From: Catalinimonas alkaloidigena
GTDB lineage: Bacteria; Bacteroidota; Bacteroidia; Cytophagales; Flexibacteraceae
Assembly: GCF_900100765.1 (NCBI RefSeq)
Contig: NZ_FNFO01000004.1
Coordinates: 248,001-312,000 of the forward strand
Length of the DNA: 64,000 bases
Reading direction: 5' to 3'
In this document: piece after piece, positions 1-64,000 of the stretch
Layout of the letters: each line of letters starts with the position of its first letter
How positions within the stretch are numbered: position 1 is the stretch's first letter
Position numbers and translations under genes: made by a program
The notes under the pieces: generated by a model
Seen by the model: the letters and a program-made list of their open reading frames with translations, nothing else
Database searches by the model: none
Told to the model about the DNA's origin: nothing

Positions 1-3000
1 TCGGCGGGATACGGGTCGTCGTCGCCGTGTTCGTCCTGGAAAAAGGCAAACTGCAACCCGTCGCCTTCCGGATTGGTCAGCACAATCGAAAAGTTGTTGG
101 TATCGACCGCCTGCCCCAGTTCCTGCTGAATGTTGGCGTAGAGATCGCGGAGGTTCGGGCTCTGGACCGTCAGCCCGGCAATGGTGTGGTACAGCCGCTG
201 CGACCGCTCGGCACGGGTGCGCTCCGTGATGTCGTGCATGATGACACGGAAGGCCATCGGACGCCCGTTCTGAAACTGGCAGTTGATACTCGCCATCACG
301 TTGATGTTTTTCCCGTCGTGGGTCAGCAGCACCGTTTCGAAGCGCTCGGTAGCGCCGCCCTTCAGCAGCGATTTCAGGTAGCGTTCGATCTGCTCGCGGT
401 GTTCGGGATGGATCAACTGACTGAAGTGCAGTTGCTTGGCCTCGTCTTCGGTGTAGCCCAGCGTCGCCCGGAACGCGGTGTTGCCCGTGCGGAGCGTGCC
501 GTCGGGCGCAAAGATCATGATCAGGTCGTTCGCGTTTTCGAAGAAGTCCTGCAACTGGCGGGTGCTCTCTTCCAGGGCCTTGGCGACGCGCAGTTTTTCC
601 GTGATGTCTTCGCCCACCACCGTGGCGCGCAGTTGCCCGTCGGCGGCGTTGTTCAGGATGATGGTGTTGAACCGCACCACCCGCACTTCGCCGTTCCGAG
701 TCAGGATTTCCTGCTCGAAGTTCTGCATCAACCCTCCCGACTCGAACAACTGCTTCAGATCGGCCACGGCCTGTTCGCGCTGGTCGGGCGGAATCAGGTC
801 GAACCAGTTGCGCGCCTTCAGTTCGTCTTCCTGCCAGTCGGTGATGGTCTGGAAATAGTGGTTGGCATAGAAAAGCTGGCCTTCCTGATCCAGGTTCAGC
901 GCTACCAGCGTGGCCTTGGCCAACACGTTGTGCAGGCGCTTTTCCGACTCGATCAGGGCTTCCTGACGGCGGGCTTCTTCTTCGGCGGCGCGGCGGTCGG
1001 TGATGTCGACCGCGCACGAAATGTAGCCCCGAAACTGCCCCTGGTTGTCCACGTAGGGCACGCCGTTGTCCAGCATCCAGCGGTAGGTGCCGTCGGCGCG
1101 TTTCAGGCGGTAGTTGATTTCGAACGAACCGCGCCGCTTGAAGGCCCGGTCGAGGGTCACCAGAAAATTGGGCAGGTCGTCGGGGTGCAGGTTGTCGAGC
1201 CAGCCGTTTTCCAACGCCTGTTCGGACGTGTAGCCGGTAAACGTGAGCCACTGCCGACTGAAGAAGTTGAAGTAGTTGTTGGCGTTGGTCATCTTCATCA
1301 GCACCGGCGCGTTATCGGCCAGCGTGCGGAACTTCGCCTCACTTTCTTTCAATGCCACTTCGGCCTGCTTGCGGTCCGTGATGTTGCGGATGATGGCCAC
1401 CATCAGGAAATTGTCGGGCGTTTCGAGCGAATTGAGCGTGATCTCCGTGTCGATCAACTCGCCGTCGAGGCGCTGGTGTTGCCCTTCGAACGAAAACGAC
1501 AGCCCCTTGCGTACGGTCTGAAACCGGCTGGCGACCAGGTCGGACGACAGCGCTCCATCGGGCTGCCGCTCGGGCAGCAGCGAAAGGTAGGGCATGCCGA
1601 TCATCTCGTCGGTTACGTCGCCGAAAATTTCGGACGCGCGCTGGTTACAGTCGACCACTACGCCGTCTTCCAGGAGAAGAATGCCGTCGTTGGCGGATTC
1701 GAACAGCAGCTTGTAGCGCTCTTCGTAGTTGGTCAACTGGCCCTGCAACCGCTCGTGCGTCAGGTAGTTGCCGAGTTCTTTGCTGATGAAGTTCAGCAGC
1801 AGAATCTCTTCCCGCCGCACCCGCTCCAGCATCCGCCGGAACACCAGCACCGCCCGCAGTTGCCCTTCCGTTTCGATGGGGAAATAGAGTAGTCGTTTGT
1901 CCGGGTCGACCGGGCTGGTCGTCACCACGTTGCGGTGGTAGCGCCGCAACTGCTGAAACGTCTTGTTTTTCAGGTCCAGCTGTTGCAGGGCAGCTTCTTC
2001 GTCCGGCTCCATGTGGTACTGCCCGACCAGCCGGCCTTGTTCGGCTTCCTGATCGATCCAGTACACGCCTCCGGCCTTGATGCCGGTCAGCGATAAGGTT
2101 TTGCGCAGCGATTTGAGTAGAAACCGCTCCGCCTGCAGCTCCGACGACGCGAATTTGAGAATTTCGTTGATGTATTCGAGCTCCTTATTCCGCTGAGCAA
2201 TGTTGCGCTCTACCCGCTTCCATTCCGGAATCTCACGGTCGAAGGCAATGACCACCGTGCGCCCGCCCCAGCTGCCGCGCCGGAACGTCACTTCGCGCAG
2301 CAGTTGCTCGTCCTGGCGCGTCTGCCCGTCCCAGTCCATCCGCGCCGTTTCGCCGTTCATCGCCCGTTGCAGCAATTCGCGCACACGGTCGGCGTCGTAG
2401 TAGCTCCGTACGTGCAGCATCTGGTACGACTGCCCCACCAACTGGTCTTCCGCATAGCCGTACAGATCCAAGGCCGCCTGGTTGATACTCAGGATTTTAC
2501 CTTCGTCGTTCAGGACCAGAATGGCATCCCCACTACTCTGAAAAATGTCGCGCAGATCTTCGTAAGAGTTCTCCAAAAGCAGCTGAGAACGCCACAATTC
2601 CGTGATATCATGCGCCACCACTTGCACGAGCGCCTCCGGGCCTTCGCCCACCAGCCGGTGATGGTAGCTCAACTGACGGATTTCGCCGGCGTGATCGAAG
2701 ACCGGCAGTTGGCCATGCCCGGCCTTCTCGGACTGCAACCGGGTGATGATGCGTGGGAAGTCTTCGTGGATGTAGGAGGGCGTAATGTCCCGGATGTACA
2801 GTTCCTGTCCTTCCTGCACACCCAACATTAGACGGCCGGCGTCGTTCAGCGCCACAATGCGCCCTTCCAGATCGTGCAGGCAGACGAGGTCGTGGCTGTA
2901 CCGGCTCAACATCTCGGCGAACTGACCATCCTGCGCTATGGTCTGCGCCTGCCGGGCGCGCTTCAATTCTTCGTTCAACCGACGGATTTCGGCACGTAGT

Positions 3001-3044
3001 TCATCGGCCGTTTTTTCGTCCGGCGGATAGGTACTCTCTTTCAT
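1..3044 (-). CDS. multi-PAS/GAF sensor protein, probably histidine kinase (C-terminus outside window)
   Basis: The minus-strand frame is open from the ATG at 3044 to the window edge, so at least 1014 residues are present and the C-terminus is missing. Reading the reverse strand gives six PAS-like units (about 48-150, 160-270, 440-560, 565-690, 697-815, 825-945), a GAF-like segment between the second and third (about 290-430), and the start of a second GAF-like segment from about 948. PAC-type signatures such as YRWMLDNGVPYVDNQGQFRG confirm the family. There is no signal peptide or membrane segment, so it should be a cytoplasmic sensor of redox, ligand or light cues. Proteins of this shape usually end in HisKA/HATPase_c, but that part is not visible; a diguanylate cyclase or other output is possible. 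A candidate -7 box lies about 120 bases upstream. Confidence 0.85.
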   Translation of the reverse strand, partial: MKESTYPPDEKTADELRAEIRRLNEELKRARQAQTIAQDGQFAEMLSRYSHDLVCLHDLEGRIVALNDAGRLMLGVQEGQELYIRDITPSYIHEDFPRIITRLQSEKAGHGQLPVFDHAGEIRQLSYHHRLVGEGPEALVQVVAHDITELWRSQLLLENSYEDLRDIFQSSGDAILVLNDEGKILSINQAALDLYGYAEDQLVGQSYQMLHVRSYYDADRVRELLQRAMNGETARMDWDGQTRQDEQLLREVTFRRGSWGGRTVVIAFDREIPEWKRVERNIAQRNKELEYINEILKFASSELQAERFLLKSLRKTLSLTGIKAGGVYWIDQEAEQGRLVGQYHMEPDEEAALQQLDLKNKTFQQLRRYHRNVVTTSPVDPDKRLLYFPIETEGQLRAVLVFRRMLERVRREEILLLNFISKELGNYLTHERLQGQLTNYEERYKLLFESANDGILLLEDGVVVDCNQRASEIFGDVTDEMIGMPYLSLLPERQPDGALSSDLVASRFQTVRKGLSFSFEGQHQRLDGELIDTEITLNSLETPDNFLMVAIIRNITDRKQAEVALKESEAKFRTLADNAPVLMKMTNANNYFNFFSRQWLTFTGYTSEQALENGWLDNLHPDDLPNFLVTLDRAFKRRGSFEINYRLKRADGTYRWMLDNGVPYVDNQGQFRGYISCAVDITDRRAAEEEARRQEALIESEKRLHNVLAKATLVALNLDQEGQLFYANHYFQTITDWQEDELKARNWFDLIPPDQREQAVADLKQLFESGGLMQNFEQEILTRNGEVRVVRFNTIILNNAADGQLRATVVGEDITEKLRVAKALEESTRQLQDFFENANDLIMIFAPDGTLRTGNTAFRATLGYTEDEAKQLHFSQLIHPEHREQIERYLKSLLKGGATERFETVLLTHDGKNINVMASINCQFQNGRPMAFRVIMHDITERTRAERSQRLYHTIAGLTVQSPNLRDLYANIQQELGQAVDTNNFSIVLTNPEGDGLQFAFFQDEHGDDDPYPA

Positions 3045-3163
3045 AGGACTTGGGGGAACAACCGGCCACTGTCACGATAACCTGCTGTGAATGAGACATT
3101 TTCTTACACACAATTACGGTAGGTTCCACAACACAACATACAGCTTTTTCGGTCCATTTCTAA

Positions 3164-3171
3164 CAAAGGTA
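3164..3171 (-). promoter_or_regulatory. candidate -7 box for the PAS sensor
   Basis: The reverse strand reads TACCTTTG, matching the Bacteroidota -7 consensus TAnnTTTG. It would give a leader of about 110 bases. No clear -33 TTTG is seen, so this is tentative. Confidence 0.35.
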
Positions 3172-3321
3172 ATAAATCGGGCATGCGCTCGGTTTTCCGT
3201 CATACGACGCCGGGCAGCCCCCTATTGTTCTGTTCCCAAAGGGTACTATTCTTTCAACGGGGAATCCAACCGAAACTTATGTGCCCCAATCCGTACATCC
3301 CGCTTTTCTTCAATTCCCTCC

Positions 3322-3329
3322 TATCTTTG
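3322..3329 (+). promoter_or_regulatory. -7 promoter box TATCTTTG
   Basis: This is an exact TAnnTTTG match ending five bases before the GTG at 3335. It fixes the downstream start and implies a leaderless glycosyltransferase mRNA. No good -33 element is visible. Confidence 0.65.
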
Positions 3330-3334
3330 CCACC

Positions 3335-4489
3335 GTGCCACACCGCCTCCTGTTCACCGTTACCACCGACCTCAGCTACGACCAGCGCATGCAACGCATC
3401 TGCACCACGCTGGCCGAACAAGGCTACGACGTACACCTGTGCGGACGTCAGCGGGCGGCGTCCGTGCCGCTGCGGGACACGCCCTACCGCCAGACCCGCC
3501 TGCGCTGCTGGTTCGACAAGGGGAAATTGTTTTATCTGGAATACAACGTCCGGCTGTTTTTCTGGTTGCTGCGGCAACCCGCCGACGCCCTCTGCGGCAT
3601 CGACCTGGATACGGCTCTGCCCGCCTGGCTGGTGGCGCGCCTCAAACGGATTCCGTTCGTGTTCGACGCCCACGAACATTTTACGGAGATGGAAGAAGTG
3701 GTGCGCCGGCCGCTGGTGCAACGCATCTGGCAGGCGGTAGAAGCGCTGGTGGTGCCCCGCACCCGGTATGCCTACACCGTGGGGCCTTCGATTGCGCGCT
3801 TGCTGGAAGAAAAATACGGGACGCCGTTTGCAGTGATCCGCAACGTCAGCCCGTTGCGTACGACCGAGGTGACGCCTCAGGCCGCCGAAGTGCCCTATCT
3901 GCTGTACGTAGGGGCTGTGAACGAAGGGCGTGGCCTGGAAGAGTTGCTGGCGGTGATGCCGCACCTCCCCTGTCACCTCTACATTTGCGGCGAAGGCGAC
4001 CGGCTGGAGGCGCTGAAGGCGCAGGCCCAAGCGCTGCATCTGAACGAGAAGGTGCGTTTTTTCGGGTACGTGGAGCCGCACCGGTTGCCTCCGCTTTTGG
4101 CCGGGGCCACGGCAGGCTACCTGATGCTGACCAACCAGGGATTGAGTTACTATTACTCACTGGCAAACAAGTTTTTCGATTATCTGCACGCCGGGATTCC
4201 GCAGATTACCGTCGACTTCCCCGAGTACCGCGCACTCAACGCCCAATACGAAGTTGCCCTCCTGACCGAACTCCGTCCCGAAGCCATCCGGGCGGCCGTC
4301 GAAACGCTGTGGTACGACCGCGCCTTTTACGAACGCCTTGCGGAGAACGCACGTCGGGCACGGCACGAACTCAACTGGCAGCGCGAATCGCAGAAACTGC
4401 TTCGGTTTTACGAGGGCGTATTTGCCGGTGCAGGTGCCGTAGCATCGGCCGAAGGCGCTTCGTCCGTAGGCGTTACGCCCTCGAAATAG
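3335..4489 (+). CDS. glycosyltransferase, GT4-like (group 1)
   Basis: The product of 384 residues is a probable retaining sugar transferase with a GT-B fold, acting at the cytoplasmic face on a surface polysaccharide or glycolipid; donor and acceptor are unknown. The C-terminal half carries the group 1 pattern: LLYVGAVNEGRGLEELL opens the nucleotide-sugar domain, followed by a 'YICGEGD' strand, and NKFFDYLHAGIPQI is the usual donor-loop region. I chose the GTG at 3335 rather than the in-frame GTG at 3281 because a -7 box lies between them. There is no signal peptide. The last 82 bases overlap the 3' end of the convergent dehydrogenase, and its final ~18 residues are Ala/Ser/Gly-rich and probably not structured. 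Confidence 0.82.
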   Translation: MPHRLLFTVTTDLSYDQRMQRICTTLAEQGYDVHLCGRQRAASVPLRDTPYRQTRLRCWFDKGKLFYLEYNVRLFFWLLRQPADALCGIDLDTALPAWLVARLKRIPFVFDAHEHFTEMEEVVRRPLVQRIWQAVEALVVPRTRYAYTVGPSIARLLEEKYGTPFAVIRNVSPLRTTEVTPQAAEVPYLLYVGAVNEGRGLEELLAVMPHLPCHLYICGEGDRLEALKAQAQALHLNEKVRFFGYVEPHRLPPLLAGATAGYLMLTNQGLSYYYSLANKFFDYLHAGIPQITVDFPEYRALNAQYEVALLTELRPEAIRAAVETLWYDRAFYERLAENARRARHELNWQRESQKLLRFYEGVFAGAGAVASAEGASSVGVTPSK

Positions 4490-5340
4490 TCGGTGATGTC
4501 GGTGAGTTTCTCGCAGATGTCCCACAAGCGGCGGGCCGTTTCCGGGTCGTAAGTTTCGCGGGCCGACCGCTTCGGAACGCATTTGTCCCAGTATTGTCCG
4601 CTTACGCCCTGCACCACGGGCGACGACGCCAGAAAGATGTTGGTTCGGGCACCTTCGGCCGGGGTTACGCCTCCGGCGCGGCGCACTTTCCACGCCAGAC
4701 TGTGCAACGAAATGGTGTGCTTCACGCCGATGTCGGTCTTCACGAGGCCGGGTTGCACCGCGTTGATGGTCAGTTGATTCATGCCCCGCGCCCGCAAGCG
4801 GCGGTTCAGTTCGCGCACAAACAGCACGTTGGCTCGTTTGGATTGCGCGTAGGCACGCAACCCGTGGTACCGGTGCGTCAGGTTCAGGTCGTCGAAATGG
4901 ATGTGGGTCTGGAAATGCGAATCGGAACTCACGCAGACGATGCGCCCGTCATCTGACCGGCTCAGGGCGGGAAGCAATTCGTGCGTCAGTAAAAAGTAGG
5001 CCAGGTGATTCACGGCAAACTGTGTCTCGACGCCTTCTTTCGTCAGACGGAGGTCCGACAGCCAGATGCCCGCGTTGTTGACCAGCACGTCGATGCGCGG
5101 GTGCTGCACACGAATGGCCGCCGCCGCTTTCCGAATCTGATCCTGCACCGCCAGATCGGCCGCCACGGCCGTCACCTTCGTGCTGCCCGTCGCTTCGCGG
5201 ATGCGATCGACCGTACGTTGACCTTTCTCCGTGGTGCGGCACACCAGAATGACCGATGCGCCTTTGGCGGCCAGTGCTTTGGCCGTTTCGTAACCGATGC
5301 CGGTGTTGGCCCCCGTTACGACACATACTTTTCCTTCCAT
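4408..5340 (-). CDS. short-chain dehydrogenase/reductase (retinol dehydrogenase-like)
   Basis: This 310-residue NAD(P)-dependent oxidoreductase has the classical Rossmann features: TGANTGIG (cofactor loop) near residue 10, NNAG near residue 85, a serine in VSSDSH, and the YAQSK catalytic Tyr/Lys motif. The fold and the C-terminal WDKC.P...A segment resemble the retinol dehydrogenase 11-14/WW-oxidoreductase subgroup, but the substrate cannot be read from sequence. The ATG at 5340 is preferred over an upstream in-frame start at 5370 because a -7 box sits at 5348-5355. The C-terminal ~25 residues are Pro/Ala/Thr-rich and lie antisense to the end of the neighbouring glycosyltransferase. Confidence 0.85.
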   Translation of the reverse strand: MEGKVCVVTGANTGIGYETAKALAAKGASVILVCRTTEKGQRTVDRIREATGSTKVTAVAADLAVQDQIRKAAAAIRVQHPRIDVLVNNAGIWLSDLRLTKEGVETQFAVNHLAYFLLTHELLPALSRSDDGRIVCVSSDSHFQTHIHFDDLNLTHRYHGLRAYAQSKRANVLFVRELNRRLRARGMNQLTINAVQPGLVKTDIGVKHTISLHSLAWKVRRAGGVTPAEGARTNIFLASSPVVQGVSGQYWDKCVPKRSARETYDPETARRLWDICEKLTDITDYFEGVTPTDEAPSADATAPAPANTPS

Positions 5341-5347
5341 AGTGGGC

Positions 5348-5355
5348 CAAAAGTA
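5348..5355 (-). promoter_or_regulatory. -7 promoter box TACTTTTG
   Basis: This exact TAnnTTTG match on the minus strand ends seven bases before the ATG at 5340, so the dehydrogenase transcript should be essentially leaderless. Confidence 0.6.
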
Positions 5356-5495
5356 GCTACTTCCCCGCAAAGCCGCCGTGCTGTTGCGCCATCGTGTATT
5401 TTTACCGTCCGTCGCCCCAACTTTTTACCGGCAACCGCGGTTAAGAGGAAGTTGAACGGCGCCAGACGTCCGTCGAATCCAAAGAAACACACCCC

Positions 5496-5912
5496 ATGGG
5501 CATGATCCCGATCGGGTTGGCAGCAGCCGTTTTTGTACTGCTCCTGACCCTACTAAGTTATAATACCTTGCGCACGCACCTGGCGCAACTGCAGGCCCTG
5601 GCCACGCAGGCCACCGAACTGCTACGCACGTGGAACCAGCAACTAGAACTGGTGGAATCCGGCACCAGTACGGCGGAGGCTGCCCCCCTGCGTGTTCCGG
5701 TCGAAACCTGGGCCAACCAGCCCGAAATGTTTCTGCACAAGGTCCCGGATCTTTTTTCGGCCACGCCGGCGGAACTGAGCGGACTGGCGCAAGACCTGCG
5801 TACCCTCTGGCAACAGGGGCGCTCGGCGCTGCTGCACTACAACGGCCTGGTGTCCAAAGGACCGACGCGTGTGGTGGCGCGCTGGTTCGGCTTTCGCCCG
5901 ATCAGCGGCTAG
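5496..5912 (+). CDS. small membrane-anchored LemA-like protein
   Basis: The 138-residue product begins with one hydrophobic segment (about residues 4-22), followed by a helical region and a C-terminal block ALLHYNGLVSKGPTRVVARWFGFRP. That block matches the end of LemA-family proteins (YN..V...P..L.A..FGF.P). LemA proteins are usually 180-200 residues with an N-terminal membrane helix; this one is short and diverged in the middle. Function is unknown. A second ATG two codons downstream is an equally possible start. It converges on the GNAT gene with only nine bases between the stop codons. Confidence 0.6.
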   Translation: MGMIPIGLAAAVFVLLLTLLSYNTLRTHLAQLQALATQATELLRTWNQQLELVESGTSTAEAAPLRVPVETWANQPEMFLHKVPDLFSATPAELSGLAQDLRTLWQQGRSALLHYNGLVSKGPTRVVARWFGFRPISG

Positions 5913-5921
5913 GCGGAGGGC

Positions 5922-6425
5922 TCACAAGTTTTCGAACGCCGGATGGTAGTAAACTGTCCCGGCGACACCCCGCAAAGCACCAGGGCGTAGTTCCTGCAAC
6001 AGGAACACCTCGTCGGGCACGTCGTACTCGCTACGGAGGGCGTAACGCGCCGCGGCCACAAAGCCAAATTTCGGATAATAGTCCGGGTGACCCAACACCA
6101 ACACGGCATCGACACCCCGCTGTCGACACGCCTCCAGTCCGGCCTGCACCAGCGCCGCGCCGACTCCCTGCCGCTGCCAGGCCGGTAGCACCGCCATCGG
6201 GGCCAGCCCCATCAGGACGAGCGCGGGATGCCCGGGCAGGCGCATGGGCGAAAATAAAATGTGGCCAACCACGCGTCCTTCCGCTTCGGCTACCCACGAC
6301 ACCAACGGCGATGCCTGCGCACGCAAGTCCTCTACCAACCGGGCTTCGGTGGTGGTTTCGAAAGCGGCCGTATGCACCGCACGGATGGCGGCCTGATCGC
6401 CGGCTTGTTCCTGACGAATCTTCAT
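5922..6425 (-). CDS. GNAT-family N-acetyltransferase (YhbS-like)
   Basis: The 167-residue protein has the GNAT core. A start such as IRQEQAGDQAAIRAVHTAAF gives the first strand and helices, and LAPMAVLPAWQRQGVGAALVQAGL contains the acetyl-CoA loop (Q-R-Q-G-V-G). It is followed by VLVLGHPDYYPKFGF, the signature of the COG3153/YhbS subgroup. Acceptor is unknown. It starts six bases after the stop of the MscS gene on the same strand, so the two are probably cotranscribed. Confidence 0.85.
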   Translation of the reverse strand: MKIRQEQAGDQAAIRAVHTAAFETTTEARLVEDLRAQASPLVSWVAEAEGRVVGHILFSPMRLPGHPALVLMGLAPMAVLPAWQRQGVGAALVQAGLEACRQRGVDAVLVLGHPDYYPKFGFVAAARYALRSEYDVPDEVFLLQELRPGALRGVAGTVYYHPAFENL

Positions 6426-6431
6426 CTTGTT

Positions 6432-8255
6432 TTATCCTGCCTCTTTTCCGACTTTTTGCCCGTTAGGGTGGATTACTCGGGTCCGCACGTCCTCCGTCAC
6501 CACTATGCGGCGCCGGGGCAGGTGACGGCCTTCGTTGAGATCACGCACGTAGGCTACCAATTTTTCGCGGAGTTCGCAATGCAGATCCCAGGCGGAGGCC
6601 GCATCTTTCGCGCTGCACAGCGCACGTACTTCCATTGTTTCGTCTTCAACCGAAGTCACTTGCACCACCGGCGGAATCCGCTCGTCCCACAGGTCGGACT
6701 CCTGCAGCAGGGTTTCGAATTTATGCCGAATCTGATCCACGTCCAGCGTATAATCCGCGTGGAGGTAGATCGGCTTGATCAGGTGCGAATTGCGCATGGT
6801 CCAGTTTTCGAACGGTTTGGAGATGAAATACCGCAGCGGCACCACCACGCGACGCTTGTCCCAGGTTTTGATCAGGATGTAGGTATAAGTAATCTCCTCG
6901 ACGTAGCCCCAGTTGTCCTCGTACAAAACGCTGTCGCCGATGCGCACAGGCTTGGTCAGGGCGATCTGGATGCTGGCGACAATGTTGCCCAGAAGCGGCT
7001 GCGCGGCAATGCCGAGGATGACGGTGGCCGCGCCGGCCGAAGCCATCAGCGACAACCCGAAGGTTTGCAGGGCACGAAACTGGCTGAAAATGATTCCCAG
7101 GCCGAGCAAAAAGACGATAAACAACAACACCCGCCGTCCGACCGAAAGGTAGGTCAGCCACTGTTGCTGGTCTGCGCCGTCTTCGCCGGCCAGCTCTTTG
7201 ATGTCGCCCTGGCGCGTATCGCGGGCCACGCTCTCGGTAAAGTACTCGATGGCCCGCATGGCCAGCCACAGAAACGACGTAATCAACAACACGAGCAGGG
7301 TCATGTCCACGCCCGCGGGTAACGACAGCACCAGCTTCGCGAGGATGAACAAGAGCAAGATGCTGATAAACAGCGCGAAAGGCGTAGCCACCCGATCGCC
7401 GATGCCCCACGTCCAGTACGAATCGGCCCTGGCAAATTGCCGCTTGGTTATTTTCCGTACTCCCCAGGCCAACAGGCTGACCAGCCCGATCGCGACCAGA
7501 AACGCCAGCCAGACCCACAGCGACGTTCGTCCCATAAACTTGGCGCGGGCCCACGTCGGCATCATCCGATCGATGGGGCCGGGGCCGTACCGGTAAAAAA
7601 GAGCCGGAATGTTTTCGACCGTTTGGGGCGAGAAGACCCAGACCGGCGATGCTTCTTTTACTTTGACGCGTTGCAGCCGGATGGCAACATCGCGTCCGTC
7701 GAGGTCGAGCGCCCCGATGCGAATGCTGCGGCGCGGCATCCCGACCAAGGGATCGTTGGGCATGGAAGGTTCGGTGCTGGCCCCGTCGGGCCGATCCGGC
7801 AAACTCTCCCAATCGAAGCCAATTTGTTTGTCTAATACGTAATAAAAATTGGTGGCGAGGATTCTGGCCTTTGCGGCCTGTTCGCCTTGAGGCACCAGAT
7901 TCAGGTTCAGCACGCGCGCGGCTTCGTCGAAATCGCGGGCCCGCCCCGCCCGCACAAAGTGCTCCAGGGCCGCCTGGGGCGATTGCAGGTTGGGCCGCTG
8001 CGGCGGCGCAGGCAACCCGGCGTTCAACTTTTTCAGGACGTAATAAGCCTCGTTGTATTCGGTAATGGCGTCAGAGCCCTCGGACAGCTTTTCTACCCGG
8101 GTTTGGGCCGAAACCGAATCGGGGGCGGAAACGGCCGAGTCGCCCGAAAGGCCCACCTGGGCATAACCGGCCCCCAACGGGAGGAAGAAAAAAAGGCAAG
8201 CAAAAAGCGAATTGTGCTGACGGTATAGCGGAATCAGTAAACTTCTCAAATTCAT
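6432..8255 (-). CDS. MscS-family mechanosensitive ion channel with extracytoplasmic N-terminal domain
   Basis: The 607-residue protein begins with a signal peptide (about 1-32, ending AGYA-Q), then a soluble region of roughly 210 residues, four membrane helices (about 245-267, 292-312, 317-339, 375-393) and the MscS pore helix and beta domain (about 399-480: GLSLMASAGAATVILGIAAQ, then KPVRIGDSV, EEITYTYI, VVVPLRYFISKPFENWT). It should release solutes on hypo-osmotic shock. An in-frame extension to 8462 exists, but the signal peptide argues for the ATG at 8255. The N-terminal domain (ALEHFVRAGRARDFDEAARVLNL) resembles the extracytoplasmic module of long MscS relatives. The GNAT gene follows directly. 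Confidence 0.88.
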   Translation of the reverse strand: MNLRSLLIPLYRQHNSLFACLFFFLPLGAGYAQVGLSGDSAVSAPDSVSAQTRVEKLSEGSDAITEYNEAYYVLKKLNAGLPAPPQRPNLQSPQAALEHFVRAGRARDFDEAARVLNLNLVPQGEQAAKARILATNFYYVLDKQIGFDWESLPDRPDGASTEPSMPNDPLVGMPRRSIRIGALDLDGRDVAIRLQRVKVKEASPVWVFSPQTVENIPALFYRYGPGPIDRMMPTWARAKFMGRTSLWVWLAFLVAIGLVSLLAWGVRKITKRQFARADSYWTWGIGDRVATPFALFISILLLFILAKLVLSLPAGVDMTLLVLLITSFLWLAMRAIEYFTESVARDTRQGDIKELAGEDGADQQQWLTYLSVGRRVLLFIVFLLGLGIIFSQFRALQTFGLSLMASAGAATVILGIAAQPLLGNIVASIQIALTKPVRIGDSVLYEDNWGYVEEITYTYILIKTWDKRRVVVPLRYFISKPFENWTMRNSHLIKPIYLHADYTLDVDQIRHKFETLLQESDLWDERIPPVVQVTSVEDETMEVRALCSAKDAASAWDLHCELREKLVAYVRDLNEGRHLPRRRIVVTEDVRTRVIHPNGQKVGKEAG

Positions 8256-8501
8256 GTAAAGGTCTGGATCGTAACGGTTACAGCAAGGCCCTGCCTCCAC
8301 GCCCGACCATTGCCGGATGGAGCGCAACAGAAGCTCTACTGCAAGTGGGAGGTTTCGTAAAAGGTAGCTGGTGGGCAGGTTGACTCTTCTTCTCTTTACG
8401 ACCCATGCCCCCACGGCTGTTACACACAATCGTATCGAAAGAAATGATGAGGTCATTGCCAAAACCGATACCGGTCGGCACGCGCATCAAAGCTGCCCCC
8501 T

Positions 8502-9407
8502 CTACCGCATGGCGTTCGTGAGCCAGGAGACGATTTCGTCCCGGTCCTGAGGCGCATACCAGCGTACGTGCGGGTCTTTCCGGAACCAGGTCAGTTGCCG
8601 CTTGGCGTAACGGCGGGTGTTGCGCTTTAACAGACGTACGGCTTCGTCCCAATCGTAATGCCCCTCCATCCAGCCGAAAATTTCCTGGTACCCGACGGTT
8701 TGCAGGGCCGTCAGGTGGCGGTAGGGAAACAGCGCTTCGGCCTCTTGTTGCAGTCCGGCTTCCAGCATCAGCTCGACACGCCGGTCGATGCGCGCGTACA
8801 AGGTTTCGCGGGGCAGCGTCAACCCGATTTTGTGCACGCGAAACGGCCGCGCCTGCGGGGTGGCCCGCCGAAACGAGGAAAAGGGCCGCCCGGTACTGAG
8901 ACACACTTCCAGCGCCCGAATGACCCGATGCGGATTTTGCAGATCGGCGGTGAGGCAGTAGTCCGGATCGCGTCGGCAGAGTTCGTCCGTGAGCGACGCA
9001 AGGCCTTCCTGTTGCCAGCGGTCGGTCAGTTGCTCGCGCAGTTGGGGAGCTGCGGGAGGCACTTCGTCGAGGCCTTCGGTAACGGCGCGCACGTAGAGTC
9101 CGGAGCCGCCCGTCATCAGCGCGACCGGGTAGCGCTGGTACAGGTGGGCCAGGGTGGCCAGCGCCTCGCGCTCAAACGCTCCGACGCTGTAGGCATCCTG
9201 AATGGAAAGGGAATCGACAAAGTGGTGCGGCACGCCGCTTTGCTCTTCCGGGGTAGGTTTTGCCGTACCGATGGCCATTTCGCGGTAGAATTGCCGGGCA
9301 TCGGCCGAAAGGATTTCGCAGCCGAAGTGTTGCGCTAATTGGACCGAAAGGGCCGTTTTTCCTACGGCCGTAGGCCCTACGACCACGATCAGGTGCTGTG
9401 ACGACAT
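8502..9407 (-). CDS. miaA: tRNA dimethylallyltransferase
   Basis: The 301-residue enzyme adds a dimethylallyl group to N6 of A37 in tRNAs reading UNN codons. Visible motifs: P-loop GPTAVGKT (11-18), SADARQFYREMAIGTAKP (the MiaA DSRQ.Y....IGTAKP motif with Ala for Ser), VPHHF, MTGGSGLYVRAV, and the C-terminal KRNTRRYAKRQLTWFRKD. Length is normal. A -7 box lies five bases before the ATG, so the mRNA is probably leaderless. It is transcribed divergently from the fatty-acid hydroxylase gene. Confidence 0.95.
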   Translation of the reverse strand: MSSQHLIVVVGPTAVGKTALSVQLAQHFGCEILSADARQFYREMAIGTAKPTPEEQSGVPHHFVDSLSIQDAYSVGAFEREALATLAHLYQRYPVALMTGGSGLYVRAVTEGLDEVPPAAPQLREQLTDRWQQEGLASLTDELCRRDPDYCLTADLQNPHRVIRALEVCLSTGRPFSSFRRATPQARPFRVHKIGLTLPRETLYARIDRRVELMLEAGLQQEAEALFPYRHLTALQTVGYQEIFGWMEGHYDWDEAVRLLKRNTRRYAKRQLTWFRKDPHVRWYAPQDRDEIVSWLTNAMR

Positions 9408-9412
9408 GCGGC

Positions 9413-9420
9413 CAAAGGTA
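9413..9420 (-). promoter_or_regulatory. -7 promoter box TACCTTTG
   Basis: This exact TAnnTTTG match on the minus strand ends five bases before the miaA ATG at 9407. Confidence 0.6.
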
Positions 9421-9476
9421 ACATTCTGCGCCCATTCCAGTTGAATACCCTGTACAACGCTCTGACCGTTTCTCCC

Positions 9477-10343
9477 ATGCGCAACGTTTGGAAACTTCCT
9501 TTTTTCGACCGTGTCGGCACGCCCGTGCTGGCGGGCATCGCCGCCGTTGCCTTCGGACTGGAGACGTGGTTTGCACTACGGGCTCGCAAAGTGGCGCGGC
9601 GGACGCGCCTGCAAACCAATGCGTTGGTCGCGGTGCCGGGCCTGAGTGCCATGCGGCTGGTGCTGGTCCCGACCCTGGCGGCGGCGGCCCGGTGGTTTCC
9701 CCGCTTCGGGCTGGTGCGCCGGTGGCCGGAGCCTCTCCGGGCGTGGGTGTCGTTTCTGCTGCTCGATTACGTGGCGTACCTGTGGCACCTTGCCAACCAT
9801 CGGTCTTCGTTGCTGTGGCGGTTCCACAACGTGCATCACAGCGATGTCGACATGGATGTCTCGACCGCGTGGCGCTTTCATTTCGGTGAGATGCTGCTCG
9901 GCAGTTTGTTCCGCGGCGCCGGGGTGGTGCTGATCGGCCCTACTCCCCGGATGGTGGTGTTGTACGAGTTGGCGCTGGAAGCGTCCACGGCGTTTCACCA
10001 CAGCAACACGCGCCTGCCCTATGTCCTGGAGCGTTTCCTGACGTGGCTGATCGTGACGCCGCGCATGCACGGCATTCACCATTCCGTGGTGCAACGCGAA
10101 ACCAACAGCAACTACTCCAGCCTGCTGACGGTCTGGGACCGGTTGCACCAGACCCTGCGCCTCAACGTGCCGCAAGACGCCCTCGTGATCGGCGTACCCT
10201 CTTATCAGGACCCGTCCGAACAAACGCCTGCCTATCTGCTGCGCCTTCCCTTTGCCCCGCAGCGCCCCTGGCAATGGCCCGACGGCTCCGTACCGGACCG
10301 GACCCAGTCTTCGCCTGCACCGCCCCACGTGCTTCTGCCCTGA
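9477..10343 (+). CDS. sterol desaturase/fatty acid hydroxylase superfamily membrane protein
   Basis: The 288-residue integral membrane protein carries the histidine clusters that bind a di-iron centre: HLANH (about 104-108), HNVHH (117-121), FHHSN (about 173) and MHGIHH (about 197-202). Such enzymes hydroxylate or desaturate lipids with O2. The substrate here is unknown; Bacteroidota relatives have been linked to carotenoid, sterol-like and fatty acid substrates. ATG at 9477 is chosen because the longer frame starts only with TTG at 9441. The C-terminal ~40 residues are Pro-rich and lie beyond the catalytic core. It is divergent from miaA. Confidence 0.85.
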   Translation: MRNVWKLPFFDRVGTPVLAGIAAVAFGLETWFALRARKVARRTRLQTNALVAVPGLSAMRLVLVPTLAAAARWFPRFGLVRRWPEPLRAWVSFLLLDYVAYLWHLANHRSSLLWRFHNVHHSDVDMDVSTAWRFHFGEMLLGSLFRGAGVVLIGPTPRMVVLYELALEASTAFHHSNTRLPYVLERFLTWLIVTPRMHGIHHSVVQRETNSNYSSLLTVWDRLHQTLRLNVPQDALVIGVPSYQDPSEQTPAYLLRLPFAPQRPWQWPDGSVPDRTQSSPAPPHVLLP

Positions 10344-10609
10344 CACACCCCTCGTCTCATTTTCCTCCAAAGCTCTGTTCTTGAGGAGATTATGATGAAT
10401 GATCTTCCATTTTTCAGGATTTTCTTTCCCGAAAGAGTATAAAGACAGCACGTCCTGTACTTGCTCTATGTACAGGTAGGAAACTGCTTGTGTCGTTTCT
10501 CAACCTATCGCGCTATGGACAACCTAACTTCGATTCTACCACTTGATGGTGTGTAGTCGCGACGTTCGCTGCTGAGGCACTGTTTCGCAACCTACCACCG
10601 ACCACTTTT

Positions 10610-11221
10610 ATGCCTTACTACCTCGATGCTCACCACGATGCCCACCTTTGGCAACTGTTTCTCGACGGCGAGAAGGCTGCGTTCGCCACGCTTTACCAAC
10701 GGTATTACCCGCCGCTCTACCGCTATGGACTGAAGCTGGCCAAAGACCCGGAACGGGTGCAGGAAGCCATTCAGGAAATCTTTTCGCGTCTTTGGAACAA
10801 CCGCCTCCAGGGGCAAGCCGTCACTTCGGTCCGTGCTTACCTGTATACCGCCCTGCGCCGTACCCTGGCCCGCAGTTACGGCCGTTTCTGGCGCGAGGTG
10901 CACTGGGAAGAAGGCACCCACGGCGAACCTTCGCTCGAACTGTCGCCGGAAGACCTGACCATCGAAGAAGAATCGTACCGGCTGAAACGCGACCGTTTGC
11001 TGGCCGTGATCAACAGCCTGCCCTCCCGCCAGCGCGAAGCCATCTACCTGAAGTTTTACGAGAACCTGACGCACGACGAAATCGCGGCCGTGATGGACGT
11101 CAATACCCAGTCGATTACCAACCTGGTGTACCGCGCCATGCATACGCTGCGCAAAAGCGAGACGTTGAAACGCCTGCAGAGCAGTGTCTTTCTGCTGCTG
11201 GTGCTTTTGCTGCACAGCTAA
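10610..11221 (+). CDS. ECF-type RNA polymerase sigma factor (FecI-like)
   Basis: The 203-residue protein has sigma region 2 (AFATLYQRYYPPLYRYGLKL, then EAIQEIFSRLWNNR) and region 4 (LPSRQREAIYLKFYENLTH, then an HTH ending NLVYRAMHTLRK). It lies directly upstream of a FecR anti-sigma factor and an STN-type SusC. By the fec model, it should be held by FecR and released when substrate binds the receptor, then transcribe the SusCD genes. An odd feature is the tail after region 4, FLLLVLLL plus a few residues, which is hydrophobic enough for weak membrane contact. No TAnnTTTG box was found in the 260-base upstream gap. Confidence 0.92.
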   Translation: MPYYLDAHHDAHLWQLFLDGEKAAFATLYQRYYPPLYRYGLKLAKDPERVQEAIQEIFSRLWNNRLQGQAVTSVRAYLYTALRRTLARSYGRFWREVHWEEGTHGEPSLELSPEDLTIEEESYRLKRDRLLAVINSLPSRQREAIYLKFYENLTHDEIAAVMDVNTQSITNLVYRAMHTLRKSETLKRLQSSVFLLLVLLLHS

Positions 11222-11339
11222 CCCCAAACAACCTACCTGCCGGGAACGGAGCCGTTCCCGCACTCCACCTTTTTTTCCGGCAAGCGAGTATCTGCTTTTG
11301 CCGAGTAGTACACCCTTAACATAAGAATCCCAAATCGCC

Positions 11340-12344
11340 TTGAAACCTGATCGTTATCAACTGGATGATTTTATCGCTGACCCGTCGTTCCGCAACTGGG
11401 TCAATCAGACGAACGCTGCCGACATGCAACGGTGGGAAGTCTGGCTGGCGGCCCATCCGGAGAAGAGAGACCTGGCAGAATCGGCAGCCGAACTGATCCG
11501 GGGTCTCCGGCTGGAACGCCCCGCCGTTAGTCCGGCGCTGGTTCAGGCGCAATGGGAAGCCTTGCAGCCCCGTTTGCAAACCCGTCCGCTCCAGCCCGCC
11601 ACCCCGCGTTTCCAGACCTGGCACATGGCTGCAGCACTGGCGCTTGTCTGCACGCTGGCAATCGTGGGCTGGCAGGTCACGCGTTGGCTCGGTCCGGTCG
11701 AGTACGCGACCGACTTCGGACAGGTGGAAGAACTCACGCTGCCCGATGGTTCGCACGTCGTACTCAACGGAAATTCTACCCTGCGGCTGCACGACGACTG
11801 GACCGGCGAGGCGCCCCGCGAAGTATTTCTGACGGGCGAAGCGTTTTTCGAAGTCACCAAGCGGCAGTCGGCACAGGGCGCGGTCAAGTTTATCGTCCAC
11901 ACCGATCAGCTGGATGTGGAAGTGCTCGGCACCGAATTCAACATCCGCCAGCGTGAACAGCGCACCCGCGTCGTACTGGAATCGGGCAAAATCCGGCTTA
12001 CCCTGACCGACCAGCCGGATTCGCTTCCGGCCATCGAGATGCAACCGGGCGATCTGATCGAATACGCGGGGGGAAACCGGCTCATCCAGCAGGTAACGCA
12101 GCCCACCCAATACAGCACCTGGAAGGAGCGCTACTTAGTGTTTGACAACACCCCCATGCGCGAAATCATCGAGATTCTGGAGCAGGATTACGGCCTGCAA
12201 GTGACGGTAAAAGATCCGGCGCTGCTGACCGAAACCCTGACGGGCAAAGCCCCTACCGCTACGGTAGACGACCTGCTGGCCTCGCTGGCCAGTGTGTTTG
12301 AAATCAAAATGCACCGCGAAGACAACAAGGTGTATCTGGAGTAG
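11340..12344 (+). CDS. FecR-family anti-sigma factor
   Basis: The 334-residue single-pass protein has an N-terminal cytoplasmic sigma-binding region (about 1-95), a membrane helix (about 97-115, MAAALALVCTLAIVGWQV), a FecR domain (about 125-240, e.g. LTLPDGSHVVLNGNSTL) and a C-terminal DUF4974-like domain (about 260-334, VFDNTPMREIIEILEQDYGL). It should pass a signal from the STN domain of the adjacent SusC to the sigma factor. The only usable start in this frame is a TTG at 11340: the codons upstream run straight to a stop at 11319-11321, and the next ATG would remove part of the sigma-binding region. Confidence 0.9.
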   Translation: MKPDRYQLDDFIADPSFRNWVNQTNAADMQRWEVWLAAHPEKRDLAESAAELIRGLRLERPAVSPALVQAQWEALQPRLQTRPLQPATPRFQTWHMAAALALVCTLAIVGWQVTRWLGPVEYATDFGQVEELTLPDGSHVVLNGNSTLRLHDDWTGEAPREVFLTGEAFFEVTKRQSAQGAVKFIVHTDQLDVEVLGTEFNIRQREQRTRVVLESGKIRLTLTDQPDSLPAIEMQPGDLIEYAGGNRLIQQVTQPTQYSTWKERYLVFDNTPMREIIEILEQDYGLQVTVKDPALLTETLTGKAPTATVDDLLASLASVFEIKMHREDNKVYLE

Positions 12345-12392
12345 AAAACAAGTTTCCTCGCATTTATAAACCCTTTTACTCAACCTACTTGT

Positions 12393-15300
12393 ATGATGAA
12401 GCACCCTCTACGATCCTTCACAGGAGGCGTCTGCTTGTCGGCGGTACTACTGGCTACCTTCAGCCACGAGACGTCGGCACAACAGCTGGCTTCCCTCGTG
12501 ACGACGAAGGCGTCCGTTAAGGAACAGCCTCAAGCCCAACCGGAACAGCGGTCGCTGTCCCAAGTCTTGAAGACCATCGAGCAGCAGTTTCAAATCAACC
12601 TGCTCTACAAAGATCAGCTGATCCGGCACCAGCAGGTGGCGCTGCCGAACCTCGAAGGGCAGTCGGCCGAGCGCGTGTTGCACGAGTTGCTGACGCCCCT
12701 GCAATTGCAGGCCAATTTCATTTCCGAAGGTTATTACACCATTACCCCCATCCAGCCTGACGTGGCTCCGCTGCCGCAACGCCGGAGTGCCAGCGGCATG
12801 CTTCCCGCCCTGACTGCTCCTCAATTGGCGCTGCAGCAGCCCGCCGCACAGCGCCCCGCAGCGCAAGTATCAGGACAGGTAACCGATGCTGCCGGAGAGG
12901 GCATTCCCGGCGTTAACGTCCTGGAAAAAGGCACGACCAACGGCACCATTACCGACATCGAAGGCAGGTTCGTGCTCAACGTAAGCGACAACGCCACGCT
13001 GGTGTTCAGTGCCGTAGGGTACCTGTCGCAGGAAGCCATGGTGGGGAGCCAAACTTCTCTTTCAATCACGCTGGAAGACGACGTAAAAGCGCTGGAAGAA
13101 GTCGTGGTCGTGGGTTACGGCACCACCCGCAAGTCGGACATCACCGGAGCGGTATCCAGTGTAGGGGCCAAGGAAATTGTAGCCCGCGGGACTACCAGCC
13201 CGATGGCGGCGCTACAAGGGCAGGTAGCTGGCGTTAACATTACATCCAATACGGGCCTACCAGGCAGTGGTTTCAACATCAACATCCGGGGCGTAAACTC
13301 GTTGTCTTCCTCCGGAGGGCAGCCGTTGTTTGTGGTAGATGGTGTGATGACGGACAACATCAACTTCCTCAACCCAATGGACATTGAGCGGATCGACATC
13401 TTGAAAGATGCATCCTCTACAGCCATTTACGGTTCCCGGGGTTCCAATGGGGTAGTGATTGTCACCACGAAATCAGGGACGGGCCTCCAAGGCAAAACCC
13501 AATTCTCGTACCAAGGCTACGTCGGGATGCGTACCATCGCCAACATGCCTGATTTTCTGGATGCCGAAGAAGGGGTACTCTACACCATGAACCGCGATAT
13601 TCACAAGAAACTTTATCGTGGCGATGCCCTGACCGCTCCCGACGATCTGTACGGATTTCCTTCGTCAGGCGACGACCACGCCTACTGGCTCGATGTGATC
13701 AACAATAAAAAGTACTATGACTGGACCGGCGAAATGCTGAAACCCAGTGTGCAGACCAACCACTTCATCTCCGCTGCGGGGGGGAGTGACAAAGTCAGTT
13801 TTTTGGTTGGTGCCGGCTACCAAGGCGAAAATGGCAACATCAAATCTCAAAACTACCAGAAGTTCAACTTCAAAGGCCGTGTCGATGCTAACGTGACCAA
13901 ACAATGGTCGATGGGAGCCAATATCAATCTGGCTTACACAGACCGCGAATTGCGTAGCGAAAACGCCATGCGGCAGTTGTTCCGGATGCCCCTTTACACC
14001 CCCGCCTACGACGACAACGGCGAGTGGATTCAGGTGCCGATGCGGGGGATTTCCGGGAACGTGAGTCCCATTGGTGAACTGATGCACAACAAGTTTAACA
14101 CGCAACAGTATTACCTGATTTCTAACTTTTACCTGGATTTCAAACCTATCGACTGGATCTCTTTGAAGTCTACATTCTCGCCAAACACACGCTTTACACG
14201 TGAGGGAACCTACTGGGATCCGGCAGCTACCAAGAGTGGCAGTGGCGCACAAATGTCGAACGCCATTGATTTCTCTTACATCTGGGATAACCAGTTGCAC
14301 GCTGGCAGGCAATTTGGCGCGCATCGGATCGACTACGATTTCATTTACTCCATGCAGTTGAATCGGTACGAATACCTCTACGGTTACGGCTGGGATCTGC
14401 CGTTCAATTCGGAATTTTATAATCTGGGTAGTGCCAACTTCCTGAATACAGCAAGTAGTTTCCAGAAGAGTACGTTGATGTCGTATACCAACCGGGTTAA
14501 CTACTCCTTCCTCGATAAATACATCCTTACAGCAACTGCTCGCTGGGATGGATCTTCTAAACTGGCACCCGGACACAAGTGGGCGTTTTTTCCGTCAGCC
14601 GCAGTAGCCTGGCGTGTGTCGGAAGAAGACTTTTTACGCAACATCAGTGCAGTAAACAACCTAAAACTGCGTCTAAGCTACGGCTATACGGGCAACAACA
14701 ATATCAACCCGTATGTCACACAGTTTGCCGTCAATACACAAACGTATTACGATTGGAACGGGAATGTCGCGAATGGTTTCCGCCCCAGTGCCATTGCCAA
14801 TAAGCAACTGACGTGGGAACGCACGCGCGAATGGAACCTGGGGGTTGACTTCGGCTTGCTGAACAACCGGATTTCAGGGGAAGTGAATATCTACGACCGT
14901 CTTTCGCTCGATCTACTGATGGAACGGAAACTGGCGGTTCCAACCGGATGGGCCAGTATGATGGATAACGTGGGCTCTGTTAGCAACAAGGGGATTGAAG
15001 TGCAACTGCGTACCATCAACGTGCGGACGAAAGACTTTAGCTGGGAAACGAATTTTACGTTCTCGAGCAATCGTAACGCTATCGTCGAATTGTACGGCAA
15101 AAAAGAAGACGATGTCCCGAACCGCTGGTTTATAGGAGAGCCGGTACAGGTGGTGTACGCCATGGAGTTCGACGGTGTGTGGCAGAAAGATGAATTGGCT
15201 GAAGCCGATCGGCGAACTCTGGAAGGTACGGCTAAAGTGAAGGACCTGAATGGCGACGGCGTGATTGATATCGACAATGATATGCGCGTTCTGGGTTCGC

Positions 15301-15812
15301 CACTTCCGACCTGGATGGGGGGCCTTTCGACTACGTTCCGCTACAAAGGCTTCGACCTCACGGCCAATGTCTATACCAAACAAGGGGTGTTCATCTATAG
15401 CCCGTTTCACCGCGAATTTACAGACTTCAACAGCAAGCAGATCCTGGACGTGCCGTACTATGTACGCGATAATCCTATTACCGAAGCGCGCTACAGCAAT
15501 ACGTATCCGCAACCTACTTACCAGGGGCAGTATTGGGGCGAGGATGCCGAAGATTACGGCTATCCTGGCTTTAACAAAGACGCGTCGTTTGTGCGCCTCC
15601 AGAACGTTACACTGGGCTATACATTACCGGCCTCTGCGCTCGAACGCATCGGCATTGCCGACTTGCGTGTGTACGTAAACGCCCTGAACCCGTACGTCTG
15701 GACCAAATATGAAGGATTTGATCCAGAATGGGGAGGCGCTAGCATGTCGGGGGAAAATGCGAACTCGACTGCGTTCTCGATCTATCAACTCGGTACCACC
15801 ATCAATTTCTAA
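12393..15812 (+). CDS. SusC/RagA TonB-dependent outer-membrane transporter with STN signalling domain
   Basis: The 1139-residue protein has a signal peptide (about 1-30), an STN domain (about 50-118, LSQVLKTIEQQFQINLLYKD), an Ala/Gln/Pro-rich linker (about 118-160), a carboxypeptidase-regulatory-like domain (160-235), a TonB-box-like EEVVVVGYGT, the plug (LQGQVAGVNI, NIRGVNSLSSSG, LFVVDGVMTD, ILKDASSTAIYGSRGSNGV) and a 22-strand-type barrel ending in aromatic TINF. The STN domain contacts FecR in transducing receptors, which fits the two genes upstream. It forms the channel of a SusCD complex with the lipoprotein seven bases downstream. The substrate is unknown. Confidence 0.95.
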   Translation: MMKHPLRSFTGGVCLSAVLLATFSHETSAQQLASLVTTKASVKEQPQAQPEQRSLSQVLKTIEQQFQINLLYKDQLIRHQQVALPNLEGQSAERVLHELLTPLQLQANFISEGYYTITPIQPDVAPLPQRRSASGMLPALTAPQLALQQPAAQRPAAQVSGQVTDAAGEGIPGVNVLEKGTTNGTITDIEGRFVLNVSDNATLVFSAVGYLSQEAMVGSQTSLSITLEDDVKALEEVVVVGYGTTRKSDITGAVSSVGAKEIVARGTTSPMAALQGQVAGVNITSNTGLPGSGFNINIRGVNSLSSSGGQPLFVVDGVMTDNINFLNPMDIERIDILKDASSTAIYGSRGSNGVVIVTTKSGTGLQGKTQFSYQGYVGMRTIANMPDFLDAEEGVLYTMNRDIHKKLYRGDALTAPDDLYGFPSSGDDHAYWLDVINNKKYYDWTGEMLKPSVQTNHFISAAGGSDKVSFLVGAGYQGENGNIKSQNYQKFNFKGRVDANVTKQWSMGANINLAYTDRELRSENAMRQLFRMPLYTPAYDDNGEWIQVPMRGISGNVSPIGELMHNKFNTQQYYLISNFYLDFKPIDWISLKSTFSPNTRFTREGTYWDPAATKSGSGAQMSNAIDFSYIWDNQLHAGRQFGAHRIDYDFIYSMQLNRYEYLYGYGWDLPFNSEFYNLGSANFLNTASSFQKSTLMSYTNRVNYSFLDKYILTATARWDGSSKLAPGHKWAFFPSAAVAWRVSEEDFLRNISAVNNLKLRLSYGYTGNNNINPYVTQFAVNTQTYYDWNGNVANGFRPSAIANKQLTWERTREWNLGVDFGLLNNRISGEVNIYDRLSLDLLMERKLAVPTGWASMMDNVGSVSNKGIEVQLRTINVRTKDFSWETNFTFSSNRNAIVELYGKKEDDVPNRWFIGEPVQVVYAMEFDGVWQKDELAEADRRTLEGTAKVKDLNGDGVIDIDNDMRVLGSPLPTWMGGLSTTFRYKGFDLTANVYTKQGVFIYSPFHREFTDFNSKQILDVPYYVRDNPITEARYSNTYPQPTYQGQYWGEDAEDYGYPGFNKDASFVRLQNVTLGYTLPASALERIGIADLRVYVNALNPYVWTKYEGFDPEWGGASMSGENANSTAFSIYQLGTTINF

Positions 15813-15819
15813 TTCAAGC

Positions 15820-17448
15820 ATGAAAAAAATATTATACATACCAGGCTTAGCCTGCCTGCTGGCCATCAGCAGCTGCTCGGACTACCTGGAGGAAGAAAAC
15901 ATCAGCAGTGCTACCGCTGAAAACTTCTATGTAACGCAGACGGGCTACGAAGCGCTGATCAACTCGACTTACTCTACGTTACGAGATCTTTATGCGCCTA
16001 CACCGTACATTTTCTGTGCAGGCACGGACCTGTTTTTCGGAGCGCACCAGGACGCCCCACTGGCCCTGACCAGCTATCAGTCCCTGACGCCCGGCACACC
16101 CCAGGTCAATGATTTCTTTCAGACGCTCTACCAAAGCATTCAGGTTTGTAATACGGCCTTGCATTATGCTGAACTCACCGAAGAGTTCCAATATCTGGAC
16201 TCACGTCGGGGGGAAGCGCGCTTTCTGCGGGCGTACTACTACTTTCTGTTGGTGCAGAGCTTCGGTGACGTGAGCCTGGTGACCGATATGGTTGACGAGC
16301 CAATCACGCACTTTGAACGGACACCTGCCGCTGAAGTGTATCAGTTTATTATAGATGAACTATCGCAAGCAGTAAACGAAGTTCCGGCTACGCAAAGTGA
16401 TTACGGACGCGTTACAAAGGCGGCCGTGGAGCACATGCTTGCCAAAGTGTACCTGACGCGCGGCTACGAAGCCTACGGGCAAGCTTCGGATTTCGACAAC
16501 GCTGCGGCCCATGCCGATGCGGCCATCGGTGGCCAGGGTCTTACGGTTTCGTTCGACAAAGTATTTGGGTACCGCAACGAGGTGAACGACGACGTTCTGT
16601 TTGCGGTGCAATACGACCAGGCTTCGCTTCTAAACGGTGGTGCACACAACTGGGATACACCCTGGGGGCCCCTCATTCAGGGAACAGGCGAAGGGGTTGC
16701 TAAGAAGAACCTGTTGCACCCAACGGAATACTTGTTCACCATTTTTGGAGAGTACGACAGCCGCTTCGAAGGCACGTTCCTCAACGTACGCACCTACCCC
16801 TACGTAGGCTACTACCTGAATCCGAAGAAATCGGAAGTTCGTAACTATTATCCCCGGACCGCGGCACAAATTGCCGACACAGCCGCATGGCGTGCTGCCG
16901 ATCTGGAGAACCGCAAGGATGCGGACATTGTCCCCATCAGTTCTTACTGGTGGGAAGGCAATAACCAGGACGCCTACCCGTCGCTCAGTAAGTTTGATCG
17001 CATCCAGAACTCGGATACTCGGTTCACGCACGACATCTACATCGCGCGGCTGGGTGAAACGTACCTGATTGCTGCCGAGGCTTACCTGAAAAGCGGGAAT
17101 GCTTCGCTAGCGGCCGACCGGATCAACGAAGTGCGCCGACGGGCAGCCATGCCGGGTCACGAAGGCGATATGATGATTTCGGCGGCAGACGTTACGCTTG
17201 ATTTTATCCTGGACGAACGGGCCCGCGAACTGGCCGGTGAAGGCCACCGTTGGTTCGACCTGAAACGGACCGGCACGCTGATGTCGCGTACCAAGATGTA
17301 CAACCCGGAAATCAAGTCGATCTACGAGAGCGGAGCCGATCCGTTCCAGGGAAACAACGGCGAATACAAAATCCTGCGCCCGATTCCGCTGAACGCGATT
17401 TCGCTGGACAGCGAAGAGTATCCGCAGAACCCGGCGTACGCCAACTAA
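15820..17448 (+). CDS. SusD/RagB-family nutrient-binding lipoprotein
   Basis: The 542-residue surface lipoprotein has a lipobox (AISSC, Cys19) and SusD hallmarks: TENFY near the start, EARFLRAYYYFLLVQSFGDV in the first TPR-like helices, a middle AAVEHMLAKVYLTRGY, and a C-terminal LDFILDERARELAGEGHRWF followed by DLKR. It should cap the SusC channel encoded just upstream and bind the incoming glycan or other ligand. The ATG at 15820 follows the SusC stop by seven bases; an upstream in-frame start at 15709 would overlap SusC and lose the signal peptide. No enzyme gene follows; a terminator does. Confidence 0.95.
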   Translation: MKKILYIPGLACLLAISSCSDYLEEENISSATAENFYVTQTGYEALINSTYSTLRDLYAPTPYIFCAGTDLFFGAHQDAPLALTSYQSLTPGTPQVNDFFQTLYQSIQVCNTALHYAELTEEFQYLDSRRGEARFLRAYYYFLLVQSFGDVSLVTDMVDEPITHFERTPAAEVYQFIIDELSQAVNEVPATQSDYGRVTKAAVEHMLAKVYLTRGYEAYGQASDFDNAAAHADAAIGGQGLTVSFDKVFGYRNEVNDDVLFAVQYDQASLLNGGAHNWDTPWGPLIQGTGEGVAKKNLLHPTEYLFTIFGEYDSRFEGTFLNVRTYPYVGYYLNPKKSEVRNYYPRTAAQIADTAAWRAADLENRKDADIVPISSYWWEGNNQDAYPSLSKFDRIQNSDTRFTHDIYIARLGETYLIAAEAYLKSGNASLAADRINEVRRRAAMPGHEGDMMISAADVTLDFILDERARELAGEGHRWFDLKRTGTLMSRTKMYNPEIKSIYESGADPFQGNNGEYKILRPIPLNAISLDSEEYPQNPAYAN

Positions 17449-17471
17449 GCAAAGGCGCTCATCCGCTTTGC

Positions 17472-17508
17472 AAAAAGCCTCTCTGACTCAGGTCGGAGAG
17501 GCTTTTTT
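17472..17508 (+). terminator. intrinsic terminator after the FecIR-SusCD locus
   Basis: A 12-base perfect stem (AAAAAGCCTCTC paired with GAGAGGCTTTTT) with a 12-base loop and a T-tract ends the sigma-FecR-SusC-SusD unit. Confidence 0.85.
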
Positions 17509-17604
17509 GTGCCTAACTAGTGTCGTGATGAACTTATTGTGTTGGCTCGCGTACTTGGCTGCCCACCTCACATTCTTCCCTGAGAATGTTCGCGGTAGCG
17601 AGAA

Positions 17605-18681
17605 TTAGAACTGCAAGCAGGGAAACTCGCGGCGGAGCTTTTTCGGACGGTTCAGGGCAGGCATCCGGTAGATGAGCGAGATTTCGTGTGCGCCGTTCCC
17701 CGCGGTGCCGAGTGACGAAACCGTCAGGTCGTAGCTGTATCCGAACCCCATCGACTCAAACTCCACGCCGAACAGGATCGACACTGCATCCTGGTTGAAG
17801 ACGCCCTGGATGGGCTGTTTGACGGGCAGGCCGCGGTAAAAAACGCCGAGCGAGATCGGCCGGACGTAGATTGAACCACCCAGATCAAGCTGATCGAACT
17901 GCCCCTGCATGCGGTACATCGCCACCGGGCTGAACGAACGGCGCGGACGCGTGCCGGGTGTGCTGCCTTCCAGCGGAATGAGCCAGCCGGTGTGGAACGT
18001 GATGCGGCGCGGCAGCGGGCTAATGCCGTCGTAACCGGCGGCAGTGTTGGGGGTCGTCAGGTGATGGACCGCTCCGCCCAACCAAAAACGTCGGGAGTAA
18101 ATCAACCCGCCCGCCGCGAAATCGGCGTACAGCCGGGAGTTTCCGGCGATGACCTCTCCCGCCCCGGGGCTACTCAATTCGTCGGCGAAGACCAGTTTGC
18201 TGTAATCGAGGTCGCGCGACACAATGCCTCCCTGAAATCCGACGCGCATGTACAGTCCCTGCGCGCGGCTATTTGCCCGCCGCACGATCAGAGGAATCTC
18301 CAACGCGTACTGCAATGCCAACTGGCTGGACCGCAGATTCACAGCTTTGCCGGCCCGATCGGACGAGGCCACCAACCCCAGCCCTACGGGGCTAACGGTC
18401 TTGGCGAAGTTGCGCACCCCCTGCCCACGGTAGTACCGGCGTCGATCCTGGAGCGAGAAATCGGCAGAGGCATAGATCGTTTCGTAACGCGCCGGGACGC
18501 CCGGCCACTGGTTGCGGTAGACCGTGGCGAGCCGAAACGGATGCGACGGATGAAAGTAGCCGCACAAAGCCGGGTTGAGTTGCAACGGCGAAGCATACGC
18601 CTGGGTAAACTGCATGTCTTGCGCGCGCAGGGCCCAGTGCATCAACAGGACGATCGGGAAGGTCAGCAGGTATTTTCTCAT
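17605..18681 (-). CDS. PorP/SprF-family type IX secretion outer-membrane protein
   Basis: The 358-residue protein has a signal peptide (about 1-20) and the PorP/SprF opening DMQFTQAYASPLQLNPALCG with the R-x-x-VYRNQWPGVP motif, then beta-rich barrel sequence (GLGLVASSDRAG, LGGAVHHLTTPN, SILFGVEFESMGFGYSYDLT). It lies 18 bases after a giant PKD protein with a gliding-type C-terminal domain. In Flavobacterium johnsoniae, SprF sits beside sprB and is needed for SprB delivery, so this is most likely the dedicated partner of the upstream protein and not the single core PorP of the secretion machine. Confidence 0.9.
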   Translation of the reverse strand: MRKYLLTFPIVLLMHWALRAQDMQFTQAYASPLQLNPALCGYFHPSHPFRLATVYRNQWPGVPARYETIYASADFSLQDRRRYYRGQGVRNFAKTVSPVGLGLVASSDRAGKAVNLRSSQLALQYALEIPLIVRRANSRAQGLYMRVGFQGGIVSRDLDYSKLVFADELSSPGAGEVIAGNSRLYADFAAGGLIYSRRFWLGGAVHHLTTPNTAAGYDGISPLPRRITFHTGWLIPLEGSTPGTRPRRSFSPVAMYRMQGQFDQLDLGGSIYVRPISLGVFYRGLPVKQPIQGVFNQDAVSILFGVEFESMGFGYSYDLTVSSLGTAGNGAHEISLIYRMPALNRPKKLRREFPCLQF

Positions 18682-18699
18682 CGGTATTTCCTGTTTCTA

Positions 18700-21600
18700 C
18701 TAGCGCACCAGGGTTACTTCCCCGACATGTTCTACGTATTGTCCGTTGGTAAACGTCACTTTCAGGCGGTACACGTACACGTCCTGAGGCAACAGCTGCC
18801 CGTTAAAGTAGCCGTCCCACCCGCGTTTCGGGTCGTGGGTTTCGAACAGAATTTCGCCCCAGCGGTTGAACACGCGCAACTCGTATTGCGAGGCTCCTTC
18901 GGTCAGGGGCGCAAAAAAGTCGTTTCGGTTTTGCGAAAAATCGAGGGCTCCGCCGCGTGGCGTAAAGGCGTTGGGAAGTTGCAGTCCCTTCCCTTCTTGT
19001 GCACTGATGATGGAATACAGCGTCAGGGTATCGATACATCCCTCGGCATTGTAAGCGATCAGCTGGACGTCGTACACTCCGGACTCGCGGTACGCATGGC
19101 GTGGCTCCGGCTCAGTCGATTTCAGTCCATCGCCAAAATCCCACAGGTACGAATCGGCTCCGCTGCTCTGGTTCCTGAAAAAGACTTCTTCGTTCGGGGC
19201 CTCGGGAGCGGTGGTACTCACCGTGAAGCCGGCAACGGGCCGCTCGTTCACTATAATGTAATTGGTTTTGATCTGTTCCTGTACGCCGATGGCATTGCGT
19301 ACCACCAACCGAACGGTGTAGGTACCGGGCACTGCGTAGGTAATCGGCGGCGGATTGGCCGCCTGCGAGGAAGTTCCGTTCCCAAAGTCCCAGGTATAGC
19401 TGGTCGCGTATTTCGACAGGTTCTCGAAGGTGACCACCACCGGCGCACATGCTTCGGTGATTTGCGCCGTAAAGTCCGGGACGGCCGTGACCGGGAGCAC
19501 GGTGACCGGATGGCTCACAGAATCGCGGCAGCCACCTGGGGTAGTGGTGTAGAGCGTCACCGTGAAGGTGCCCGCCTCGGTGTACTGGTGCAAAATGGGG
19601 TCGTAATCCTGAATGGTTTGCGGAGCCGACTCATCGCCGAAGTCCCACGTGAACGTGGCACCCTGCATCTGCGGAGTCGATAAATTGTTGAAGGTAAAGA
19701 GTGCGCTGTCCTGCCGCAGTTCGTCGCGCAGGGGCATAAACGCAGGGGTCATCCGGGGCGAGACAGTTACCGTGCGCTGCACCGTTTGCCGACACCCCGT
19801 GGTGGGATTGGTGACGCGCAACGTCACGACATAGGTTCCGGCCGAGTCGTAGCGGTGCGGGGGCGCGGGGTTCAGGTCCGAGGTGGTGCCGTCACCGAAA
19901 TTCCAACGGCTCTGAAACGGATTGGGTAAAGTATTGGTCAGAATCAGTTCTTCGCCGATGCAGAGGTTGGCCGACGAGAGCGTAAAGCTGGCTTCGGGCA
20001 GCGGATTCACCACAATCTGCTGGCTGAACGTATCGACGTTACAGGCGTTTTCTACCACCAATTGTACCGTGTAGGTGCCCGCCTGATTGAACGTGTGCGT
20101 CTGTGCGATGCCCCCGGCACTGGTCGATCCGTCGCCCCAGATCCACGTCAACTGGTTCCGGCCGGCCAGCTGGTTGCTGGTGAAGGTCTGCGTAAACGGC
20201 GCGCATCCCTGCCGGGACGGTACGTTGAAAAAGGATTGCACGCGGTTGCGGGTTACAAAGATGTTATCCTGATAGGTGCTGGGGCCACAAGGTCCGTTCA
20301 CGGAAAGCGTTACCCGGTAGGTCGTGTCCTGCCCCGGCCCGGCATAACGGAACGTATGCGAAACGTTGGTCCGTTGCGTGGTGACGACCGGCGGAGTGCC
20401 GTCGCCAAAATTCCAGGTATAAGCGCTTTGCGAACCGTAGGTAAAGTTGTTGAAGAGAATCGTCTGGTCGGCACAAATCGTGTCCAGTTCCGGCGCGAAA
20501 CGCGCAACCGGCAGCGGATTGACCGTAATGGGCAACGACGAAACGGCCGTATCGCACCGGGTGATGATCCGCAGGGTGACCTGATAGGTCGTGGCCTCCA
20601 CGCTGTCGCTCACGAACGTAACCGGATCGGGTTCGCGCAACGTACTGGAATCGCCGTTGTCGAACGTCCAGAGGTAGGTCGCCGCTGCATCTTTCGTTTC
20701 GTAAAGGGGACGGAACTGATAAGTCTGCACCCCACACGTGTCCTGCGGATTGGTCACCAGCAGTTCGGCGGTCACCGTGGCATCGGGTGTAGGCAGCACG
20801 TGTACCGTGTACTCTGCCGTATCGGTACAACCGGAGCCCTGGGCCGTGGCGATCAACCGTACGACGTAAGTTCCTGAATCGGCGTAGGTGAATGTGCCCG
20901 TTGTCCCGGTACTGGTCGCGGCGGGATCGATGTCGGCTTTGTAAAACCACTGAAACGAGCCGGGCGGGCCGGTTGAGAGGTTGGTGAACGTTACCGGTTT
21001 GCCTGCACAGAGCGTATCGGGTACAGAAAAGTCGGCCGTAACGTTTACGATCATAACCTGCATGGAATCGGCCGAGACGCACCCGTACTGATTCGATACC
21101 TGATAACGAACCCAGTAAGTGCTGTCGGCCGGAAAAGCCGCGGGATCGAACGTAGTGCCGGCCAGGGGTTGCCCGCCGACAAACCACGTTCCTCCGGCGG
21201 GTGTCGCCGAAAGCGTGACGGGCGCATCGTACGCACAATAGGTGGGTTGCAGATTGGTGAGACTAACCGTTGCGGCCGGCAGCACATTCACCGTCAGTAG
21301 ATCGCTGACCGCGCAGCCATCGGCCGCAACGGTATAGCGTAACGTCGTTTTTGTGGAATCGTTGTTTACGATCTTGATGGCCTTCGGATCGAACCGCCCG
21401 TCGCTGGTCACCCCGGCTCCAATCCAGGTACCTGTTTGCAGCAACGGCGTAGGCAGAGCGATGATGCCCTCACTCTGGCATACGTTGATCTGGTTGACCG
21501 GAATCAAATCCACATTTTCGTCCACGACCGACACGGCCAGGGTATAGACGTATGTACACTTTCCGGCCCCGATGTTGGAGAGCGTGTAGGTCAGATTGTG

Positions 21601-23088
21601 CTGCCCGGTACCCGCCACCCCGGGCGAAAAAGTGCCCTCGCTGGTAATGGCCCCCGGGTTTGCCGGATAGGACCAAACACCCGCCGGGCTGGCAGGGTTG
21701 ACCTGCAACTTGGTCGGGCTGTCGCCGGGACAGAAGTTGCGTTTTCCCGTCAGGGCGACCACGGGCCGCGGCGTCACCGTAATGGCCAGACGTGCCGTAT
21801 CTGCACATCCCTGTTCGTTCTGATACGTATAGCCCACCACAAAAATGCCGACGGTATCGGGCGCAAAAACACCATCTTTTGTAATGATCGGCCCAATCCA
21901 TTTGCCCTGAATGCCCGGCGTGACGGGATCGACCGTGGCAGTAAGCGTGAATGGACTATCGCCTAGACAAACCGCCCGGGCCGGTGTGCCATCGCCAATG
22001 GTCACCTTGGGTTTGGGCCGCACCACCACGGTCACGGTGTCGTAGCTTTCGCAACTTGGCGTGTTGACCGCGCCGACAAATGCCTTCAGCTGGTAGCGGT
22101 ACGTGCCCGGCCGTCCAATGCTGACCTGAGCCGGGTAAGACTGCATGAATACCGAATCGGAGCCATCCAGCGGAGTCCAACGGTAGTTGATGTACGGTTC
22201 CGGCTGCAACTCACCGGCCAACAGGAATGTGTCGCGGGCACAGACCTCCAGTTGCGACGCGCTGCCACCGCCTGCGTTGGCCACCGGAGGCGGCACCACG
22301 ACGATAGTTTTCCGCACGACGTTGGAACTATCGCAGAGCCCGCCTGCCCGCAAACGGATTTCGTATTCGCCGGGCAGTAAGGTGAAGGGCGCCAACGCGG
22401 TGCTGTCGCGACGCATTGGCCATTGGGGCGGATTGGTACCGTTCACCCACCGGAACGACCATTTGTAGCCGAGCGGGGTGCCGGCCTGCAACACCGCACT
22501 AAGGTTGACCGTAGCCGGTCCACAAAGCGGGGTGGTAGGCCCTTTGATGTCCAGAATGGGTTTATCGTAAATGTAGACCTTCCCGCAGACGGTTGTATCC
22601 TTCCCGCAACTGTTCGAGATGCGCAACGAAATCTGGTATTCTCCCGGCTGGTTAAAGCGAATGATTTCGGTTTTTTTGTCCGACCACAAAAAGCTGTTCT
22701 GCTGGGTGAAATAATAACTCTGGTCGATCGAACCGTTGAGGCGGGTGGCGCGCCAGCGCGTGGTCAGGCTGAGCGAATCTTTGGTGATGACGGCCAGAGC
22801 CACTTCGGTTCCGGTACAAAACCGGTTATCGGTTGAGTCGCCACTGGGATTGAGTACCGGAGGGGACGTACAACTGCCCAGGTTGCGGGACACGTTGCCG
22901 CTGCGGTTGCTGTTAAAGGCGGCCGTAAATTGAAGCGGATCACAGGCGGCCGGCGCAATGGCGGGCGATTCGGCAGTGGTACTATCGCCTTCGTCAAACA
23001 CACCGGCCCTGGCCGTAGTGGCCAACAGCCATACGAGGGGTAGATACCGCCATAAGTAACACAAATGGTGTAAAGGGGTTCTTCTCAT
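18700..23088 (-). CDS. giant PKD-repeat surface protein with gliding-motility-associated C-terminal domain
   Basis: The 1462-residue secreted protein has a signal peptide (about 1-25, ending TARA), an N-terminal region of Ig-like beta repeats rich in paired cysteines, then about eight PKD-type domains in the second half, each marked by a variant of WDFGDG (YTWNFGDG, LTWIWGDG, SRWNFGDG, FTWDFGDE, YTWDFGNG, YLWDFGDG). It ends with a type B C-terminal sorting domain: LPNAFTPRGG, LRVFNRWGEILFETHDP, GWDGYFNG, DVYVYRLKV. Such proteins are exported by type IX secretion and attach at the surface. The ATG at 23088 gives a clean signal peptide; a longer GTG frame to 23139 does not. A probable adhesin; ligand unknown. 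Confidence 0.93.
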   Translation of the reverse strand: MRRTPLHHLCYLWRYLPLVWLLATTARAGVFDEGDSTTAESPAIAPAACDPLQFTAAFNSNRSGNVSRNLGSCTSPPVLNPSGDSTDNRFCTGTEVALAVITKDSLSLTTRWRATRLNGSIDQSYYFTQQNSFLWSDKKTEIIRFNQPGEYQISLRISNSCGKDTTVCGKVYIYDKPILDIKGPTTPLCGPATVNLSAVLQAGTPLGYKWSFRWVNGTNPPQWPMRRDSTALAPFTLLPGEYEIRLRAGGLCDSSNVVRKTIVVVPPPVANAGGGSASQLEVCARDTFLLAGELQPEPYINYRWTPLDGSDSVFMQSYPAQVSIGRPGTYRYQLKAFVGAVNTPSCESYDTVTVVVRPKPKVTIGDGTPARAVCLGDSPFTLTATVDPVTPGIQGKWIGPIITKDGVFAPDTVGIFVVGYTYQNEQGCADTARLAITVTPRPVVALTGKRNFCPGDSPTKLQVNPASPAGVWSYPANPGAITSEGTFSPGVAGTGQHNLTYTLSNIGAGKCTYVYTLAVSVVDENVDLIPVNQINVCQSEGIIALPTPLLQTGTWIGAGVTSDGRFDPKAIKIVNNDSTKTTLRYTVAADGCAVSDLLTVNVLPAATVSLTNLQPTYCAYDAPVTLSATPAGGTWFVGGQPLAGTTFDPAAFPADSTYWVRYQVSNQYGCVSADSMQVMIVNVTADFSVPDTLCAGKPVTFTNLSTGPPGSFQWFYKADIDPAATSTGTTGTFTYADSGTYVVRLIATAQGSGCTDTAEYTVHVLPTPDATVTAELLVTNPQDTCGVQTYQFRPLYETKDAAATYLWTFDNGDSSTLREPDPVTFVSDSVEATTYQVTLRIITRCDTAVSSLPITVNPLPVARFAPELDTICADQTILFNNFTYGSQSAYTWNFGDGTPPVVTTQRTNVSHTFRYAGPGQDTTYRVTLSVNGPCGPSTYQDNIFVTRNRVQSFFNVPSRQGCAPFTQTFTSNQLAGRNQLTWIWGDGSTSAGGIAQTHTFNQAGTYTVQLVVENACNVDTFSQQIVVNPLPEASFTLSSANLCIGEELILTNTLPNPFQSRWNFGDGTTSDLNPAPPHRYDSAGTYVVTLRVTNPTTGCRQTVQRTVTVSPRMTPAFMPLRDELRQDSALFTFNNLSTPQMQGATFTWDFGDESAPQTIQDYDPILHQYTEAGTFTVTLYTTTPGGCRDSVSHPVTVLPVTAVPDFTAQITEACAPVVVTFENLSKYATSYTWDFGNGTSSQAANPPPITYAVPGTYTVRLVVRNAIGVQEQIKTNYIIVNERPVAGFTVSTTAPEAPNEEVFFRNQSSGADSYLWDFGDGLKSTEPEPRHAYRESGVYDVQLIAYNAEGCIDTLTLYSIISAQEGKGLQLPNAFTPRGGALDFSQNRNDFFAPLTEGASQYELRVFNRWGEILFETHDPKRGWDGYFNGQLLPQDVYVYRLKVTFTNGQYVEHVGEVTLVR

Positions 23089-23680
23089 AGACCCTGGTAC
23101 TCTGTTGATCCCTGATAAATCGGGGTATTGCCCATGCACAGCCTTGGTTGTAGGTATTCCTAATTTTTTACAGACGTACGGATGGGGTCTGCCTTACTGC
23201 CGGCCACAGGCCCGGATTCTACCGCAAATAATCTCGAAAAACACCACTTATACAACAACATTCAGCCTCTAAACTCCTTGATTATAAGCGTATTCCTACA
23301 ATCCCTCCGAATACTTACACGGGAAGATGGTCTGATCGTCGGCGCGATACCTGCCACTTCTTTCTGTGAAGGTAGTGACTTTTTGAAAGCTCGGAAGAAG
23401 TAACTCAGTATCATGATGTTGCTGCTGTAAGATGCAACGCGACAATTGCTTTTTCCGGGGCTTATATTCTGTTACAACGCTCGACATGCCGAAATCTTGT
23501 TCTGCCGAGGCGTATTGCCCGTAACCTTACGAACGTCCTGGCCTTTCTGTTACTTCCGCCCATAAGGGCGTCCCGACGGACGAGACATTTTTTTGCAAGA
23601 TGTCGCAAAAATACAATGTCCTCTACACGTCAGAAATGAGATTTAGAGGTGAAAACTTTCTGCATCAAATCGTTTCTCTC
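23089..23680. other. gene-free interval, 592 bases
   Basis: This divergent spacer lies between the PKD gene and the diheme cytochrome. I see no credible gene, no tRNA and no exact TAnnTTTG box. The only structure is a short A/T-flanked inverted repeat near 23589-23610 (TTTTTGC...GCAAAAA), just inside an in-frame upstream extension of the cytochrome gene. Confidence 0.5.
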
Positions 23681-24565
23681 ATGGCTATTCGAACGTCTAC
23701 CGTACTTCGCTGGGGGCTCATCCTCGTGGGTGGCCTGCTGGGCGTGATTCTTATCGTGGCTATTTCGGTGTACGTTATTGCGCAAAACAAGCTCAAACAC
23801 CGCTACGAAATTGCCGACGTCGCCACCCCGGCCCTGCCCCGCGACGCCGCCAGCCTGGCACACGGCAAACACATCAGTGTAATCCGCGGATGTCAGGAGT
23901 GCCACGGCACAGACCTGGGCGGCAACGTCATGATCGACGATCCGGCCCTGGGCCGTTTGCTGGCGCCCAACATTACCAAAGGGGCGGGCGGCATCGTGCA
24001 GCAGTATACGCCTGCCGACTGGGTACGCACCCTCCGGCACGGCGTCAGCAAGGACGGACGACCGCTCATCCTGATGCCCTCCGAAGAGTTTACCGAGCTC
24101 GGAGCCCACGACCTGACCAGCCTGATCGCCTATCTGGAGTCGGTGCCGCCCGTCAACCGGAAACTGCCCGACACCGACCTGGGGCCGGTCGGCTATGCCT
24201 TGGTTGCCTTCAACAAGCTGCCCGTACCCGCCGCGATCATCGACCACAAGGCGCCCATCCCCCCCGACCCGGTGACGCAAGTCTCTGCCGAATTCGGAAA
24301 ATACCTCGCCATCAGCTGCTCCGGGTGCCACAAGCCCGATTTCAAAGGCGGTGACCCGACCATTCCGGGGTCTCCGCAAACCGCCGACCTTACCTCGACC
24401 GGTAACCTTGGCACCTGGACGGAAGCGCAGTTCATCCAGACCCTGCGCACCGGCAAAACTCCGGAAGGACGCGAACTCGCCAACGAATACATGCCCTGGA
24501 AGATGGTGGCGAACTACAACGACGACGAACTGAAGTCGCTGTACCTCTATTTCCGCAGCCTCTGA
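23681..24565 (+). CDS. membrane-anchored diheme cytochrome c
   Basis: The 294-residue protein has an N-terminal membrane helix (about 9-33) and two c-type heme sites, GCQECHG near residue 70 and CSGCHKPDFKGG near residue 220. Each sits in a cytochrome-c-like fold with downstream axial methionine candidates (LMPSEEF and YMPWKMV). It is an electron carrier on the outer face of the inner membrane, of the type used with dehydrogenases or terminal oxidases; no partner enzyme is adjacent. ATG at 23681 is preferred over a start at 23600 because it places the membrane helix at the N-terminus. Confidence 0.88.
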   Translation: MAIRTSTVLRWGLILVGGLLGVILIVAISVYVIAQNKLKHRYEIADVATPALPRDAASLAHGKHISVIRGCQECHGTDLGGNVMIDDPALGRLLAPNITKGAGGIVQQYTPADWVRTLRHGVSKDGRPLILMPSEEFTELGAHDLTSLIAYLESVPPVNRKLPDTDLGPVGYALVAFNKLPVPAAIIDHKAPIPPDPVTQVSAEFGKYLAISCSGCHKPDFKGGDPTIPGSPQTADLTSTGNLGTWTEAQFIQTLRTGKTPEGRELANEYMPWKMVANYNDDELKSLYLYFRSL

Positions 24566-24695
24566 TCCCCCCACGGCTTCGCACCCCCCCCGTCTGCCCG
24601 ACCGACGGACGGAGGGAACGGTGTTGCCTCACCTTCCCGTCTCTTGATACCAATCTCGCGCTGCTTTGTAACTTCGGGCCGCATTGTTCGACGTT

Positions 24696-25445
24696 ATGCC
24701 CCCTATCAGCGCTGTCATCATCACCTACAACGAAGAGCGAAACATTGCCCGCTGCCTGGACTCGCTGCAGGGTGTGGCGGACGAAATTGTGGTGGTCGAC
24801 TCCTTTTCGACGGACCGGACGGAGGAAATTTGCCGTGCCCGGGGGGTCCGGTTTTTACAACACGCCTTTGAAGGCCACATCGAGCAAAAAAACTTTGCGG
24901 CCGCACAGGCGCGCTACCCGCATGTACTTTCGTTAGATGCCGACGAAGCGCTCGACCCCACCCTGCAACGCTCGATTCTGGCCGTTAAAGCTGACTGGCA
25001 GCACACCGGCTACCAGATGAACCGCCTGACCAACTACTGCGGCCATTGGGTCCGGCACGGGGGCTGGTACCCCGACCGCAAACTGCGGCTGTGGAATCGG
25101 CAGTTCGGCCAGTGGGGCGGCACCAATCCCCACGATGAGCTACGGCTGACACCAGAGCATAGCGTGGGCCACCTGGCAGGCGATCTGCTTCATTATAGCT
25201 ACTACAGCCTGCACGATCACGTCCGTCAAGTCAACTATTTTACCGACATCATGGCCCAAAGCCAACAGCACAAAGGCGGGAGCCTGCTGAAAGTTTTGTT
25301 GAGTCCCTGGGTAAAATTCATCAAGAGTTACTTTTTTCAGGCCGGATTTCTGGATGGCTATTACGGGCTGGTCATCGCCATCATTTCGGCGCATGCGACC
25401 TTTCTGAAATACGCCAAAATCCGGGAACTGCGCAAAAATCGTTAA
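24696..25445 (+). CDS. family 2 glycosyltransferase (WaaE/KdtX-like)
   Basis: The 249-residue protein has the GT-A fold of lipopolysaccharide-core beta-glucosyltransferases: ISAVIITYNEERNIARCLDS at the N-terminus, EIVVVDSFSTDRTEEI, EQKNFA, and the metal-binding LSLDADEAL. A C-terminal hydrophobic helix (about 215-235) probably binds the membrane. It likely adds a sugar to lipopolysaccharide core. The ATG at 24696 is used; an upstream TTG adds four residues. rsmE starts three bases after its stop, so the two form an operon. Confidence 0.88.
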   Translation: MPPISAVIITYNEERNIARCLDSLQGVADEIVVVDSFSTDRTEEICRARGVRFLQHAFEGHIEQKNFAAAQARYPHVLSLDADEALDPTLQRSILAVKADWQHTGYQMNRLTNYCGHWVRHGGWYPDRKLRLWNRQFGQWGGTNPHDELRLTPEHSVGHLAGDLLHYSYYSLHDHVRQVNYFTDIMAQSQQHKGGSLLKVLLSPWVKFIKSYFFQAGFLDGYYGLVIAIISAHATFLKYAKIRELRKNR

Positions 25446-25448
25446 CGT

Positions 25449-26159
25449 ATGCCCCTTTTCTTTGCTCCTGATTTTGCTGTGGACCCACGCTTACCTGCCG
25501 ACGAGTCGTACCATGCCGTTAAAGTATTGCGGCTGCGCGCGGCCGATCCAGTAGAAGTGGTCGACGGTAAGGGCACGTGGTATCAGGCACGCGTGCAGGA
25601 GGCCCATCCCAAAGCCTGCCGCCTCGAGGTGTTGGCCCAGCGGCAGGTGGCAGAGCGACCGTACCGGCTGCACGTGGCACTGGCACCGACCAAAAGCATA
25701 GACCGTACCGAATGGTTCGTTGAGAAGGCCGTGGAACTGGGCGTGGATGAAATTACGCCGCTGCTGGTCGCCCGCTCCGAACGCCGTCAGCTCAAGGAAG
25801 AGCGGCTTCAGCGCATCGCCATCAGCGCCATGAAACAGTCGCAACGCGCCACCCTGCCGCGCCTGAATCCCCTCACGCCACTGCCTTCGTTCTGGGAGAC
25901 CGTGCCCCCCGACGCCCAGCGCTTCGTGGCGCATTTGGAAGAAGGCCGCCGCCAAGCACTCCGGGAACTAATCGCGCCAAGGCGACATTACGTGGTACTG
26001 GTTGGCCCGGAAGGCGACTTTACGCCTGACGAAATTGCAGCGGCACGCCAGGAAAACTTTTTGCCGGTTACCCTCGGCGACTTCCGGCTTCGTACCGAAA
26101 CGGCGGGTATTGCCGTTTGTCATACGGTGGCCTTGCTGCACGAGGGATTCTCCGCGTAA
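25449..26159 (+). CDS. rsmE: 16S rRNA (uracil-1498-N3)-methyltransferase
   Basis: The 236-residue SPOUT-class enzyme methylates U1498 of 16S rRNA using S-adenosylmethionine. Signs are the N-terminal PUA-like part with HAVKVLRLRAADPVEVVDGKG, LAPTKSIDRTEWFVEKAVELGV, ARSERRQLKEERLQRIAISA.KQSQR, and the trefoil-knot motifs LVGPEGDFTPDEI and LGDFRLRTETAG. Length is normal. It is probably cotranscribed with the GT2 gene, three bases upstream. Confidence 0.95.
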   Translation: MPLFFAPDFAVDPRLPADESYHAVKVLRLRAADPVEVVDGKGTWYQARVQEAHPKACRLEVLAQRQVAERPYRLHVALAPTKSIDRTEWFVEKAVELGVDEITPLLVARSERRQLKEERLQRIAISAMKQSQRATLPRLNPLTPLPSFWETVPPDAQRFVAHLEEGRRQALRELIAPRRHYVVLVGPEGDFTPDEIAAARQENFLPVTLGDFRLRTETAGIAVCHTVALLHEGFSA

Positions 26160-26252
26160 ATGGTACAAGCGATTGACCAGGCCGGTGCGTGCGGCCAATG
26201 GCACATGATGCAAGAACTCAGTAACTTACTCACCTCGCCCTTCCGATACTAA
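26160..26252 (+). CDS. possible 30-residue microprotein
   Basis: The ATG follows the rsmE stop with no gap (TAAATG), and the frame stays open for 30 codons up to the gap before the DUF4159 gene. The product (MVQAIDQAGACGQWHMMQEL... ending SPFRY) has no recognisable domain, signal or membrane segment. Translational coupling to rsmE is possible. It could equally be non-coding spacer; nothing but its position supports it. Confidence 0.2.
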   Translation: MVQAIDQAGACGQWHMMQELSNLLTSPFRY

Positions 26253-26270
26253 TAGGGCCTTTCGATCTTT

Positions 26271-26933
26271 ATGCCGAACCGATTTTCTCTGATTCTTCTG
26301 TGGCTTTGCCTGCTGGCACCGGTGGTCCGGGCGCAGCCGAGTTTTACCATTGCCAAGCTGAAATACAACGGCGGGGGCGACTGGTACGCCAACCCGACGG
26401 CTCTGCCCAACCTGATTGAGTTCTGCAACCGCACCCTGGGCATGAACATCGCGCCGGAAGAGGAGGAAGTGGAAGTGGGCAGTCCTGAGATTTTCGCCTA
26501 TCCCTTCTTGTACATGACCGGTCACGGCAACGTGGTCTTTTCGGACCAAGAGGCGCAAAACCTGCGCAACTACCTCATCAGTGGTGGGTTTCTGCACATC
26601 GACGACAACTACGGTCTCGATAAGTTTGTCCGAATTGAAATGAAGAAGGTGTTTCCGGAACTCGAATTTGTGGAGCTTCCCTTCGATCACCCGATCTACC
26701 ACCAGAAATTCTCGTTTCCCAAAGGGCTCCCCAAAATACACGAGCACGACGGGAAAGACCCGCAGGGGTTTGGCCTGGTTTACAAAGGACGACTGGTCTG
26801 TTTCTATTCGTATGAGTCGGACCTGGGCAACGGCTGGGAGGACCAGCGGATTTACAACGATCCGGAAGAAATTCGGCAGCAAGCCTTACGTATGGGGGCC
26901 AACCTGCTGACCTATGCCTTAACAAACTTTTAG
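26271..26933 (+). CDS. secreted DUF4159-family protein
   Basis: The 220-residue protein has a signal peptide (about 1-22, ending VRAQ) and the DUF4159 pattern: FTIAKLKYNGGGDWYANPTA, EIFAYPFLYMTGHGNVVFS, LRNYLISGGFLHIDDNYGLD, and a C-terminal YNDPEEIRQQALRMGANLLTY. The middle resembles a ThuA/glutamine-amidotransferase-like fold, but catalytic function is not established. In Bacteroidota these genes are often single and conserved; a role in the envelope is inferred only from the signal peptide. Confidence 0.85.
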   Translation: MPNRFSLILLWLCLLAPVVRAQPSFTIAKLKYNGGGDWYANPTALPNLIEFCNRTLGMNIAPEEEEVEVGSPEIFAYPFLYMTGHGNVVFSDQEAQNLRNYLISGGFLHIDDNYGLDKFVRIEMKKVFPELEFVELPFDHPIYHQKFSFPKGLPKIHEHDGKDPQGFGLVYKGRLVCFYSYESDLGNGWEDQRIYNDPEEIRQQALRMGANLLTYALTNF

Positions 26934-26955
26934 TAAAATTCTCGTTTTTTCCCTT

Positions 26956-26963
26956 TATTTTTA
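26956..26963 (+). promoter_or_regulatory. candidate -7 box for the desaturase
   Basis: TATTTTTA differs from TAnnTTTG at the last base. If used, it would give the desaturase mRNA a leader of about 115 bases that contains two hairpins. Confidence 0.3.
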
Positions 26964-26983
26964 CGGCCTATAGTGCACGTATC

Positions 26984-27030
26984 GGTTCATTTTATCTTGA
27001 TGATGAACCATTTACAACAGAAGATGTTGT
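26984..27030 (+). promoter_or_regulatory. structured 5' leader of the desaturase: two consecutive hairpins
   Basis: Two inverted repeats lie upstream of the GTG start. The first is GGTTCAT (26984-26990) with ATGAACC (27003-27009). The second is ACAACA (27014-27019) with TGTTGT (27025-27030). No known riboswitch fold is recognised and there is no T-tract, so this would be a leader and not a terminator. Confidence 0.4.
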
Positions 27031-27083
27031 TACAATCTACAGAAGCTATATCCGATTAACCTGTTAACCCAACTTTCCCTAAC

Positions 27084-27860
27084 GTGATAGCCATCATCAT
27101 CTTTTTTATCGCCCACTGGTATTTGTCTCTTTTCTCACAGACATTCTTCCTGCACCGCTATTCTGCGCATAAGATGTTCACCATGAACAAGTTCTGGGAA
27201 CGTTTCTTTTACATGTTTACTTACATCACGCAAGGTTCTTCGTACCTGAGCCCGCGGGGGTATGCCATCCTGCACCGGATGCACCACGCCTACAGCGATA
27301 CGGAGCTTGATCCACACTCGCCGCACCACAGCAACAACCTGTTTGACATGATGTGGAAGACGAAAAAGATGTACAGCGACTTTGCGCACGAGCGTGTAGA
27401 AGTACCCGTTCAGTTTGACAAAAATTATCCGGTCTGGAATTTTGTTGAACGCTTGGGTGAGTCATGGGGATCGCGTATCGCTTGGGGAACGGCTTATGTC
27501 CTGTTTTATGTAGCCTTTGTTCCTGCGTCCATGTGGTACCTCTACCTGTTGCTGCCGATCCACTTCCTGATGGGTCCTGTGCACGGTGCCATCGTTAACT
27601 GGGCGGGCCACATGTACGGTTACCAGAACTTCGACAACCAGGACAAGTCGAAAAACTCGCTGGTGCTGGACTTCCTGATGATGGGCGAACTGTTCCAAAA
27701 CAACCACCACAAACTGCCGAAGCGCATGAACTTCGCCGTGAAATGGTGGGAGCTGGATCCGACGTATCCGGTGATCAAAGTATTGTCGTGGATGCGGATT
27801 ATCCGCCCACAAACCGCGACGGCTGGCCAAGTAACGGGCGATTTTCGTCAGGCCGTTTAA
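27084..27860 (+). CDS. acyl-CoA/acyl-lipid fatty acid desaturase
   Basis: The 258-residue membrane enzyme carries the histidine boxes of delta-9-type desaturases: HRYSAH (about 24-29), HRMHH (about 63-67) and QNNHHKLP near residue 200, plus an extra H-S-P-H-H cluster in DPHSPHH. It introduces a cis double bond into membrane fatty acids using O2 and an electron donor. The start is a GTG; no in-frame ATG precedes the first histidine box except internal methionines. It has an unusually structured leader (see 26984-27030) and a terminator directly after it. Confidence 0.92.
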   Translation: MIAIIIFFIAHWYLSLFSQTFFLHRYSAHKMFTMNKFWERFFYMFTYITQGSSYLSPRGYAILHRMHHAYSDTELDPHSPHHSNNLFDMMWKTKKMYSDFAHERVEVPVQFDKNYPVWNFVERLGESWGSRIAWGTAYVLFYVAFVPASMWYLYLLLPIHFLMGPVHGAIVNWAGHMYGYQNFDNQDKSKNSLVLDFLMMGELFQNNHHKLPKRMNFAVKWWELDPTYPVIKVLSWMRIIRPQTATAGQVTGDFRQAV

Positions 27861-27890
27861 GACCCGAAGATTTTCCAAAGATCATATCAC

Positions 27891-27915
27891 AAAGCCGGCT
27901 TGTCCGGCTTTTTTT
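27891..27915 (+). terminator. intrinsic terminator after the desaturase
   Basis: A perfect 8-base stem AAAGCCGG/CCGGCTTT with a 5-base loop is followed by seven Ts. The ATG of the next gene is the very next base after the T-tract. Confidence 0.75.
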
Positions 27916-28824
27916 ATGCTACGTCTCCAGGATCTTTACCTTTTCAACCGACCGGAATTTATTGCCTTTCAGGCGCTTCCGGCGCTGCACACGTTGCGCC
28001 TGCACCAGCCGCGTACCGATCAGGTAGAAGCGCTCTGGCACATGGCAATTCATGATCAGGTAGGATACAGCCCCTGGCGCGCTACGTTCGGGGGACCGCA
28101 GTTTGTAGCCACGCTTCCCCCGCCCCGCCTGGCAGAGCTGCTCCAACAGGGCGATGCCCTGGCCCGACACGAAAAACTGCGTGCCCTGGTGATTCGCACC
28201 TTCCCGGCATTCTACGACCCGGCCGGGCATGCACTTCTGACCCACGCGTTACTGCAGCACGGCTATGCGCTTGAGGCCACCGACCTGACGTATTTCCTGG
28301 CGCTACGCCGCGACGGCTTCGAAAAAGGACTCCACACCACAGGCCGAAAAAAGCTACGCCGGGCAGAACGCCACGGCTTCACCTTTCACGAAGAAGAACC
28401 TGCGTTCGCCCCGGAAGCGTACCAGATCATCGCGGCGACCCGACAGCGCAAAGGCTACCCGGTCACCCTGTCTGAAGAAAGCCTGCTGGCGCACCTCCGG
28501 GCGTTACCGGACTACTACCGTCTGTTCAGCGTACGTCGCTCCGGCCGAACCGCCGCCGTCGGGCTGGTCGTTGTGATCTCGCCTTCCATTCTGTATACCT
28601 TCTACGTCGGCGACGTCGAGGAATTCCGGACCCATAGCCCGGCGGTGATGCTCTATCAGGGAATTTACTACTGGGGAGTGACCAAAGGTTACCGACTGCT
28701 CGATTTTGGGATTGGTACCGACCAGACGGAGCCTAACGAAGGACTGATGCAATTCAAGCGCATGCTAGGTGGGGAACCTTCGCTGAAATTTACGTTCCGC
28801 AAAGATTTTCATCCTGATCTGTAA
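27916..28824 (+). CDS. FemAB/GNAT-like acyltransferase
   Basis: The 302-residue protein resembles the FemAB-type double GNAT fold. The first half contains HDQVGYSPWRATFGGPQF. The second half is a BioF2-like acetyltransferase domain (KGLHTTGRKKLRRAERHGF, SVRRSGRTAAVGLVVVISP, LYTFYVGDVEEFRTHSPAVM, GIYYWGVTKGYRLLDFGIGT). Relatives transfer amino acids or acyl groups in cell-wall or capsule synthesis; the substrate here is unknown. The start lies at the end of the preceding terminator T-tract, and no later start keeps the conserved N-terminal domain. Confidence 0.72.
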   Translation: MLRLQDLYLFNRPEFIAFQALPALHTLRLHQPRTDQVEALWHMAIHDQVGYSPWRATFGGPQFVATLPPPRLAELLQQGDALARHEKLRALVIRTFPAFYDPAGHALLTHALLQHGYALEATDLTYFLALRRDGFEKGLHTTGRKKLRRAERHGFTFHEEEPAFAPEAYQIIAATRQRKGYPVTLSEESLLAHLRALPDYYRLFSVRRSGRTAAVGLVVVISPSILYTFYVGDVEEFRTHSPAVMLYQGIYYWGVTKGYRLLDFGIGTDQTEPNEGLMQFKRMLGGEPSLKFTFRKDFHPDL

Positions 28825-28838
28825 GCTTTTGCAGAATA

Positions 28839-28870
28839 ATTGATTTTAGAGAGGAAGGATGGTATGTTTG
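28839..28870 (+). promoter_or_regulatory. gap promoter: ATTG-N20-TATGTTTG
   Basis: An exact -7 TAnnTTTG box at 28863-28870 is preceded, 20 bases upstream, by ATTG at 28839-28842, matching the Bacteroidota -33/-7 layout. It would give a short leader of about 20-25 bases before the ATG at 28899. Confidence 0.7.
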
Positions 28871-28886
28871 CGCTCCGATCAATTAA

Positions 28887-29900
<1,014 letters not shown>

Positions 29901-29914
29901 AATTATAAGACTCT

Positions 29915-29956
29915 AAAAGAAAAACCCCTGAACCGCGGTTCAGGGGTTTTTCTTTT
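29915..29956. terminator. 42-base perfect palindromic bidirectional terminator (gap/kdsB)
   Basis: The sequence from AAAAG at 29915 to CTTTT at 29956 is a perfect inverted repeat centred between 29935 and 29936. A-tract and T-tract flanks on both sides allow termination in both directions. It contains the kdsB stop codon (29940-29942) and the last four kdsB sense codons. Confidence 0.9.
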
Positions 29957-30701
29957 CTGTAGCCTCCCAGTTTTTCAGGGCCTGGTGTAAATCTTCCGGC
30001 GTATCGATGCCGTGGCTGGCGTAAGCGGTAACCGCTGCCTGAATGTGTAGGCCGGCCTCCAGCCAACGCAGTTGCTCCAGCCGCTCAGCAATTTCCAGGG
30101 CCGACGGCGTCAGCGTCGTGATGTAGTGCAACGCCTCCACCCGGTAGGCATACAGCCCGATGTGCTGGTAATACATATGGTGCGAAAGCCACTCGGCCGT
30201 GGGCGTATCGCGCTGGTACGGAATGGGTTGACGGCTAAAATAGAGCGCCCGCCCCTGCTGATCGAGTACCACTTTAGGCGTGTTGGGATTGAATAGGGTC
30301 GATTCGTCGTCGATGACGCGTACCAACGTAGCCAGCGGCGCCTCTGCGCCGATCAGGCAATCGGCCAGGCGGTCGATCTGTTGCGGCTGGATAAAGGGTT
30401 CGTCTCCCTGAATATTGAGTACCGCGTCGAACTCCTCCTCGGTTTTCTGCAAAGCTTCGTAGCATCGGTCCGTGCCGCTGGGATGATCCGCACTGGTCAT
30501 AACGACGTGGCCACCAAACTGCCGGACGTGCGCCTCGATGTCCGGATGGTCGGTCGCCACCACGACTTTCACCAGCTTTTGGGCTTGCTGTGCCTGCTCG
30601 TAGACGCGCTGCACCATCGTTTTTCCTTTGATGTCGGTCAGAGCCTTTGCCGGAAAACGGGTCGATGCGTAGCGTGCCGGAATAACGCCGAGAATCTTCA
30701 T
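29940..30701 (-). CDS. kdsB: 3-deoxy-manno-octulosonate cytidylyltransferase
   Basis: The 253-residue cytoplasmic enzyme activates Kdo as CMP-Kdo for lipid A/core assembly. Motifs: MKILGVIPARYASTRFPAKAL, MVQRVYEQA, VVVATDHPDI, VMTSADHPSGTDRC, LNIQGDEPFIQP, RVIDDESTLFNPN-VKVV-like segment, and YFSRQPIPYQRD. The ATG at 30701 begins the conserved core; the 17 in-frame residues upstream do not belong to the family. The C-terminus runs into the shared terminator palindrome. Confidence 0.96.
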   Translation of the reverse strand: MKILGVIPARYASTRFPAKALTDIKGKTMVQRVYEQAQQAQKLVKVVVATDHPDIEAHVRQFGGHVVMTSADHPSGTDRCYEALQKTEEEFDAVLNIQGDEPFIQPQQIDRLADCLIGAEAPLATLVRVIDDESTLFNPNTPKVVLDQQGRALYFSRQPIPYQRDTPTAEWLSHHMYYQHIGLYAYRVEALHYITTLTPSALEIAERLEQLRWLEAGLHIQAAVTAYASHGIDTPEDLHQALKNWEATEKKNP

Positions 30702-30775
30702 AGAGGTTGTCAATGTGGTGGATCTATACAAGTGGCCCGTCGGAAAAGGCATGTCTATACTCCGGCCGGGTCTTA

Positions 30776-31432
30776 CTAAGTAAGTCGGTAATGGTCTTCG
30801 CCCTCGTCGGGCACAATGCGCAAGACCCCAGCCAGCGTCAAAAGCACCAGGGTACGCGAGGCAATGGAACGCGGAATGGCCGCGACCTGGGCAAACTGGC
30901 TGAGCGTAATGCTTTGGTGCAAATCCAGGTATTGCATCAGCGCTTTCTCTTTATCGCCGAACCCAAAGCGAAAGCTTTTGTCTTTTTTCTGTTGCCGTAA
31001 AATTTGCCGGACTTCCCGGCTGGCCTGTACGCTACGGTCGCGCACTCGCACATACGCCTTCCCCCCTTCTTCCTGCAAGTTATTCCGCACGGCATAAGGC
31101 TTTTCCGTTCCGGGCAGAATATGAAACAACAGCACGCCTGCACGATCCGACAAAACCACACGCTCGATGGAGTAAGCAATGGCAGGGTAGCAGTACTTCT
31201 CAATGGCCTTTTCGAGGACGAACTCCTCTTCTTCCAGCGCACTGACGCCGGGAATGGTGCCATTGTCGTCCACACCGATCACCAGCGTGCCGCCGTCGGT
31301 GTTCGCAAAGGCCACCACCTCCTTCATAATTTTGTCGGGATGCGCGGCCTTGCGTTTAAATTCCAGGCGGGCTCCTTCGCCCTGCTCCACCAGCTTTTTC
31401 AGTTCACGAAATGTCACAGCGATCGATGTCAA
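30776..31432 (-). CDS. AlbA_2 (Schlafen-type) domain protein with C-terminal winged helix
   Basis: The 218-residue protein has an AlbA_2 domain: LEFKRKAAHPDKIMKEVVAFANTDGGTLVIGVDDNGTIPGV, with the E-F-K and GG-x-L-x-I-G-V-D-D-x-G core that binds ATP or nucleic acid, and YVRVRDRSVQAS at its end. A short C-terminal winged-helix-like region (LSQFAQVAAIPRSIASRTLVLLTLAGVLR) follows. It is probably a DNA-binding regulator. The start is uncertain: TTG at 31432 or GTG at 31417; no ATG fits. It is divergent from the response regulator across a spacer holding a 20-base palindrome, and 74 bases upstream of kdsB. Confidence 0.75.
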   Translation of the reverse strand: MTSIAVTFRELKKLVEQGEGARLEFKRKAAHPDKIMKEVVAFANTDGGTLVIGVDDNGTIPGVSALEEEEFVLEKAIEKYCYPAIAYSIERVVLSDRAGVLLFHILPGTEKPYAVRNNLQEEGGKAYVRVRDRSVQASREVRQILRQQKKDKSFRFGFGDKEKALMQYLDLHQSITLSQFAQVAAIPRSIASRTLVLLTLAGVLRIVPDEGEDHYRLT

Positions 31433-31516
31433 TTTTTATGAAGCAGTCTTCATAACTCACTTCGTCTTACGTCGTTTCTGCTGGTTTGTATACACGCCTC
31501 TTTCTTATCAGGAACG

Positions 31517-31536
31517 CGCTAAAACCGGTTTTAGCG
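31517..31536. repeat. 20-base perfect palindrome in a divergent promoter region
   Basis: CGCTAAAACCGGTTTTAGCG has no loop and no T-tract, so it is a better operator than terminator. It lies between the divergent AlbA_2 and response-regulator genes, about 85 bases from the former's start and 160 from the latter's. Confidence 0.6.
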
Positions 31537-31675
31537 GCTGAACAGACGCTGACTAACGCTTAAAATTACGCCAGAAGCGCTAAATTTTGTCCCATTTCTT
31601 AGTTGCACTATCCACGTAACTTCTTGGATATCAATCCACTTTCTTATGGGCACCTATTCTGTAGTTTTACCTTTT

Positions 31676-31683
31676 TAAATTTG
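31676..31683 (+). promoter_or_regulatory. -7 promoter box TAAATTTG
   Basis: This exact TAnnTTTG match ends 11 bases before the ATG of the response regulator. No clear -33 element was found. Confidence 0.5.
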
Positions 31684-31694
31684 ATCAGTCGCGC

Positions 31695-32102
31695 ATGCCT
31701 CATCTTCAAAAGGTTCTACTGGTGGACGACAATCCCATCGACAATTTCGTGAGTCGAAAAATGGTAGAAAAAGCCGGGATTGCCGACGAAATTTGCACAC
31801 TACACTCCGGCATGGAAGCCCTGGAGTATCTGAAAAATTATCAGGAAAACGGGCTTCCGGACGTTATCTTCCTGGACATCAACATGCCGATTATGAGCGG
31901 CTTCGATTTCCTGGACGAGTTTGTGGCGCTTGATCCGGCCATTCACGCCCACTGCCGTATTTTCGTCCTGAGTTCGTCGACCGATAGCCTCGACCTGGAA
32001 CGGGCCAATCAAAATCCGTTTGTGCAGAAGATGATCACCAAACCGCTGGAGTTTGGCTTCCTGCGCACGTTGGGGCAGGCCGTCTCGTTCGAAACGCTCT
32101 GA
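31695..32102 (+). CDS. single-domain (CheY/Rcp1-like) response regulator
   Basis: The 135-residue protein is a stand-alone receiver domain: acidic pair D11-D12 in LLVDDNP, phospho-acceptor D61 in VIFLDINMP, the switch serine in FVLSSSTDS and the conserved lysine in MITKPLE. It has no output domain, so it should act by protein contact or as a phosphorelay step. No histidine kinase is adjacent; the multi-PAS sensor at the window start is only one candidate partner. Its stop codon abuts the stop of tyrS on the other strand. Confidence 0.92.
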   Translation: MPHLQKVLLVDDNPIDNFVSRKMVEKAGIADEICTLHSGMEALEYLKNYQENGLPDVIFLDINMPIMSGFDFLDEFVALDPAIHAHCRIFVLSSSTDSLDLERANQNPFVQKMITKPLEFGFLRTLGQAVSFETL

Positions 32103-33398
32103 TCAGTTCGCCCGAATCAGGAAATAGTCTTTCTTCCCTTTCTGTACCAGCAGGTAACGCCCCTGCAACCACTCCAGTTGGGCCGGCGGCACATCGGCCG
32201 ATACCTTTTCTTTGTTGATGCTCACACCGTTGGCCGTCAGCATGCGGCGGGCCTCCCCTTTCGACTTAAAGATCTGCTGTTGCGTCACGACCGAAAGCAC
32301 TTCGGGCAAGTCGGCTGCGTTCACGACAGCCTCCCGCTCTACTTCCACCTGCGGCACGCCTTCGAACACATCGAGCAGCAGTTTCTCCGAAATGGTTTTT
32401 AACACCTCGGTCGTCCCCTTCCCAAATAAGATCTCTGACGCCTGCACGGCTTGTTGTAAATCGGCCTCCGAATGCACACGAGCGGTCATTTCTTCGGCCA
32501 AGGCGCGTTGCAGCGTACGGCGGTGCGGTGCCTCGGCATGCTCGGCTTCCAACGCTTCGATTTCGTCCCGGCTCTTCAGCGAAAAGACGCGCATCAGACG
32601 AGGCGCATCGGCATCGGCCGCGTTGAGCCAGAACTGGTAGAATTGGTACGGCGAGGTCATTTCCGGATCGAGCCAGACGTTTCCCCGTTCCGATTTTCCG
32701 AACTTCTGGCCATCGGCTTTGGTCAGCAGCGGTGCGGTCAGCGCAAAGACCTCAGGCGCTTCTTCCTCGCTGCCGCTCATGCGACGAATCAATTCGGTAC
32801 CGGTCGTGATGTTCCCCCACTGGTCGGACCCCCCCATTTGCAGACGGCACCCTTTATTTTTGTAGAGCCACTGGAAGTCGTATCCCTGCAACAACTGGTA
32901 CGAAAACTCGGTGAAGGAAATGCCGGTCTCCAGCCGCTTCTTGACCGAATCTTTCGCCATCATGTAATTGACCGTCAGGTGTTTGCCCACGTCGCGCAGA
33001 AACTCCAGAAAGCCGAATTCCTTGAACCAGTCGTAGTTGTTGACAATCTCGGCGGCCTGGTCGCCTTCGAAATCGAGGAAACGACCCAACTGCTGGCGGA
33101 TGCCCTCCTGGTTACGACGCAGCGTCTCTTCGTCGAGCAGATTCCGCTCCTCCGATTTCCCCGAAGGATCGCCTACCATGCCGGTCGCGCCACCCACCAG
33201 CGCAATCGGCTTGTGGCCCGCCCGTTGGAAATGCTTCAGCAACATGATCGGCACCAGATTGCCGATGTGCAGCGACACTGCCGTCGGGTCAAATCCCACG
33301 TAGCCGACCGTGGCGTGGTTCAACAAAAACTCTTCTGTACCCGGCGTCTGGTCCTGTAACAAGCCGCGCCAGCGCAATTCTTCCACAAAGTTGTTCAT
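32103..33398 (-). CDS. tyrS: tyrosyl-tRNA synthetase
   Basis: The 431-residue class I synthetase charges tRNA-Tyr. It has the HIGH-type motif in [58 protein letters not shown], the KMSKS-type loop as [13 protein letters not shown], and a C-terminal S4 RNA-binding domain ([20 protein letters not shown]). The ATG at 33398 follows an exact -7 box by 22 bases; an upstream in-frame TTG adds only three residues. Confidence 0.97.
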
Positions 33399-33420
33399 GG
33401 TACCCAATTGAAATGGGGGG

Positions 33421-33428
33421 CAAAGATA
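33421..33428 (-). promoter_or_regulatory. -7 promoter box TATCTTTG (tyrS)
   Basis: This exact TAnnTTTG match on the minus strand lies 22 bases before the tyrS ATG. There is no obvious -33 element. Confidence 0.6.
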
Positions 33429-33611
33429 GAGAAATCGGGAAACAGGATGGTGCAGGCGGGCAGGCGATGAGGCAAGACACCAGCGACTTGCGGCACGGTC
33501 GAATTGTTATCTGCCCGTTCGGGCTTCTGCCGGGGCGTTCGTACTCCGCGGGTCGGCGGTTCTTCCGGGCAATGTGTAATTTGCAATCTGGACTTGCCAT
33601 TACCCTCATTC

Positions 33612-34634
33612 ATGCCGCACACTCCGGAAAGCGTACTTCAGGATCTCAAACAGGGGCGTTATGCGCCCATCTACTTCCTTCAGGGCGAAGAATCGTTTTA
33701 CATCGACCAGATTGCCGATTTTATTGAAGCCCATGCGCTGCAAGAGTTCGAAAAAGGATTTAACCAGGTGATCATCTACGGCAAAGATGCCGACATGGCC
33801 AAGGTGCTCAACAACGCCCGGCGGTTCCCGATGATGGCCGAGCGGCAGGTGGTGCTGGTGAAAGAGGCTCAGGAAATTACAGACCTGAACCGCGATACAG
33901 GGCAGCAGATGCTGGAGGCTTACGTGCGCAACCCGTTGCCTTCCACCATTCTGGTTTTTTGCCACAAGCACAAAACCCTCGACGGTCGCAAAAAACTGGC
34001 ACAAGTGCTGGACAAACAGGCCGTGTTGGTCACGACCAAAAAGCTGTACGACAACCAGGTGCCCCAGTGGATCGAACGCTACCTGCAGGAGAAAAAGCGC
34101 CAGGCCATGCCCGATGCCGTTCAACTGATCGCCGAAAGCATCGGGGCCGATTTGAGCCGCCTCTCGAACGAGATCGACAAACTGTTGATCAACCTGCGCG
34201 AGGGTGCCACCATTACGCCCGACGTGGTGCAACAGTACATCGGCATCAGCAAAGACTACAACGTGTTCGAGTTGCAGCGCGCACTGGTTTACCGCGATGC
34301 CGACAAGGCGTACCGCATTGTGCACTACTTCGAGTCCGATCCCAAAAGTCACCCCATCATTCCGATCATCGCGCTTTTGTTCACGTTCTTCTGCAAAGTG
34401 CTGACGGTGCACGCCGCGGCCGATCAGTCGGAACGGGGCCTGGCGAAAGCGCTGAAGATCAATCCGTTTTTCGTGAAAGAATACCTGATCGCGAAGCGCA
34501 ACTACCCTCCCCCACGCGTGGCCGCCGCCATCCACCACCTCCGCACCGCCGATTTGCAGTCGAAGGGGGTCGAGGGCGGCAGCATCACCGAAGGGCAGAT
34601 TCTGAAGGAGCTGATTTTTAAGATTTTACACTAA
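33612..34634 (+). CDS. holA: DNA polymerase III delta subunit
   Basis: The 340-residue clamp-loader subunit opens and loads the beta clamp. Family signs are APIYFLQGEESFYIDQIADFI at the N-terminus, NNARRFPMMAERQVVLVKEA (the MFSERRLVVV-type motif), LSRLSNEIDKLLINL, and a C-terminal helical collar region (FELQRALVYRDADKAYRI; LTVHAAADQSERGLAKAL; NPFFVKEYL). The ATG at 33612 is chosen because the longer frame upstream carries no family sequence. It converges with the AraC gene with six bases between stops. Confidence 0.92.
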   Translation: MPHTPESVLQDLKQGRYAPIYFLQGEESFYIDQIADFIEAHALQEFEKGFNQVIIYGKDADMAKVLNNARRFPMMAERQVVLVKEAQEITDLNRDTGQQMLEAYVRNPLPSTILVFCHKHKTLDGRKKLAQVLDKQAVLVTTKKLYDNQVPQWIERYLQEKKRQAMPDAVQLIAESIGADLSRLSNEIDKLLINLREGATITPDVVQQYIGISKDYNVFELQRALVYRDADKAYRIVHYFESDPKSHPIIPIIALLFTFFCKVLTVHAAADQSERGLAKALKINPFFVKEYLIAKRNYPPPRVAAAIHHLRTADLQSKGVEGGSITEGQILKELIFKILH

Positions 34635-34640
34635 GCGGCT

Positions 34641-35450
34641 CTACCGGGAAGGCAGCGCACGTTCGGCAAAGTGGGCGGGAGTCACGCCCGAAAACGCTTT
34701 GAAGTCGCGGATGAGGTGCGCCTGATCGGTGTACCCCAGCTCGTAGGCCAACTGCGCCCACGACACCACTTGGTTGCGCCGCGTGCGAGTCAGAGCATCG
34801 CGAAACCGCATCAGCCGGTGATAAGCTTTGGGGCTTATGCCCAGCTTTTCCTTAAACAAACGCTGGCTTTGCCGTTCGCTGACGAACAGGGCTTTGCCGA
34901 GCGACGTAGCCGAAAAGGCAGTCTCCTGCGCCCGAATCCGACGCAAGGCTTCCGTGAAGTAATTGTCTTTCTGATGAAACCTGGCGAGCTGGTTGTGCAA
35001 AAAAGCTTCGATCAGAAAAATACGGGTGCGGTCGTCGGGCGCGTCCTGGATCTGTGCGATGATGGGCGTCACGTCGCCGGGAAAAAACGCCTCGGCATCG
35101 ACCACATTTTCGGTAAGCTCCCCGAGCGGTTCGCCAAACAGTTGCAACATGCCTTCGGGCTTCAGACAGATTCCGAACAGTTCGGTCCCGCCGTAGGCTT
35201 TCCAGACGACTGCACCTTTGGTAAGCCCCACAATGTAGGCCCGCGGAAAGGTCTGCCATTGCCGGTCCAGCAGCCCCGACGTAGCGTTCCCTTGCAGTTG
35301 GATGATGATTTCGATGGTACCCAGGGGCATACACCGGAGTTCGGACGACTGTTCGTGGTGTGCGCCCGAAGCGGTGCAACGCCAGTATTGATCGACAACG
35401 GTTTGTAGACTCGCCGAAGGTGCAAAACACTGATGACTTACCGTAATCAT
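34641..35450 (-). CDS. AraC-family transcriptional regulator
   Basis: The 269-residue protein has an N-terminal sensing domain of the DUF6597 type (QYWRCTASGAHHEQSSELRC, MPLGTIEIIIQL, YIVGLTKGAVVWKAYGGTELFGICLKPEG) and a C-terminal pair of helix-turn-helices (LGKALFVSERQSQRLFKEKLG; WAQLAYELGYTDQAHLIRDFKAFSGVTP). Ligand and targets are unknown. Nearest possible target is the DUF1330-cytochrome unit on the same strand upstream, but no operator is visible. Confidence 0.9.
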   Translation of the reverse strand: MITVSHQCFAPSASLQTVVDQYWRCTASGAHHEQSSELRCMPLGTIEIIIQLQGNATSGLLDRQWQTFPRAYIVGLTKGAVVWKAYGGTELFGICLKPEGMLQLFGEPLGELTENVVDAEAFFPGDVTPIIAQIQDAPDDRTRIFLIEAFLHNQLARFHQKDNYFTEALRRIRAQETAFSATSLGKALFVSERQSQRLFKEKLGISPKAYHRLMRFRDALTRTRRNQVVSWAQLAYELGYTDQAHLIRDFKAFSGVTPAHFAERALPSR

Positions 35451-35494
35451 AGACAAGAGGCAGGGTTGGTAGGAATCACGCGTACAGAACCGCC

Positions 35495-36106
35495 TCAGAG
35501 CTGATCGGGCGGAATGGGCGCCGGCACCACGTTCTTCACGGGCTTGGTGCTTTTCAGGTACACAAACATGGCGTGCATGTCTTCGTCGGTCAGGTTTTTG
35601 AACACCTGCCAGGGCATCGGGGGCAGCAGCGGCCGGGTGTTGTCCAGCCCCTTGAATTTACCTTCGCGCAGCGCTTTTACAAACTGTTCTTCTTTCCAAT
35701 TGCCAATTCCCGTCGCATCCGACGTCAGGTTGGCCGAAAAAGACACCCCCCAGGGACCAGCCACGGCCGTGTTGTGCATGTTGAACAGTACCCAATCTTT
35801 CATCGCCGCTTTGTTCACGGCGGCCAGCGGCATGTCCTGCGGATGCCCCGACAGCAGACGCTCCGGATCGGGTGCGGGTCCCTGCGGACCAAACACTTTG
35901 GGCGAGTGACAGTCGTGACAGCCCATGATGTTGACGAGGTATTCGCCGCGTTTCAACACCTCCTGGTCGTGATTGGCGACCGTAACGGCCGGGACGGTTG
36001 TTTCTTCGGCGATCGATGAGGAATCAGTCGTACGTGACGACTCACAGGCGGCCAGCCCCAGCAGGCCAAGTCCCAGGGAAAAAGCAATAAACGGTTTCAT
36101 ATGCAT
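35495..36106 (-). CDS. monoheme cytochrome c lipoprotein
   Basis: The 203-residue protein has a lipobox (LGLAAC, Cys21 from the first Met) and one heme site, GCHDCH, after GEYLVNI, with later methionines (PPMPWQVF) as axial candidates. It should be a membrane-anchored periplasmic electron carrier. The ATG overlaps nothing: the DUF1330 stop codon is immediately followed by this start (TGAATG), so the two genes are translationally coupled. A second ATG two codons later is also possible. Confidence 0.88.
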   Translation of the reverse strand: MHMKPFIAFSLGLGLLGLAACESSRTTDSSSIAEETTVPAVTVANHDQEVLKRGEYLVNIMGCHDCHSPKVFGPQGPAPDPERLLSGHPQDMPLAAVNKAAMKDWVLFNMHNTAVAGPWGVSFSANLTSDATGIGNWKEEQFVKALREGKFKGLDNTRPLLPPMPWQVFKNLTDEDMHAMFVYLKSTKPVKNVVPAPIPPDQL

Positions 36107-36397
36107 TCAGAGTCCTTGAATAAAAACAGCGTTGGAGTCGACCGCTGCCAGCCGTAGGGCCTTCAGGTCGCGGTAATCGGCCGAGTCGTACCACAGGTGC
36201 GCCTGCCGAAGCGAGGGAAATTCGATGACAATCGGGAAAGTCGGCTTTACGTTTCCCTCGATCAATTCACACGGTCCGCCGATGGCCAGAAAACGCCCGC
36301 CATACCGATCGATGGTAGCCAGTACGTGTGTACGATAACATTCCATCGCCGCCGCGTCCTTCACCCGAAGAATGTCGAAAATACAGTAGGCGGCCAT
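36107..36397 (-). CDS. DUF1330-family protein
   Basis: The 96-residue protein is a dimeric alpha/beta-barrel-type small protein. DUF1330 motifs are RVKDAAAMECYRTHVLATIDRYGGRFLA, GGPCELIEG, and IVIEFPSLRQAHLWYDSADY. Function of the family is unknown. An exact -7 box lies 23 bases upstream, and the cytochrome c gene follows with no gap, so both share one promoter. Confidence 0.88.
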   Translation of the reverse strand: MAAYCIFDILRVKDAAAMECYRTHVLATIDRYGGRFLAIGGPCELIEGNVKPTFPIVIEFPSLRQAHLWYDSADYRDLKALRLAAVDSNAVFIQGL

Positions 36398-36420
36398 GCA
36401 CGTATCAGGAATTGATAGGC

Positions 36421-36428
36421 CAAAAGTA
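36421..36428 (-). promoter_or_regulatory. -7 promoter box TACTTTTG (DUF1330-cytochrome unit)
   Basis: This exact TAnnTTTG match on the minus strand lies 23 bases before the DUF1330 ATG. Confidence 0.6.
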
Positions 36429-36483
36429 GGCTCCTACCTCAGGAGGGTATTGTATAAAAACGACATTTTGCCGCAAACGCAAA

Positions 36484-36524
36484 TTGCCCGATGCCGCGAC
36501 GGGGAGCCGTCCGGCATCGGGCAA
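36484..36524 (-). terminator. long hairpin after menB, probable terminator
   Basis: A 13-base perfect stem, TTGCCCGATGCCG with CGGCATCGGGCAA, lies 24 bases after the menB stop. The downstream T-run on the minus strand is short and interrupted, so it may instead be an RNA 3'-end stabiliser. Confidence 0.55.
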
Positions 36525-36548
36525 TGGTACCGCAGAGATGCGCTCTGC

Positions 36549-37388
36549 TTAGGGAAATTTGGGGTACTGCTGGAAGTCGGGCGCGCGTTTCTCCAAGAAC
36601 GCTTTTTTGCCTTCCTGCGCCTCCTCCGTAAAGTAATAGAGCAACGTAGCATTGCCGGCCAGTTCCTGAATGCCGGCTTGTCCGTCGAGTTCGGCGTTGA
36701 GGCCGGCTTTGACCATCCGCAGGGCCAACGGGCTGCGCTGTTGCATGATCAGGCACCACTCCATGGTGGCTTCTTCCAGTTGGTCGAACGGCACTACTTT
36801 GTTCACAAGTCCCATGTCGAGGGCCTCCTGCGCGGAATATTGTAGACAGAGGAACCAGATTTCGCGGGCTTTTTTCTGCCCGACGTGGCGCGCCAGATAC
36901 GACGACCCAAAACCGCCGTCGAAGCTCCCGACTTTCGGACCGGTCTGCCCGAAAATAGCATTTTCCGAAGCGATGGTCAGATCACAAACCACGTGCAGCA
37001 CGTGCCCCCCGCCAATGGCGTAGCCGTTCACCATCGCTACGACCGGCTTGGGCAACGATCGGATGCGCTTTTGCAGGTCGAGCACGTTGAGGCGCGGCAC
37101 GCCGTCTTCGCCCACGTAGCCCCCGACGCCTTTTATGTTCTGGTCGCCACCGCTACAAAACGCCTGACGCGCTTCGTTGGGATCGTTGGCGCCGGTAAAC
37201 ACCACCACGTTGATGTCGTTCGCGTAACGGCAGTGATCGATGGCGTCGATCATCTCCTGCACCGTCAGCGGCGTGAAGGCATTGCGGTAGCGCGGGCGGT
37301 TGATGGTGATTTTCCCTACCCCCTGGCAGCTTTCGAACAGGATCTCGCGGTATTCTTTGACGGGTTTCCAGTCGTATTGTGTTGACAT
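36549..37388 (-). CDS. menB: 1,4-dihydroxy-2-naphthoyl-CoA synthase
   Basis: The 279-residue crotonase-fold enzyme cyclises o-succinylbenzoyl-CoA in menaquinone synthesis. MenB signs are [79 protein letters not shown] and the C-terminal ...[17 protein letters not shown]. Length matches the family. It follows menD on the same strand after 140 bases; other men genes are not in the window. Confidence 0.97.
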
Positions 37389-37528
37389 TGAAGTATCGGT
37401 TAGTAAAAGTTGATTAGTTGAAATTTTCGAGTTGAATGTTGAAGTTGAGCGTTCAGAGCGTAACGAGCGTTTGCCACGACGGTGTTCTCACGATCCTCTC
37501 CACGCCGAGCGCCCCGTACTCCCTCCCA

Positions 37529-39232
37529 TTACAGCTTTTCTCCTGCGCGAAGCATTTGCTTGTATTGATCAAACACATCTGCGTTCGTAAGGTTATGCGT
37601 TTCGATTTCGAGGAGGCGCGGGCGGTCCGAAGTTTGGTTGAAAAAGTCGGGAAGATGGCGCCGTAACGCTTCCTTGCCTTCTGCAAAGTAATAGGTCATG
37701 CCAAAATCGCGGGCGGTATTTTCGGCCCGAAGCGCTTGTCGCGTCTCGAAAAACGGTTCCAGTTCGGGTTGTTGCCGCGGTCCGTCGATCATCCGGAAGA
37801 TGCCGCCGCCGTGGTTGTTCAACAGCACAATCCGCAGGTTCGGCAACGGTTCCTGGTGCCAGAACGCATTGCGGTCGTAGAAAAAGGCCAGATCGCCGGT
37901 GATCAGCACTACGGGTTGGTTGGTCGCGAGCGCCGCCCCTACCGCCGTGCTGCTGCTGCCGTCGATGCCGCTGGTACCACGGTTGGCAAAAAGCGTCAGG
38001 TCACGCCGGGCCGGAAGGCCCAGAAAATTGACGTACCGAATCGCCATGCTGTTGGCTACGTGCACCTGCGTGCCTTTCGGCAGATGCTGCACCACCGCAG
38101 ACAACGCCCCGAATTCGCCAAAAGGCTGGTGCTGAAAAAACCGATCCGTTGCCTGCCGGACGCGTTGGTTGGCCGCACGCCACGTCTCTGCATAGGACCG
38201 TGGGGAGGCGCGCAGCCCTCGACTCACCCGACTAAAAAACCGGGAAGGCTCAGTACGGATCACGCGCGTCAGGGTTTGAAAGGTATCGGGCACCTCGCCG
38301 GCCGGTTGCACGTGCCAATGGGCCCGGGGGGCGTGCTTACGCAAAAACAGCTTCAGATTTTTAGAAATGACCGACTGCCCAAACGTGATGAGCAGATCGG
38401 GTTGCAAAGCCGCTTGCTCGCCTTTCATCAACAAAGCATCAGGGCGATCCACAACGCCGGGCAGGTCGTGCAGGTTGCTCAGCACATCGCCCACCAGAAC
38501 CGCTCCGGTCTTTTCGGAAAGCCGCTTCAGGACCTGCCGAAAGGCCGCTGTGGGCCTCCCCTGCCCGGCTACCACCAGAATCCGTTCGTAGGTCTGCCAT
38601 TCGTCCCGCAACGCGCGGTACTGCGCCTCCGACAATTCAGGTGCATCTGCCGACATCGCAATGACACGCACCGCGTCGCTGTACCCGTACGGCTCGGCCG
38701 GATCAGGGTAGAACGGCTCCCGTACGGGGATGTTCAGGTGAACCGGCCCGGCGGGCGTCTCGCGGGCGTAGTTGATCGCTTCATTGACCTGCCGGTTGAT
38801 GTGCCACGCGGCGTCGGGATGCTCGTAGCTGACGGGCAGCTCGCGGCTCCACTTGGCGTGGCGGCCGTAGACATGCGCCTGCCGGATGGTTTGCCCGTCC
38901 CACTGATCGATCCACTCCGGCGGACGATCGGCCGTCAGGAGCAATAGCGGTACGTTCTGGTAAAACGCTTCGGCCACTGCCGGACCGTAGTTCAACGCCG
39001 CCGTCCCCGACGTACACACCAGCACCACCGGTTGTCCGGTTTGCTGTGCCAGTCCCAGCGCGATAAACGCCGCCGCGCGTTCGTCGGGAATGGAGCGCAC
39101 GCGGAGGTGCGGATGGCGGGCAAAGGCGAGCGTCAGCGGGGCGCAACGCGAACCAGGCGAAAGAATGACATCGCGCAGGCCCTGCCGGTGGCAGAGTTCA
39201 GCAATGTCGACGAGAGGTTGCAGGCGATACAT
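37529..39232 (-). CDS. menD: 2-succinyl-5-enolpyruvyl-6-hydroxy-3-cyclohexene-1-carboxylate synthase
   Basis: The 567-residue thiamine-diphosphate enzyme joins isochorismate and 2-oxoglutarate, the first committed step of menaquinone synthesis. MenD motifs are ILSPGSRCAPLTLAFA, DERAAAFIALGLAQ (catalytic Glu), TSGTAALNYGPAVAEA, LTADRPPEWIDQWDGQTI, RGTSGIDGSSSTAVGAA and the ThDP-binding GDLAFFYDRNAF...NNHGGGIF. The ATG at 39232 follows a -7 box by five bases; a longer in-frame extension to 39340 has no family sequence. Confidence 0.95.
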   Translation of the reverse strand: MYRLQPLVDIAELCHRQGLRDVILSPGSRCAPLTLAFARHPHLRVRSIPDERAAAFIALGLAQQTGQPVVLVCTSGTAALNYGPAVAEAFYQNVPLLLLTADRPPEWIDQWDGQTIRQAHVYGRHAKWSRELPVSYEHPDAAWHINRQVNEAINYARETPAGPVHLNIPVREPFYPDPAEPYGYSDAVRVIAMSADAPELSEAQYRALRDEWQTYERILVVAGQGRPTAAFRQVLKRLSEKTGAVLVGDVLSNLHDLPGVVDRPDALLMKGEQAALQPDLLITFGQSVISKNLKLFLRKHAPRAHWHVQPAGEVPDTFQTLTRVIRTEPSRFFSRVSRGLRASPRSYAETWRAANQRVRQATDRFFQHQPFGEFGALSAVVQHLPKGTQVHVANSMAIRYVNFLGLPARRDLTLFANRGTSGIDGSSSTAVGAALATNQPVVLITGDLAFFYDRNAFWHQEPLPNLRIVLLNNHGGGIFRMIDGPRQQPELEPFFETRQALRAENTARDFGMTYYFAEGKEALRRHLPDFFNQTSDRPRLLEIETHNLTNADVFDQYKQMLRAGEKL

Positions 39233-39237
39233 CGGCG

Positions 39238-39245
39238 CAAAGATA
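39238..39245 (-). promoter_or_regulatory. -7 promoter box TATCTTTG (menD)
   Basis: This exact TAnnTTTG match on the minus strand ends five bases before the menD ATG, predicting a leaderless mRNA. Confidence 0.6.
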
Positions 39246-39567
39246 GAAAGCGCAGAGCGCTTCGCGCGGAAGGCTGCGCAGTCAGGTCGGTGTTGACGGC
39301 GGCGAAGCAAGGAAGGCGTCCGACGGCTATCAGACCCCACGCAAAAGGCCGTCGGCCGACTGATCTAAAGCGAAACGCAGGGAGCAAGGTGGAACGTGAG
39401 CATTTTGCAATTGCACGCGAGCCCGGACGAGCCATACATACTAGTTACACGTTACGCTTTGCACGCTGAATGTGAAGCATTCCGCCTTAAACGCTGACCC
39501 TGGCGCCCGAACGCTCAACTTTACGCCCTGATCGCTAAACTCCCCAAACGAATCCCCGAGAATTGCC
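39246..39567. other. gene-free interval between menD and tig promoters
   Basis: This spacer of about 320 bases separates divergent promoters. No credible gene is present. It ends in a run of degenerate ACGCT-type repeats (about 39489-39535: ACGCTGACC, ACGCTCAACTT, TCGCTAAACT). Confidence 0.5.
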
Positions 39568-39575
39568 TACTTTTG
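39568..39575 (+). promoter_or_regulatory. -7 promoter box TACTTTTG (tig)
   Basis: This exact TAnnTTTG match implies a tig leader of about 110 bases before the GTG at 39695. Confidence 0.5.
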
Positions 39576-39694
39576 CGGCCCGGTTCTGTAAGGAGCGGAA
39601 GAAATCCAAGGCACCAACCATAGCCCACCGATCGTTTTCCCGGCTCGCGGCGGACCGCAGACCACCATTTCGAACATCTTAATTTTTACCGATC

Positions 39695-41035
39695 GTGAAC
39701 ATCACCCTGGATAAAAAAGACGCAACAAATGCTTCTGTCAAAATCCTCCTTCAGGAAGAGGATTATCGCCCGAAGGTAGAAGCCAAAGTGAAAGAATACG
39801 GCAAAAAAGCGCAGATCAAAGGATTCCGTCCCGGCAAAGTGCCGCCCGGTCTGATCCGGAAAATGTACGGCAAGAGCATTCTGGTCGACGAGATCAACGG
39901 TCTGCTTTCTTCCAGCCTGAACGATTACATCCGGGAACAGAAGTTGCCCATCGTCGGCGAGCCGCTTCCCGCAGAAGAAGAGCAGCAGACGATCGATTGG
40001 GATACACAGAAAGAGTTTGAATTCAGCTTTCAGCTGGGGCTGGTGCCGGAATTTTCGTACGATGCCGAATCGCTGACCGCCAAGCGTTATCAGATCGACA
40101 TCGAAGAGGCAACCATCGACGAGATCGTAGAAAACGTGCGTCAGCGTAACGCAGCCCACTCGCATCCGGAAACGTCGGAGAAGGGCGATGCCCTCAGCGG
40201 CATTCTGCGCAGTGCCGACGGCTCGTTCGAGAAATCGACCGAACTGGCGACCAGCGCCGTGAAAGAAGGACAGGAAGAGCTGTTTGTGGGCCTGAAGGCA
40301 GAAGATACCGTGACCTTTACGCCCGCTGAGGTGTTCGAAGAAGGCACCTGGAGCGACCAGACCGGCACTGAACTCTCGGAAACGCCGGAGGAAGTGACGT
40401 TTACCGTTTCGGAAATCCATCGTGATGTTCCGGCCGAACTGAACGAAGATTTGTACCGGAAAGTGCTGGGCCCGAACCCGGACGGCACGCCGAAAGTAAC
40501 GACCGAAGAGGAGTTCCGTGCGGAGATCAAGAAATTGGTTTCGGAAGACTGGAACAAGCAGGCCGATCAGTACGTCGATCAGCAGCTCCGTCAGCAACTG
40601 GTGAACACCACCGAGATGGAACTGCCGAAGGAGTTTTTGCGCCGCTGGCTGCTGGCCACCAACCAGGAAGTCACGGAAGAGCAGCTGGACCGTGAGTTCG
40701 ACGCTTTCCTGGAAAACCTGAAGTGGCAGTTGATCAGCAACAAAATTGCCGAAGCCAACGAGATCAAAGTAGAAACGCCCGAGGTACAAGCCGCTGCCGA
40801 AGACCGGATGCGCAAAATGTACGAGAGCATGGGCATGGAGCCCCAGGAGGAGATGATCAAGATGCTGGCAACCGACTACCTGCGCAATCAGGAACAAAAC
40901 AATTTCCGGAAGTTGTTCGAAGAACTATACTACCAGAAAGTGTTTGCGGCGTTGCGCGAAAAAGCTACCCTCGAAGAACAGACCGTGAGCAATACGGAGT
41001 TTCAGAAAATTCTTCAGGAAGAATCCGCTGCGTAA
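39695..41035 (+). CDS. tig: trigger factor, ribosome-associated chaperone
   Basis: The 446-residue chaperone binds nascent chains at the ribosome exit. The N-terminal ribosome-binding motif IKGFRPGKVPPGLIRKMYG is clear, followed by a diverged PPIase region (about 150-245) and a long helical C-terminal domain. The PPIase part (e.g. KGDALSGILRSADGSFEKS) lacks much of the FKBP signature, as is common in this phylum. The start is GTG at 39695. The order tig-clpP-clpX is the widely conserved proteostasis arrangement. Confidence 0.93.
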   Translation: MNITLDKKDATNASVKILLQEEDYRPKVEAKVKEYGKKAQIKGFRPGKVPPGLIRKMYGKSILVDEINGLLSSSLNDYIREQKLPIVGEPLPAEEEQQTIDWDTQKEFEFSFQLGLVPEFSYDAESLTAKRYQIDIEEATIDEIVENVRQRNAAHSHPETSEKGDALSGILRSADGSFEKSTELATSAVKEGQEELFVGLKAEDTVTFTPAEVFEEGTWSDQTGTELSETPEEVTFTVSEIHRDVPAELNEDLYRKVLGPNPDGTPKVTTEEEFRAEIKKLVSEDWNKQADQYVDQQLRQQLVNTTEMELPKEFLRRWLLATNQEVTEEQLDREFDAFLENLKWQLISNKIAEANEIKVETPEVQAAAEDRMRKMYESMGMEPQEEMIKMLATDYLRNQEQNNFRKLFEELYYQKVFAALREKATLEEQTVSNTEFQKILQEESAA

Positions 41036-41122
41036 GGAAAAAAGTCTTTAGATTGGGCACTCTTCCCCCACGCGCAAACTCTGTCTGGGGCCATTTTCAT
41101 CCTCTTAGTCACTCTAAATTGT

Positions 41123-41866
41123 ATGTACAACGGAGAAGAATTCAGAAAATATGCCGTTAAAGGTCGCGGCATGAACGGCCTTTCTGTCGACAAATATGTT
41201 CGGCACATTGAAAACCTCCAGTACCACGGGCAGGGGCCCTACAGCCCGATTGTTTCTCCTTATGGAGCAGGTGTACCGACCGTGGAGAGCATGACGCGTT
41301 CGGTCATTGAAGAGCGCCCGACGCGCTTTGCCGAAATCGACGTGTTTTCCCGTCTCATCATGGACCGGATCATTTTCCTGGGCATGGGCGTAGACGATAA
41401 CATCGCCAACATCATCGTCGCGCAGCTGCTGTTCCTGCAGTCGGTCGACGCTAAAAAAGATATCTTACTGTATATCAACTCGCCGGGAGGTTCGGTGTAC
41501 GCCGGTCTGGGCATCTACGACACCATGCAACTGGTGAAACCCGACGTAGCGACGATCTGCACCTCGTTGGCCGCATCGATGGCGGCAGTGCTGCTGTGCG
41601 GCGGCGCGGAGAAGAAGCGCTCGGCCCTGCCCCACGCGCGAATCATGATTCACCAGCCGTCGGGCGGTGCGCAAGGCCAGTCGAAAGACATCGAAATTAC
41701 GGCCAAGCAAATCATCCTCCTGCGCAAAGAGCTTTACGAAATCATCTCAAAACACAGCGGACAGCCGTTTGAGAAGATTGAAGAAGACTCGGATCGCGAC
41801 TACTGGATGAAGTCGGACGAAGCCAAAGAATATGGCTTGATCGACGAAGTACTGACAGGCGCCTAA
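41123..41866 (+). CDS. clpP: ATP-dependent Clp protease proteolytic subunit
   Basis: The 247-residue serine protease forms the double-heptamer chamber that works with ClpX. The catalytic Ser is in [15 protein letters not shown], the His in [14 protein letters not shown], and the Asp in the following helix region. The substrate-binding [20 protein letters not shown]-type motif is intact. The N-terminal part (about 50 residues before VIEERPTRF) is longer than in E. coli, as in other Bacteroidota. It lies 87 bases after tig. Confidence 0.96.
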
Positions 41867-41877
41867 AATTCGTTATC

Positions 41878-41940
41878 AGAAAGATGGCCTCGTAAGACGT
41901 CTCGTAACGAGTATGCCGAACGAGGCCATCTTTCTTTTTA
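41878..41940 (+). terminator. hairpin/terminator between clpP and clpX
   Basis: A perfect 16-base stem, AGAAAGATGGCCTCGT (41878-41893) with ACGAGGCCATCTTTCT (41920-41935), is followed by a T-rich run. It separates clpP from clpX, which therefore may have its own promoter. Confidence 0.8.
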
Positions 41941-42003
41941 TCACCCGGCGGGAACTAGTTTCTGCCATTTCCTATTGACTTAAGCTGAACAGCTTTCCCC
42001 ATC

Positions 42004-43251
42004 ATGTCAAAAACAGTACAATGCGCTTTCTGCGGTCGCGGTAAAAAAGACGTGAACCTGATGGTTTCGGGCACGGATGTCCACATCTGTGATTCGTGCA
42101 TTCTTCAGGCTTACCACATTCTGGAAGAGGAGATGAACCCCAAAGAGCGCAGCGGGTTCAGCAAAGGCCTGACGCTGATCAAGCCTCAGGAGATGAAAAA
42201 GTACCTGGACCAGTACGTTATTGGTCAGGACGAAGCGAAGAAAGTCCTTTCCGTAGCCGTTTACAACCATTATAAACGCCTGACGCAAAAGAAGCGCAAC
42301 GACGACGACGAGGTCATCATCGAGAAGTCGAACATCATCATGGTCGGTGAAACCGGCACCGGGAAAACCTACCTGGCCCGGACGCTGGCCCGCATGTTGC
42401 AGGTTCCGTTCTGCATTGCCGATGCTACGGTACTGACCGAAGCCGGCTACGTAGGCGAAGATGTGGAAAGCATTCTGACCCGCCTGCTGCAAGCCGCCGA
42501 CTACAACGTAGAAGCTGCCGAACGCGGCATCGTGTACATTGACGAAATTGATAAAATTTCCCGCAAGGGAGACAATCCCTCCATCACCCGCGATGTGAGT
42601 GGCGAAGGTGTACAACAAGCGTTACTCAAGCTGCTGGAAGGGACTACGGTCAACGTTCCCCCACAGGGTGGGCGGAAGCACCCCGAGCAGAAAATGATTT
42701 CGGTCAACACCGAAAACATCCTGTTCATCTGTGGTGGTGCCTTCGACGGCATCACACGTCTGATCCAGAGTCGTTTGAACAAACGGCCCATCGGGTTCGC
42801 GAATCAGTTTGAGAAAGACGATTTTGAGCGCGACAACCTCCTGAAATACGTAACGGCACAAGACCTGAAATCTTTCGGCCTGATTCCGGAACTGATCGGA
42901 CGTTTGCCGGTTGTCACTTACCTGGATCCGCTCAATGCCGCTACGCTGCGTCGGATTTTGAGTGAGCCCCGGAATGCGCTCATCAAACAGTACACCAAGC
43001 TGCTCGACATGGAGAACATCGATGTCGAGTTCACATCCGATGCGCTGGATTACATCGTAGAGCGTGCGATGGTCTTCAACCTCGGCGCGCGCGGCCTTCG
43101 TTCCATCTGCGAGGCGATCATGACCGACGCCATGTTCGAGTTACCGGAAGCCAACACGCCGCTGAAGCGGGAAAAACTCGTGATCAGTCGCGCGTACGCA
43201 GAAGAAAAAATCAGCAAGTCGCGCCTAAGCAAGCAGTTACGTGTCGCGTAA
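42004..43251 (+). CDS. clpX: ATP-dependent Clp protease ATP-binding subunit
   Basis: The 415-residue AAA+ unfoldase feeds substrates to ClpP. It has the four-cysteine zinc site C7-x2-C10 ... C29-x2-C32, Walker [12 protein letters not shown], Walker [10 protein letters not shown], the pore-loop [16 protein letters not shown], and the sensor region [15 protein letters not shown]...[11 protein letters not shown]. Length is normal. It lies about 140 bases after clpP behind a strong hairpin, and ends at a bidirectional terminator. Confidence 0.97.
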
Positions 43252-43269
43252 AGAAATTATTGACCCAAC

Positions 43270-43307
43270 AAAAAACGGTGCTTGTGTGAAACAAGCACCG
43301 TTTTTTT
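43270..43307. terminator. bidirectional terminator (clpX/lpxB)
   Basis: A 16-base perfect stem, AAAAAACGGTGCTTGT with ACAAGCACCGTTTTTT, with a 5-base loop lies between the convergent clpX and lpxB stops; A- and T-tracts serve both strands. Confidence 0.9.
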
Positions 43308-43323
43308 ATACGCTTTTGTTAAG

Positions 43324-44448
43324 TCAGTTCTCGATGGTTTCCGGCTCTTTCAAATAAGAGATCATCAGTCGGGCCGCTTTCTCCGATGCACCCGGTGGGC
43401 CCAGTTTCTCGCGGATATCAGCGTAGCCCTCAAGCACACGCTGCCGGTACGTTTCATTCTTTAGGAGGCGGTCCAGTTCCTTCATCAGGTTCGACGGCGT
43501 AAACTCGTCTTGAATCAATTCTTTCACCACTTCGCGCCCGGCAATCAGGTTCACCAGAGAAATGTAGTCGACCTTGATCAGGGCTTTTGCGATGAGGTAC
43601 GTCGGATAACTGCTCTTGTAACACACCACCTGGGGCACGTTGAACATGGCCGTTTCGAGTGTTGCGGTCCCGGAAGTCACCATCGCAACGTCGGCTTGGC
43701 TCAGCAGGTCGTATGTCTGGTCGTATACCACCCGAATGTTGTTCCGCCGCCAGGGCTCGTATACCGAACGGGGCAGCGATGTAACCGCTGCAATGACGAA
43801 CTGGTAGTCCATAAACGGCGGCAGTACGCTGACCATAAAATGGATCGTCCGTTCGATTTCCTGCGCCCGGCTGCCCGGCAGCACCGCGATGATGGGCCGT
43901 TCGTCCAGCCCGTTTTCTTCCCGGAAGTTGGGATTCGGCTCAAACTGACGGATGGCATCGCAGAGCGGGTTGCCTACGTAATCGACGTTGTAATCGAACG
44001 ATCCGTAAAAATCTTTCTCGAACGGCAGAATGACGAACATACGGTCGACTACCGCACGAATCATGTGAACCCGCTTCTGATTCCAGGCCCAGATTTTGGG
44101 GGAGATGTAATAGAAAACCGGAATGCCCAGCGTCTTTACAAAGCGGGCGATGCGCAGGTTAAAGCCCGAGAAATCGACCAAAATGACGACGTCGGGCTGC
44201 CACTGCTGAATGTCGTCTTTGCAGGCTTGCAACGCTTTGCGAAAGGTATTCAGATGCAGAAGCACCTCGGTGAACCCCATGAACGCCAGGTCTTTGTAAT
44301 GCCGCACCAGTTCACACCCCGCGTTCTCCATGTAGTCCCCCCCCCAACCACGGAGGGTTGCCTCCGGATCTTGTTCCTGTAAAGAACGAATCAGGTTGGA
44401 AGCATGGAGGTCTCCGGAACGTTCGCCTGCAATGATGTAATAACGCAT
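43324..44448 (-). CDS. lpxB: lipid-A-disaccharide synthase
   Basis: The 374-residue peripheral membrane glycosyltransferase joins UDP-2,3-diacylglucosamine and lipid X into the lipid A disaccharide. LpxB signs are IIAGERSGDLHASNLI, GIPVFYYISPKIWAWNQKRV, RMFVILPFEKDFY, VDYVGNPL, IAVLPGSRAQEIER, VTSGTATLETAMFNVPQVVCYKS and a C-terminal LVNLIAGREVVKELIQDEFTP. Length is normal. Confidence 0.96.
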   Translation of the reverse strand: MRYYIIAGERSGDLHASNLIRSLQEQDPEATLRGWGGDYMENAGCELVRHYKDLAFMGFTEVLLHLNTFRKALQACKDDIQQWQPDVVILVDFSGFNLRIARFVKTLGIPVFYYISPKIWAWNQKRVHMIRAVVDRMFVILPFEKDFYGSFDYNVDYVGNPLCDAIRQFEPNPNFREENGLDERPIIAVLPGSRAQEIERTIHFMVSVLPPFMDYQFVIAAVTSLPRSVYEPWRRNNIRVVYDQTYDLLSQADVAMVTSGTATLETAMFNVPQVVCYKSSYPTYLIAKALIKVDYISLVNLIAGREVVKELIQDEFTPSNLMKELDRLLKNETYRQRVLEGYADIREKLGPPGASEKAARLMISYLKEPETIEN

Positions 44449-44576
44449 GAAATAGAATGATGAGTACTCGCCTGTGTAGTGTTGCTCGCTGCCGGGAATG
44501 AGCGGATAATTTAAACGTACGTCGATAGGGTCCCTGCAACGTGCCTACCCTCTTCTGGTATATGGAATTACCCCAC

Positions 44577-44584
44577 CGAAAGTA
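44577..44584 (-). promoter_or_regulatory. weak -7-like box upstream of lpxB
   Basis: TACTTTCG on the minus strand differs by one base from TAnnTTTG and lies about 130 bases before the lpxB ATG, within the gap after the PTPS-family gene. Confidence 0.25.
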
Positions 44585-44623
44585 ACTTCTTTCTTCGGGC
44601 TGCCGCAAAGAAAGAGGAGATTT

Positions 44624-45040
44624 CTAGCCGAAGTATTCCACAAAATTGCGTGGCGTTTCATACAAACGCAGGGAGTGCAACTGCGCCTGCGGCGCAATGC
44701 TTCGGATGGCCGGCGCCAGAATCTTCCACATCTCAATCACCAGGATCTCGCAGCTTGCCATTTTTCCCTGCATAAAATCGACGTCCATGTTCAGGTTACG
44801 GTGGTCTACTTTATCGATCACCTCACGCCGCACCACAGAACTTAAGTCCTTCAGGTTGATCACGAAACCCGTCTCCGGGTCAGGTTCCCCCTTCACCGTG
44901 ACGATCAACTCGAAGTTATGCCCATGCCAGTTGGTGTTGGCACACGGCCCGAATACTTCCCGATTTTTTTCTTCCGACCACGCAGGATTGTACAGCTTAT
45001 GCGCTGCATTAAAATGTTCTTTCCTGCTCACGTACATCAT
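44624..45040 (-). CDS. 6-pyruvoyl-tetrahydropterin synthase / 6-carboxytetrahydropterin synthase family
   Basis: The 138-residue T-fold enzyme converts dihydroneopterin triphosphate. Zinc histidines are in EHFNAAHKLYN and WHGHNFEL; the acid residues are in DHRNLN and LYETPRNFVEY. The catalytic cysteine lies in GPCANTNWHGHN, with five residues between Cys and HGH as in pyruvoyl-type enzymes; E. coli QueD has three. It may still serve as QueD, since queE is in the window, but the symbol is withheld. Two adjacent ATGs (45040, 45037) are possible starts; the longer frame to 45112 lacks family sequence. Confidence 0.85.
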   Translation of the reverse strand: MMYVSRKEHFNAAHKLYNPAWSEEKNREVFGPCANTNWHGHNFELIVTVKGEPDPETGFVINLKDLSSVVRREVIDKVDHRNLNMDVDFMQGKMASCEILVIEMWKILAPAIRSIAPQAQLHSLRLYETPRNFVEYFG

Positions 45041-45100
45041 AGCACTCTCCCGATGAATTGAGTCGCAGCCGCCACTTGACGAGGCTGCGCATTGCCGATG

Positions 45101-45108
45101 TAAAGATA
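45101..45108 (-). promoter_or_regulatory. near-consensus -7 box (PTPS-family gene)
   Basis: TATCTTTA on the minus strand, one base off TAnnTTTG, lies about 60 bases upstream of the start at 45040. Confidence 0.35.
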
Positions 45109-45234
45109 ACAAGAATGTATGGGTCGGACTTCAGGCAGAACGACCGACATTCGCACGGGGTGCTCTACGCCGCAATGTGGGCCCAGACCGAATACTTTTC
45201 CGGCGCGCGATGGCCCCACCTCGCCGCTCCCTTC

Positions 45235-45242
45235 TATCTTTG
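45235..45242 (+). promoter_or_regulatory. -7 promoter box TATCTTTG (hldD)
   Basis: This exact TAnnTTTG match ends 15 bases before the ATG at 45258 and decides that start over a longer frame from 45177. Confidence 0.65.
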
Positions 45243-45257
45243 TCCACAAAAAAGCAT

Positions 45258-46223
45258 ATGATTGTTGTGACCGGAGCGGCCGGCTTTATTGGCAGTTGCC
45301 TGATTTCTCGCCTGAATGCCGCTAATTTCAGGGACATCGTGGCGGTTGATGATTTTAGCCACCCCGACAAAGCACCTAATCTGGAAGGGAAGGCTATTAA
45401 AGAGCGCGTACACCGCGATGCCTTTCACGAGTGGCTGGCGAAGCATCACGAAGCGACCGAATTCATTTTCCACATCGGTGCCCGGACCGATACGACCGAG
45501 TTCGACCGCGCCATTTTCGACCGGCTGAACGTGGCCTACTCGCAGGAGCTCTGGCAGGCCTGCTGCCGCTACCAGATTCCGCTGGTCTACGCGTCGTCGG
45601 CCGCGACCTACGGACTTGGCGAACTGGGGTACCGCGACGACGAGTCGCTGATTCCGCAGCTTTCGCCGCTAAATCCCTACGGCGACTCTAAAAATGAATT
45701 CGACATCTGGGCGCTGAATCAGCCCGAAAAGCCCTTTTTCTGGGCAGGGCTCAAGTTCTTCAACGTCTACGGCCCGAACGAGTACCACAAAGGGCGGATG
45801 GCCTCCGTCATTTTCCATGCCTTCCGGCAGATCAAGGCCACCGGTAAAATGAAGTTGTTCCGCTCGCACCACCCCGATTACCGCGACGGCGAACAGATGC
45901 GCGACTTCATTTACGTGAAAGATGTGGTAGACGTCTGTTACTTTCTGATGCACCACCGAAAAAACTCCGGTATCTATAACCTGGGAACCGGACAGGCCCG
46001 CACGTTCCTTGATCTGACTCGCGCTACCTTCCACGCCATGAACGTGCAGGAACAAATCGAGTTTGTCGACACGCCCGCCGACATTCGCGACAAGTACCAG
46101 TACTTCACCGAAGCCACAATGGACAAGCTACGAAGCATCGGCTACGACCGCCCTTTCCACTCGCTGGAAGCCGGCGTCACCGATTACGTTCAACAGTACT
46201 TGCAACCCGGCGCGTATTATTAA
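45258..46223 (+). CDS. hldD: ADP-L-glycero-D-manno-heptose 6-epimerase
   Basis: The 321-residue SDR-fold epimerase makes the heptose donor for lipopolysaccharide core. HldD signs are MIVVTGAAGFIGSCLISRLN, VAVDDFS, FHIGARTDTTE, YASSAATYGLG, the catalytic YGDSKNEFD, FFNVYGPNEYHKGRMASV-type motif, RDFIYVKDVV and GIYNLGTGQARTFLDL. The NADP-binding loop starts at residue 7. Length is normal. It stands alone with its own promoter and ends at a bidirectional terminator. Confidence 0.94.
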   Translation: MIVVTGAAGFIGSCLISRLNAANFRDIVAVDDFSHPDKAPNLEGKAIKERVHRDAFHEWLAKHHEATEFIFHIGARTDTTEFDRAIFDRLNVAYSQELWQACCRYQIPLVYASSAATYGLGELGYRDDESLIPQLSPLNPYGDSKNEFDIWALNQPEKPFFWAGLKFFNVYGPNEYHKGRMASVIFHAFRQIKATGKMKLFRSHHPDYRDGEQMRDFIYVKDVVDVCYFLMHHRKNSGIYNLGTGQARTFLDLTRATFHAMNVQEQIEFVDTPADIRDKYQYFTEATMDKLRSIGYDRPFHSLEAGVTDYVQQYLQPGAYY

Positions 46224-46250
46224 ACCCTTATTTAAGAAAGGGTGTAAACA

Positions 46251-46285
46251 CAAAAAAGGGACGGAGTTACTCCGTCCCTTTTTTG
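46251..46285. terminator. bidirectional terminator (hldD/susD)
   Basis: A perfect 16-base stem, CAAAAAAGGGACGGAG with CTCCGTCCCTTTTTTG, with a 3-base loop lies between the convergent hldD and SusD genes; both strands end in T-tracts. Confidence 0.9.
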
Positions 46286-46301
46286 TATAGACTGTTGTAG
46301 T

Positions 46302-47699
46302 TTAATAACCCGTGTTTTGTACAATGCTTGGATTCGCATTTACTTCCGCTTGTGGGATAGGAAATGCTAAGCGCTCATCTCCGTACGGAATCGTTGCATC
46401 GAATGTTTGACGATTGTCCACTTTAGGAATCGGCCTTTCGTAACGCATCAGATCAAAGAAGCGGAACCCTTCCATCGCTAACTCTTTCCGGCGCTCCAGG
46501 AGTATATTATCTACCGTAACTTCTGTATAAACGGTAGCGCCACGATTTTCGGGAATCATGTTCAGGTAAGTCAATGCTTCAGAAGTGCTGCCTTGCTGGA
46601 ACAAAGCTTCGGCATAGTTGAGAATTACTTCTGCATACCGAATCACTTTGACGTTATCGTTATACGTAGCAGGTGTTATGTACTTACCCACCATACGATA
46701 ACGAGTCACTTTTTGCGTGGTATCTTCGTAAATCCCTAGTAAGTCAAGACGCACATCCGATGTATCATATACATCGTACAGGTTTTTTGTAATCTCAATG
46801 TCACCATAATTGGTTTCCTGATAGATGTTGTAAAGCCCATTTATGCTAGGGTTATCGGATGGAGTATATGCCAACTCGAAAATGATGTTGTCACCACCTG
46901 ATAACCCCCAACTTCCTGAGAATGAAGAAGCGGATTCCAGACTATACACTCCTGAATCGATTACACGTTTGGCTGCTGCTGCGGCTTCTGGCCAATTTTT
47001 GACATACAGATAATAGCGTGATAGCAAAGCGTCTACGGCCGTCGACGAAATCTCGACAGGACTACCGGCATCCAAAGTAGGGTCCATCATAGTTTTAGCC
47101 ATTTGCAAATCGCTACCAACTTGTGCCCATACTTCTTCCACCGTATTACGAGCTGGGGCAAGGTCACCGCTATTGAACTCTGTGACGATAGGTACACCAA
47201 GATTGCCTCCTGTCCATTGCTGGCCGTAAAGACGCAGCAAATCCATGTAAGCCAAACCACGGACTGCATACGCTTGTCCTTTCGCATATTTGACTTCGGC
47301 ACTTTCGTTCTCTTCTACCTCAGCATTGACTACGATATTGGTGTTAGCAATGACACGGTATAACTGCTGCCATGTATCGCGAGGGTATGCATCGGTAGTG
47401 TTTAAGAAAAACTGTCCCGGACCTACAAAACGACCAGAGTTACCGTTCGCCAAAGCGTTATCTGAACGGACCTCAGCAAAGACGATGTAGTCTCTTCCAT
47501 AATAAGTAGGTTCGTTCATACGATCATAGGCACCTAACACAAGACCCTGCAAATCTTCCAACGTATTTACGCTGGAAGATACATCTTTCGACGTACTGAC
47601 GGTTGGCTCCAAGAAATCGGCCGAGCACGACCAGAAACTTGTAGCAAACGCAGCAATAATGACTTTGGATATATATTGTTTTTTCATAATAAGCGACAT
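46302..47699 (-). CDS. SusD/RagB-family nutrient-binding lipoprotein
   Basis: This surface lipoprotein of 465 residues (461 from the second ATG at 47687, which gives the cleaner signal peptide) has lipobox SFWSC and SusD features: the tetratricopeptide-like AKGQAYAVRGLAYMDLLRLYGQQW, VDALLSRYYLYVKNWPEAA, AEVILNYAEALFQQGSTSEAL, and the C-terminal ILLERRKELAMEGFRFFDLMRYE. It pairs with the SusC gene nine bases upstream. It is visibly more AT-rich than the hldD side (sampled 60-base lines 38-53% GC). Confidence 0.94.
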   Translation of the reverse strand: MSLIMKKQYISKVIIAAFATSFWSCSADFLEPTVSTSKDVSSSVNTLEDLQGLVLGAYDRMNEPTYYGRDYIVFAEVRSDNALANGNSGRFVGPGQFFLNTTDAYPRDTWQQLYRVIANTNIVVNAEVEENESAEVKYAKGQAYAVRGLAYMDLLRLYGQQWTGGNLGVPIVTEFNSGDLAPARNTVEEVWAQVGSDLQMAKTMMDPTLDAGSPVEISSTAVDALLSRYYLYVKNWPEAAAAAKRVIDSGVYSLESASSFSGSWGLSGGDNIIFELAYTPSDNPSINGLYNIYQETNYGDIEITKNLYDVYDTSDVRLDLLGIYEDTTQKVTRYRMVGKYITPATYNDNVKVIRYAEVILNYAEALFQQGSTSEALTYLNMIPENRGATVYTEVTVDNILLERRKELAMEGFRFFDLMRYERPIPKVDNRQTFDATIPYGDERLAFPIPQAEVNANPSIVQNTGY

Positions 47700-47708
47700 T
47701 TCGGAGAT

Positions 47709-50700
47709 TTAGAAGCTAACCGTTAAACCAAGAGAATACGTCTTAATCGGAGCGGCCGTCAGGTTAAGAGTCCCCCGTGCTGACCCAGTTAGCCCTTCAG
47801 AAGTGCTAACTTCGGGGTCAAACTCCAAGTTTTTGTCAGCTACCCAAGTCCAAATGTTGTTTCCTTTTAAGTAGATATTGGCTGCACTAAATCCAACTTT
47901 TGAGAGAAGAGAGGCTGGAAGGTTGTAACCAATGGTCAGATCGCGCAGACGCAGATATTCATCACTGTAAAGACGACGCGTGGAATTACTGTTTGAACGA
48001 GTCGTGTTGCCATAAATGTTCTTAGGGTTAGGGCTTATGTCTCCTGGTTTTTGCCAGCGATCATAGAGGCGAGCATATCCGTTTGCGATCGTATAAGTAT
48101 ACTGCCCGTCTGATAGTGTATAGCCTGCCCATGTATCATACACGGAATTGCCCGTAGAATAATACAGTTGAGCGCTTACATAAACACCTTTGTACTCCAG
48201 GCGGTTGGTCAAACCTCCGTAGAAGGTAGGGAAGAAACTTCCGTGGAATGAAGACGAAGCCGCTGAGTAATTTGAGGTCGTCTCGCCGCTTGTTCCTTCA
48301 ACATACCACAAAGGAGCGCCTGTCTCCGTATCTACTCCTGCCCAAGTTGGCATGTACCACCCGTATACAGGTTGCCCTACCGAAACTTTCTGAATGCTGG
48401 TAGTAATTCCGATCTCATCCCCCTCAGCACTGAGAGGGAGTTCCGTCACTTCGTTCTTAAGGGTAGTCATGTTCGCGGACAGATTCCAACGAAAGGACCC
48501 TGCACGGATTACATCACCATCTATCGACGCTTCTAAACCTTTGTTCACCATAGTACCTACGTTCTGGGTCTGGCTGCTAAAACCAGTAGTGTAAGACAGC
48601 GGTACCTCTAGTAAAAGGTCAGATGAAGTGCGGTGGAAGTATTCTACAGTTGCATTAATGCGGTTGAAGAGACCAAAGTCTAACCCAATATTAAAGGCGT
48701 CACTTTTCTCCCAGCTTAGGTCCTGGTTTCCTAACTGGCTTGGAAAAACCGCCGCAGCTCCATTATACGCACCACTATAACTTAAGAAAGCCTGGTACTC
48801 GTTAAGTCCGACGCCAGCATTACCTGTACGGCCATAAGAAGCCCGTAGCTTAGAATTGTTGAGCCACGTCAGGTTTTGCATGAAAGCCTCTTTTGTAAAT
48901 ACCCAAGAAGCACCTACTGAGTAAAACGTCCCCCAGCGTAGCCCGGGCGCAAAGCGAGAGTTTCCTTCGCGACGAATGGTTCCGTCTAGAAATATTTTTT
49001 CGCGGAACGAGTAATTGGCCAAGCCCATAATGGAATTGATAGCCCAATCGTTCGGGTATGCTGATACGTAATCAGGTGTTCCTATTGATTCTGGGTAGTA
49101 AAGTCCATCTGCAGCGAAGCCAATCCCACCAGCTCCGATGGTATAATAATTGTTCTTTTGGGCTTCGAAGATGGCTTGTAAGTTAAAACTGTGGTCTTGG
49201 TTAAGACGCCAGCTATAATCCAGCATATTCTTCCAATCCCAGTTGAAGTTGCGATTCATATAAGCGGTAGAACCACCATTTTCACCCGCTCCGTCTCCAT
49301 AGTTGCGGTTGTCATAATACAGCTCATCAGTCAATAAGTAATCAAGCCCTAAGACGGAGGTAAACTTGAGATTTTTTAGGATGTTATATTCAAACGTAGT
49401 GGAGTTGAATACACGCGCCTGCTTACGCCGATTGATGTCATTCTGCGCAAGGTATAGGGGGTTGAAGACGATACCAAGCAGATCTAAGTTAGGAGTTCCG
49501 TCCGGTGCATACGGCTTGTCACGAGCTTGCAAGAACAACGTGGCGAGCTCCGGGTTTCCGAAATAAGCCGCGGCTTCCAACTGACCATTCTGTGTTACAT
49601 ACGAAGCATTGAAAGTCGTTTGCAACATCATCTTTTCAGTGATGGCATTACCATAACTCACTTTTCCGGTAATGCGCTCATAATCTGTCCCTACATTGAT
49701 TCCATCTTGTTGGAAATAGCTTCCCGAAACGTAATAGTTGCTTTTTTCACCACCACCTCGTACAGAAAGGTTGTAATCGTGCGTCATGGCATCGTGATTG
49801 GTAATCACATCGCGCCAATCTGTGTTGGTTACGCCATCCCAAGCGTTTGGATATTTTGTTCGGGCCTCTTCGATTGTGCTTACTTCGCTAGCAGGATTGT
49901 TTACACGCGCTTCGTAATATAACTCTTCCCATTGTTCTCCACTCAAGCCCTGCGGCCCAGGTACGGCACGTGAGATCATGCCCGATTGCCCTGAGAAGGT
50001 CACCACAGGTTTTCCGGATTTCCCTTTTTTCGTGGTGATTACAATTACGCCGTTTGCGCCGCGAGCCCCATAGAGTGCAGTAGCCGAGGCGTCTTTCAAC
50101 ACTGTAATACTTTCAATATCATTATTATTAATAGAAGAAAGTATGCTGAGGCTACCTGTTGCAGTAGAGCGGTTGTTATCACCATTCACAACCGGGATCC
50201 CATCAATCACAAACAGAGGGTCATTGTTAGCAGTAATAGAGCTGATACCACGAATGCGAATGTTTTGGCTCGATCCAGGCGTACCCGAAGAGGAAGCCAT
50301 TTGTAGACCTGCCACATTCCCTTGCAAAGCCTGATCGACCGTGGCAAAGGGTTTGTTTTGAATACGATCGGCACCTAGCGTCGACACTGCCCCGGTGAAC
50401 TCATTCTTGCTTCGCTCACCATAGCCCGTAATAACTACTTCAGAAAGAGCTTGAACATCTTCCTTTAAGCTTACGTCTACTACCGAACGGCTACCAATAG
50501 CAACCTCCTGGCTTTGAAATCCTACAAAACTGAAAACCAGTGTTTCAGCATTGTTAGGTACTGTCAACGTATACGCACCATTCACATCGGTGATGGTACC
50601 TACCGTCGATCCTTTCACGCTCACGTTCACTCCTGGTAACTCCCCTTCGTCAGAAGCGGAACGAACCACACCAGAAAGGGTACGGGTTTGTGCCCACACC

Positions 50701-50753
50701 TCCTGCGTCACAAAAGCGCACAGAAGTGTAGCAATGAGTAAGAAATGTTTCAT
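47709..50753 (-). CDS. SusC/RagA TonB-dependent outer-membrane transporter
   Basis: The 1014-residue protein has a signal peptide (about 1-21, ending VWAQ), a carboxypeptidase-regulatory-like domain (about 22-100), plug motifs (EVVITGYGERSKNEFTGAVS, NVAGLQMASSSGTPGSSQNI, LFVIDGIPVVNG, VLKDASATALYGARGANGVI) and a barrel ending LGLTVSF. No STN domain and no sigma/FecR genes nearby, so control is by another route. The ATG at 50753 starts the signal peptide; the upstream frame does not. A -33/-7 promoter lies about 42-73 bases upstream. Substrate unknown. Confidence 0.95.
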   Translation of the reverse strand: MKHFLLIATLLCAFVTQEVWAQTRTLSGVVRSASDEGELPGVNVSVKGSTVGTITDVNGAYTLTVPNNAETLVFSFVGFQSQEVAIGSRSVVDVSLKEDVQALSEVVITGYGERSKNEFTGAVSTLGADRIQNKPFATVDQALQGNVAGLQMASSSGTPGSSQNIRIRGISSITANNDPLFVIDGIPVVNGDNNRSTATGSLSILSSINNNDIESITVLKDASATALYGARGANGVIVITTKKGKSGKPVVTFSGQSGMISRAVPGPQGLSGEQWEELYYEARVNNPASEVSTIEEARTKYPNAWDGVTNTDWRDVITNHDAMTHDYNLSVRGGGEKSNYYVSGSYFQQDGINVGTDYERITGKVSYGNAITEKMMLQTTFNASYVTQNGQLEAAAYFGNPELATLFLQARDKPYAPDGTPNLDLLGIVFNPLYLAQNDINRRKQARVFNSTTFEYNILKNLKFTSVLGLDYLLTDELYYDNRNYGDGAGENGGSTAYMNRNFNWDWKNMLDYSWRLNQDHSFNLQAIFEAQKNNYYTIGAGGIGFAADGLYYPESIGTPDYVSAYPNDWAINSIMGLANYSFREKIFLDGTIRREGNSRFAPGLRWGTFYSVGASWVFTKEAFMQNLTWLNNSKLRASYGRTGNAGVGLNEYQAFLSYSGAYNGAAAVFPSQLGNQDLSWEKSDAFNIGLDFGLFNRINATVEYFHRTSSDLLLEVPLSYTTGFSSQTQNVGTMVNKGLEASIDGDVIRAGSFRWNLSANMTTLKNEVTELPLSAEGDEIGITTSIQKVSVGQPVYGWYMPTWAGVDTETGAPLWYVEGTSGETTSNYSAASSSFHGSFFPTFYGGLTNRLEYKGVYVSAQLYYSTGNSVYDTWAGYTLSDGQYTYTIANGYARLYDRWQKPGDISPNPKNIYGNTTRSNSNSTRRLYSDEYLRLRDLTIGYNLPASLLSKVGFSAANIYLKGNNIWTWVADKNLEFDPEVSTSEGLTGSARGTLNLTAAPIKTYSLGLTVSF

Positions 50754-51340
50754 AAAAGATTGACTTGAATTAAAGAAAGCATACGAACTATTATCAAACT
50801 TATACCTCAATTGGCAGTTGAACAATATAAGATTCTAAACAAAAGACAAAAAATTACAAAATTTTCATTGACTCATATTTAATTGTTACTTTAAAATGCG
50901 TCATTTTCCAAAGCAATATCCCCCAAAAAAGGTTAACACAAATCAATTCTTCTTTGTTTTTCCAGAACAACAATCTTTTATTTTTTTAACTAATTAGTAG
51001 CTTCAGCTGCCAGTTTGTCAAACCCACGTCTCTAACCCTACTCGACACCAGACTTGATGTGGATTATTATGTAACGCAGACCAGACCATAGCAGGAAAGC
51101 CACGTTGCTAAAAACTACCGCACAATATGCATTACCTATGTTTTTTTAAGTGAATTGTCCGCAACATAAGTCGATGTCCTTCATACCTCTATGGCTTCTC
51201 CCTACTTTCAAGCTATCACGATGCTTCGGTCTCGAGCAAATCATAAATCGTATTTATCAGTAACGTGATCATATACCCCGCAGATTTTCACACCTCTATA
51301 GTGTTATATTGTACTTTAGCTGGCCATAACCCTCCCATAA
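50754..51340. other. AT-rich divergent intergenic region, 587 bases
   Basis: This separates the divergent SusC and TonB-receptor genes. It holds the SusC promoter at 50795-50826. No credible gene, tRNA or strong hairpin is seen in the rest; near-matches to TAnnTTTG (e.g. TATGTTTT near 51137) are weak. Confidence 0.55.
50795..50826 (-). promoter_or_regulatory. SusC promoter: ATTG-N20-TAAGTTTG
   Basis: On the minus strand an exact -7 box (50795-50802) is preceded, 20 bases upstream, by ATTG (50823-50826). The layout is identical to the gap promoter and gives a leader of about 35 bases. Confidence 0.65.
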
Positions 51341-53695
51341 ATGATAAAATATGTTCTAACGCTACTTCTTACTTTACTTTTTTTGCCCCATTCTTCTCTG
51401 CTTGCCCAGTCCACTTACCGCATCTCCGGACGCGTACTTGATGAACGAAACGAGCCGTTACCCAGTGCTTTTTTGGTCATACAACCCGGGCAAATGACCG
51501 TAATTTCTAATGAAGAAGGCTTCTACGCACTCATGCTTCCAGAAGGTCAGTACGCCATCTCCTGCCAATACGTAGGTATGGAGCCGTTTGTGAAATCGTT
51601 TACCATCCGGGGGCATGACTTTACGTTGAATATTCGCCTTCAGGACAGCCGTACCAGTCTGGATCAGGTCGAGGTGACGGCCACACCCTTGACGGACGTA
51701 AATACTGTGCAAATGGGGGCAACAACTCTAGCAGCCAAGGTGCTGCAAAAAATCCCTACGTTTCTGGGAGAGGTTGACGTAATCCGATCCATTACTACCC
51801 TACCTGGTGTCGTGACAGCTGGTGAAGGGGCGGCCGGTTTTCAGGTGCGGGGGGGCGGCGCAGATCAAAATCTGATTTTGCTCGATGACGCGCCAGTATT
51901 TAACTCAGCGCACTTGTTTGGCTTTTTCTCTATCTATAACCCAGACTACCTCAAAAGTTTCACGTTGCACCGGAGCGGCGTATCGGCGCGCTATGGCAGC
52001 CGTATTTCTTCTGTGCTCGACGTTTCTATGGCAGACGGGCACGAAGATAAACTGCATGTGTCGACCGGACTCTCACCGATGACATTCAAGCTAGGGCTTG
52101 ACGGCCCCCTAACTAAACGAAGTTCGTTTGTGCTGGCAGGCCGCGGAGCCTCTGCCAATCATATTCTGAAACTCTTTCCGAGTCAGAACCTGAAAAACAG
52201 TGCAGGTTACTTTTATGATTTCAACGTCAAATACCACTACCAAATCGATGCCCGTAATGAAATCAGCCTTTCGGCCTATTATAGCAAAGATGGCTTCAAA
52301 TTTCCGTACGATACGCTTTACCATTGGTCTAATGCCTTGGGGAGCCTGAAGTGGCACCACATCTTAAATGACAATTACAGTGGCGCACTCACGTTGGTAA
52401 AAAGCCATTATCAGAACCAGGTAGAAGGTATTCGTACCGGCGAAGAATTTGTGCTCCAGTCGGGTGTCGACTTCACCCAGGTCAAATACGACGGAAATTA
52501 CTTTGGCATTCCACAGCATACGCTGGAGTTTGGAGCCGGAGGCGCTCGCTACCAGGTCGAGCCAGGAGATTTCCAAACATACGGCACGTCGAGCCGTACG
52601 CCCATTACGCTCGATCAGGACTTGGGCTATGAAACTTATTATTATCTGAACGACGAGGTTAGCATCAGCAAAGCGCTCTCGGTAAGCATGGGTCTGCGCC
52701 ATTCATTCTTCGCCAAATACGGCCCCGGGGAGGTGTATACGTACGAAGAGGGTGTGCCGCGCAGCGAAAATACGATTGTGGATACGGTTCTGTATTCCTC
52801 TCGCGAAAAAATTAAGGCGTATCAGGGCCTGGAACCTCGCGCGGCGGTTAAGCTTTCGCTTAATGCAGAAAGCTCAGTGAAACTGGGGTACAGCCGGATG
52901 CGCCAGTATATTCAATTGATCTCTAACACGGCCTCGATTACGCCGGTTGATATATGGAAGCTCTCGAACCGCTACCTCGCGCCACAGATTGCCGACCAAT
53001 GGGCATTAGGATACTTTTTCGTGCGCGACGACCAAGCTTATGAATTCAGTTGGGAAGTTTACTACAAAAATCTGCTCAACCAACTCGACTATAAGAACGG
53101 TGCTACCTTGTCGTTAAATCCGGCACTGGAAGCCGCTCTCCTAACGGGAACAGGTTTTGCCTACGGGTCCGAATGGCTGATCAAGAAGAACCACGGCCGT
53201 CTGACAGGATGGCTCAGCCTGAACTACGCACGTTCGTTTCGTGTGGTCGCCGGCCCTACCCCCGAGGAATCCATCAACAACGGAGAGGTCTACCCTTCCA
53301 ATTACGACCGCCCCCTGAACATTAACCTCTTTTCCAGTTACCGTTTGTACGACCCGCGCTGGTCCTTTTCCTTTAACTTCACCTACACCACCGGTCGCCC
53401 CAATACGATCGCCGACTCGTGGTTTCGTTACTACGATACCATCCTGGCCAACTACCGCGGTCGCAATCAGGAGCGCATGCCCGACTACCACCGACTGGAC
53501 ATTGCATTCAATTATACCTCGCATCCTCATAAGAAAGTACAGTCGCGTTGGAGCTTCTCGGTTTATAATCTCTACTTCCGCAAAAACGCGTACTCGTTGC
53601 TCTATGCCCATTTTTACGGTTCGCCGGTAGGCACTTACAAACTCTCAGTGCTTGGATCAGCCATCCCCTCTCTTTCGTACCAGCTAACTTTCTGA
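51341..53695 (+). CDS. TonB-dependent receptor with carboxypeptidase-regulatory-like domain
   Basis: The 784-residue outer-membrane receptor has a signal peptide (about 1-22), a CarboxypepD_reg-like domain (about 25-105, ISGRVLDERNEPLPSAFLVI), a plug (GVVTAGEGAAGFQVRGGGADQNLILLDDAPV, VSARYGSRISSVLDV) and a barrel ending SYQLTF. Smaller than SusC and with the plug type usually found next to DUF4249 lipoproteins, one of which follows after four bases. The pair is probably an uptake complex; the ligand (siderophore, peptide or glycan) is not predictable. Confidence 0.92.
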   Translation: MIKYVLTLLLTLLFLPHSSLLAQSTYRISGRVLDERNEPLPSAFLVIQPGQMTVISNEEGFYALMLPEGQYAISCQYVGMEPFVKSFTIRGHDFTLNIRLQDSRTSLDQVEVTATPLTDVNTVQMGATTLAAKVLQKIPTFLGEVDVIRSITTLPGVVTAGEGAAGFQVRGGGADQNLILLDDAPVFNSAHLFGFFSIYNPDYLKSFTLHRSGVSARYGSRISSVLDVSMADGHEDKLHVSTGLSPMTFKLGLDGPLTKRSSFVLAGRGASANHILKLFPSQNLKNSAGYFYDFNVKYHYQIDARNEISLSAYYSKDGFKFPYDTLYHWSNALGSLKWHHILNDNYSGALTLVKSHYQNQVEGIRTGEEFVLQSGVDFTQVKYDGNYFGIPQHTLEFGAGGARYQVEPGDFQTYGTSSRTPITLDQDLGYETYYYLNDEVSISKALSVSMGLRHSFFAKYGPGEVYTYEEGVPRSENTIVDTVLYSSREKIKAYQGLEPRAAVKLSLNAESSVKLGYSRMRQYIQLISNTASITPVDIWKLSNRYLAPQIADQWALGYFFVRDDQAYEFSWEVYYKNLLNQLDYKNGATLSLNPALEAALLTGTGFAYGSEWLIKKNHGRLTGWLSLNYARSFRVVAGPTPEESINNGEVYPSNYDRPLNINLFSSYRLYDPRWSFSFNFTYTTGRPNTIADSWFRYYDTILANYRGRNQERMPDYHRLDIAFNYTSHPHKKVQSRWSFSVYNLYFRKNAYSLLYAHFYGSPVGTYKLSVLGSAIPSLSYQLTF

Positions 53696-53699
53696 ATGT

Positions 53700-54746
53700 A
53701 TGTTAAAGAAATACTGCCTTACTGCGATCCTCCTGCTCGCGAGTTGCATCAGTCCGGTTTCCATCGAATTTACCGGCCAGCTCGAACACCTAGTCGTAGA
53801 AGCCGAATTCAGTAATTTACCCAACAGACATTATGTACGCCTAACACGCTCCCAGCCCTTTAACACTGGCTACAATGTATTTGTAGATGGTGCTCGTGTA
53901 TTCATCACGAGTGTAGAAGGCGAGTACTACGAATTTCAGCAACCGACCCAAAAGAGTGCCGGGTACTATTACGCTGCCGAGGGCATAACGGCCATTCCGG
54001 GGCATACGTATACCCTGCACGTTACTACCAAAACGCAAACGTATCAGTCTGCCCCGGTCACGGTTTCACAGACTGTTCTGCTGGATTCGATTCGCTACGA
54101 ATACGCTGAAAAACCTTTTGTCATGGAAGGCACTTCCGAGCAGGTCGTGATGCCGGGCTATATGTTCAGTGTCGATTATCAGGACCCGGCCGAAGGAAAA
54201 AACTACTACAAGTGGTCGTACAAGCTGCTGTTTGAAGTCGACACCCAGCCCGAACTTTACGAGGACACTGAAGGCGGGCCGCAATGCCCCTGCCGAGCAC
54301 CTAAGCCATGTTGTAGCCAGTGCTGGTGGCCAGAACAGGGCTACCTCCCAAAGGTGCTCAGCGACCGGCTTACCAATGGGCAGTTCGTGATTAACGAGCA
54401 GGTATTTTTTCTACCATTCGAAAAATACATGGGAGTAAAATTGCGCCTGACGTTACAACAGCATAACATCAGTGAAGCTGCTTATGAATTTTTCCGTGCC
54501 CTTGAAGAGCAAAAGCAGTCTACCGGATCGGTAGTAGACCCTCCCCCCTCCGAGATAAAAGGAAATATATACAATGTGGCTAATCCCGATGAACAGGTCA
54601 TAGGCTTTTTTGTAGCTTCAGCAGCAGCTGAAGCCACGACTTACATTGTGCGCAACGACATTCCTTACGAAGTGGAAGCGTTTCAGTATTGGGACGATTG
54701 CCGCGAAAAAGAGAATTCTATCCATTACGCACCTGCCGGTTGGTAA
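53700..54746 (+). CDS. DUF4249-family lipoprotein with cysteine-rich insert
   Basis: The 348-residue lipoprotein (lipobox LLLASC, Cys16) has the DUF4249 pattern: LVVEAEFSNLPNRHYVRLTRSQPFN, a repeated beta-sandwich start with YYAAEGITAIPGHTYTLHV, DSIRYEY, and a C-terminal FFVASAAAEATTYIVR. Around residues 197-211 it carries five cysteines in a short loop (CPCRAPKPCCSQCWW); family members usually show fewer here. It lies four bases after the TonB receptor stop and should be its surface partner. A later DDCREKE cysteine near the C-terminus is typical for the family. Confidence 0.88.
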   Translation: MLKKYCLTAILLLASCISPVSIEFTGQLEHLVVEAEFSNLPNRHYVRLTRSQPFNTGYNVFVDGARVFITSVEGEYYEFQQPTQKSAGYYYAAEGITAIPGHTYTLHVTTKTQTYQSAPVTVSQTVLLDSIRYEYAEKPFVMEGTSEQVVMPGYMFSVDYQDPAEGKNYYKWSYKLLFEVDTQPELYEDTEGGPQCPCRAPKPCCSQCWWPEQGYLPKVLSDRLTNGQFVINEQVFFLPFEKYMGVKLRLTLQQHNISEAAYEFFRALEEQKQSTGSVVDPPPSEIKGNIYNVANPDEQVIGFFVASAAAEATTYIVRNDIPYEVEAFQYWDDCREKENSIHYAPAGW

Positions 54747-55288
54747 ATTTCTTAATCAGAGAAAACGCGCGATGATGAGAGCGTGTATCGATCGGCGATT
54801 GCTTTTAAACAATAAACACTCCATTTAGCACCTTTTGCACAGAGGTTCGTTGGTTGGAGGCTGAACTGATCCGCAACGTGCCAAGAAAGATGCTTAGTAG
54901 TGCAGCAATTTTTAAGCTTATTGATGAAATTCATCTGTCAATCCCGCCATTCCTTTCATTTTTCTTACATAATAGCGCAGTAAACGTGAACTCATTTCAG
55001 ATAGAATTTTCTTAATAAAATCTCATCAGCAAGGTTCAATTATAAATTTACTAAGAAGGCAACCTTTGTCTTTTACAGTTAACAGATTGCTAAGAAACCT
55101 TCCTCTTAGAGAAATATATATACTATTTAAGCTTCCTTTTTTGAAAATCCCCTCTTTTACCCCCCCTTTGCTCAGCCAAATCTTACAAAAAATTTTGTGA
55201 AACGCTTTCTATTTTAAAATCAGGGGGATATGTTTGAGGTTGTACACAATTGTATTTATCCTCATTTATCACTTCAAACAAAAAATGC
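54747..55288. other. AT-rich intergenic region, 542 bases
   Basis: This lies between the DUF4249 gene and the second plus-strand SusC. No gene is supported. It is strongly AT-rich and contains the SusC promoter near its 3' end (55206-55236). No terminator hairpin with a T-tract was found after the DUF4249 gene. Confidence 0.5.
55206..55236 (+). promoter_or_regulatory. SusC promoter: TTTC-N19-TATGTTTG
   Basis: An exact -7 TAnnTTTG box (55229-55236) has a -33-like TTTC 19 bases upstream (55206-55209); leader about 45 bases to the ATG at 55289. Confidence 0.6.
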
Positions 55289-58200
55289 ATGAGAAAGCTA
55301 TTACTCGCTTTTCTGTCCCTTTCCCTATTTATAGGTGAAGGTTGGGCACAAAAAACGGTCTCGGGGCGGGTGACCTCTGAGGCCGATGGTGTCGCTCTCC
55401 CGGGGGTAAACGTCTTGGTTAAAGGGACAACCGCGGGTACGATTACCGATTACGACGGAAAATATCAGTTAGAAGTGCCAAGCAGTGCTACGACCCTGGT
55501 GTTTTCATTTATCGGAATGACCAGTCAGGAAGTAGAGCTCGGCAACCGTTCGGTTGTAGATGTAGTCATGTCTGAAGATGCCAAACAACTAAGCGAAGTT
55601 GTTGTGACGGCTCTGGGCATCGAACGGGAAGAAAAAGCGCTTGGTTATGCCGTACAAGAAATTGACGGTTCTGCGCTGACAACCGTAAAAGAAACCAACG
55701 TCGTCAACTCACTGGCCGGTCGCGTTGCGGGTGTGCAAATCAAAGGATCTCCGGGTAATATGGGAGGCTCTGCCAGCATCAACATCCGTGGGATTCGCTC
55801 TGTATCGGGCAATAACCAGCCGTTGTTCATCATCGACGGTACGCCGATCAGTAACGACAACTTCAACAGCGACGACACACAGGGTGCTGACGGTGGCCGC
55901 GATTACGGTAACGCCGCTCAGGACATCAACCCTGACGATATCGCCAACATCTCTGTACTGAAAGGACCCAGTGCCACCGCCCTATACGGTTCACGTGCCG
56001 CTAACGGTGTGATTCTGATCACGACGAAAAGCGGAAAAAACAAAAAAGGAATCGGTGTCAGCCTGAACTCTACCACAACGTTCGAGTCGGTTATGGCGCT
56101 GCCTGAATTCCAAAACGAGTATGGCGGGGGTTATAAGCAGGAGTTCGACACATACAACGGTCAACCTATCGTCAACTACGCAGCAGACGAAAGCTGGGGA
56201 CCCCGCATGGATGGAACACCGGTTCGCCAGTGGTACAGCTGGTTCGAGGATGATCCAGATTATGGTCAACTCACTCCTTTTGTTGCTCATCCTAACAACG
56301 TCCGTGATTTCTTCGAGACGGGTATTACCTCCAGCAACAACATTGCGATCACCGGCTCTACCGACAATACGTCAATGCGTTTGTCATACACGCGTCTGGA
56401 TCAAAAAGGTGTAATCCCGAACAGCACCATGGCCCGCAACACAGTGGCCTTCAGTGGAGAATCAAAACTGACTGATAAACTGACGGTAGGTGTAAAAGCC
56501 AACTACGTAGGAAACTCGGCGAAAGGCCGTCCGGGCACAGGTTATGGTGCCGATGCCGGTAACGTCGTTACCAGCTTCCGTCAGTGGTTCCAGCGTCAAA
56601 TTGATATTGACAAGCTGAAAAATTATGAAACGCCCGATGGTCTCGACCGTACATGGAACATCAACAGCCCTAACAACCTCGACCCCTTGTATTGGGAAAA
56701 TCCATACTGGGTTCTGAACAAGAGCTACGAAACCGATAGCCGCGAGCGCCTATTCGGGAACATCTATGCGTCGTACCAACTCCTGCCAAGTCTGAAAGTA
56801 ACAGGATGGGCACGTACCGACTTTTATACAGACCGTCGTGACGACCGTATTGCTTCCGGTTCTATTCCACAGGATATGTATCAGGAAGACGTACGTCAGG
56901 TACGTGAAGACAACTTTGAATTTTTGGCGCAGTATAATACCAACTTCGGAGATAATTTCTCTTTAGGAGTTAACCTCGGAGCCAACTCTCGCCGCAACAC
57001 ATACCAGCGGAACTACAACCGTACGGTCGGCGGCCTGAGCGTTCCGAACTATTTCAACATCGGTGCCTCAATCGACCGTCCTGAAATCACCGATTACTCT
57101 GAAGAGAAACGCGTAAACAGCCTCTATGGTAGCGCAAACCTCGGTTTTTATAACGTTGTGTTTGTTGAAGCTTCACTTCGGAACGACTGGTCTTCTAGCC
57201 TTCCTCCTGAAAATAACTCCTATCTCTACCCTTCGGCATCAGTAAGCTTCGCTTTCTCTGAGCTACTGCCGAGCTCTTCGGTCTTCTCATTCGGTAAAGT
57301 CCGTGCTGGTTGGGCGCAGGTAGGTACCGATACAGACCCCTACCGCGTTTACAACACATATACGCCGAGCGACAACTACGGCAGCTTGCCTGCCTTTGCG
57401 CAGCCCAATACCCTGAACAACCGTGATCTAAAACCAGAACAGTCGACCTCGTACGAATTGGGATTGGATACACGTTTCTTCAACGGTCGTATTGGTTTGG
57501 ATCTAACGTACTATAACAACATCAGTATCAACCAGATCATCCCGCTAGCGGTTTCAGGAACCAGTGGGTATGATGAAGCCATCATCAACGCCGGTGAGAT
57601 CCGCAACAACGGTATCGAAGTGATGCTGTCTGGTACACCCATTCAGGGCGCTTTTACCTGGGATATCGGCCTGAACTGGGCTCGCAACCGCAACGAAATA
57701 GTAGAACTCGCTGACGGTCTGGACAATATTCTTTTGTACAGCTGGGGAGTTACGCTGAATGCCCGCAAGGGTGAGCCGTATGGTGTGCTTGTAGGCGATG
57801 CCATCAAACGCGATGCACAAGGTCGTAAACTGGTAGATGGCGAAGGAAACTACGTCCGTGAAACCAACAAAGTCTATGGTTCGGTCTTGGCCGATTACAC
57901 CGGTGGTATCACCAATACCTTTACATACAAAGGCTTCCACATGAACGTCCTGATCGACTTCCAGAAGGGTGGTAAATTCTACTCGGTTTCGAACCGTTAC
58001 GGAACCTACTCGGGTCTACTGATCGAAACGGTAGGCAACAACGCACTGGGCAACCCGATGCGCGACCCTGTTTTGGTTGATGAAGATACTGGCGAACCAT
58101 TACCCAACAGTGGCGGTATTTTAGCCGATGGTGTCTTGGAAGATGGAACACCTAACACAACGTATGTTGACGCGCAGAACTACTGGAAGAACCTGCGTAA

Positions 58201-58468
58201 CTACCGTGAAGAGTTCACCTACGATGCCAGCTTTGCCAAGCTTCGTCAACTTAACTTTGGTTACACATTCCCTAAGAGCATGTACAAGAGCCTTCCCTTC
58301 CAGTCCATCTCGCTGGATTTCGTAGGTCGTCACCTGGCTATCTTGTGGAAGAAAGCACCAAACGTCGATCCTGAAACGGCGCTGGGGTCTGGTAACATCC
58401 AAGGCTTCGAGAACGGTCAGTTGCCGAGCGTTCGTTCAATGGGTTTCAACCTGAAAGTGACTCTGTAA
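55289..58468 (+). CDS. SusC/RagA TonB-dependent outer-membrane transporter
   Basis: The 1059-residue protein has a signal peptide (about 1-20, ending GWAQ), a carboxypeptidase-regulatory-like domain (about 21-100), plug motifs (EVVVTALGIEREEKALGYAV, NSLAGRVAGVQIKGSPG, NIRGIRSVSGNNQPLFIIDG, VLKGPSATALYGSRAANGVI) and a barrel ending FNLKVTL. The EVVVTALGI plug start and the SusD partner of the second type mark a different SusC subfamily from the other two in the window. No STN domain. The ATG at 55289 is used; the frame upstream to 55250 carries no signal peptide. Confidence 0.95.
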   Translation: MRKLLLAFLSLSLFIGEGWAQKTVSGRVTSEADGVALPGVNVLVKGTTAGTITDYDGKYQLEVPSSATTLVFSFIGMTSQEVELGNRSVVDVVMSEDAKQLSEVVVTALGIEREEKALGYAVQEIDGSALTTVKETNVVNSLAGRVAGVQIKGSPGNMGGSASINIRGIRSVSGNNQPLFIIDGTPISNDNFNSDDTQGADGGRDYGNAAQDINPDDIANISVLKGPSATALYGSRAANGVILITTKSGKNKKGIGVSLNSTTTFESVMALPEFQNEYGGGYKQEFDTYNGQPIVNYAADESWGPRMDGTPVRQWYSWFEDDPDYGQLTPFVAHPNNVRDFFETGITSSNNIAITGSTDNTSMRLSYTRLDQKGVIPNSTMARNTVAFSGESKLTDKLTVGVKANYVGNSAKGRPGTGYGADAGNVVTSFRQWFQRQIDIDKLKNYETPDGLDRTWNINSPNNLDPLYWENPYWVLNKSYETDSRERLFGNIYASYQLLPSLKVTGWARTDFYTDRRDDRIASGSIPQDMYQEDVRQVREDNFEFLAQYNTNFGDNFSLGVNLGANSRRNTYQRNYNRTVGGLSVPNYFNIGASIDRPEITDYSEEKRVNSLYGSANLGFYNVVFVEASLRNDWSSSLPPENNSYLYPSASVSFAFSELLPSSSVFSFGKVRAGWAQVGTDTDPYRVYNTYTPSDNYGSLPAFAQPNTLNNRDLKPEQSTSYELGLDTRFFNGRIGLDLTYYNNISINQIIPLAVSGTSGYDEAIINAGEIRNNGIEVMLSGTPIQGAFTWDIGLNWARNRNEIVELADGLDNILLYSWGVTLNARKGEPYGVLVGDAIKRDAQGRKLVDGEGNYVRETNKVYGSVLADYTGGITNTFTYKGFHMNVLIDFQKGGKFYSVSNRYGTYSGLLIETVGNNALGNPMRDPVLVDEDTGEPLPNSGGILADGVLEDGTPNTTYVDAQNYWKNLRNYREEFTYDASFAKLRQLNFGYTFPKSMYKSLPFQSISLDFVGRHLAILWKKAPNVDPETALGSGNIQGFENGQLPSVRSMGFNLKVTL

Positions 58469-58496
58469 CTCAACTCTTATCCTAAGTAAAGACTTT

Positions 58497-60017
58497 ATGA
58501 AATTTACAACATACGCATCACGTGGACTCCTGGCGGCCGCACTGGTTTCGCTGGGTGCCTGTGACCAAGGTTTTGAGGAGCTTAACATCGACCCGAACAA
58601 GCCCTCAGAAGTCCCTACCTCCTATCTGTTTACTCAGGGAGAGCGCGCATTGGTCACACAAGTATTCGATCCGCTTACGGTAGCTGAATATGCCATTCAC
58701 TACCCTCAGTACTTCTCGCAAACGCAGTATGCGGACATTACGCGGTACTCGACGGTAGAATCGAGCTTCTATCCGTTCTACACGGGTGGATTAGCAGATA
58801 TGCAGGAGATCATTCGCCTGAATACCACAGAAGAAACCATGGACGCCGCCGCTGCCTCAGGCGCGAACGTAAACCAGGTTGCCGTGGCACGTATCCTGAA
58901 AGTGTGGGGCTTTCATAACGTGACGGATATGTGGGGAGATATTCCTTACTCACAGGCATTACTGGGTCGTGAGGCCTTTTCGCCGGTGTACGACCCACAA
59001 TCCGAAATTTATCCAGCACTCATTCAGGAATTGACCGAAGCGGCAGCGCAGATTGATGAAAATCAGCCGGGCGTGGTAGGTGATATCATCTACGGCGGTG
59101 ACATGGCCATGTGGAAACTGTTCGCCAACTCCCTGAAGCTGCGTCTGGGCATGCGGATGTCGGAAGTGGCTCCTGATATGGCAAAAACAGCAGTGACTGA
59201 AGCGTTGAGCGCCGGTGTTTTCACCAGTAACGACGACAATGCGATGTACACTTACCTGAGCGCACAGCCCAACGTTAATCCGTATTACAACCACTTCCTG
59301 ACGCGTACGGACTTTGCCGTTACCAACACGATGGTAGACATGTTGAAAGCAATGGACGACCCTCGTCTGGCGATTTACGCTGACCCGATTGGAGTTGACG
59401 TGCCCCGCGATGCCAACGAGTTCCCTGTAGCCAATCCGGAGTACGTTGGAATGATTTATGGCGAAACCGATGCAGTCTCAGGTAGTATCCGGAACCAGGA
59501 AGTTTCGTTCCCGGGTTTGGCGACACGCGCGGCCACAGCCAAAAGCCCCATTCTGGTGTATTCAGAAGTTTTGTTCAATCAAGCGGAAGCTGCAGCACGC
59601 GGCTGGACTGGTGGCGATGCCGAGGCTCTTTATGAAGCAGCCATTCGCGCTTCGATGGAACAGTGGAATACATTGGCTGCTGAAGTAGGTAGCCCCTATC
59701 AAGTCACTGCCGCTGAGATCGATGCGTATATCGCTTCTGGCGATGTTGCCTACGATGCTGCCAACTTTGAGAAGTCTATCGGCACTCAAAAGTGGCTCGC
59801 TCTGTACATGCAGGGCTTCGAAGGCTGGTCTGAGTGGCGCCGTCTGGACTATCCGGACTTAAAGCCTGCTCCGGCCGCCCCGGCCGGCATGGGTATTCCA
59901 CGTCGTCGTGGTTATACTGAAACAGAGAACAGCTTGAACAAGGCCAACTATGATGCTGCTATCGCCCGTATGGGTGGCAATGGACTAAGCACTCGTATGT
60001 GGTGGGATGTAGAATAG
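58497..60017 (+). CDS. SusD/RagB-family lipoprotein, SusD-like type 2
   Basis: The 506-residue surface lipoprotein has lipobox LGAC (Cys22) and the second SusD type: FEELNIDPNKPSEVPTSYLFTQGERAL, ARILKVWGFHNVTDMWGDIPYSQALLG, WKLFANSLKLRLGMRM, and YSEVLFNQAEAAARGW with IGTQKWLALYMQGFEGWSEWRRLDYP near the C-terminus. It lies 28 bases after its SusC. Its ligand is unknown; this class is often found without polysaccharide-degrading enzymes. Confidence 0.93.
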   Translation: MKFTTYASRGLLAAALVSLGACDQGFEELNIDPNKPSEVPTSYLFTQGERALVTQVFDPLTVAEYAIHYPQYFSQTQYADITRYSTVESSFYPFYTGGLADMQEIIRLNTTEETMDAAAASGANVNQVAVARILKVWGFHNVTDMWGDIPYSQALLGREAFSPVYDPQSEIYPALIQELTEAAAQIDENQPGVVGDIIYGGDMAMWKLFANSLKLRLGMRMSEVAPDMAKTAVTEALSAGVFTSNDDNAMYTYLSAQPNVNPYYNHFLTRTDFAVTNTMVDMLKAMDDPRLAIYADPIGVDVPRDANEFPVANPEYVGMIYGETDAVSGSIRNQEVSFPGLATRAATAKSPILVYSEVLFNQAEAAARGWTGGDAEALYEAAIRASMEQWNTLAAEVGSPYQVTAAEIDAYIASGDVAYDAANFEKSIGTQKWLALYMQGFEGWSEWRRLDYPDLKPAPAAPAGMGIPRRRGYTETENSLNKANYDAAIARMGGNGLSTRMWWDVE

Positions 60018-60040
60018 TAGAGGTTAAATTCTAATTGTGT

Positions 60041-60076
60041 AAAGAAAAAGGGAGGCAATTGCCTCCCTTTTTCTTT
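60041..60076. terminator. 36-base perfect palindromic bidirectional terminator
   Basis: The sequence AAAGAAAAAGGGAGGCAA followed by its exact reverse complement lies after the plus-strand SusD; flanking A- and T-tracts allow termination of the convergent minus-strand gene too. Confidence 0.9.
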
Positions 60077-60206
60077 CTAACAATTTCCGTGAGCCGATCA
60101 AGAAGCATTCCCCTATCCCCCGACAGCTACCTGTGCATCTCGCTATACAAGCTCACCTGAGGAACTGCTGAGGCAGGCCCCCACTAATTTCTCCTTGCCG
60201 TAAAGA

Positions 60207-62126
60207 CTACAAAATGCGGAACTCAATGCGGCGGTTCTGGCGGCGGCCTTCTTCTGAGTCGTTGGGGACTTTGGGTTGCGCTTCGCCGTAGCCGTGGTAC
60301 TGGAGCCGGGCTGAGGCGATCCCCTTTTCGGTCAGGTAGGTGTACACGCTCTGGGCGCGCTGTTTGCTCAGTTGCAGGTTGGCGGCGTCGGTGCCTACAT
60401 CGTCGGTGTGGCCTTCGATTTCAACCTTGATGTCGGGATTGGTCTCCAGAAAGCCGATGAGCTTGTTGAGCTCAACACGCGACTCGTCCAGCAATTTGTA
60501 TTCGCCCGAGGCAAAAAAGATGTTGTTCAACGTGGTTTTCGATCCGGCCCGCACGGCGCTCATGGGCACGTCGAGCGTGAGGCCCTCGGTACGCTGTTTT
60601 TTCTCTTTGTAATCGAAGGCGAGGCTCTTGAACAGATACGAAGGGCTATTGACATAGAGAGCATACTCACTACCCTGCGTCAGCACAATCAGGTACTCGC
60701 CGTTCTGTGCGTCCGAGGTCACTTTCTGTACCGTCTCTCCCGAGTTTAGGTCGATCAGTTCGATGGTGGCCGTCAGGGGCTTTTTCGTTTCTTCATCGAA
60801 TACTTTCCCGGCCACAAAACCGGTTTTCTGCGACGGTTGCAGCGCCGGAGGCATCGGGAAACTGTAAATTTCGCTCAGCGGCTTCTTGGGGTCCGTATAG
60901 TCGTCCTTCGAGTAATAAGCTGTTTGGCCATCGGCCGTTACAAAGAGTGAACTTTCGTCCAGGTACGTGTTCAGCGGGTAGCCCAGGTTCTTCGGCGTGT
61001 TCCAGGTTTTGCCGGAAAGCTCGGAGAAGAACAGGTCGCGCCCGCCCATTCCCAAATGACCATCCGAAGCAAAATAGAGCGTTTTGTCGTTGTTGTGGAT
61101 AAATGGTGCCAGGTCTTCGCCGGGCGTGTTGATGGGCGCTCCCAGGTTGGTCGGCTGCTGCCACTCGCCTTTGTCGTTCTGATGCGCCATCCAGATGTCG
61201 GTTTTGCCCCGGCCGCCCGGCCGGTTGGACGCAAAGTAAAGCGTTCGCCCGTCGGCAGAAAGCGAAGGCTGCGTATCCCAGTGCGGCGAATTGATCACCG
61301 GTCCCATGTTCTGCGGGCGCTGCCACTGGTTGCCCTGTCGGTAAGTGATGTACAGATCGCAACTTCCCTCACCGATCTTGTCGGAGCACATGGTGAACAC
61401 CATCACGCGCGCGTCGGCCGAAATGGTGCAGGTGCCTTCGTTGCGGGGGGTGTTGATGTTGGGCGAGATGGAACCCGGCTGTGTCCACCCTCCGTCGGGC
61501 AGACGACGGGAAGCTAGAATGTTTTCGTCAAATTCGTTGCCGTGGCCCAGCCGGGCGGTGTACACCAGGATGTTCTGATCGGCGGTGAGCACCGGGAAGT
61601 ACTGCTGCGGGAACACATTGACGTTGCCTTTCATCGGAGTAGCCTGGATGTCGACCGGATGTTTCATGGCTTCCTCCGCAAAATCGCAGATGGCCAGTTG
61701 GTGTTGCGCCCATTCCCGGCGCTCGCGACTTCCCTTGGGGTTCTTCAGGAACTCCTGATAATAGGTTCGGGCTTCCGGGTAATTCCCGGCACGAATGGTA
61801 TGCTCTCCTAGCGTAAAGGCCAGTTCCTGCGCCCGGGGCGTGTTGGGACGCAGTTTATAAAACTGCTCGAAGTGTTCGTGCGCTTTGTCTTGCTCGCGGT
61901 AAAGCGAATAGACGTTGCCTAGCTGCAAGTGCGCTTCGGCAAACGACGGGTCGCGCCGCAGGGCATCCGACAGCTTCGCGATGGCCTCTTCGAATTGCCG
62001 CTGCTTGATCAGCAAACCTGCCTCATCGTACAACTTGACGGCTTTTTTGTCACTCGACATGCCGGGCTGAGCCCAGGCGATACTAACGCTACTGAAAAAC
62101 AGCAATATGAAGCAGAATTTCCTCAT
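60207..62126 (-). CDS. PorE-like type IX secretion protein (TPR-PD40-CRD-OmpA)
   Basis: The 639-residue outer-membrane-associated protein has a signal peptide (about 1-19), TPR-like helices (about 25-130), PD40/WD40-like repeats (about 160-420, e.g. QPSLSADGRTLYFASNRPGG, LYFASDGHLGMGGRDLF), a carboxypeptidase-regulatory-like domain (about 450-520) and an OmpA peptidoglycan-binding domain (about 535-639, VEIEGHTDDVGTDAANLQLS). This domain order matches PorE (PG1058) of Porphyromonas gingivalis, which links the secretion machine to peptidoglycan. Other OmpA/TPR proteins share parts of this layout, so the assignment is by architecture. Confidence 0.82.
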   Translation of the reverse strand: MRKFCFILLFFSSVSIAWAQPGMSSDKKAVKLYDEAGLLIKQRQFEEAIAKLSDALRRDPSFAEAHLQLGNVYSLYREQDKAHEHFEQFYKLRPNTPRAQELAFTLGEHTIRAGNYPEARTYYQEFLKNPKGSRERREWAQHQLAICDFAEEAMKHPVDIQATPMKGNVNVFPQQYFPVLTADQNILVYTARLGHGNEFDENILASRRLPDGGWTQPGSISPNINTPRNEGTCTISADARVMVFTMCSDKIGEGSCDLYITYRQGNQWQRPQNMGPVINSPHWDTQPSLSADGRTLYFASNRPGGRGKTDIWMAHQNDKGEWQQPTNLGAPINTPGEDLAPFIHNNDKTLYFASDGHLGMGGRDLFFSELSGKTWNTPKNLGYPLNTYLDESSLFVTADGQTAYYSKDDYTDPKKPLSEIYSFPMPPALQPSQKTGFVAGKVFDEETKKPLTATIELIDLNSGETVQKVTSDAQNGEYLIVLTQGSEYALYVNSPSYLFKSLAFDYKEKKQRTEGLTLDVPMSAVRAGSKTTLNNIFFASGEYKLLDESRVELNKLIGFLETNPDIKVEIEGHTDDVGTDAANLQLSKQRAQSVYTYLTEKGIASARLQYHGYGEAQPKVPNDSEEGRRQNRRIEFRIL

Positions 62127-62149
62127 GGATCGGCTGGTATTCCCTTGGG

Positions 62150-62809
62150 TCAGGGAATGTTAAGGTACTTATGGCTTTGCAACGTAACCCGCCAACGGGG
62201 ATGCTGTTGCACGTAGTCAATCATCAGGGGGAGCATTTGCTCGCGGCGATCCCACTCGGGCTGCAGAAACAAGTGGCAATCGGGGCGAACCTGCGCGGCA
62301 AACGACTCCGCCCAGGCCAAGTCACTTTTGTGGTAGATTACCACTTTCAGTTCGTCGGCCTTCTGCAGAATTTCCGGCCGGGGCGCTTTGAACTTCTTGG
62401 GCGAGAAGCAGATCCAGTCCCACTGGCCCGACAACGGATGTGTCCCCGACGTTTCGATGTGTGTGCGGAAACCGGCCTCATGCAACGCGCCACACAGTTC
62501 GTCCAGCGGGTGCATAAGCGGTTCGCCACCGGTAATGACCGCCAAACGACCCGGACGCGCAGCTGCGCCTGCGACGATCTGACTGACTGAGACGGCCGGA
62601 TGACGCGATGCATCCCACGATTCTTTCACGTCGCACCAGTGACAGCCGACGTCGCACCCGCCCAAGCGAATAAAGTACGCCGCTCGGCCCTGGTGAAACC
62701 CTTCGCCCTGAAGCGTGTAGAACGCTTCCATCAGCGGCAGGTCGCGCGAGGGCGCATGCCTGGTAACCACGGACTCACCTTGTTCCGTCGGCGTTTTGGT
62801 TATCATCAT
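62150..62809 (-). CDS. queE: 7-carboxy-7-deazaguanine synthase, radical SAM
   Basis: The 219-residue radical-SAM enzyme makes 7-carboxy-7-deazaguanine for queuosine. The cluster-binding site GGCDVGCHWCDVKESW gives Cys-x3-Cys-x2-Cys, preceded by FYTLQGEGFHQGRAAYFIRL and followed by VITGGEPLMHPLDELC, HIETSGTHPLSGQWDWICFSPKKF and LFLQPEW. Length and order fit QueE. ATG at 62809 (or 62806) begins the protein; the frame further upstream starts only with TTG. The PorE-like gene follows after 23 bases, possibly in one unit. Confidence 0.93.
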   Translation of the reverse strand: MMITKTPTEQGESVVTRHAPSRDLPLMEAFYTLQGEGFHQGRAAYFIRLGGCDVGCHWCDVKESWDASRHPAVSVSQIVAGAAARPGRLAVITGGEPLMHPLDELCGALHEAGFRTHIETSGTHPLSGQWDWICFSPKKFKAPRPEILQKADELKVVIYHKSDLAWAESFAAQVRPDCHLFLQPEWDRREQMLPLMIDYVQQHPRWRVTLQSHKYLNIP

Positions 62810-62931
62810 AATAATAAGAGGATCAACGTAGTTCTGCAACAAAAGCTGGGAAAAGAACAGTTCACGACCGCGTACTAACTACGGGCGAAAGGCCGTTTTT
62901 CTCCCCCTTTTCGCGTGAAGAAACGCGTGCC

Positions 62932-63813
62932 TTACGGATAAAACGAGCGCTTTGCCGCATCCAGTGTGTTCAGCAGCAGTGCCGCACGCGTCATCGGACC
63001 GACCCCGCCGGGCACCGGGGTAATCCAACTACAACGCGGGGCTACTTCGTCGTACGCCACGTCGCCGCGCAACGCAAACCCACTTTTTTTCGAGGCATCT
63101 TCCACACGTGTGATGCCCACGTCGATCACGACCGCGCCCTCCTTCACCATGTCGGCCTTCACAAACTCCGGAATGCCCAGCGCGGCAATCAGAATATCCG
63201 CCTGCAAGGTTTGTGCTTTCAGGTCTTTTGTGCGGCTATGGCACAACGTTACGGTGCAGTTGCCCGGGTTATCATTCCGCGCCATCAGGATGCTCATCGG
63301 CGATCCCACAATGTGGCTGCGTCCCAGCACCACACAGTGCTTACCCGAGGTTTCGATCGGGTAGCGTTTCAGCAGTTCAAGAATGCCATAGGGCGTCGCC
63401 GGCAGGTAGGCGGGTAGATTCTTCGCCATGCGCCCGACGTTGACCGGATGGAACCCGTCCACATCCTTTTCGGGGGCCAGGGTTTCGGTTACTTTCTCGG
63501 CCGAAATGTGTGCAGGCAGCGGCAGCTGGACGATCAACCCGTCGATTTCTGCGTTTTCGTTTACTTCCCGGATTTTGTCCAACAGGGCCTCTTCAGAAAT
63601 TGTTTCGTCGAATCGAAAAAGGGACGATCCAAACCCCACTCGCTCGCAATCTTTTACTTTATTGCGCACATAGGCTTCGCTGGCCGGATTGTTTCCTACC
63701 AGAATGGCGGCCAGATGGGGAATTTTTCCACCGGCCGATCGAATGGCGGCTACTTCGGCTGCGATTTCGTCCTGAATGGTGCTGGACGTCTGTTTTCCGT
63801 CGAGTATTTGCAT
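62932..63813 (-). CDS. folD: methylenetetrahydrofolate dehydrogenase / methenyltetrahydrofolate cyclohydrolase
   Basis: The 293-residue bifunctional enzyme interconverts 5,10-methylene- and 10-formyl-tetrahydrofolate with NADP. FolD signs are [28 protein letters not shown] (with the catalytic Lys), [30 protein letters not shown]-type motif, [21 protein letters not shown] and [16 protein letters not shown]. Length is normal. An exact -7 box lies 23 bases upstream of the ATG. Confidence 0.96.
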
Positions 63814-63836
63814 AAAAAAGGGGTCTGTGATTCCCG

Positions 63837-63844
63837 CAAAAGTA
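63837..63844 (-). promoter_or_regulatory. -7 promoter box TACTTTTG (folD)
   Basis: This exact TAnnTTTG match on the minus strand lies 23 bases before the folD ATG. Confidence 0.6.
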
Positions 63845-63947
63845 GCCAGCCCAACCGGCTCTTACCAAGTTTTGCACAATAACTTACCGTTCGTGCAACC
63901 TCCGGGCACCTTCACGCATCTTTTCCTTAAAACCATACCTGAACACG

Positions 63948-64000
63948 ATGAAAAAAGCACTCTTTCCTCTGCTGCTGGGGCTGCTGCTCCCCCTCTCCAT
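63948..64000 (+). CDS. start of a secreted protein (truncated by window end)
   Basis: The last 53 bases begin with ATG and encode MKKALFPLLLGLLLPLS, a typical signal-peptide start with a Lys-rich N-region and Leu-rich core. No more can be said about the protein. It is divergent from folD, with about 134 bases between the two starts. Confidence 0.55.
   Translation, partial: MKKALFPLLLGLLLPLS

Follow-up and report, generated by a model that had tools for sequence, protein, structure and literature searches.

A putative cassette of three lidded TonB-dependent importers brought together by horizontal transfer in Catalinimonas alkaloidigena

Gene content and layout of the block

The analysed stretch of 64,000 nucleotides from C. 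alkaloidigena (hereafter the window, to which all coordinates refer) harbours a block of six outer-membrane uptake genes at 46302-60017. These are arranged as three transporter/lipoprotein pairs (SusD-SusC, TonB receptor-DUF4249 and SusC-SusD type 2). All six genes are intact, a hairpin terminator is located at either end and no further gene lies between. The coordinates of the open reading frames and the Pfam and NCBIfam domains agree with the initial annotation, which had described three such pairs between two bidirectional terminators. The absence of any enzyme, regulator or permease from the block, also claimed there, could be confirmed, because the remaining open reading frames of at least 100 aa overlap the six genes.

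Pair 1 is encoded on the reverse strand. SusD1 (46302-47699) is a SusD/RagB lipoprotein lid of 465 aa with PF07980 and PF14322 (SusD_RagB/SusD-like_3), and a lipobox cysteine is present in its N-terminus (SFWSC, by eye). SusC1 (47709-50825) is a SusC/RagA TonB-dependent barrel of 1038 aa matching TIGR04056 and TIGR04057; judged by eye, its true start is probably at MKHFLL, about 24 codons inside the annotated frame. Pairs 2 and 3 are encoded on the forward strand. Pair 2 consists of a TonB-dependent receptor of 784 aa (51341-53695; CarbopepD_reg and Plug, PF13715 and PF07715) and a DUF4249 lipoprotein of 348 aa (53700-54746; PF14054, 140 bits), which is probably the lid of the upstream receptor. 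Pair 3 comprises SusC2 (55250-58468), a SusC/RagA barrel of 1072 aa, and SusD2 (58497-60017), a SusD-like_2 lipoprotein lid of 506 aa (PF12771, 392 bits). Against the curated cut-off of 368 bits for TIGR04056, SusC1 scores 777 and SusC2 677 bits, and each is adjoined by a SusD-family lipoprotein (PF07980/PF14322 and PF12771, respectively) with a lipobox cysteine seen by eye.

Two AT-rich intergenic regions separate the pairs: a divergent one of 515 bp (50826-51340), presumed to hold the promoters of pairs 1 and 2, and one of 503 bp (54747-55249), presumed to hold that of pair 3. No Rfam family matched anywhere in the window. The edge hairpins, both bidirectional terminator-like with 18-bp perfect arms, are located at 46250-46286, between the epimerase gene and SusD1, and at 60041-60076, between SusD2 and the PorE-like gene. 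The stretches containing them gave folding z values of −6 to −9, and both hairpins were missed by a simple terminator scan. Since hairpins of like design also occur at 29931 and 43284, those at the edges look like ordinary convergent-gene ends.

On the left, the block is flanked by genes encoding Tig, ClpP, ClpX, LpxB, a QueD-like PTPS and an NAD-epimerase ('hldD') (39695-46223), and on the right by reverse-strand genes for a PorE-like TPR-PD40-OmpA protein, a QueE-like radical SAM protein and FolD (60207-63813). All six left genes are found together in one genome (G053, locus L306), and at 5 of 15 loci of relatives the epimerase is adjoined by LpxB and PTPS. PorE, QueE and FolD form one cluster at 3 of 12 loci of relatives, and PorE and QueE at one more. 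A mobile element (ICE, transposon or integron) was considered and rejected: no integrase or transposase was found in the 26 proteins scanned, which lie beyond position 29900 of the window and include the six of the block, no direct repeats of at least 18 bp at the two block edges and no tRNA in the window.

Composition, distribution and origin

As the initial annotation had noticed, the block is more AT-rich than its surroundings, with a GC content of 48.0% compared to 56.8% in the rest of the window. GC3 changes in sharp steps at the edges, from 0.71 in the left neighbour to 0.43-0.58 in the block and 0.73 in the right neighbour. Within the block, pair 1 has values of 0.43-0.46 and pairs 2 and 3 of 0.54-0.58. 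All these values are below those of the 33 other SusC/SusD genes sampled in the genome (19 SusC and 14 SusD; mean 0.77, lowest 0.60). That barrel genes are normally low in GC could be rejected from the remaining SusC/SusD genes of the sample, which are GC-richer than the genes of other regions. None of 500 13.7-kb windows from 20 regions around other SusC genes had an equally low GC content, compared to 3.2% of 500 such windows from 20 other genome regions. Some observations count against a foreign origin: these low-GC windows come from 2 of the 20 regions, one other SusCD pair in the genome has a GC3 of 0.60-0.63, the host-family members' own loci have 41-54% GC, and the scans for an integrase, a transposase or edge repeats were negative.

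When searching ten members of the host family, no matches were found for SusD1 (E<=1e-45), SusD2 (E<=1e-70) or DUF4249 (E<=1e-15). As a positive control, two ordinary SusDs of the genome each matched 7 of the 10 members at 1e-45, and 2 and 7 of them at 1e-70. The whole-genome searches scored a few best candidates per genome (three for SusD2). In the trees, the nearest clades differ between the pairs. SusC1 groups with G033 of family f5 (support 100), and the nearest relatives of SusD1 are found in G033 (57% identity) and G203 (51%). The pair-2 receptor falls into a clade of six with five f12 or Pontibacter rows (100), and SusC2 into a five-row clade (99/98) with rows of f10 and f18. In none of the 390 genomes searched did close relatives of the three pairs occur together; G376 and G382 contain distant homologues of each kind of pair (35-41% identity at best), spread over separate loci.

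The initial annotation had suggested that the genes were acquired as a block. The low GC3 compared to the paralogues, the lack of matches in the host family, where the control SusDs did match, and the trees together support a foreign origin. The arrival as one block, on the other hand, is not supported, because each pair groups with another clade, AT-richness is greater in pair 1 and none of the searched genomes contained close relatives of all three pairs. We infer that the pairs arrived separately, or that pair 1, at least, came independently of pairs 2 and 3. Taken together, we somewhat favour the interpretation of the block as a lineage-specific cassette in which three lidded TonB-dependent importers were brought together by horizontal transfer, with pairs 1 and 3 taking up organic nitrogen compounds.

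A single transfer of all six genes as a ready-made cassette, out of an AT-rich member of Cytophagales beyond the sampled genomes, appears possible but doubtful. It would fit the AT-richness of all six genes relative to their paralogues, the clean edges and the f12/Pontibacter arrays in which a DUF4249 pair is joined to SusC-SusD_2 pairs. Moreover, type 1 and type 2 SusCD pairs (26-48% identity) lie within about 6 kb of one another in loci L135, L143, L213 and L246 and, judged by their coordinates, also in genomes G301 and G346. As both types sit side by side elsewhere, a single transfer from an unsampled mosaic donor would leave the same picture. However, a transfer of one cassette does not agree with the GC3 difference between pair 1 and pairs 2 and 3, with a different nearest clade for each pair, or with the finding that among the 390 genomes only distant, scattered homologues occur together. 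Vertical inheritance followed by loss in smaller relatives, with AT-richness resulting from weak codon selection or low expression, is less probable still. Loss is plausible, since the genomes of the ten family members are 2.7-4.2 Mb in size compared to 7.1 Mb here, and genes of low GC3 are not rare in this genome (the block genes are at the 5th-17th percentile among genes of other genome regions). Nevertheless, all 33 other sampled SusC/SusD genes are higher in GC3, two of those paralogues have homologues in 7 of the same 10 small relatives, and the flank junction of the block is absent from relatives. The comparison of the hldD-PorE junction, which had been proposed as a check, did not reveal an empty site. 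In each of the 10 genomes that carry the best matches of epimerase and PorE on a single contig, 121 kb or more lie between them (121 kb, the smallest separation, in G023), so that an empty-site comparison was impossible.

Neighbourhoods of relatives and candidate ligands

In G033, an M28 peptidase and an AAT/NAAA-family protein are encoded beside the pair-1 relative. Amidases or a peptidase are found nearby in 4 of the 11 loci of pair-1 relatives (G033 and three more with amidases); in L143 and L148 the amidases are in the vicinity, not adjoining, and other neighbours of pair-1 relatives do not match an organic-nitrogen theme. The best two solved chains for SusC1 are 8aa4 and RagA (5e-97).

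Relatives of SusD2 share 51-57% identity with it. Among 16 pair-3 relatives in the tree, a copper amine oxidase gene is located immediately 3′ of SusD2 in eight and amidases in three, counts that are not independent as the tree rows are related. Dyadobacter jejuensis and Xanthocytophaga flavus are relatives that possess the three-gene unit of SusC, SusD_2 and amine oxidase. The SusC2 tree contains 42 rows (L201, L202, L204 and L208-L229 of 80 loci, 12 and 4 other loci, and the window). It omits the more distant L230-L279 and six loci identical to included ones, and C140, where G203 has a second copy at the end of a contig, was left out; the SusD2 tree is based on 22 of the 42 rows. The neighbours had suggested that pair 3 itself belongs to the clade linked with copper amine oxidase, a placement rejected by both trees: SusD2 falls outside that clade, and the five-row clade of SusC2, itself without copper amine oxidase, is its sister. 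In Flexithrix, one row of the five, a nucleoside transporter gene lies downstream. At the window, SusD2 is followed instead by the PorE-like gene on the opposite strand. Because no copper amine oxidase was found in this genome and SusC2 belongs to the sister clade, the link to this enzyme is one step removed. As a control for pair 3, other SusC-SusD_2 pairs were used, namely the 47 of 68 loci where a gene on the same strand follows within 300 bp. Among the families listed (25 of 41) for these 47 downstream genes, no copper amine oxidase or amidase was found; phosphatases were the largest group (14 metallophosphatases and 5 alkaline phosphatases), and GH20 occurred once.

Our best guess is that pairs 1 and 3 import amine-, amide- or peptide-like ligands, because genes for an amine oxidase, amidases and a peptidase lie next to or near their relatives, and because the nearest solved chain of SusC2 is BT_2264 (5fq6, E 6e-148), whose complex with BT_2263 has been observed with peptide (PMC7782687). 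In the proposed mechanism, the surface lipoprotein (SusD, DUF4249 or SusD-like_2) would capture the ligand and shut over the barrel like a 'pedal bin', after which TonB would pull the plug and the ligand would pass into the periplasm. The organic nitrogen compounds brought in by pairs 1 and 3 would then be broken down by enzymes whose genes lie in other parts of the genome. That the three transporter types have complementary ligands, as initially suggested, is unproven, and relatives of two pairs hint at organic nitrogen as a common theme.

It seems unlikely that the block is a degenerate polysaccharide utilisation locus, stripped of its enzymes and regulator, whose three pairs import glycans. 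Such loci typically contain SusC/SusD pairs, PF14322 and PF12771 are described as starch-binding in Pfam, and SusD2 matches solved glycan-binding SusDs (e.g. mixed-linkage glucan and chitin binders) better than BT_2263, to which its match is weak (4e-21). Only six genes lie between the hairpins, with no carbohydrate-active enzyme and no dedicated regulator (HTCS, ECF/anti-sigma or SusR) among them, and the sole regulator candidate among the flank genes scanned is an AraC-type gene about 11 kb from the block (34641-35456). Against the glycan interpretation speak the absence of carbohydrate-active enzymes among the scanned neighbours of close SusCD relatives, the predominance of phosphatases (19/47) over GH20 (1/47) after other SusD_2 genes and the peptide observed in the complex of the nearest solved chain of SusC2.

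For pair 2, receptor and DUF4249 genes are adjacent in 15 of 15 relatives' loci, which were chosen from matches of the DUF4249 whole-genome search. An alignment of 15 DUF4249 sequences revealed four invariant cysteines besides that of the lipobox. No solved structural relative of DUF4249 was found, and an AlphaFold2 model built from an alignment of two sequences had a pLDDT of 39.8, too low for interpretation. In the journal literature searched, DUF4249 is mentioned in a single paper. A TonB receptor-DUF4249 subfamily including BT2172-BT2173, with adjacent genes, is described in PMC11003636, which refers to a preprint on lids (10.1101/2023.03.17.533168). The receptor and DUF4249 genes of the window likewise adjoin, resembling that subfamily in gene order.

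Relation to known systems

The peptide importers RagAB and BT2263-BT2264 resemble the SusCD pairs of the window in having a barrel with a lipoprotein lid, and they include SusC2's best match among solved chains (BT_2264) and one of the best two for SusC1 (RagA, beside 8aa4). In contrast to these systems, the window locus has no peptidase, and the SusD2-BT_2263 match is weak. For a non-carbon nutrient, SusCD uptake has been proposed in the Flavobacterium Pus (phosphate utilisation) system, where adjoining enzymes release the nutrient (PMC8115612). The neighbours of the window's relatives (amine oxidase, amidases) differ from this in freeing nitrogen, and the window locus itself is enzyme-less. 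Tentatively, there may be a nitrogen-scavenging SusCD branch in Bacteroidota parallel to Pus, in which a SusC-SusD_2 clade would import compounds bearing amine or amide groups, to be deaminated by a set of amidases or by a copper amine oxidase that is exported. The window would contain an enzyme-less member of this branch which, together with pair 1, would represent a transport-only upgrade for organic nitrogen.

Both the kinds of gene and transporter-only arrays of a similar sort have precedents, and what was least expected is the association of the sister SusCD clade with copper amine oxidase. Among the papers listed in searches of the journal literature, none linking copper amine oxidase with SusD/SusC or TonB-dependent uptake was evident, and no on-topic work joining SusD-like/SusC, amidase and nitrogen. 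SusCD pairs are usually taken for glycan importers, which is repeated by the 'starch-binding' label of PF12771. The genes beside relatives suggest a role in phosphorus uptake for many SusD_2 pairs and in nitrogen uptake for the branch represented in the window, in which case orphan SusCD pairs would be named differently. The block further suggests that outer-membrane importers can accumulate one pair after another at a single junction of the chromosome, a point relevant to how Bacteroidota with large genomes broaden their diet without gaining enzymes. The transporter-only arrays of the f12/Pontibacter group (G376, L224) likewise contain several SusC-SusD_2 pairs immediately followed by a receptor-DUF4249 pair with no enzyme between, but differ in having other SusC-SusD_2 subclades, the reversed order and no pair of the pair-1 type.

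Gene content and composition of the block

Domain and ORF scans of positions 46302–60017 bore out the gene content proposed in the initial annotation, namely six genes in three pairs and nothing else. SusD1-SusC1 (pair 1) is encoded on the − strand, and a receptor-DUF4249 pair (pair 2) and SusC2-SusD2 (pair 3) on the + strand. Every further ORF of 100 aa or longer in the stretch overlaps these genes. A lipobox cysteine was seen by eye close to the N-terminus of all three lipoproteins. The left neighbour is an NAD-dependent epimerase gene (45177–46223, +) and the right neighbour a TPR-PD40-OmpA gene (60207–62126, −); their domains were assigned by domain search, and the names hldD and PorE, respectively, are those of the initial annotation. 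Hairpins with perfect 18-bp arms, one side A-rich and the other T-rich, are located at the left (46250–46286) and right edge (60041–60076). Since two more such hairpins occur within the window, at 29931 and 43284, those at the edges look like the usual convergent terminators of the host. QueD-like (44624–45112) and QueE-like (62150–62842) genes flank the block, one per side, and each lies within a gene group kept together in some relatives.

The GC content of the block is 0.480 compared to 0.568 for the remainder of the window, in line with the AT-richness noted initially. GC3 values are 0.43 and 0.46 for pair 1, 0.58 and 0.54 for pair 2, and 0.55 and 0.56 for pair 3, and the shift occurs within one gene step at both edges. 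All 33 distinct other SusC (n = 19) and SusD (n = 14) genes, drawn from the window and 20 own-genome regions chosen around SusC1 matches, exceed every block gene (mean GC3 0.77), with a narrow margin at the closest paralogue pair (0.60–0.63). A background of 172 genes, taken with a simple ORF picker from 20 other regions and possibly including some false ORFs, has a GC3 of 0.673 ± 0.105 and places the block genes at its 5th–17th percentile. These regions, which include two flanking the window, yielded 500 windows of 13.7 kb; 3.2% of those reach the AT-richness of the block, and they come from two regions. Among 500 windows from the regions around SusC genes, none did. The AT-richness is thus real and unusual among SusC/SusD genes, while within the genome as a whole it is not extreme. 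Two other own-genome stretches match it (L178, C2:600000; L188, C7:50000).

Origin of the three pairs and of the junction

We compared 390 genomes of the order Cytophagales, own included; of the others, 10 belong to the same family and none to the same genus. SusD1 (E ≤ 1e-45), SusD2 (1e-70) and DUF4249 (1e-15) each matched none of the 10 family members, and matched 60, 106 and 181 genomes of the order, respectively. The positive controls for this absence were SusD genes only: two own-genome SusDs of normal composition each found 7 of 10 family members at 1e-45; at 1e-70 one found 2 and the other 7. Together with the composition relative to the paralogues, the absence from the family makes a foreign origin, as initially suggested, probable. 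Arrival as one block, the other part of that proposal, is probably wrong, because each pair has a different nearest clade. In the trees, SusC1 groups with G033 (family f5; 60% identity, support 100*), and the two belong to a larger clade that includes G203 (f18). The receptor clades with five rows, four of family f12 and Pontibacter chinhatensis (100*, 56%), and SusC2 groups, at 99/98 support, with G206, G363 (f10), G179 and G056 (f18). Close relatives of pair 1 and of pair 3 both occur in G033 and in G203, in each case on separate contigs, although the contigs of G203 are short, so that the pairs may lie near each other there. Distant SusCD pairs of both types adjoin in L135, L143, L213 and L246 and, judging from their coordinates, also in G301 and G346; such neighbourhoods therefore form repeatedly. 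In path length, the closest tree rows are 0.7 to 1.1 changes per column away from the window proteins, so the sample contains no recent donor. Since the loci of the nearest relatives (34–48% GC) and of family members (G001 54%, G002 41–42%, G004 49%) both reach low GC, low GC alone names no donor.

Comparison of the hldD-PorE junction, proposed in the initial annotation as a check on acquisition, revealed no empty site. Among the genomes compared, only that of the window showed this junction. The best matches of the two flank genes lie at least 121 kb apart in all ten genomes with both on one contig (G001, G014, G018, G023, G030, G037, G042, G045, G053 and G056). Among 15 relatives' loci, the epimerase gene adjoins LpxB and PTPS in five (G037, G018, G048, G052 and G053, the last also with ClpX, ClpP and Tig), LpxB without PTPS in G056, and neither gene in nine. 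Among 12 loci, the PorE-like gene is followed by QueE and FolD in three (G053, G018, G048) and by QueE in G037; in G001, QueE lies ~5 kb away. Two loci complicate the picture. In family member G002 (L291, C5), ClpX lies ~8 kb from the PorE-like gene on the same strand and lacks an adjacent ClpP match. In G042, the epimerase gene is directly adjoined by a PorE paralogue that is only distantly related (29%). The neighbourhood of the junction has therefore moved more than once. A scan of 26 proteins gave no mobility gene, and the block edges share no direct repeat. The block is a foreign-looking, mosaic and enzyme-free cassette of known kinds of importers.

Ligand clues for the three pairs

The most interesting lead is a nitrogen-linked SusCD clade among relatives of pair 3. 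The window SusC2 belongs to a group of 16 rows (83/87), and in eight of these a copper amine oxidase gene directly follows SusD2. The enzymes carry an N-terminal signal, as judged by eye; one gene is cut by a contig end, where the N2 domain alone was seen. In the SusD2 tree these rows form a single clade (99/96) across several Cytophagales families; the window row is not firmly placed in this shorter tree, yet lies outside that clade. Amidases follow SusD2 in three rows, all Cyclobacterium (L208–L210). In L208, four amidases precede an acetamidase/formamidase gene and an asparaginase-like one, and the calls in L209 and L210 are based on similarity to the L208 amidases and gene sizes. The remaining five rows, the window among them, have neither enzyme directly after SusD2; one, Flexithrix, has a nucleoside transporter gene downstream, with no obvious fit to a nitrogen reading. 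The loci with copper amine oxidase directly after SusC-SusD_2 are L201, L202, L204, L205, L206, L207, L260 and L127; Dyadobacter diqingensis (L204) has this arrangement twice. L207 (PBYL01000375.1) is titled Thalassovita sp. MAG, yet holds a Bacteroidota SusCD-amine oxidase locus and is probably mislabelled or chimeric.

Copper amine oxidase occurs in 8 of the 390 genomes, five of them among the 10, own included, that have a close SusD2 (hypergeometric p 2e-7, with relatedness ignored and the cut set after seeing the matches); in three of the eight (G187, G342, G362) the gene is not located near such a pair. As a control, we took the gene immediately downstream of SusC-SusD_2 at 47 further loci (alignment A2, among L212–L279). 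The matches listed, covering 25 of 41 families, included 14 metallophosphatases, 5 alkaline phosphatases, 3 aminotransferases, an LD-carboxypeptidase and a GH20; neither amine oxidases nor amidases were among them. Across 68 control loci, nothing matched the Cyclobacterium amidases or was labelled copper amine oxidase. Given the phosphatases after many of these pairs, 'starch-binding' in the Pfam description can mislead. Because the window SusC2 lies outside the amine-oxidase clade and its genome lacks the enzyme, the link is no demonstration but a hint provided by sister lineages. Among solved structures SusC2 resembles BT_2264, and the BT2263/64 complex was observed with peptide (PMC7782687); for SusD2, other solved SusDs, some of them glycan-binding, are better matches than BT_2263.

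Among solved structures SusC1 resembles 8aa4 and RagA. The pair-1 relative in G033 is followed by an M28 peptidase and an AAT-family protein (PF03417, 44 bits), which also matches the NAAA amidase beta model below threshold. Of the 11 pair-1 loci, another three (L143, L148, L150) have amidase genes; L150, where an S9 peptidase is present as well, is the only one in which the amidase gene immediately follows SusD. The control set covers SusC-SusD_2 pairs only. A sulfate permease (L144), a mandelate-racemase-like enzyme (L151) and three tandem SusC1-SusD1-type pairs adjoining ExbB/ExbD genes (L142, G203:C20) do not fit the amidase/peptidase theme, and the neighbours in L147 and the first gene in L143 had no family.

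The gene order of pair 2 is preserved in all 15 loci read. PMC11003636 reports a conserved operon of the same type for BT2172 and its DUF4249 partner BT2173, and that the two had been proposed to act jointly. An alignment of 15 DUF4249 proteins (A4; window 53700–54746) has four invariant cysteines beyond the lipobox, in CC..C and DDC, a pattern that would suit disulfides or a metal site. Comparison with solved structures gave no relative (best E 0.15). In f12/Pontibacter genomes, receptor-DUF4249 genes directly follow SusC-SusD_2 pairs in L110, L111, L112 and L224, and lie near one in L114 but not in L109. Transporter-only arrays are therefore not unique to the window.
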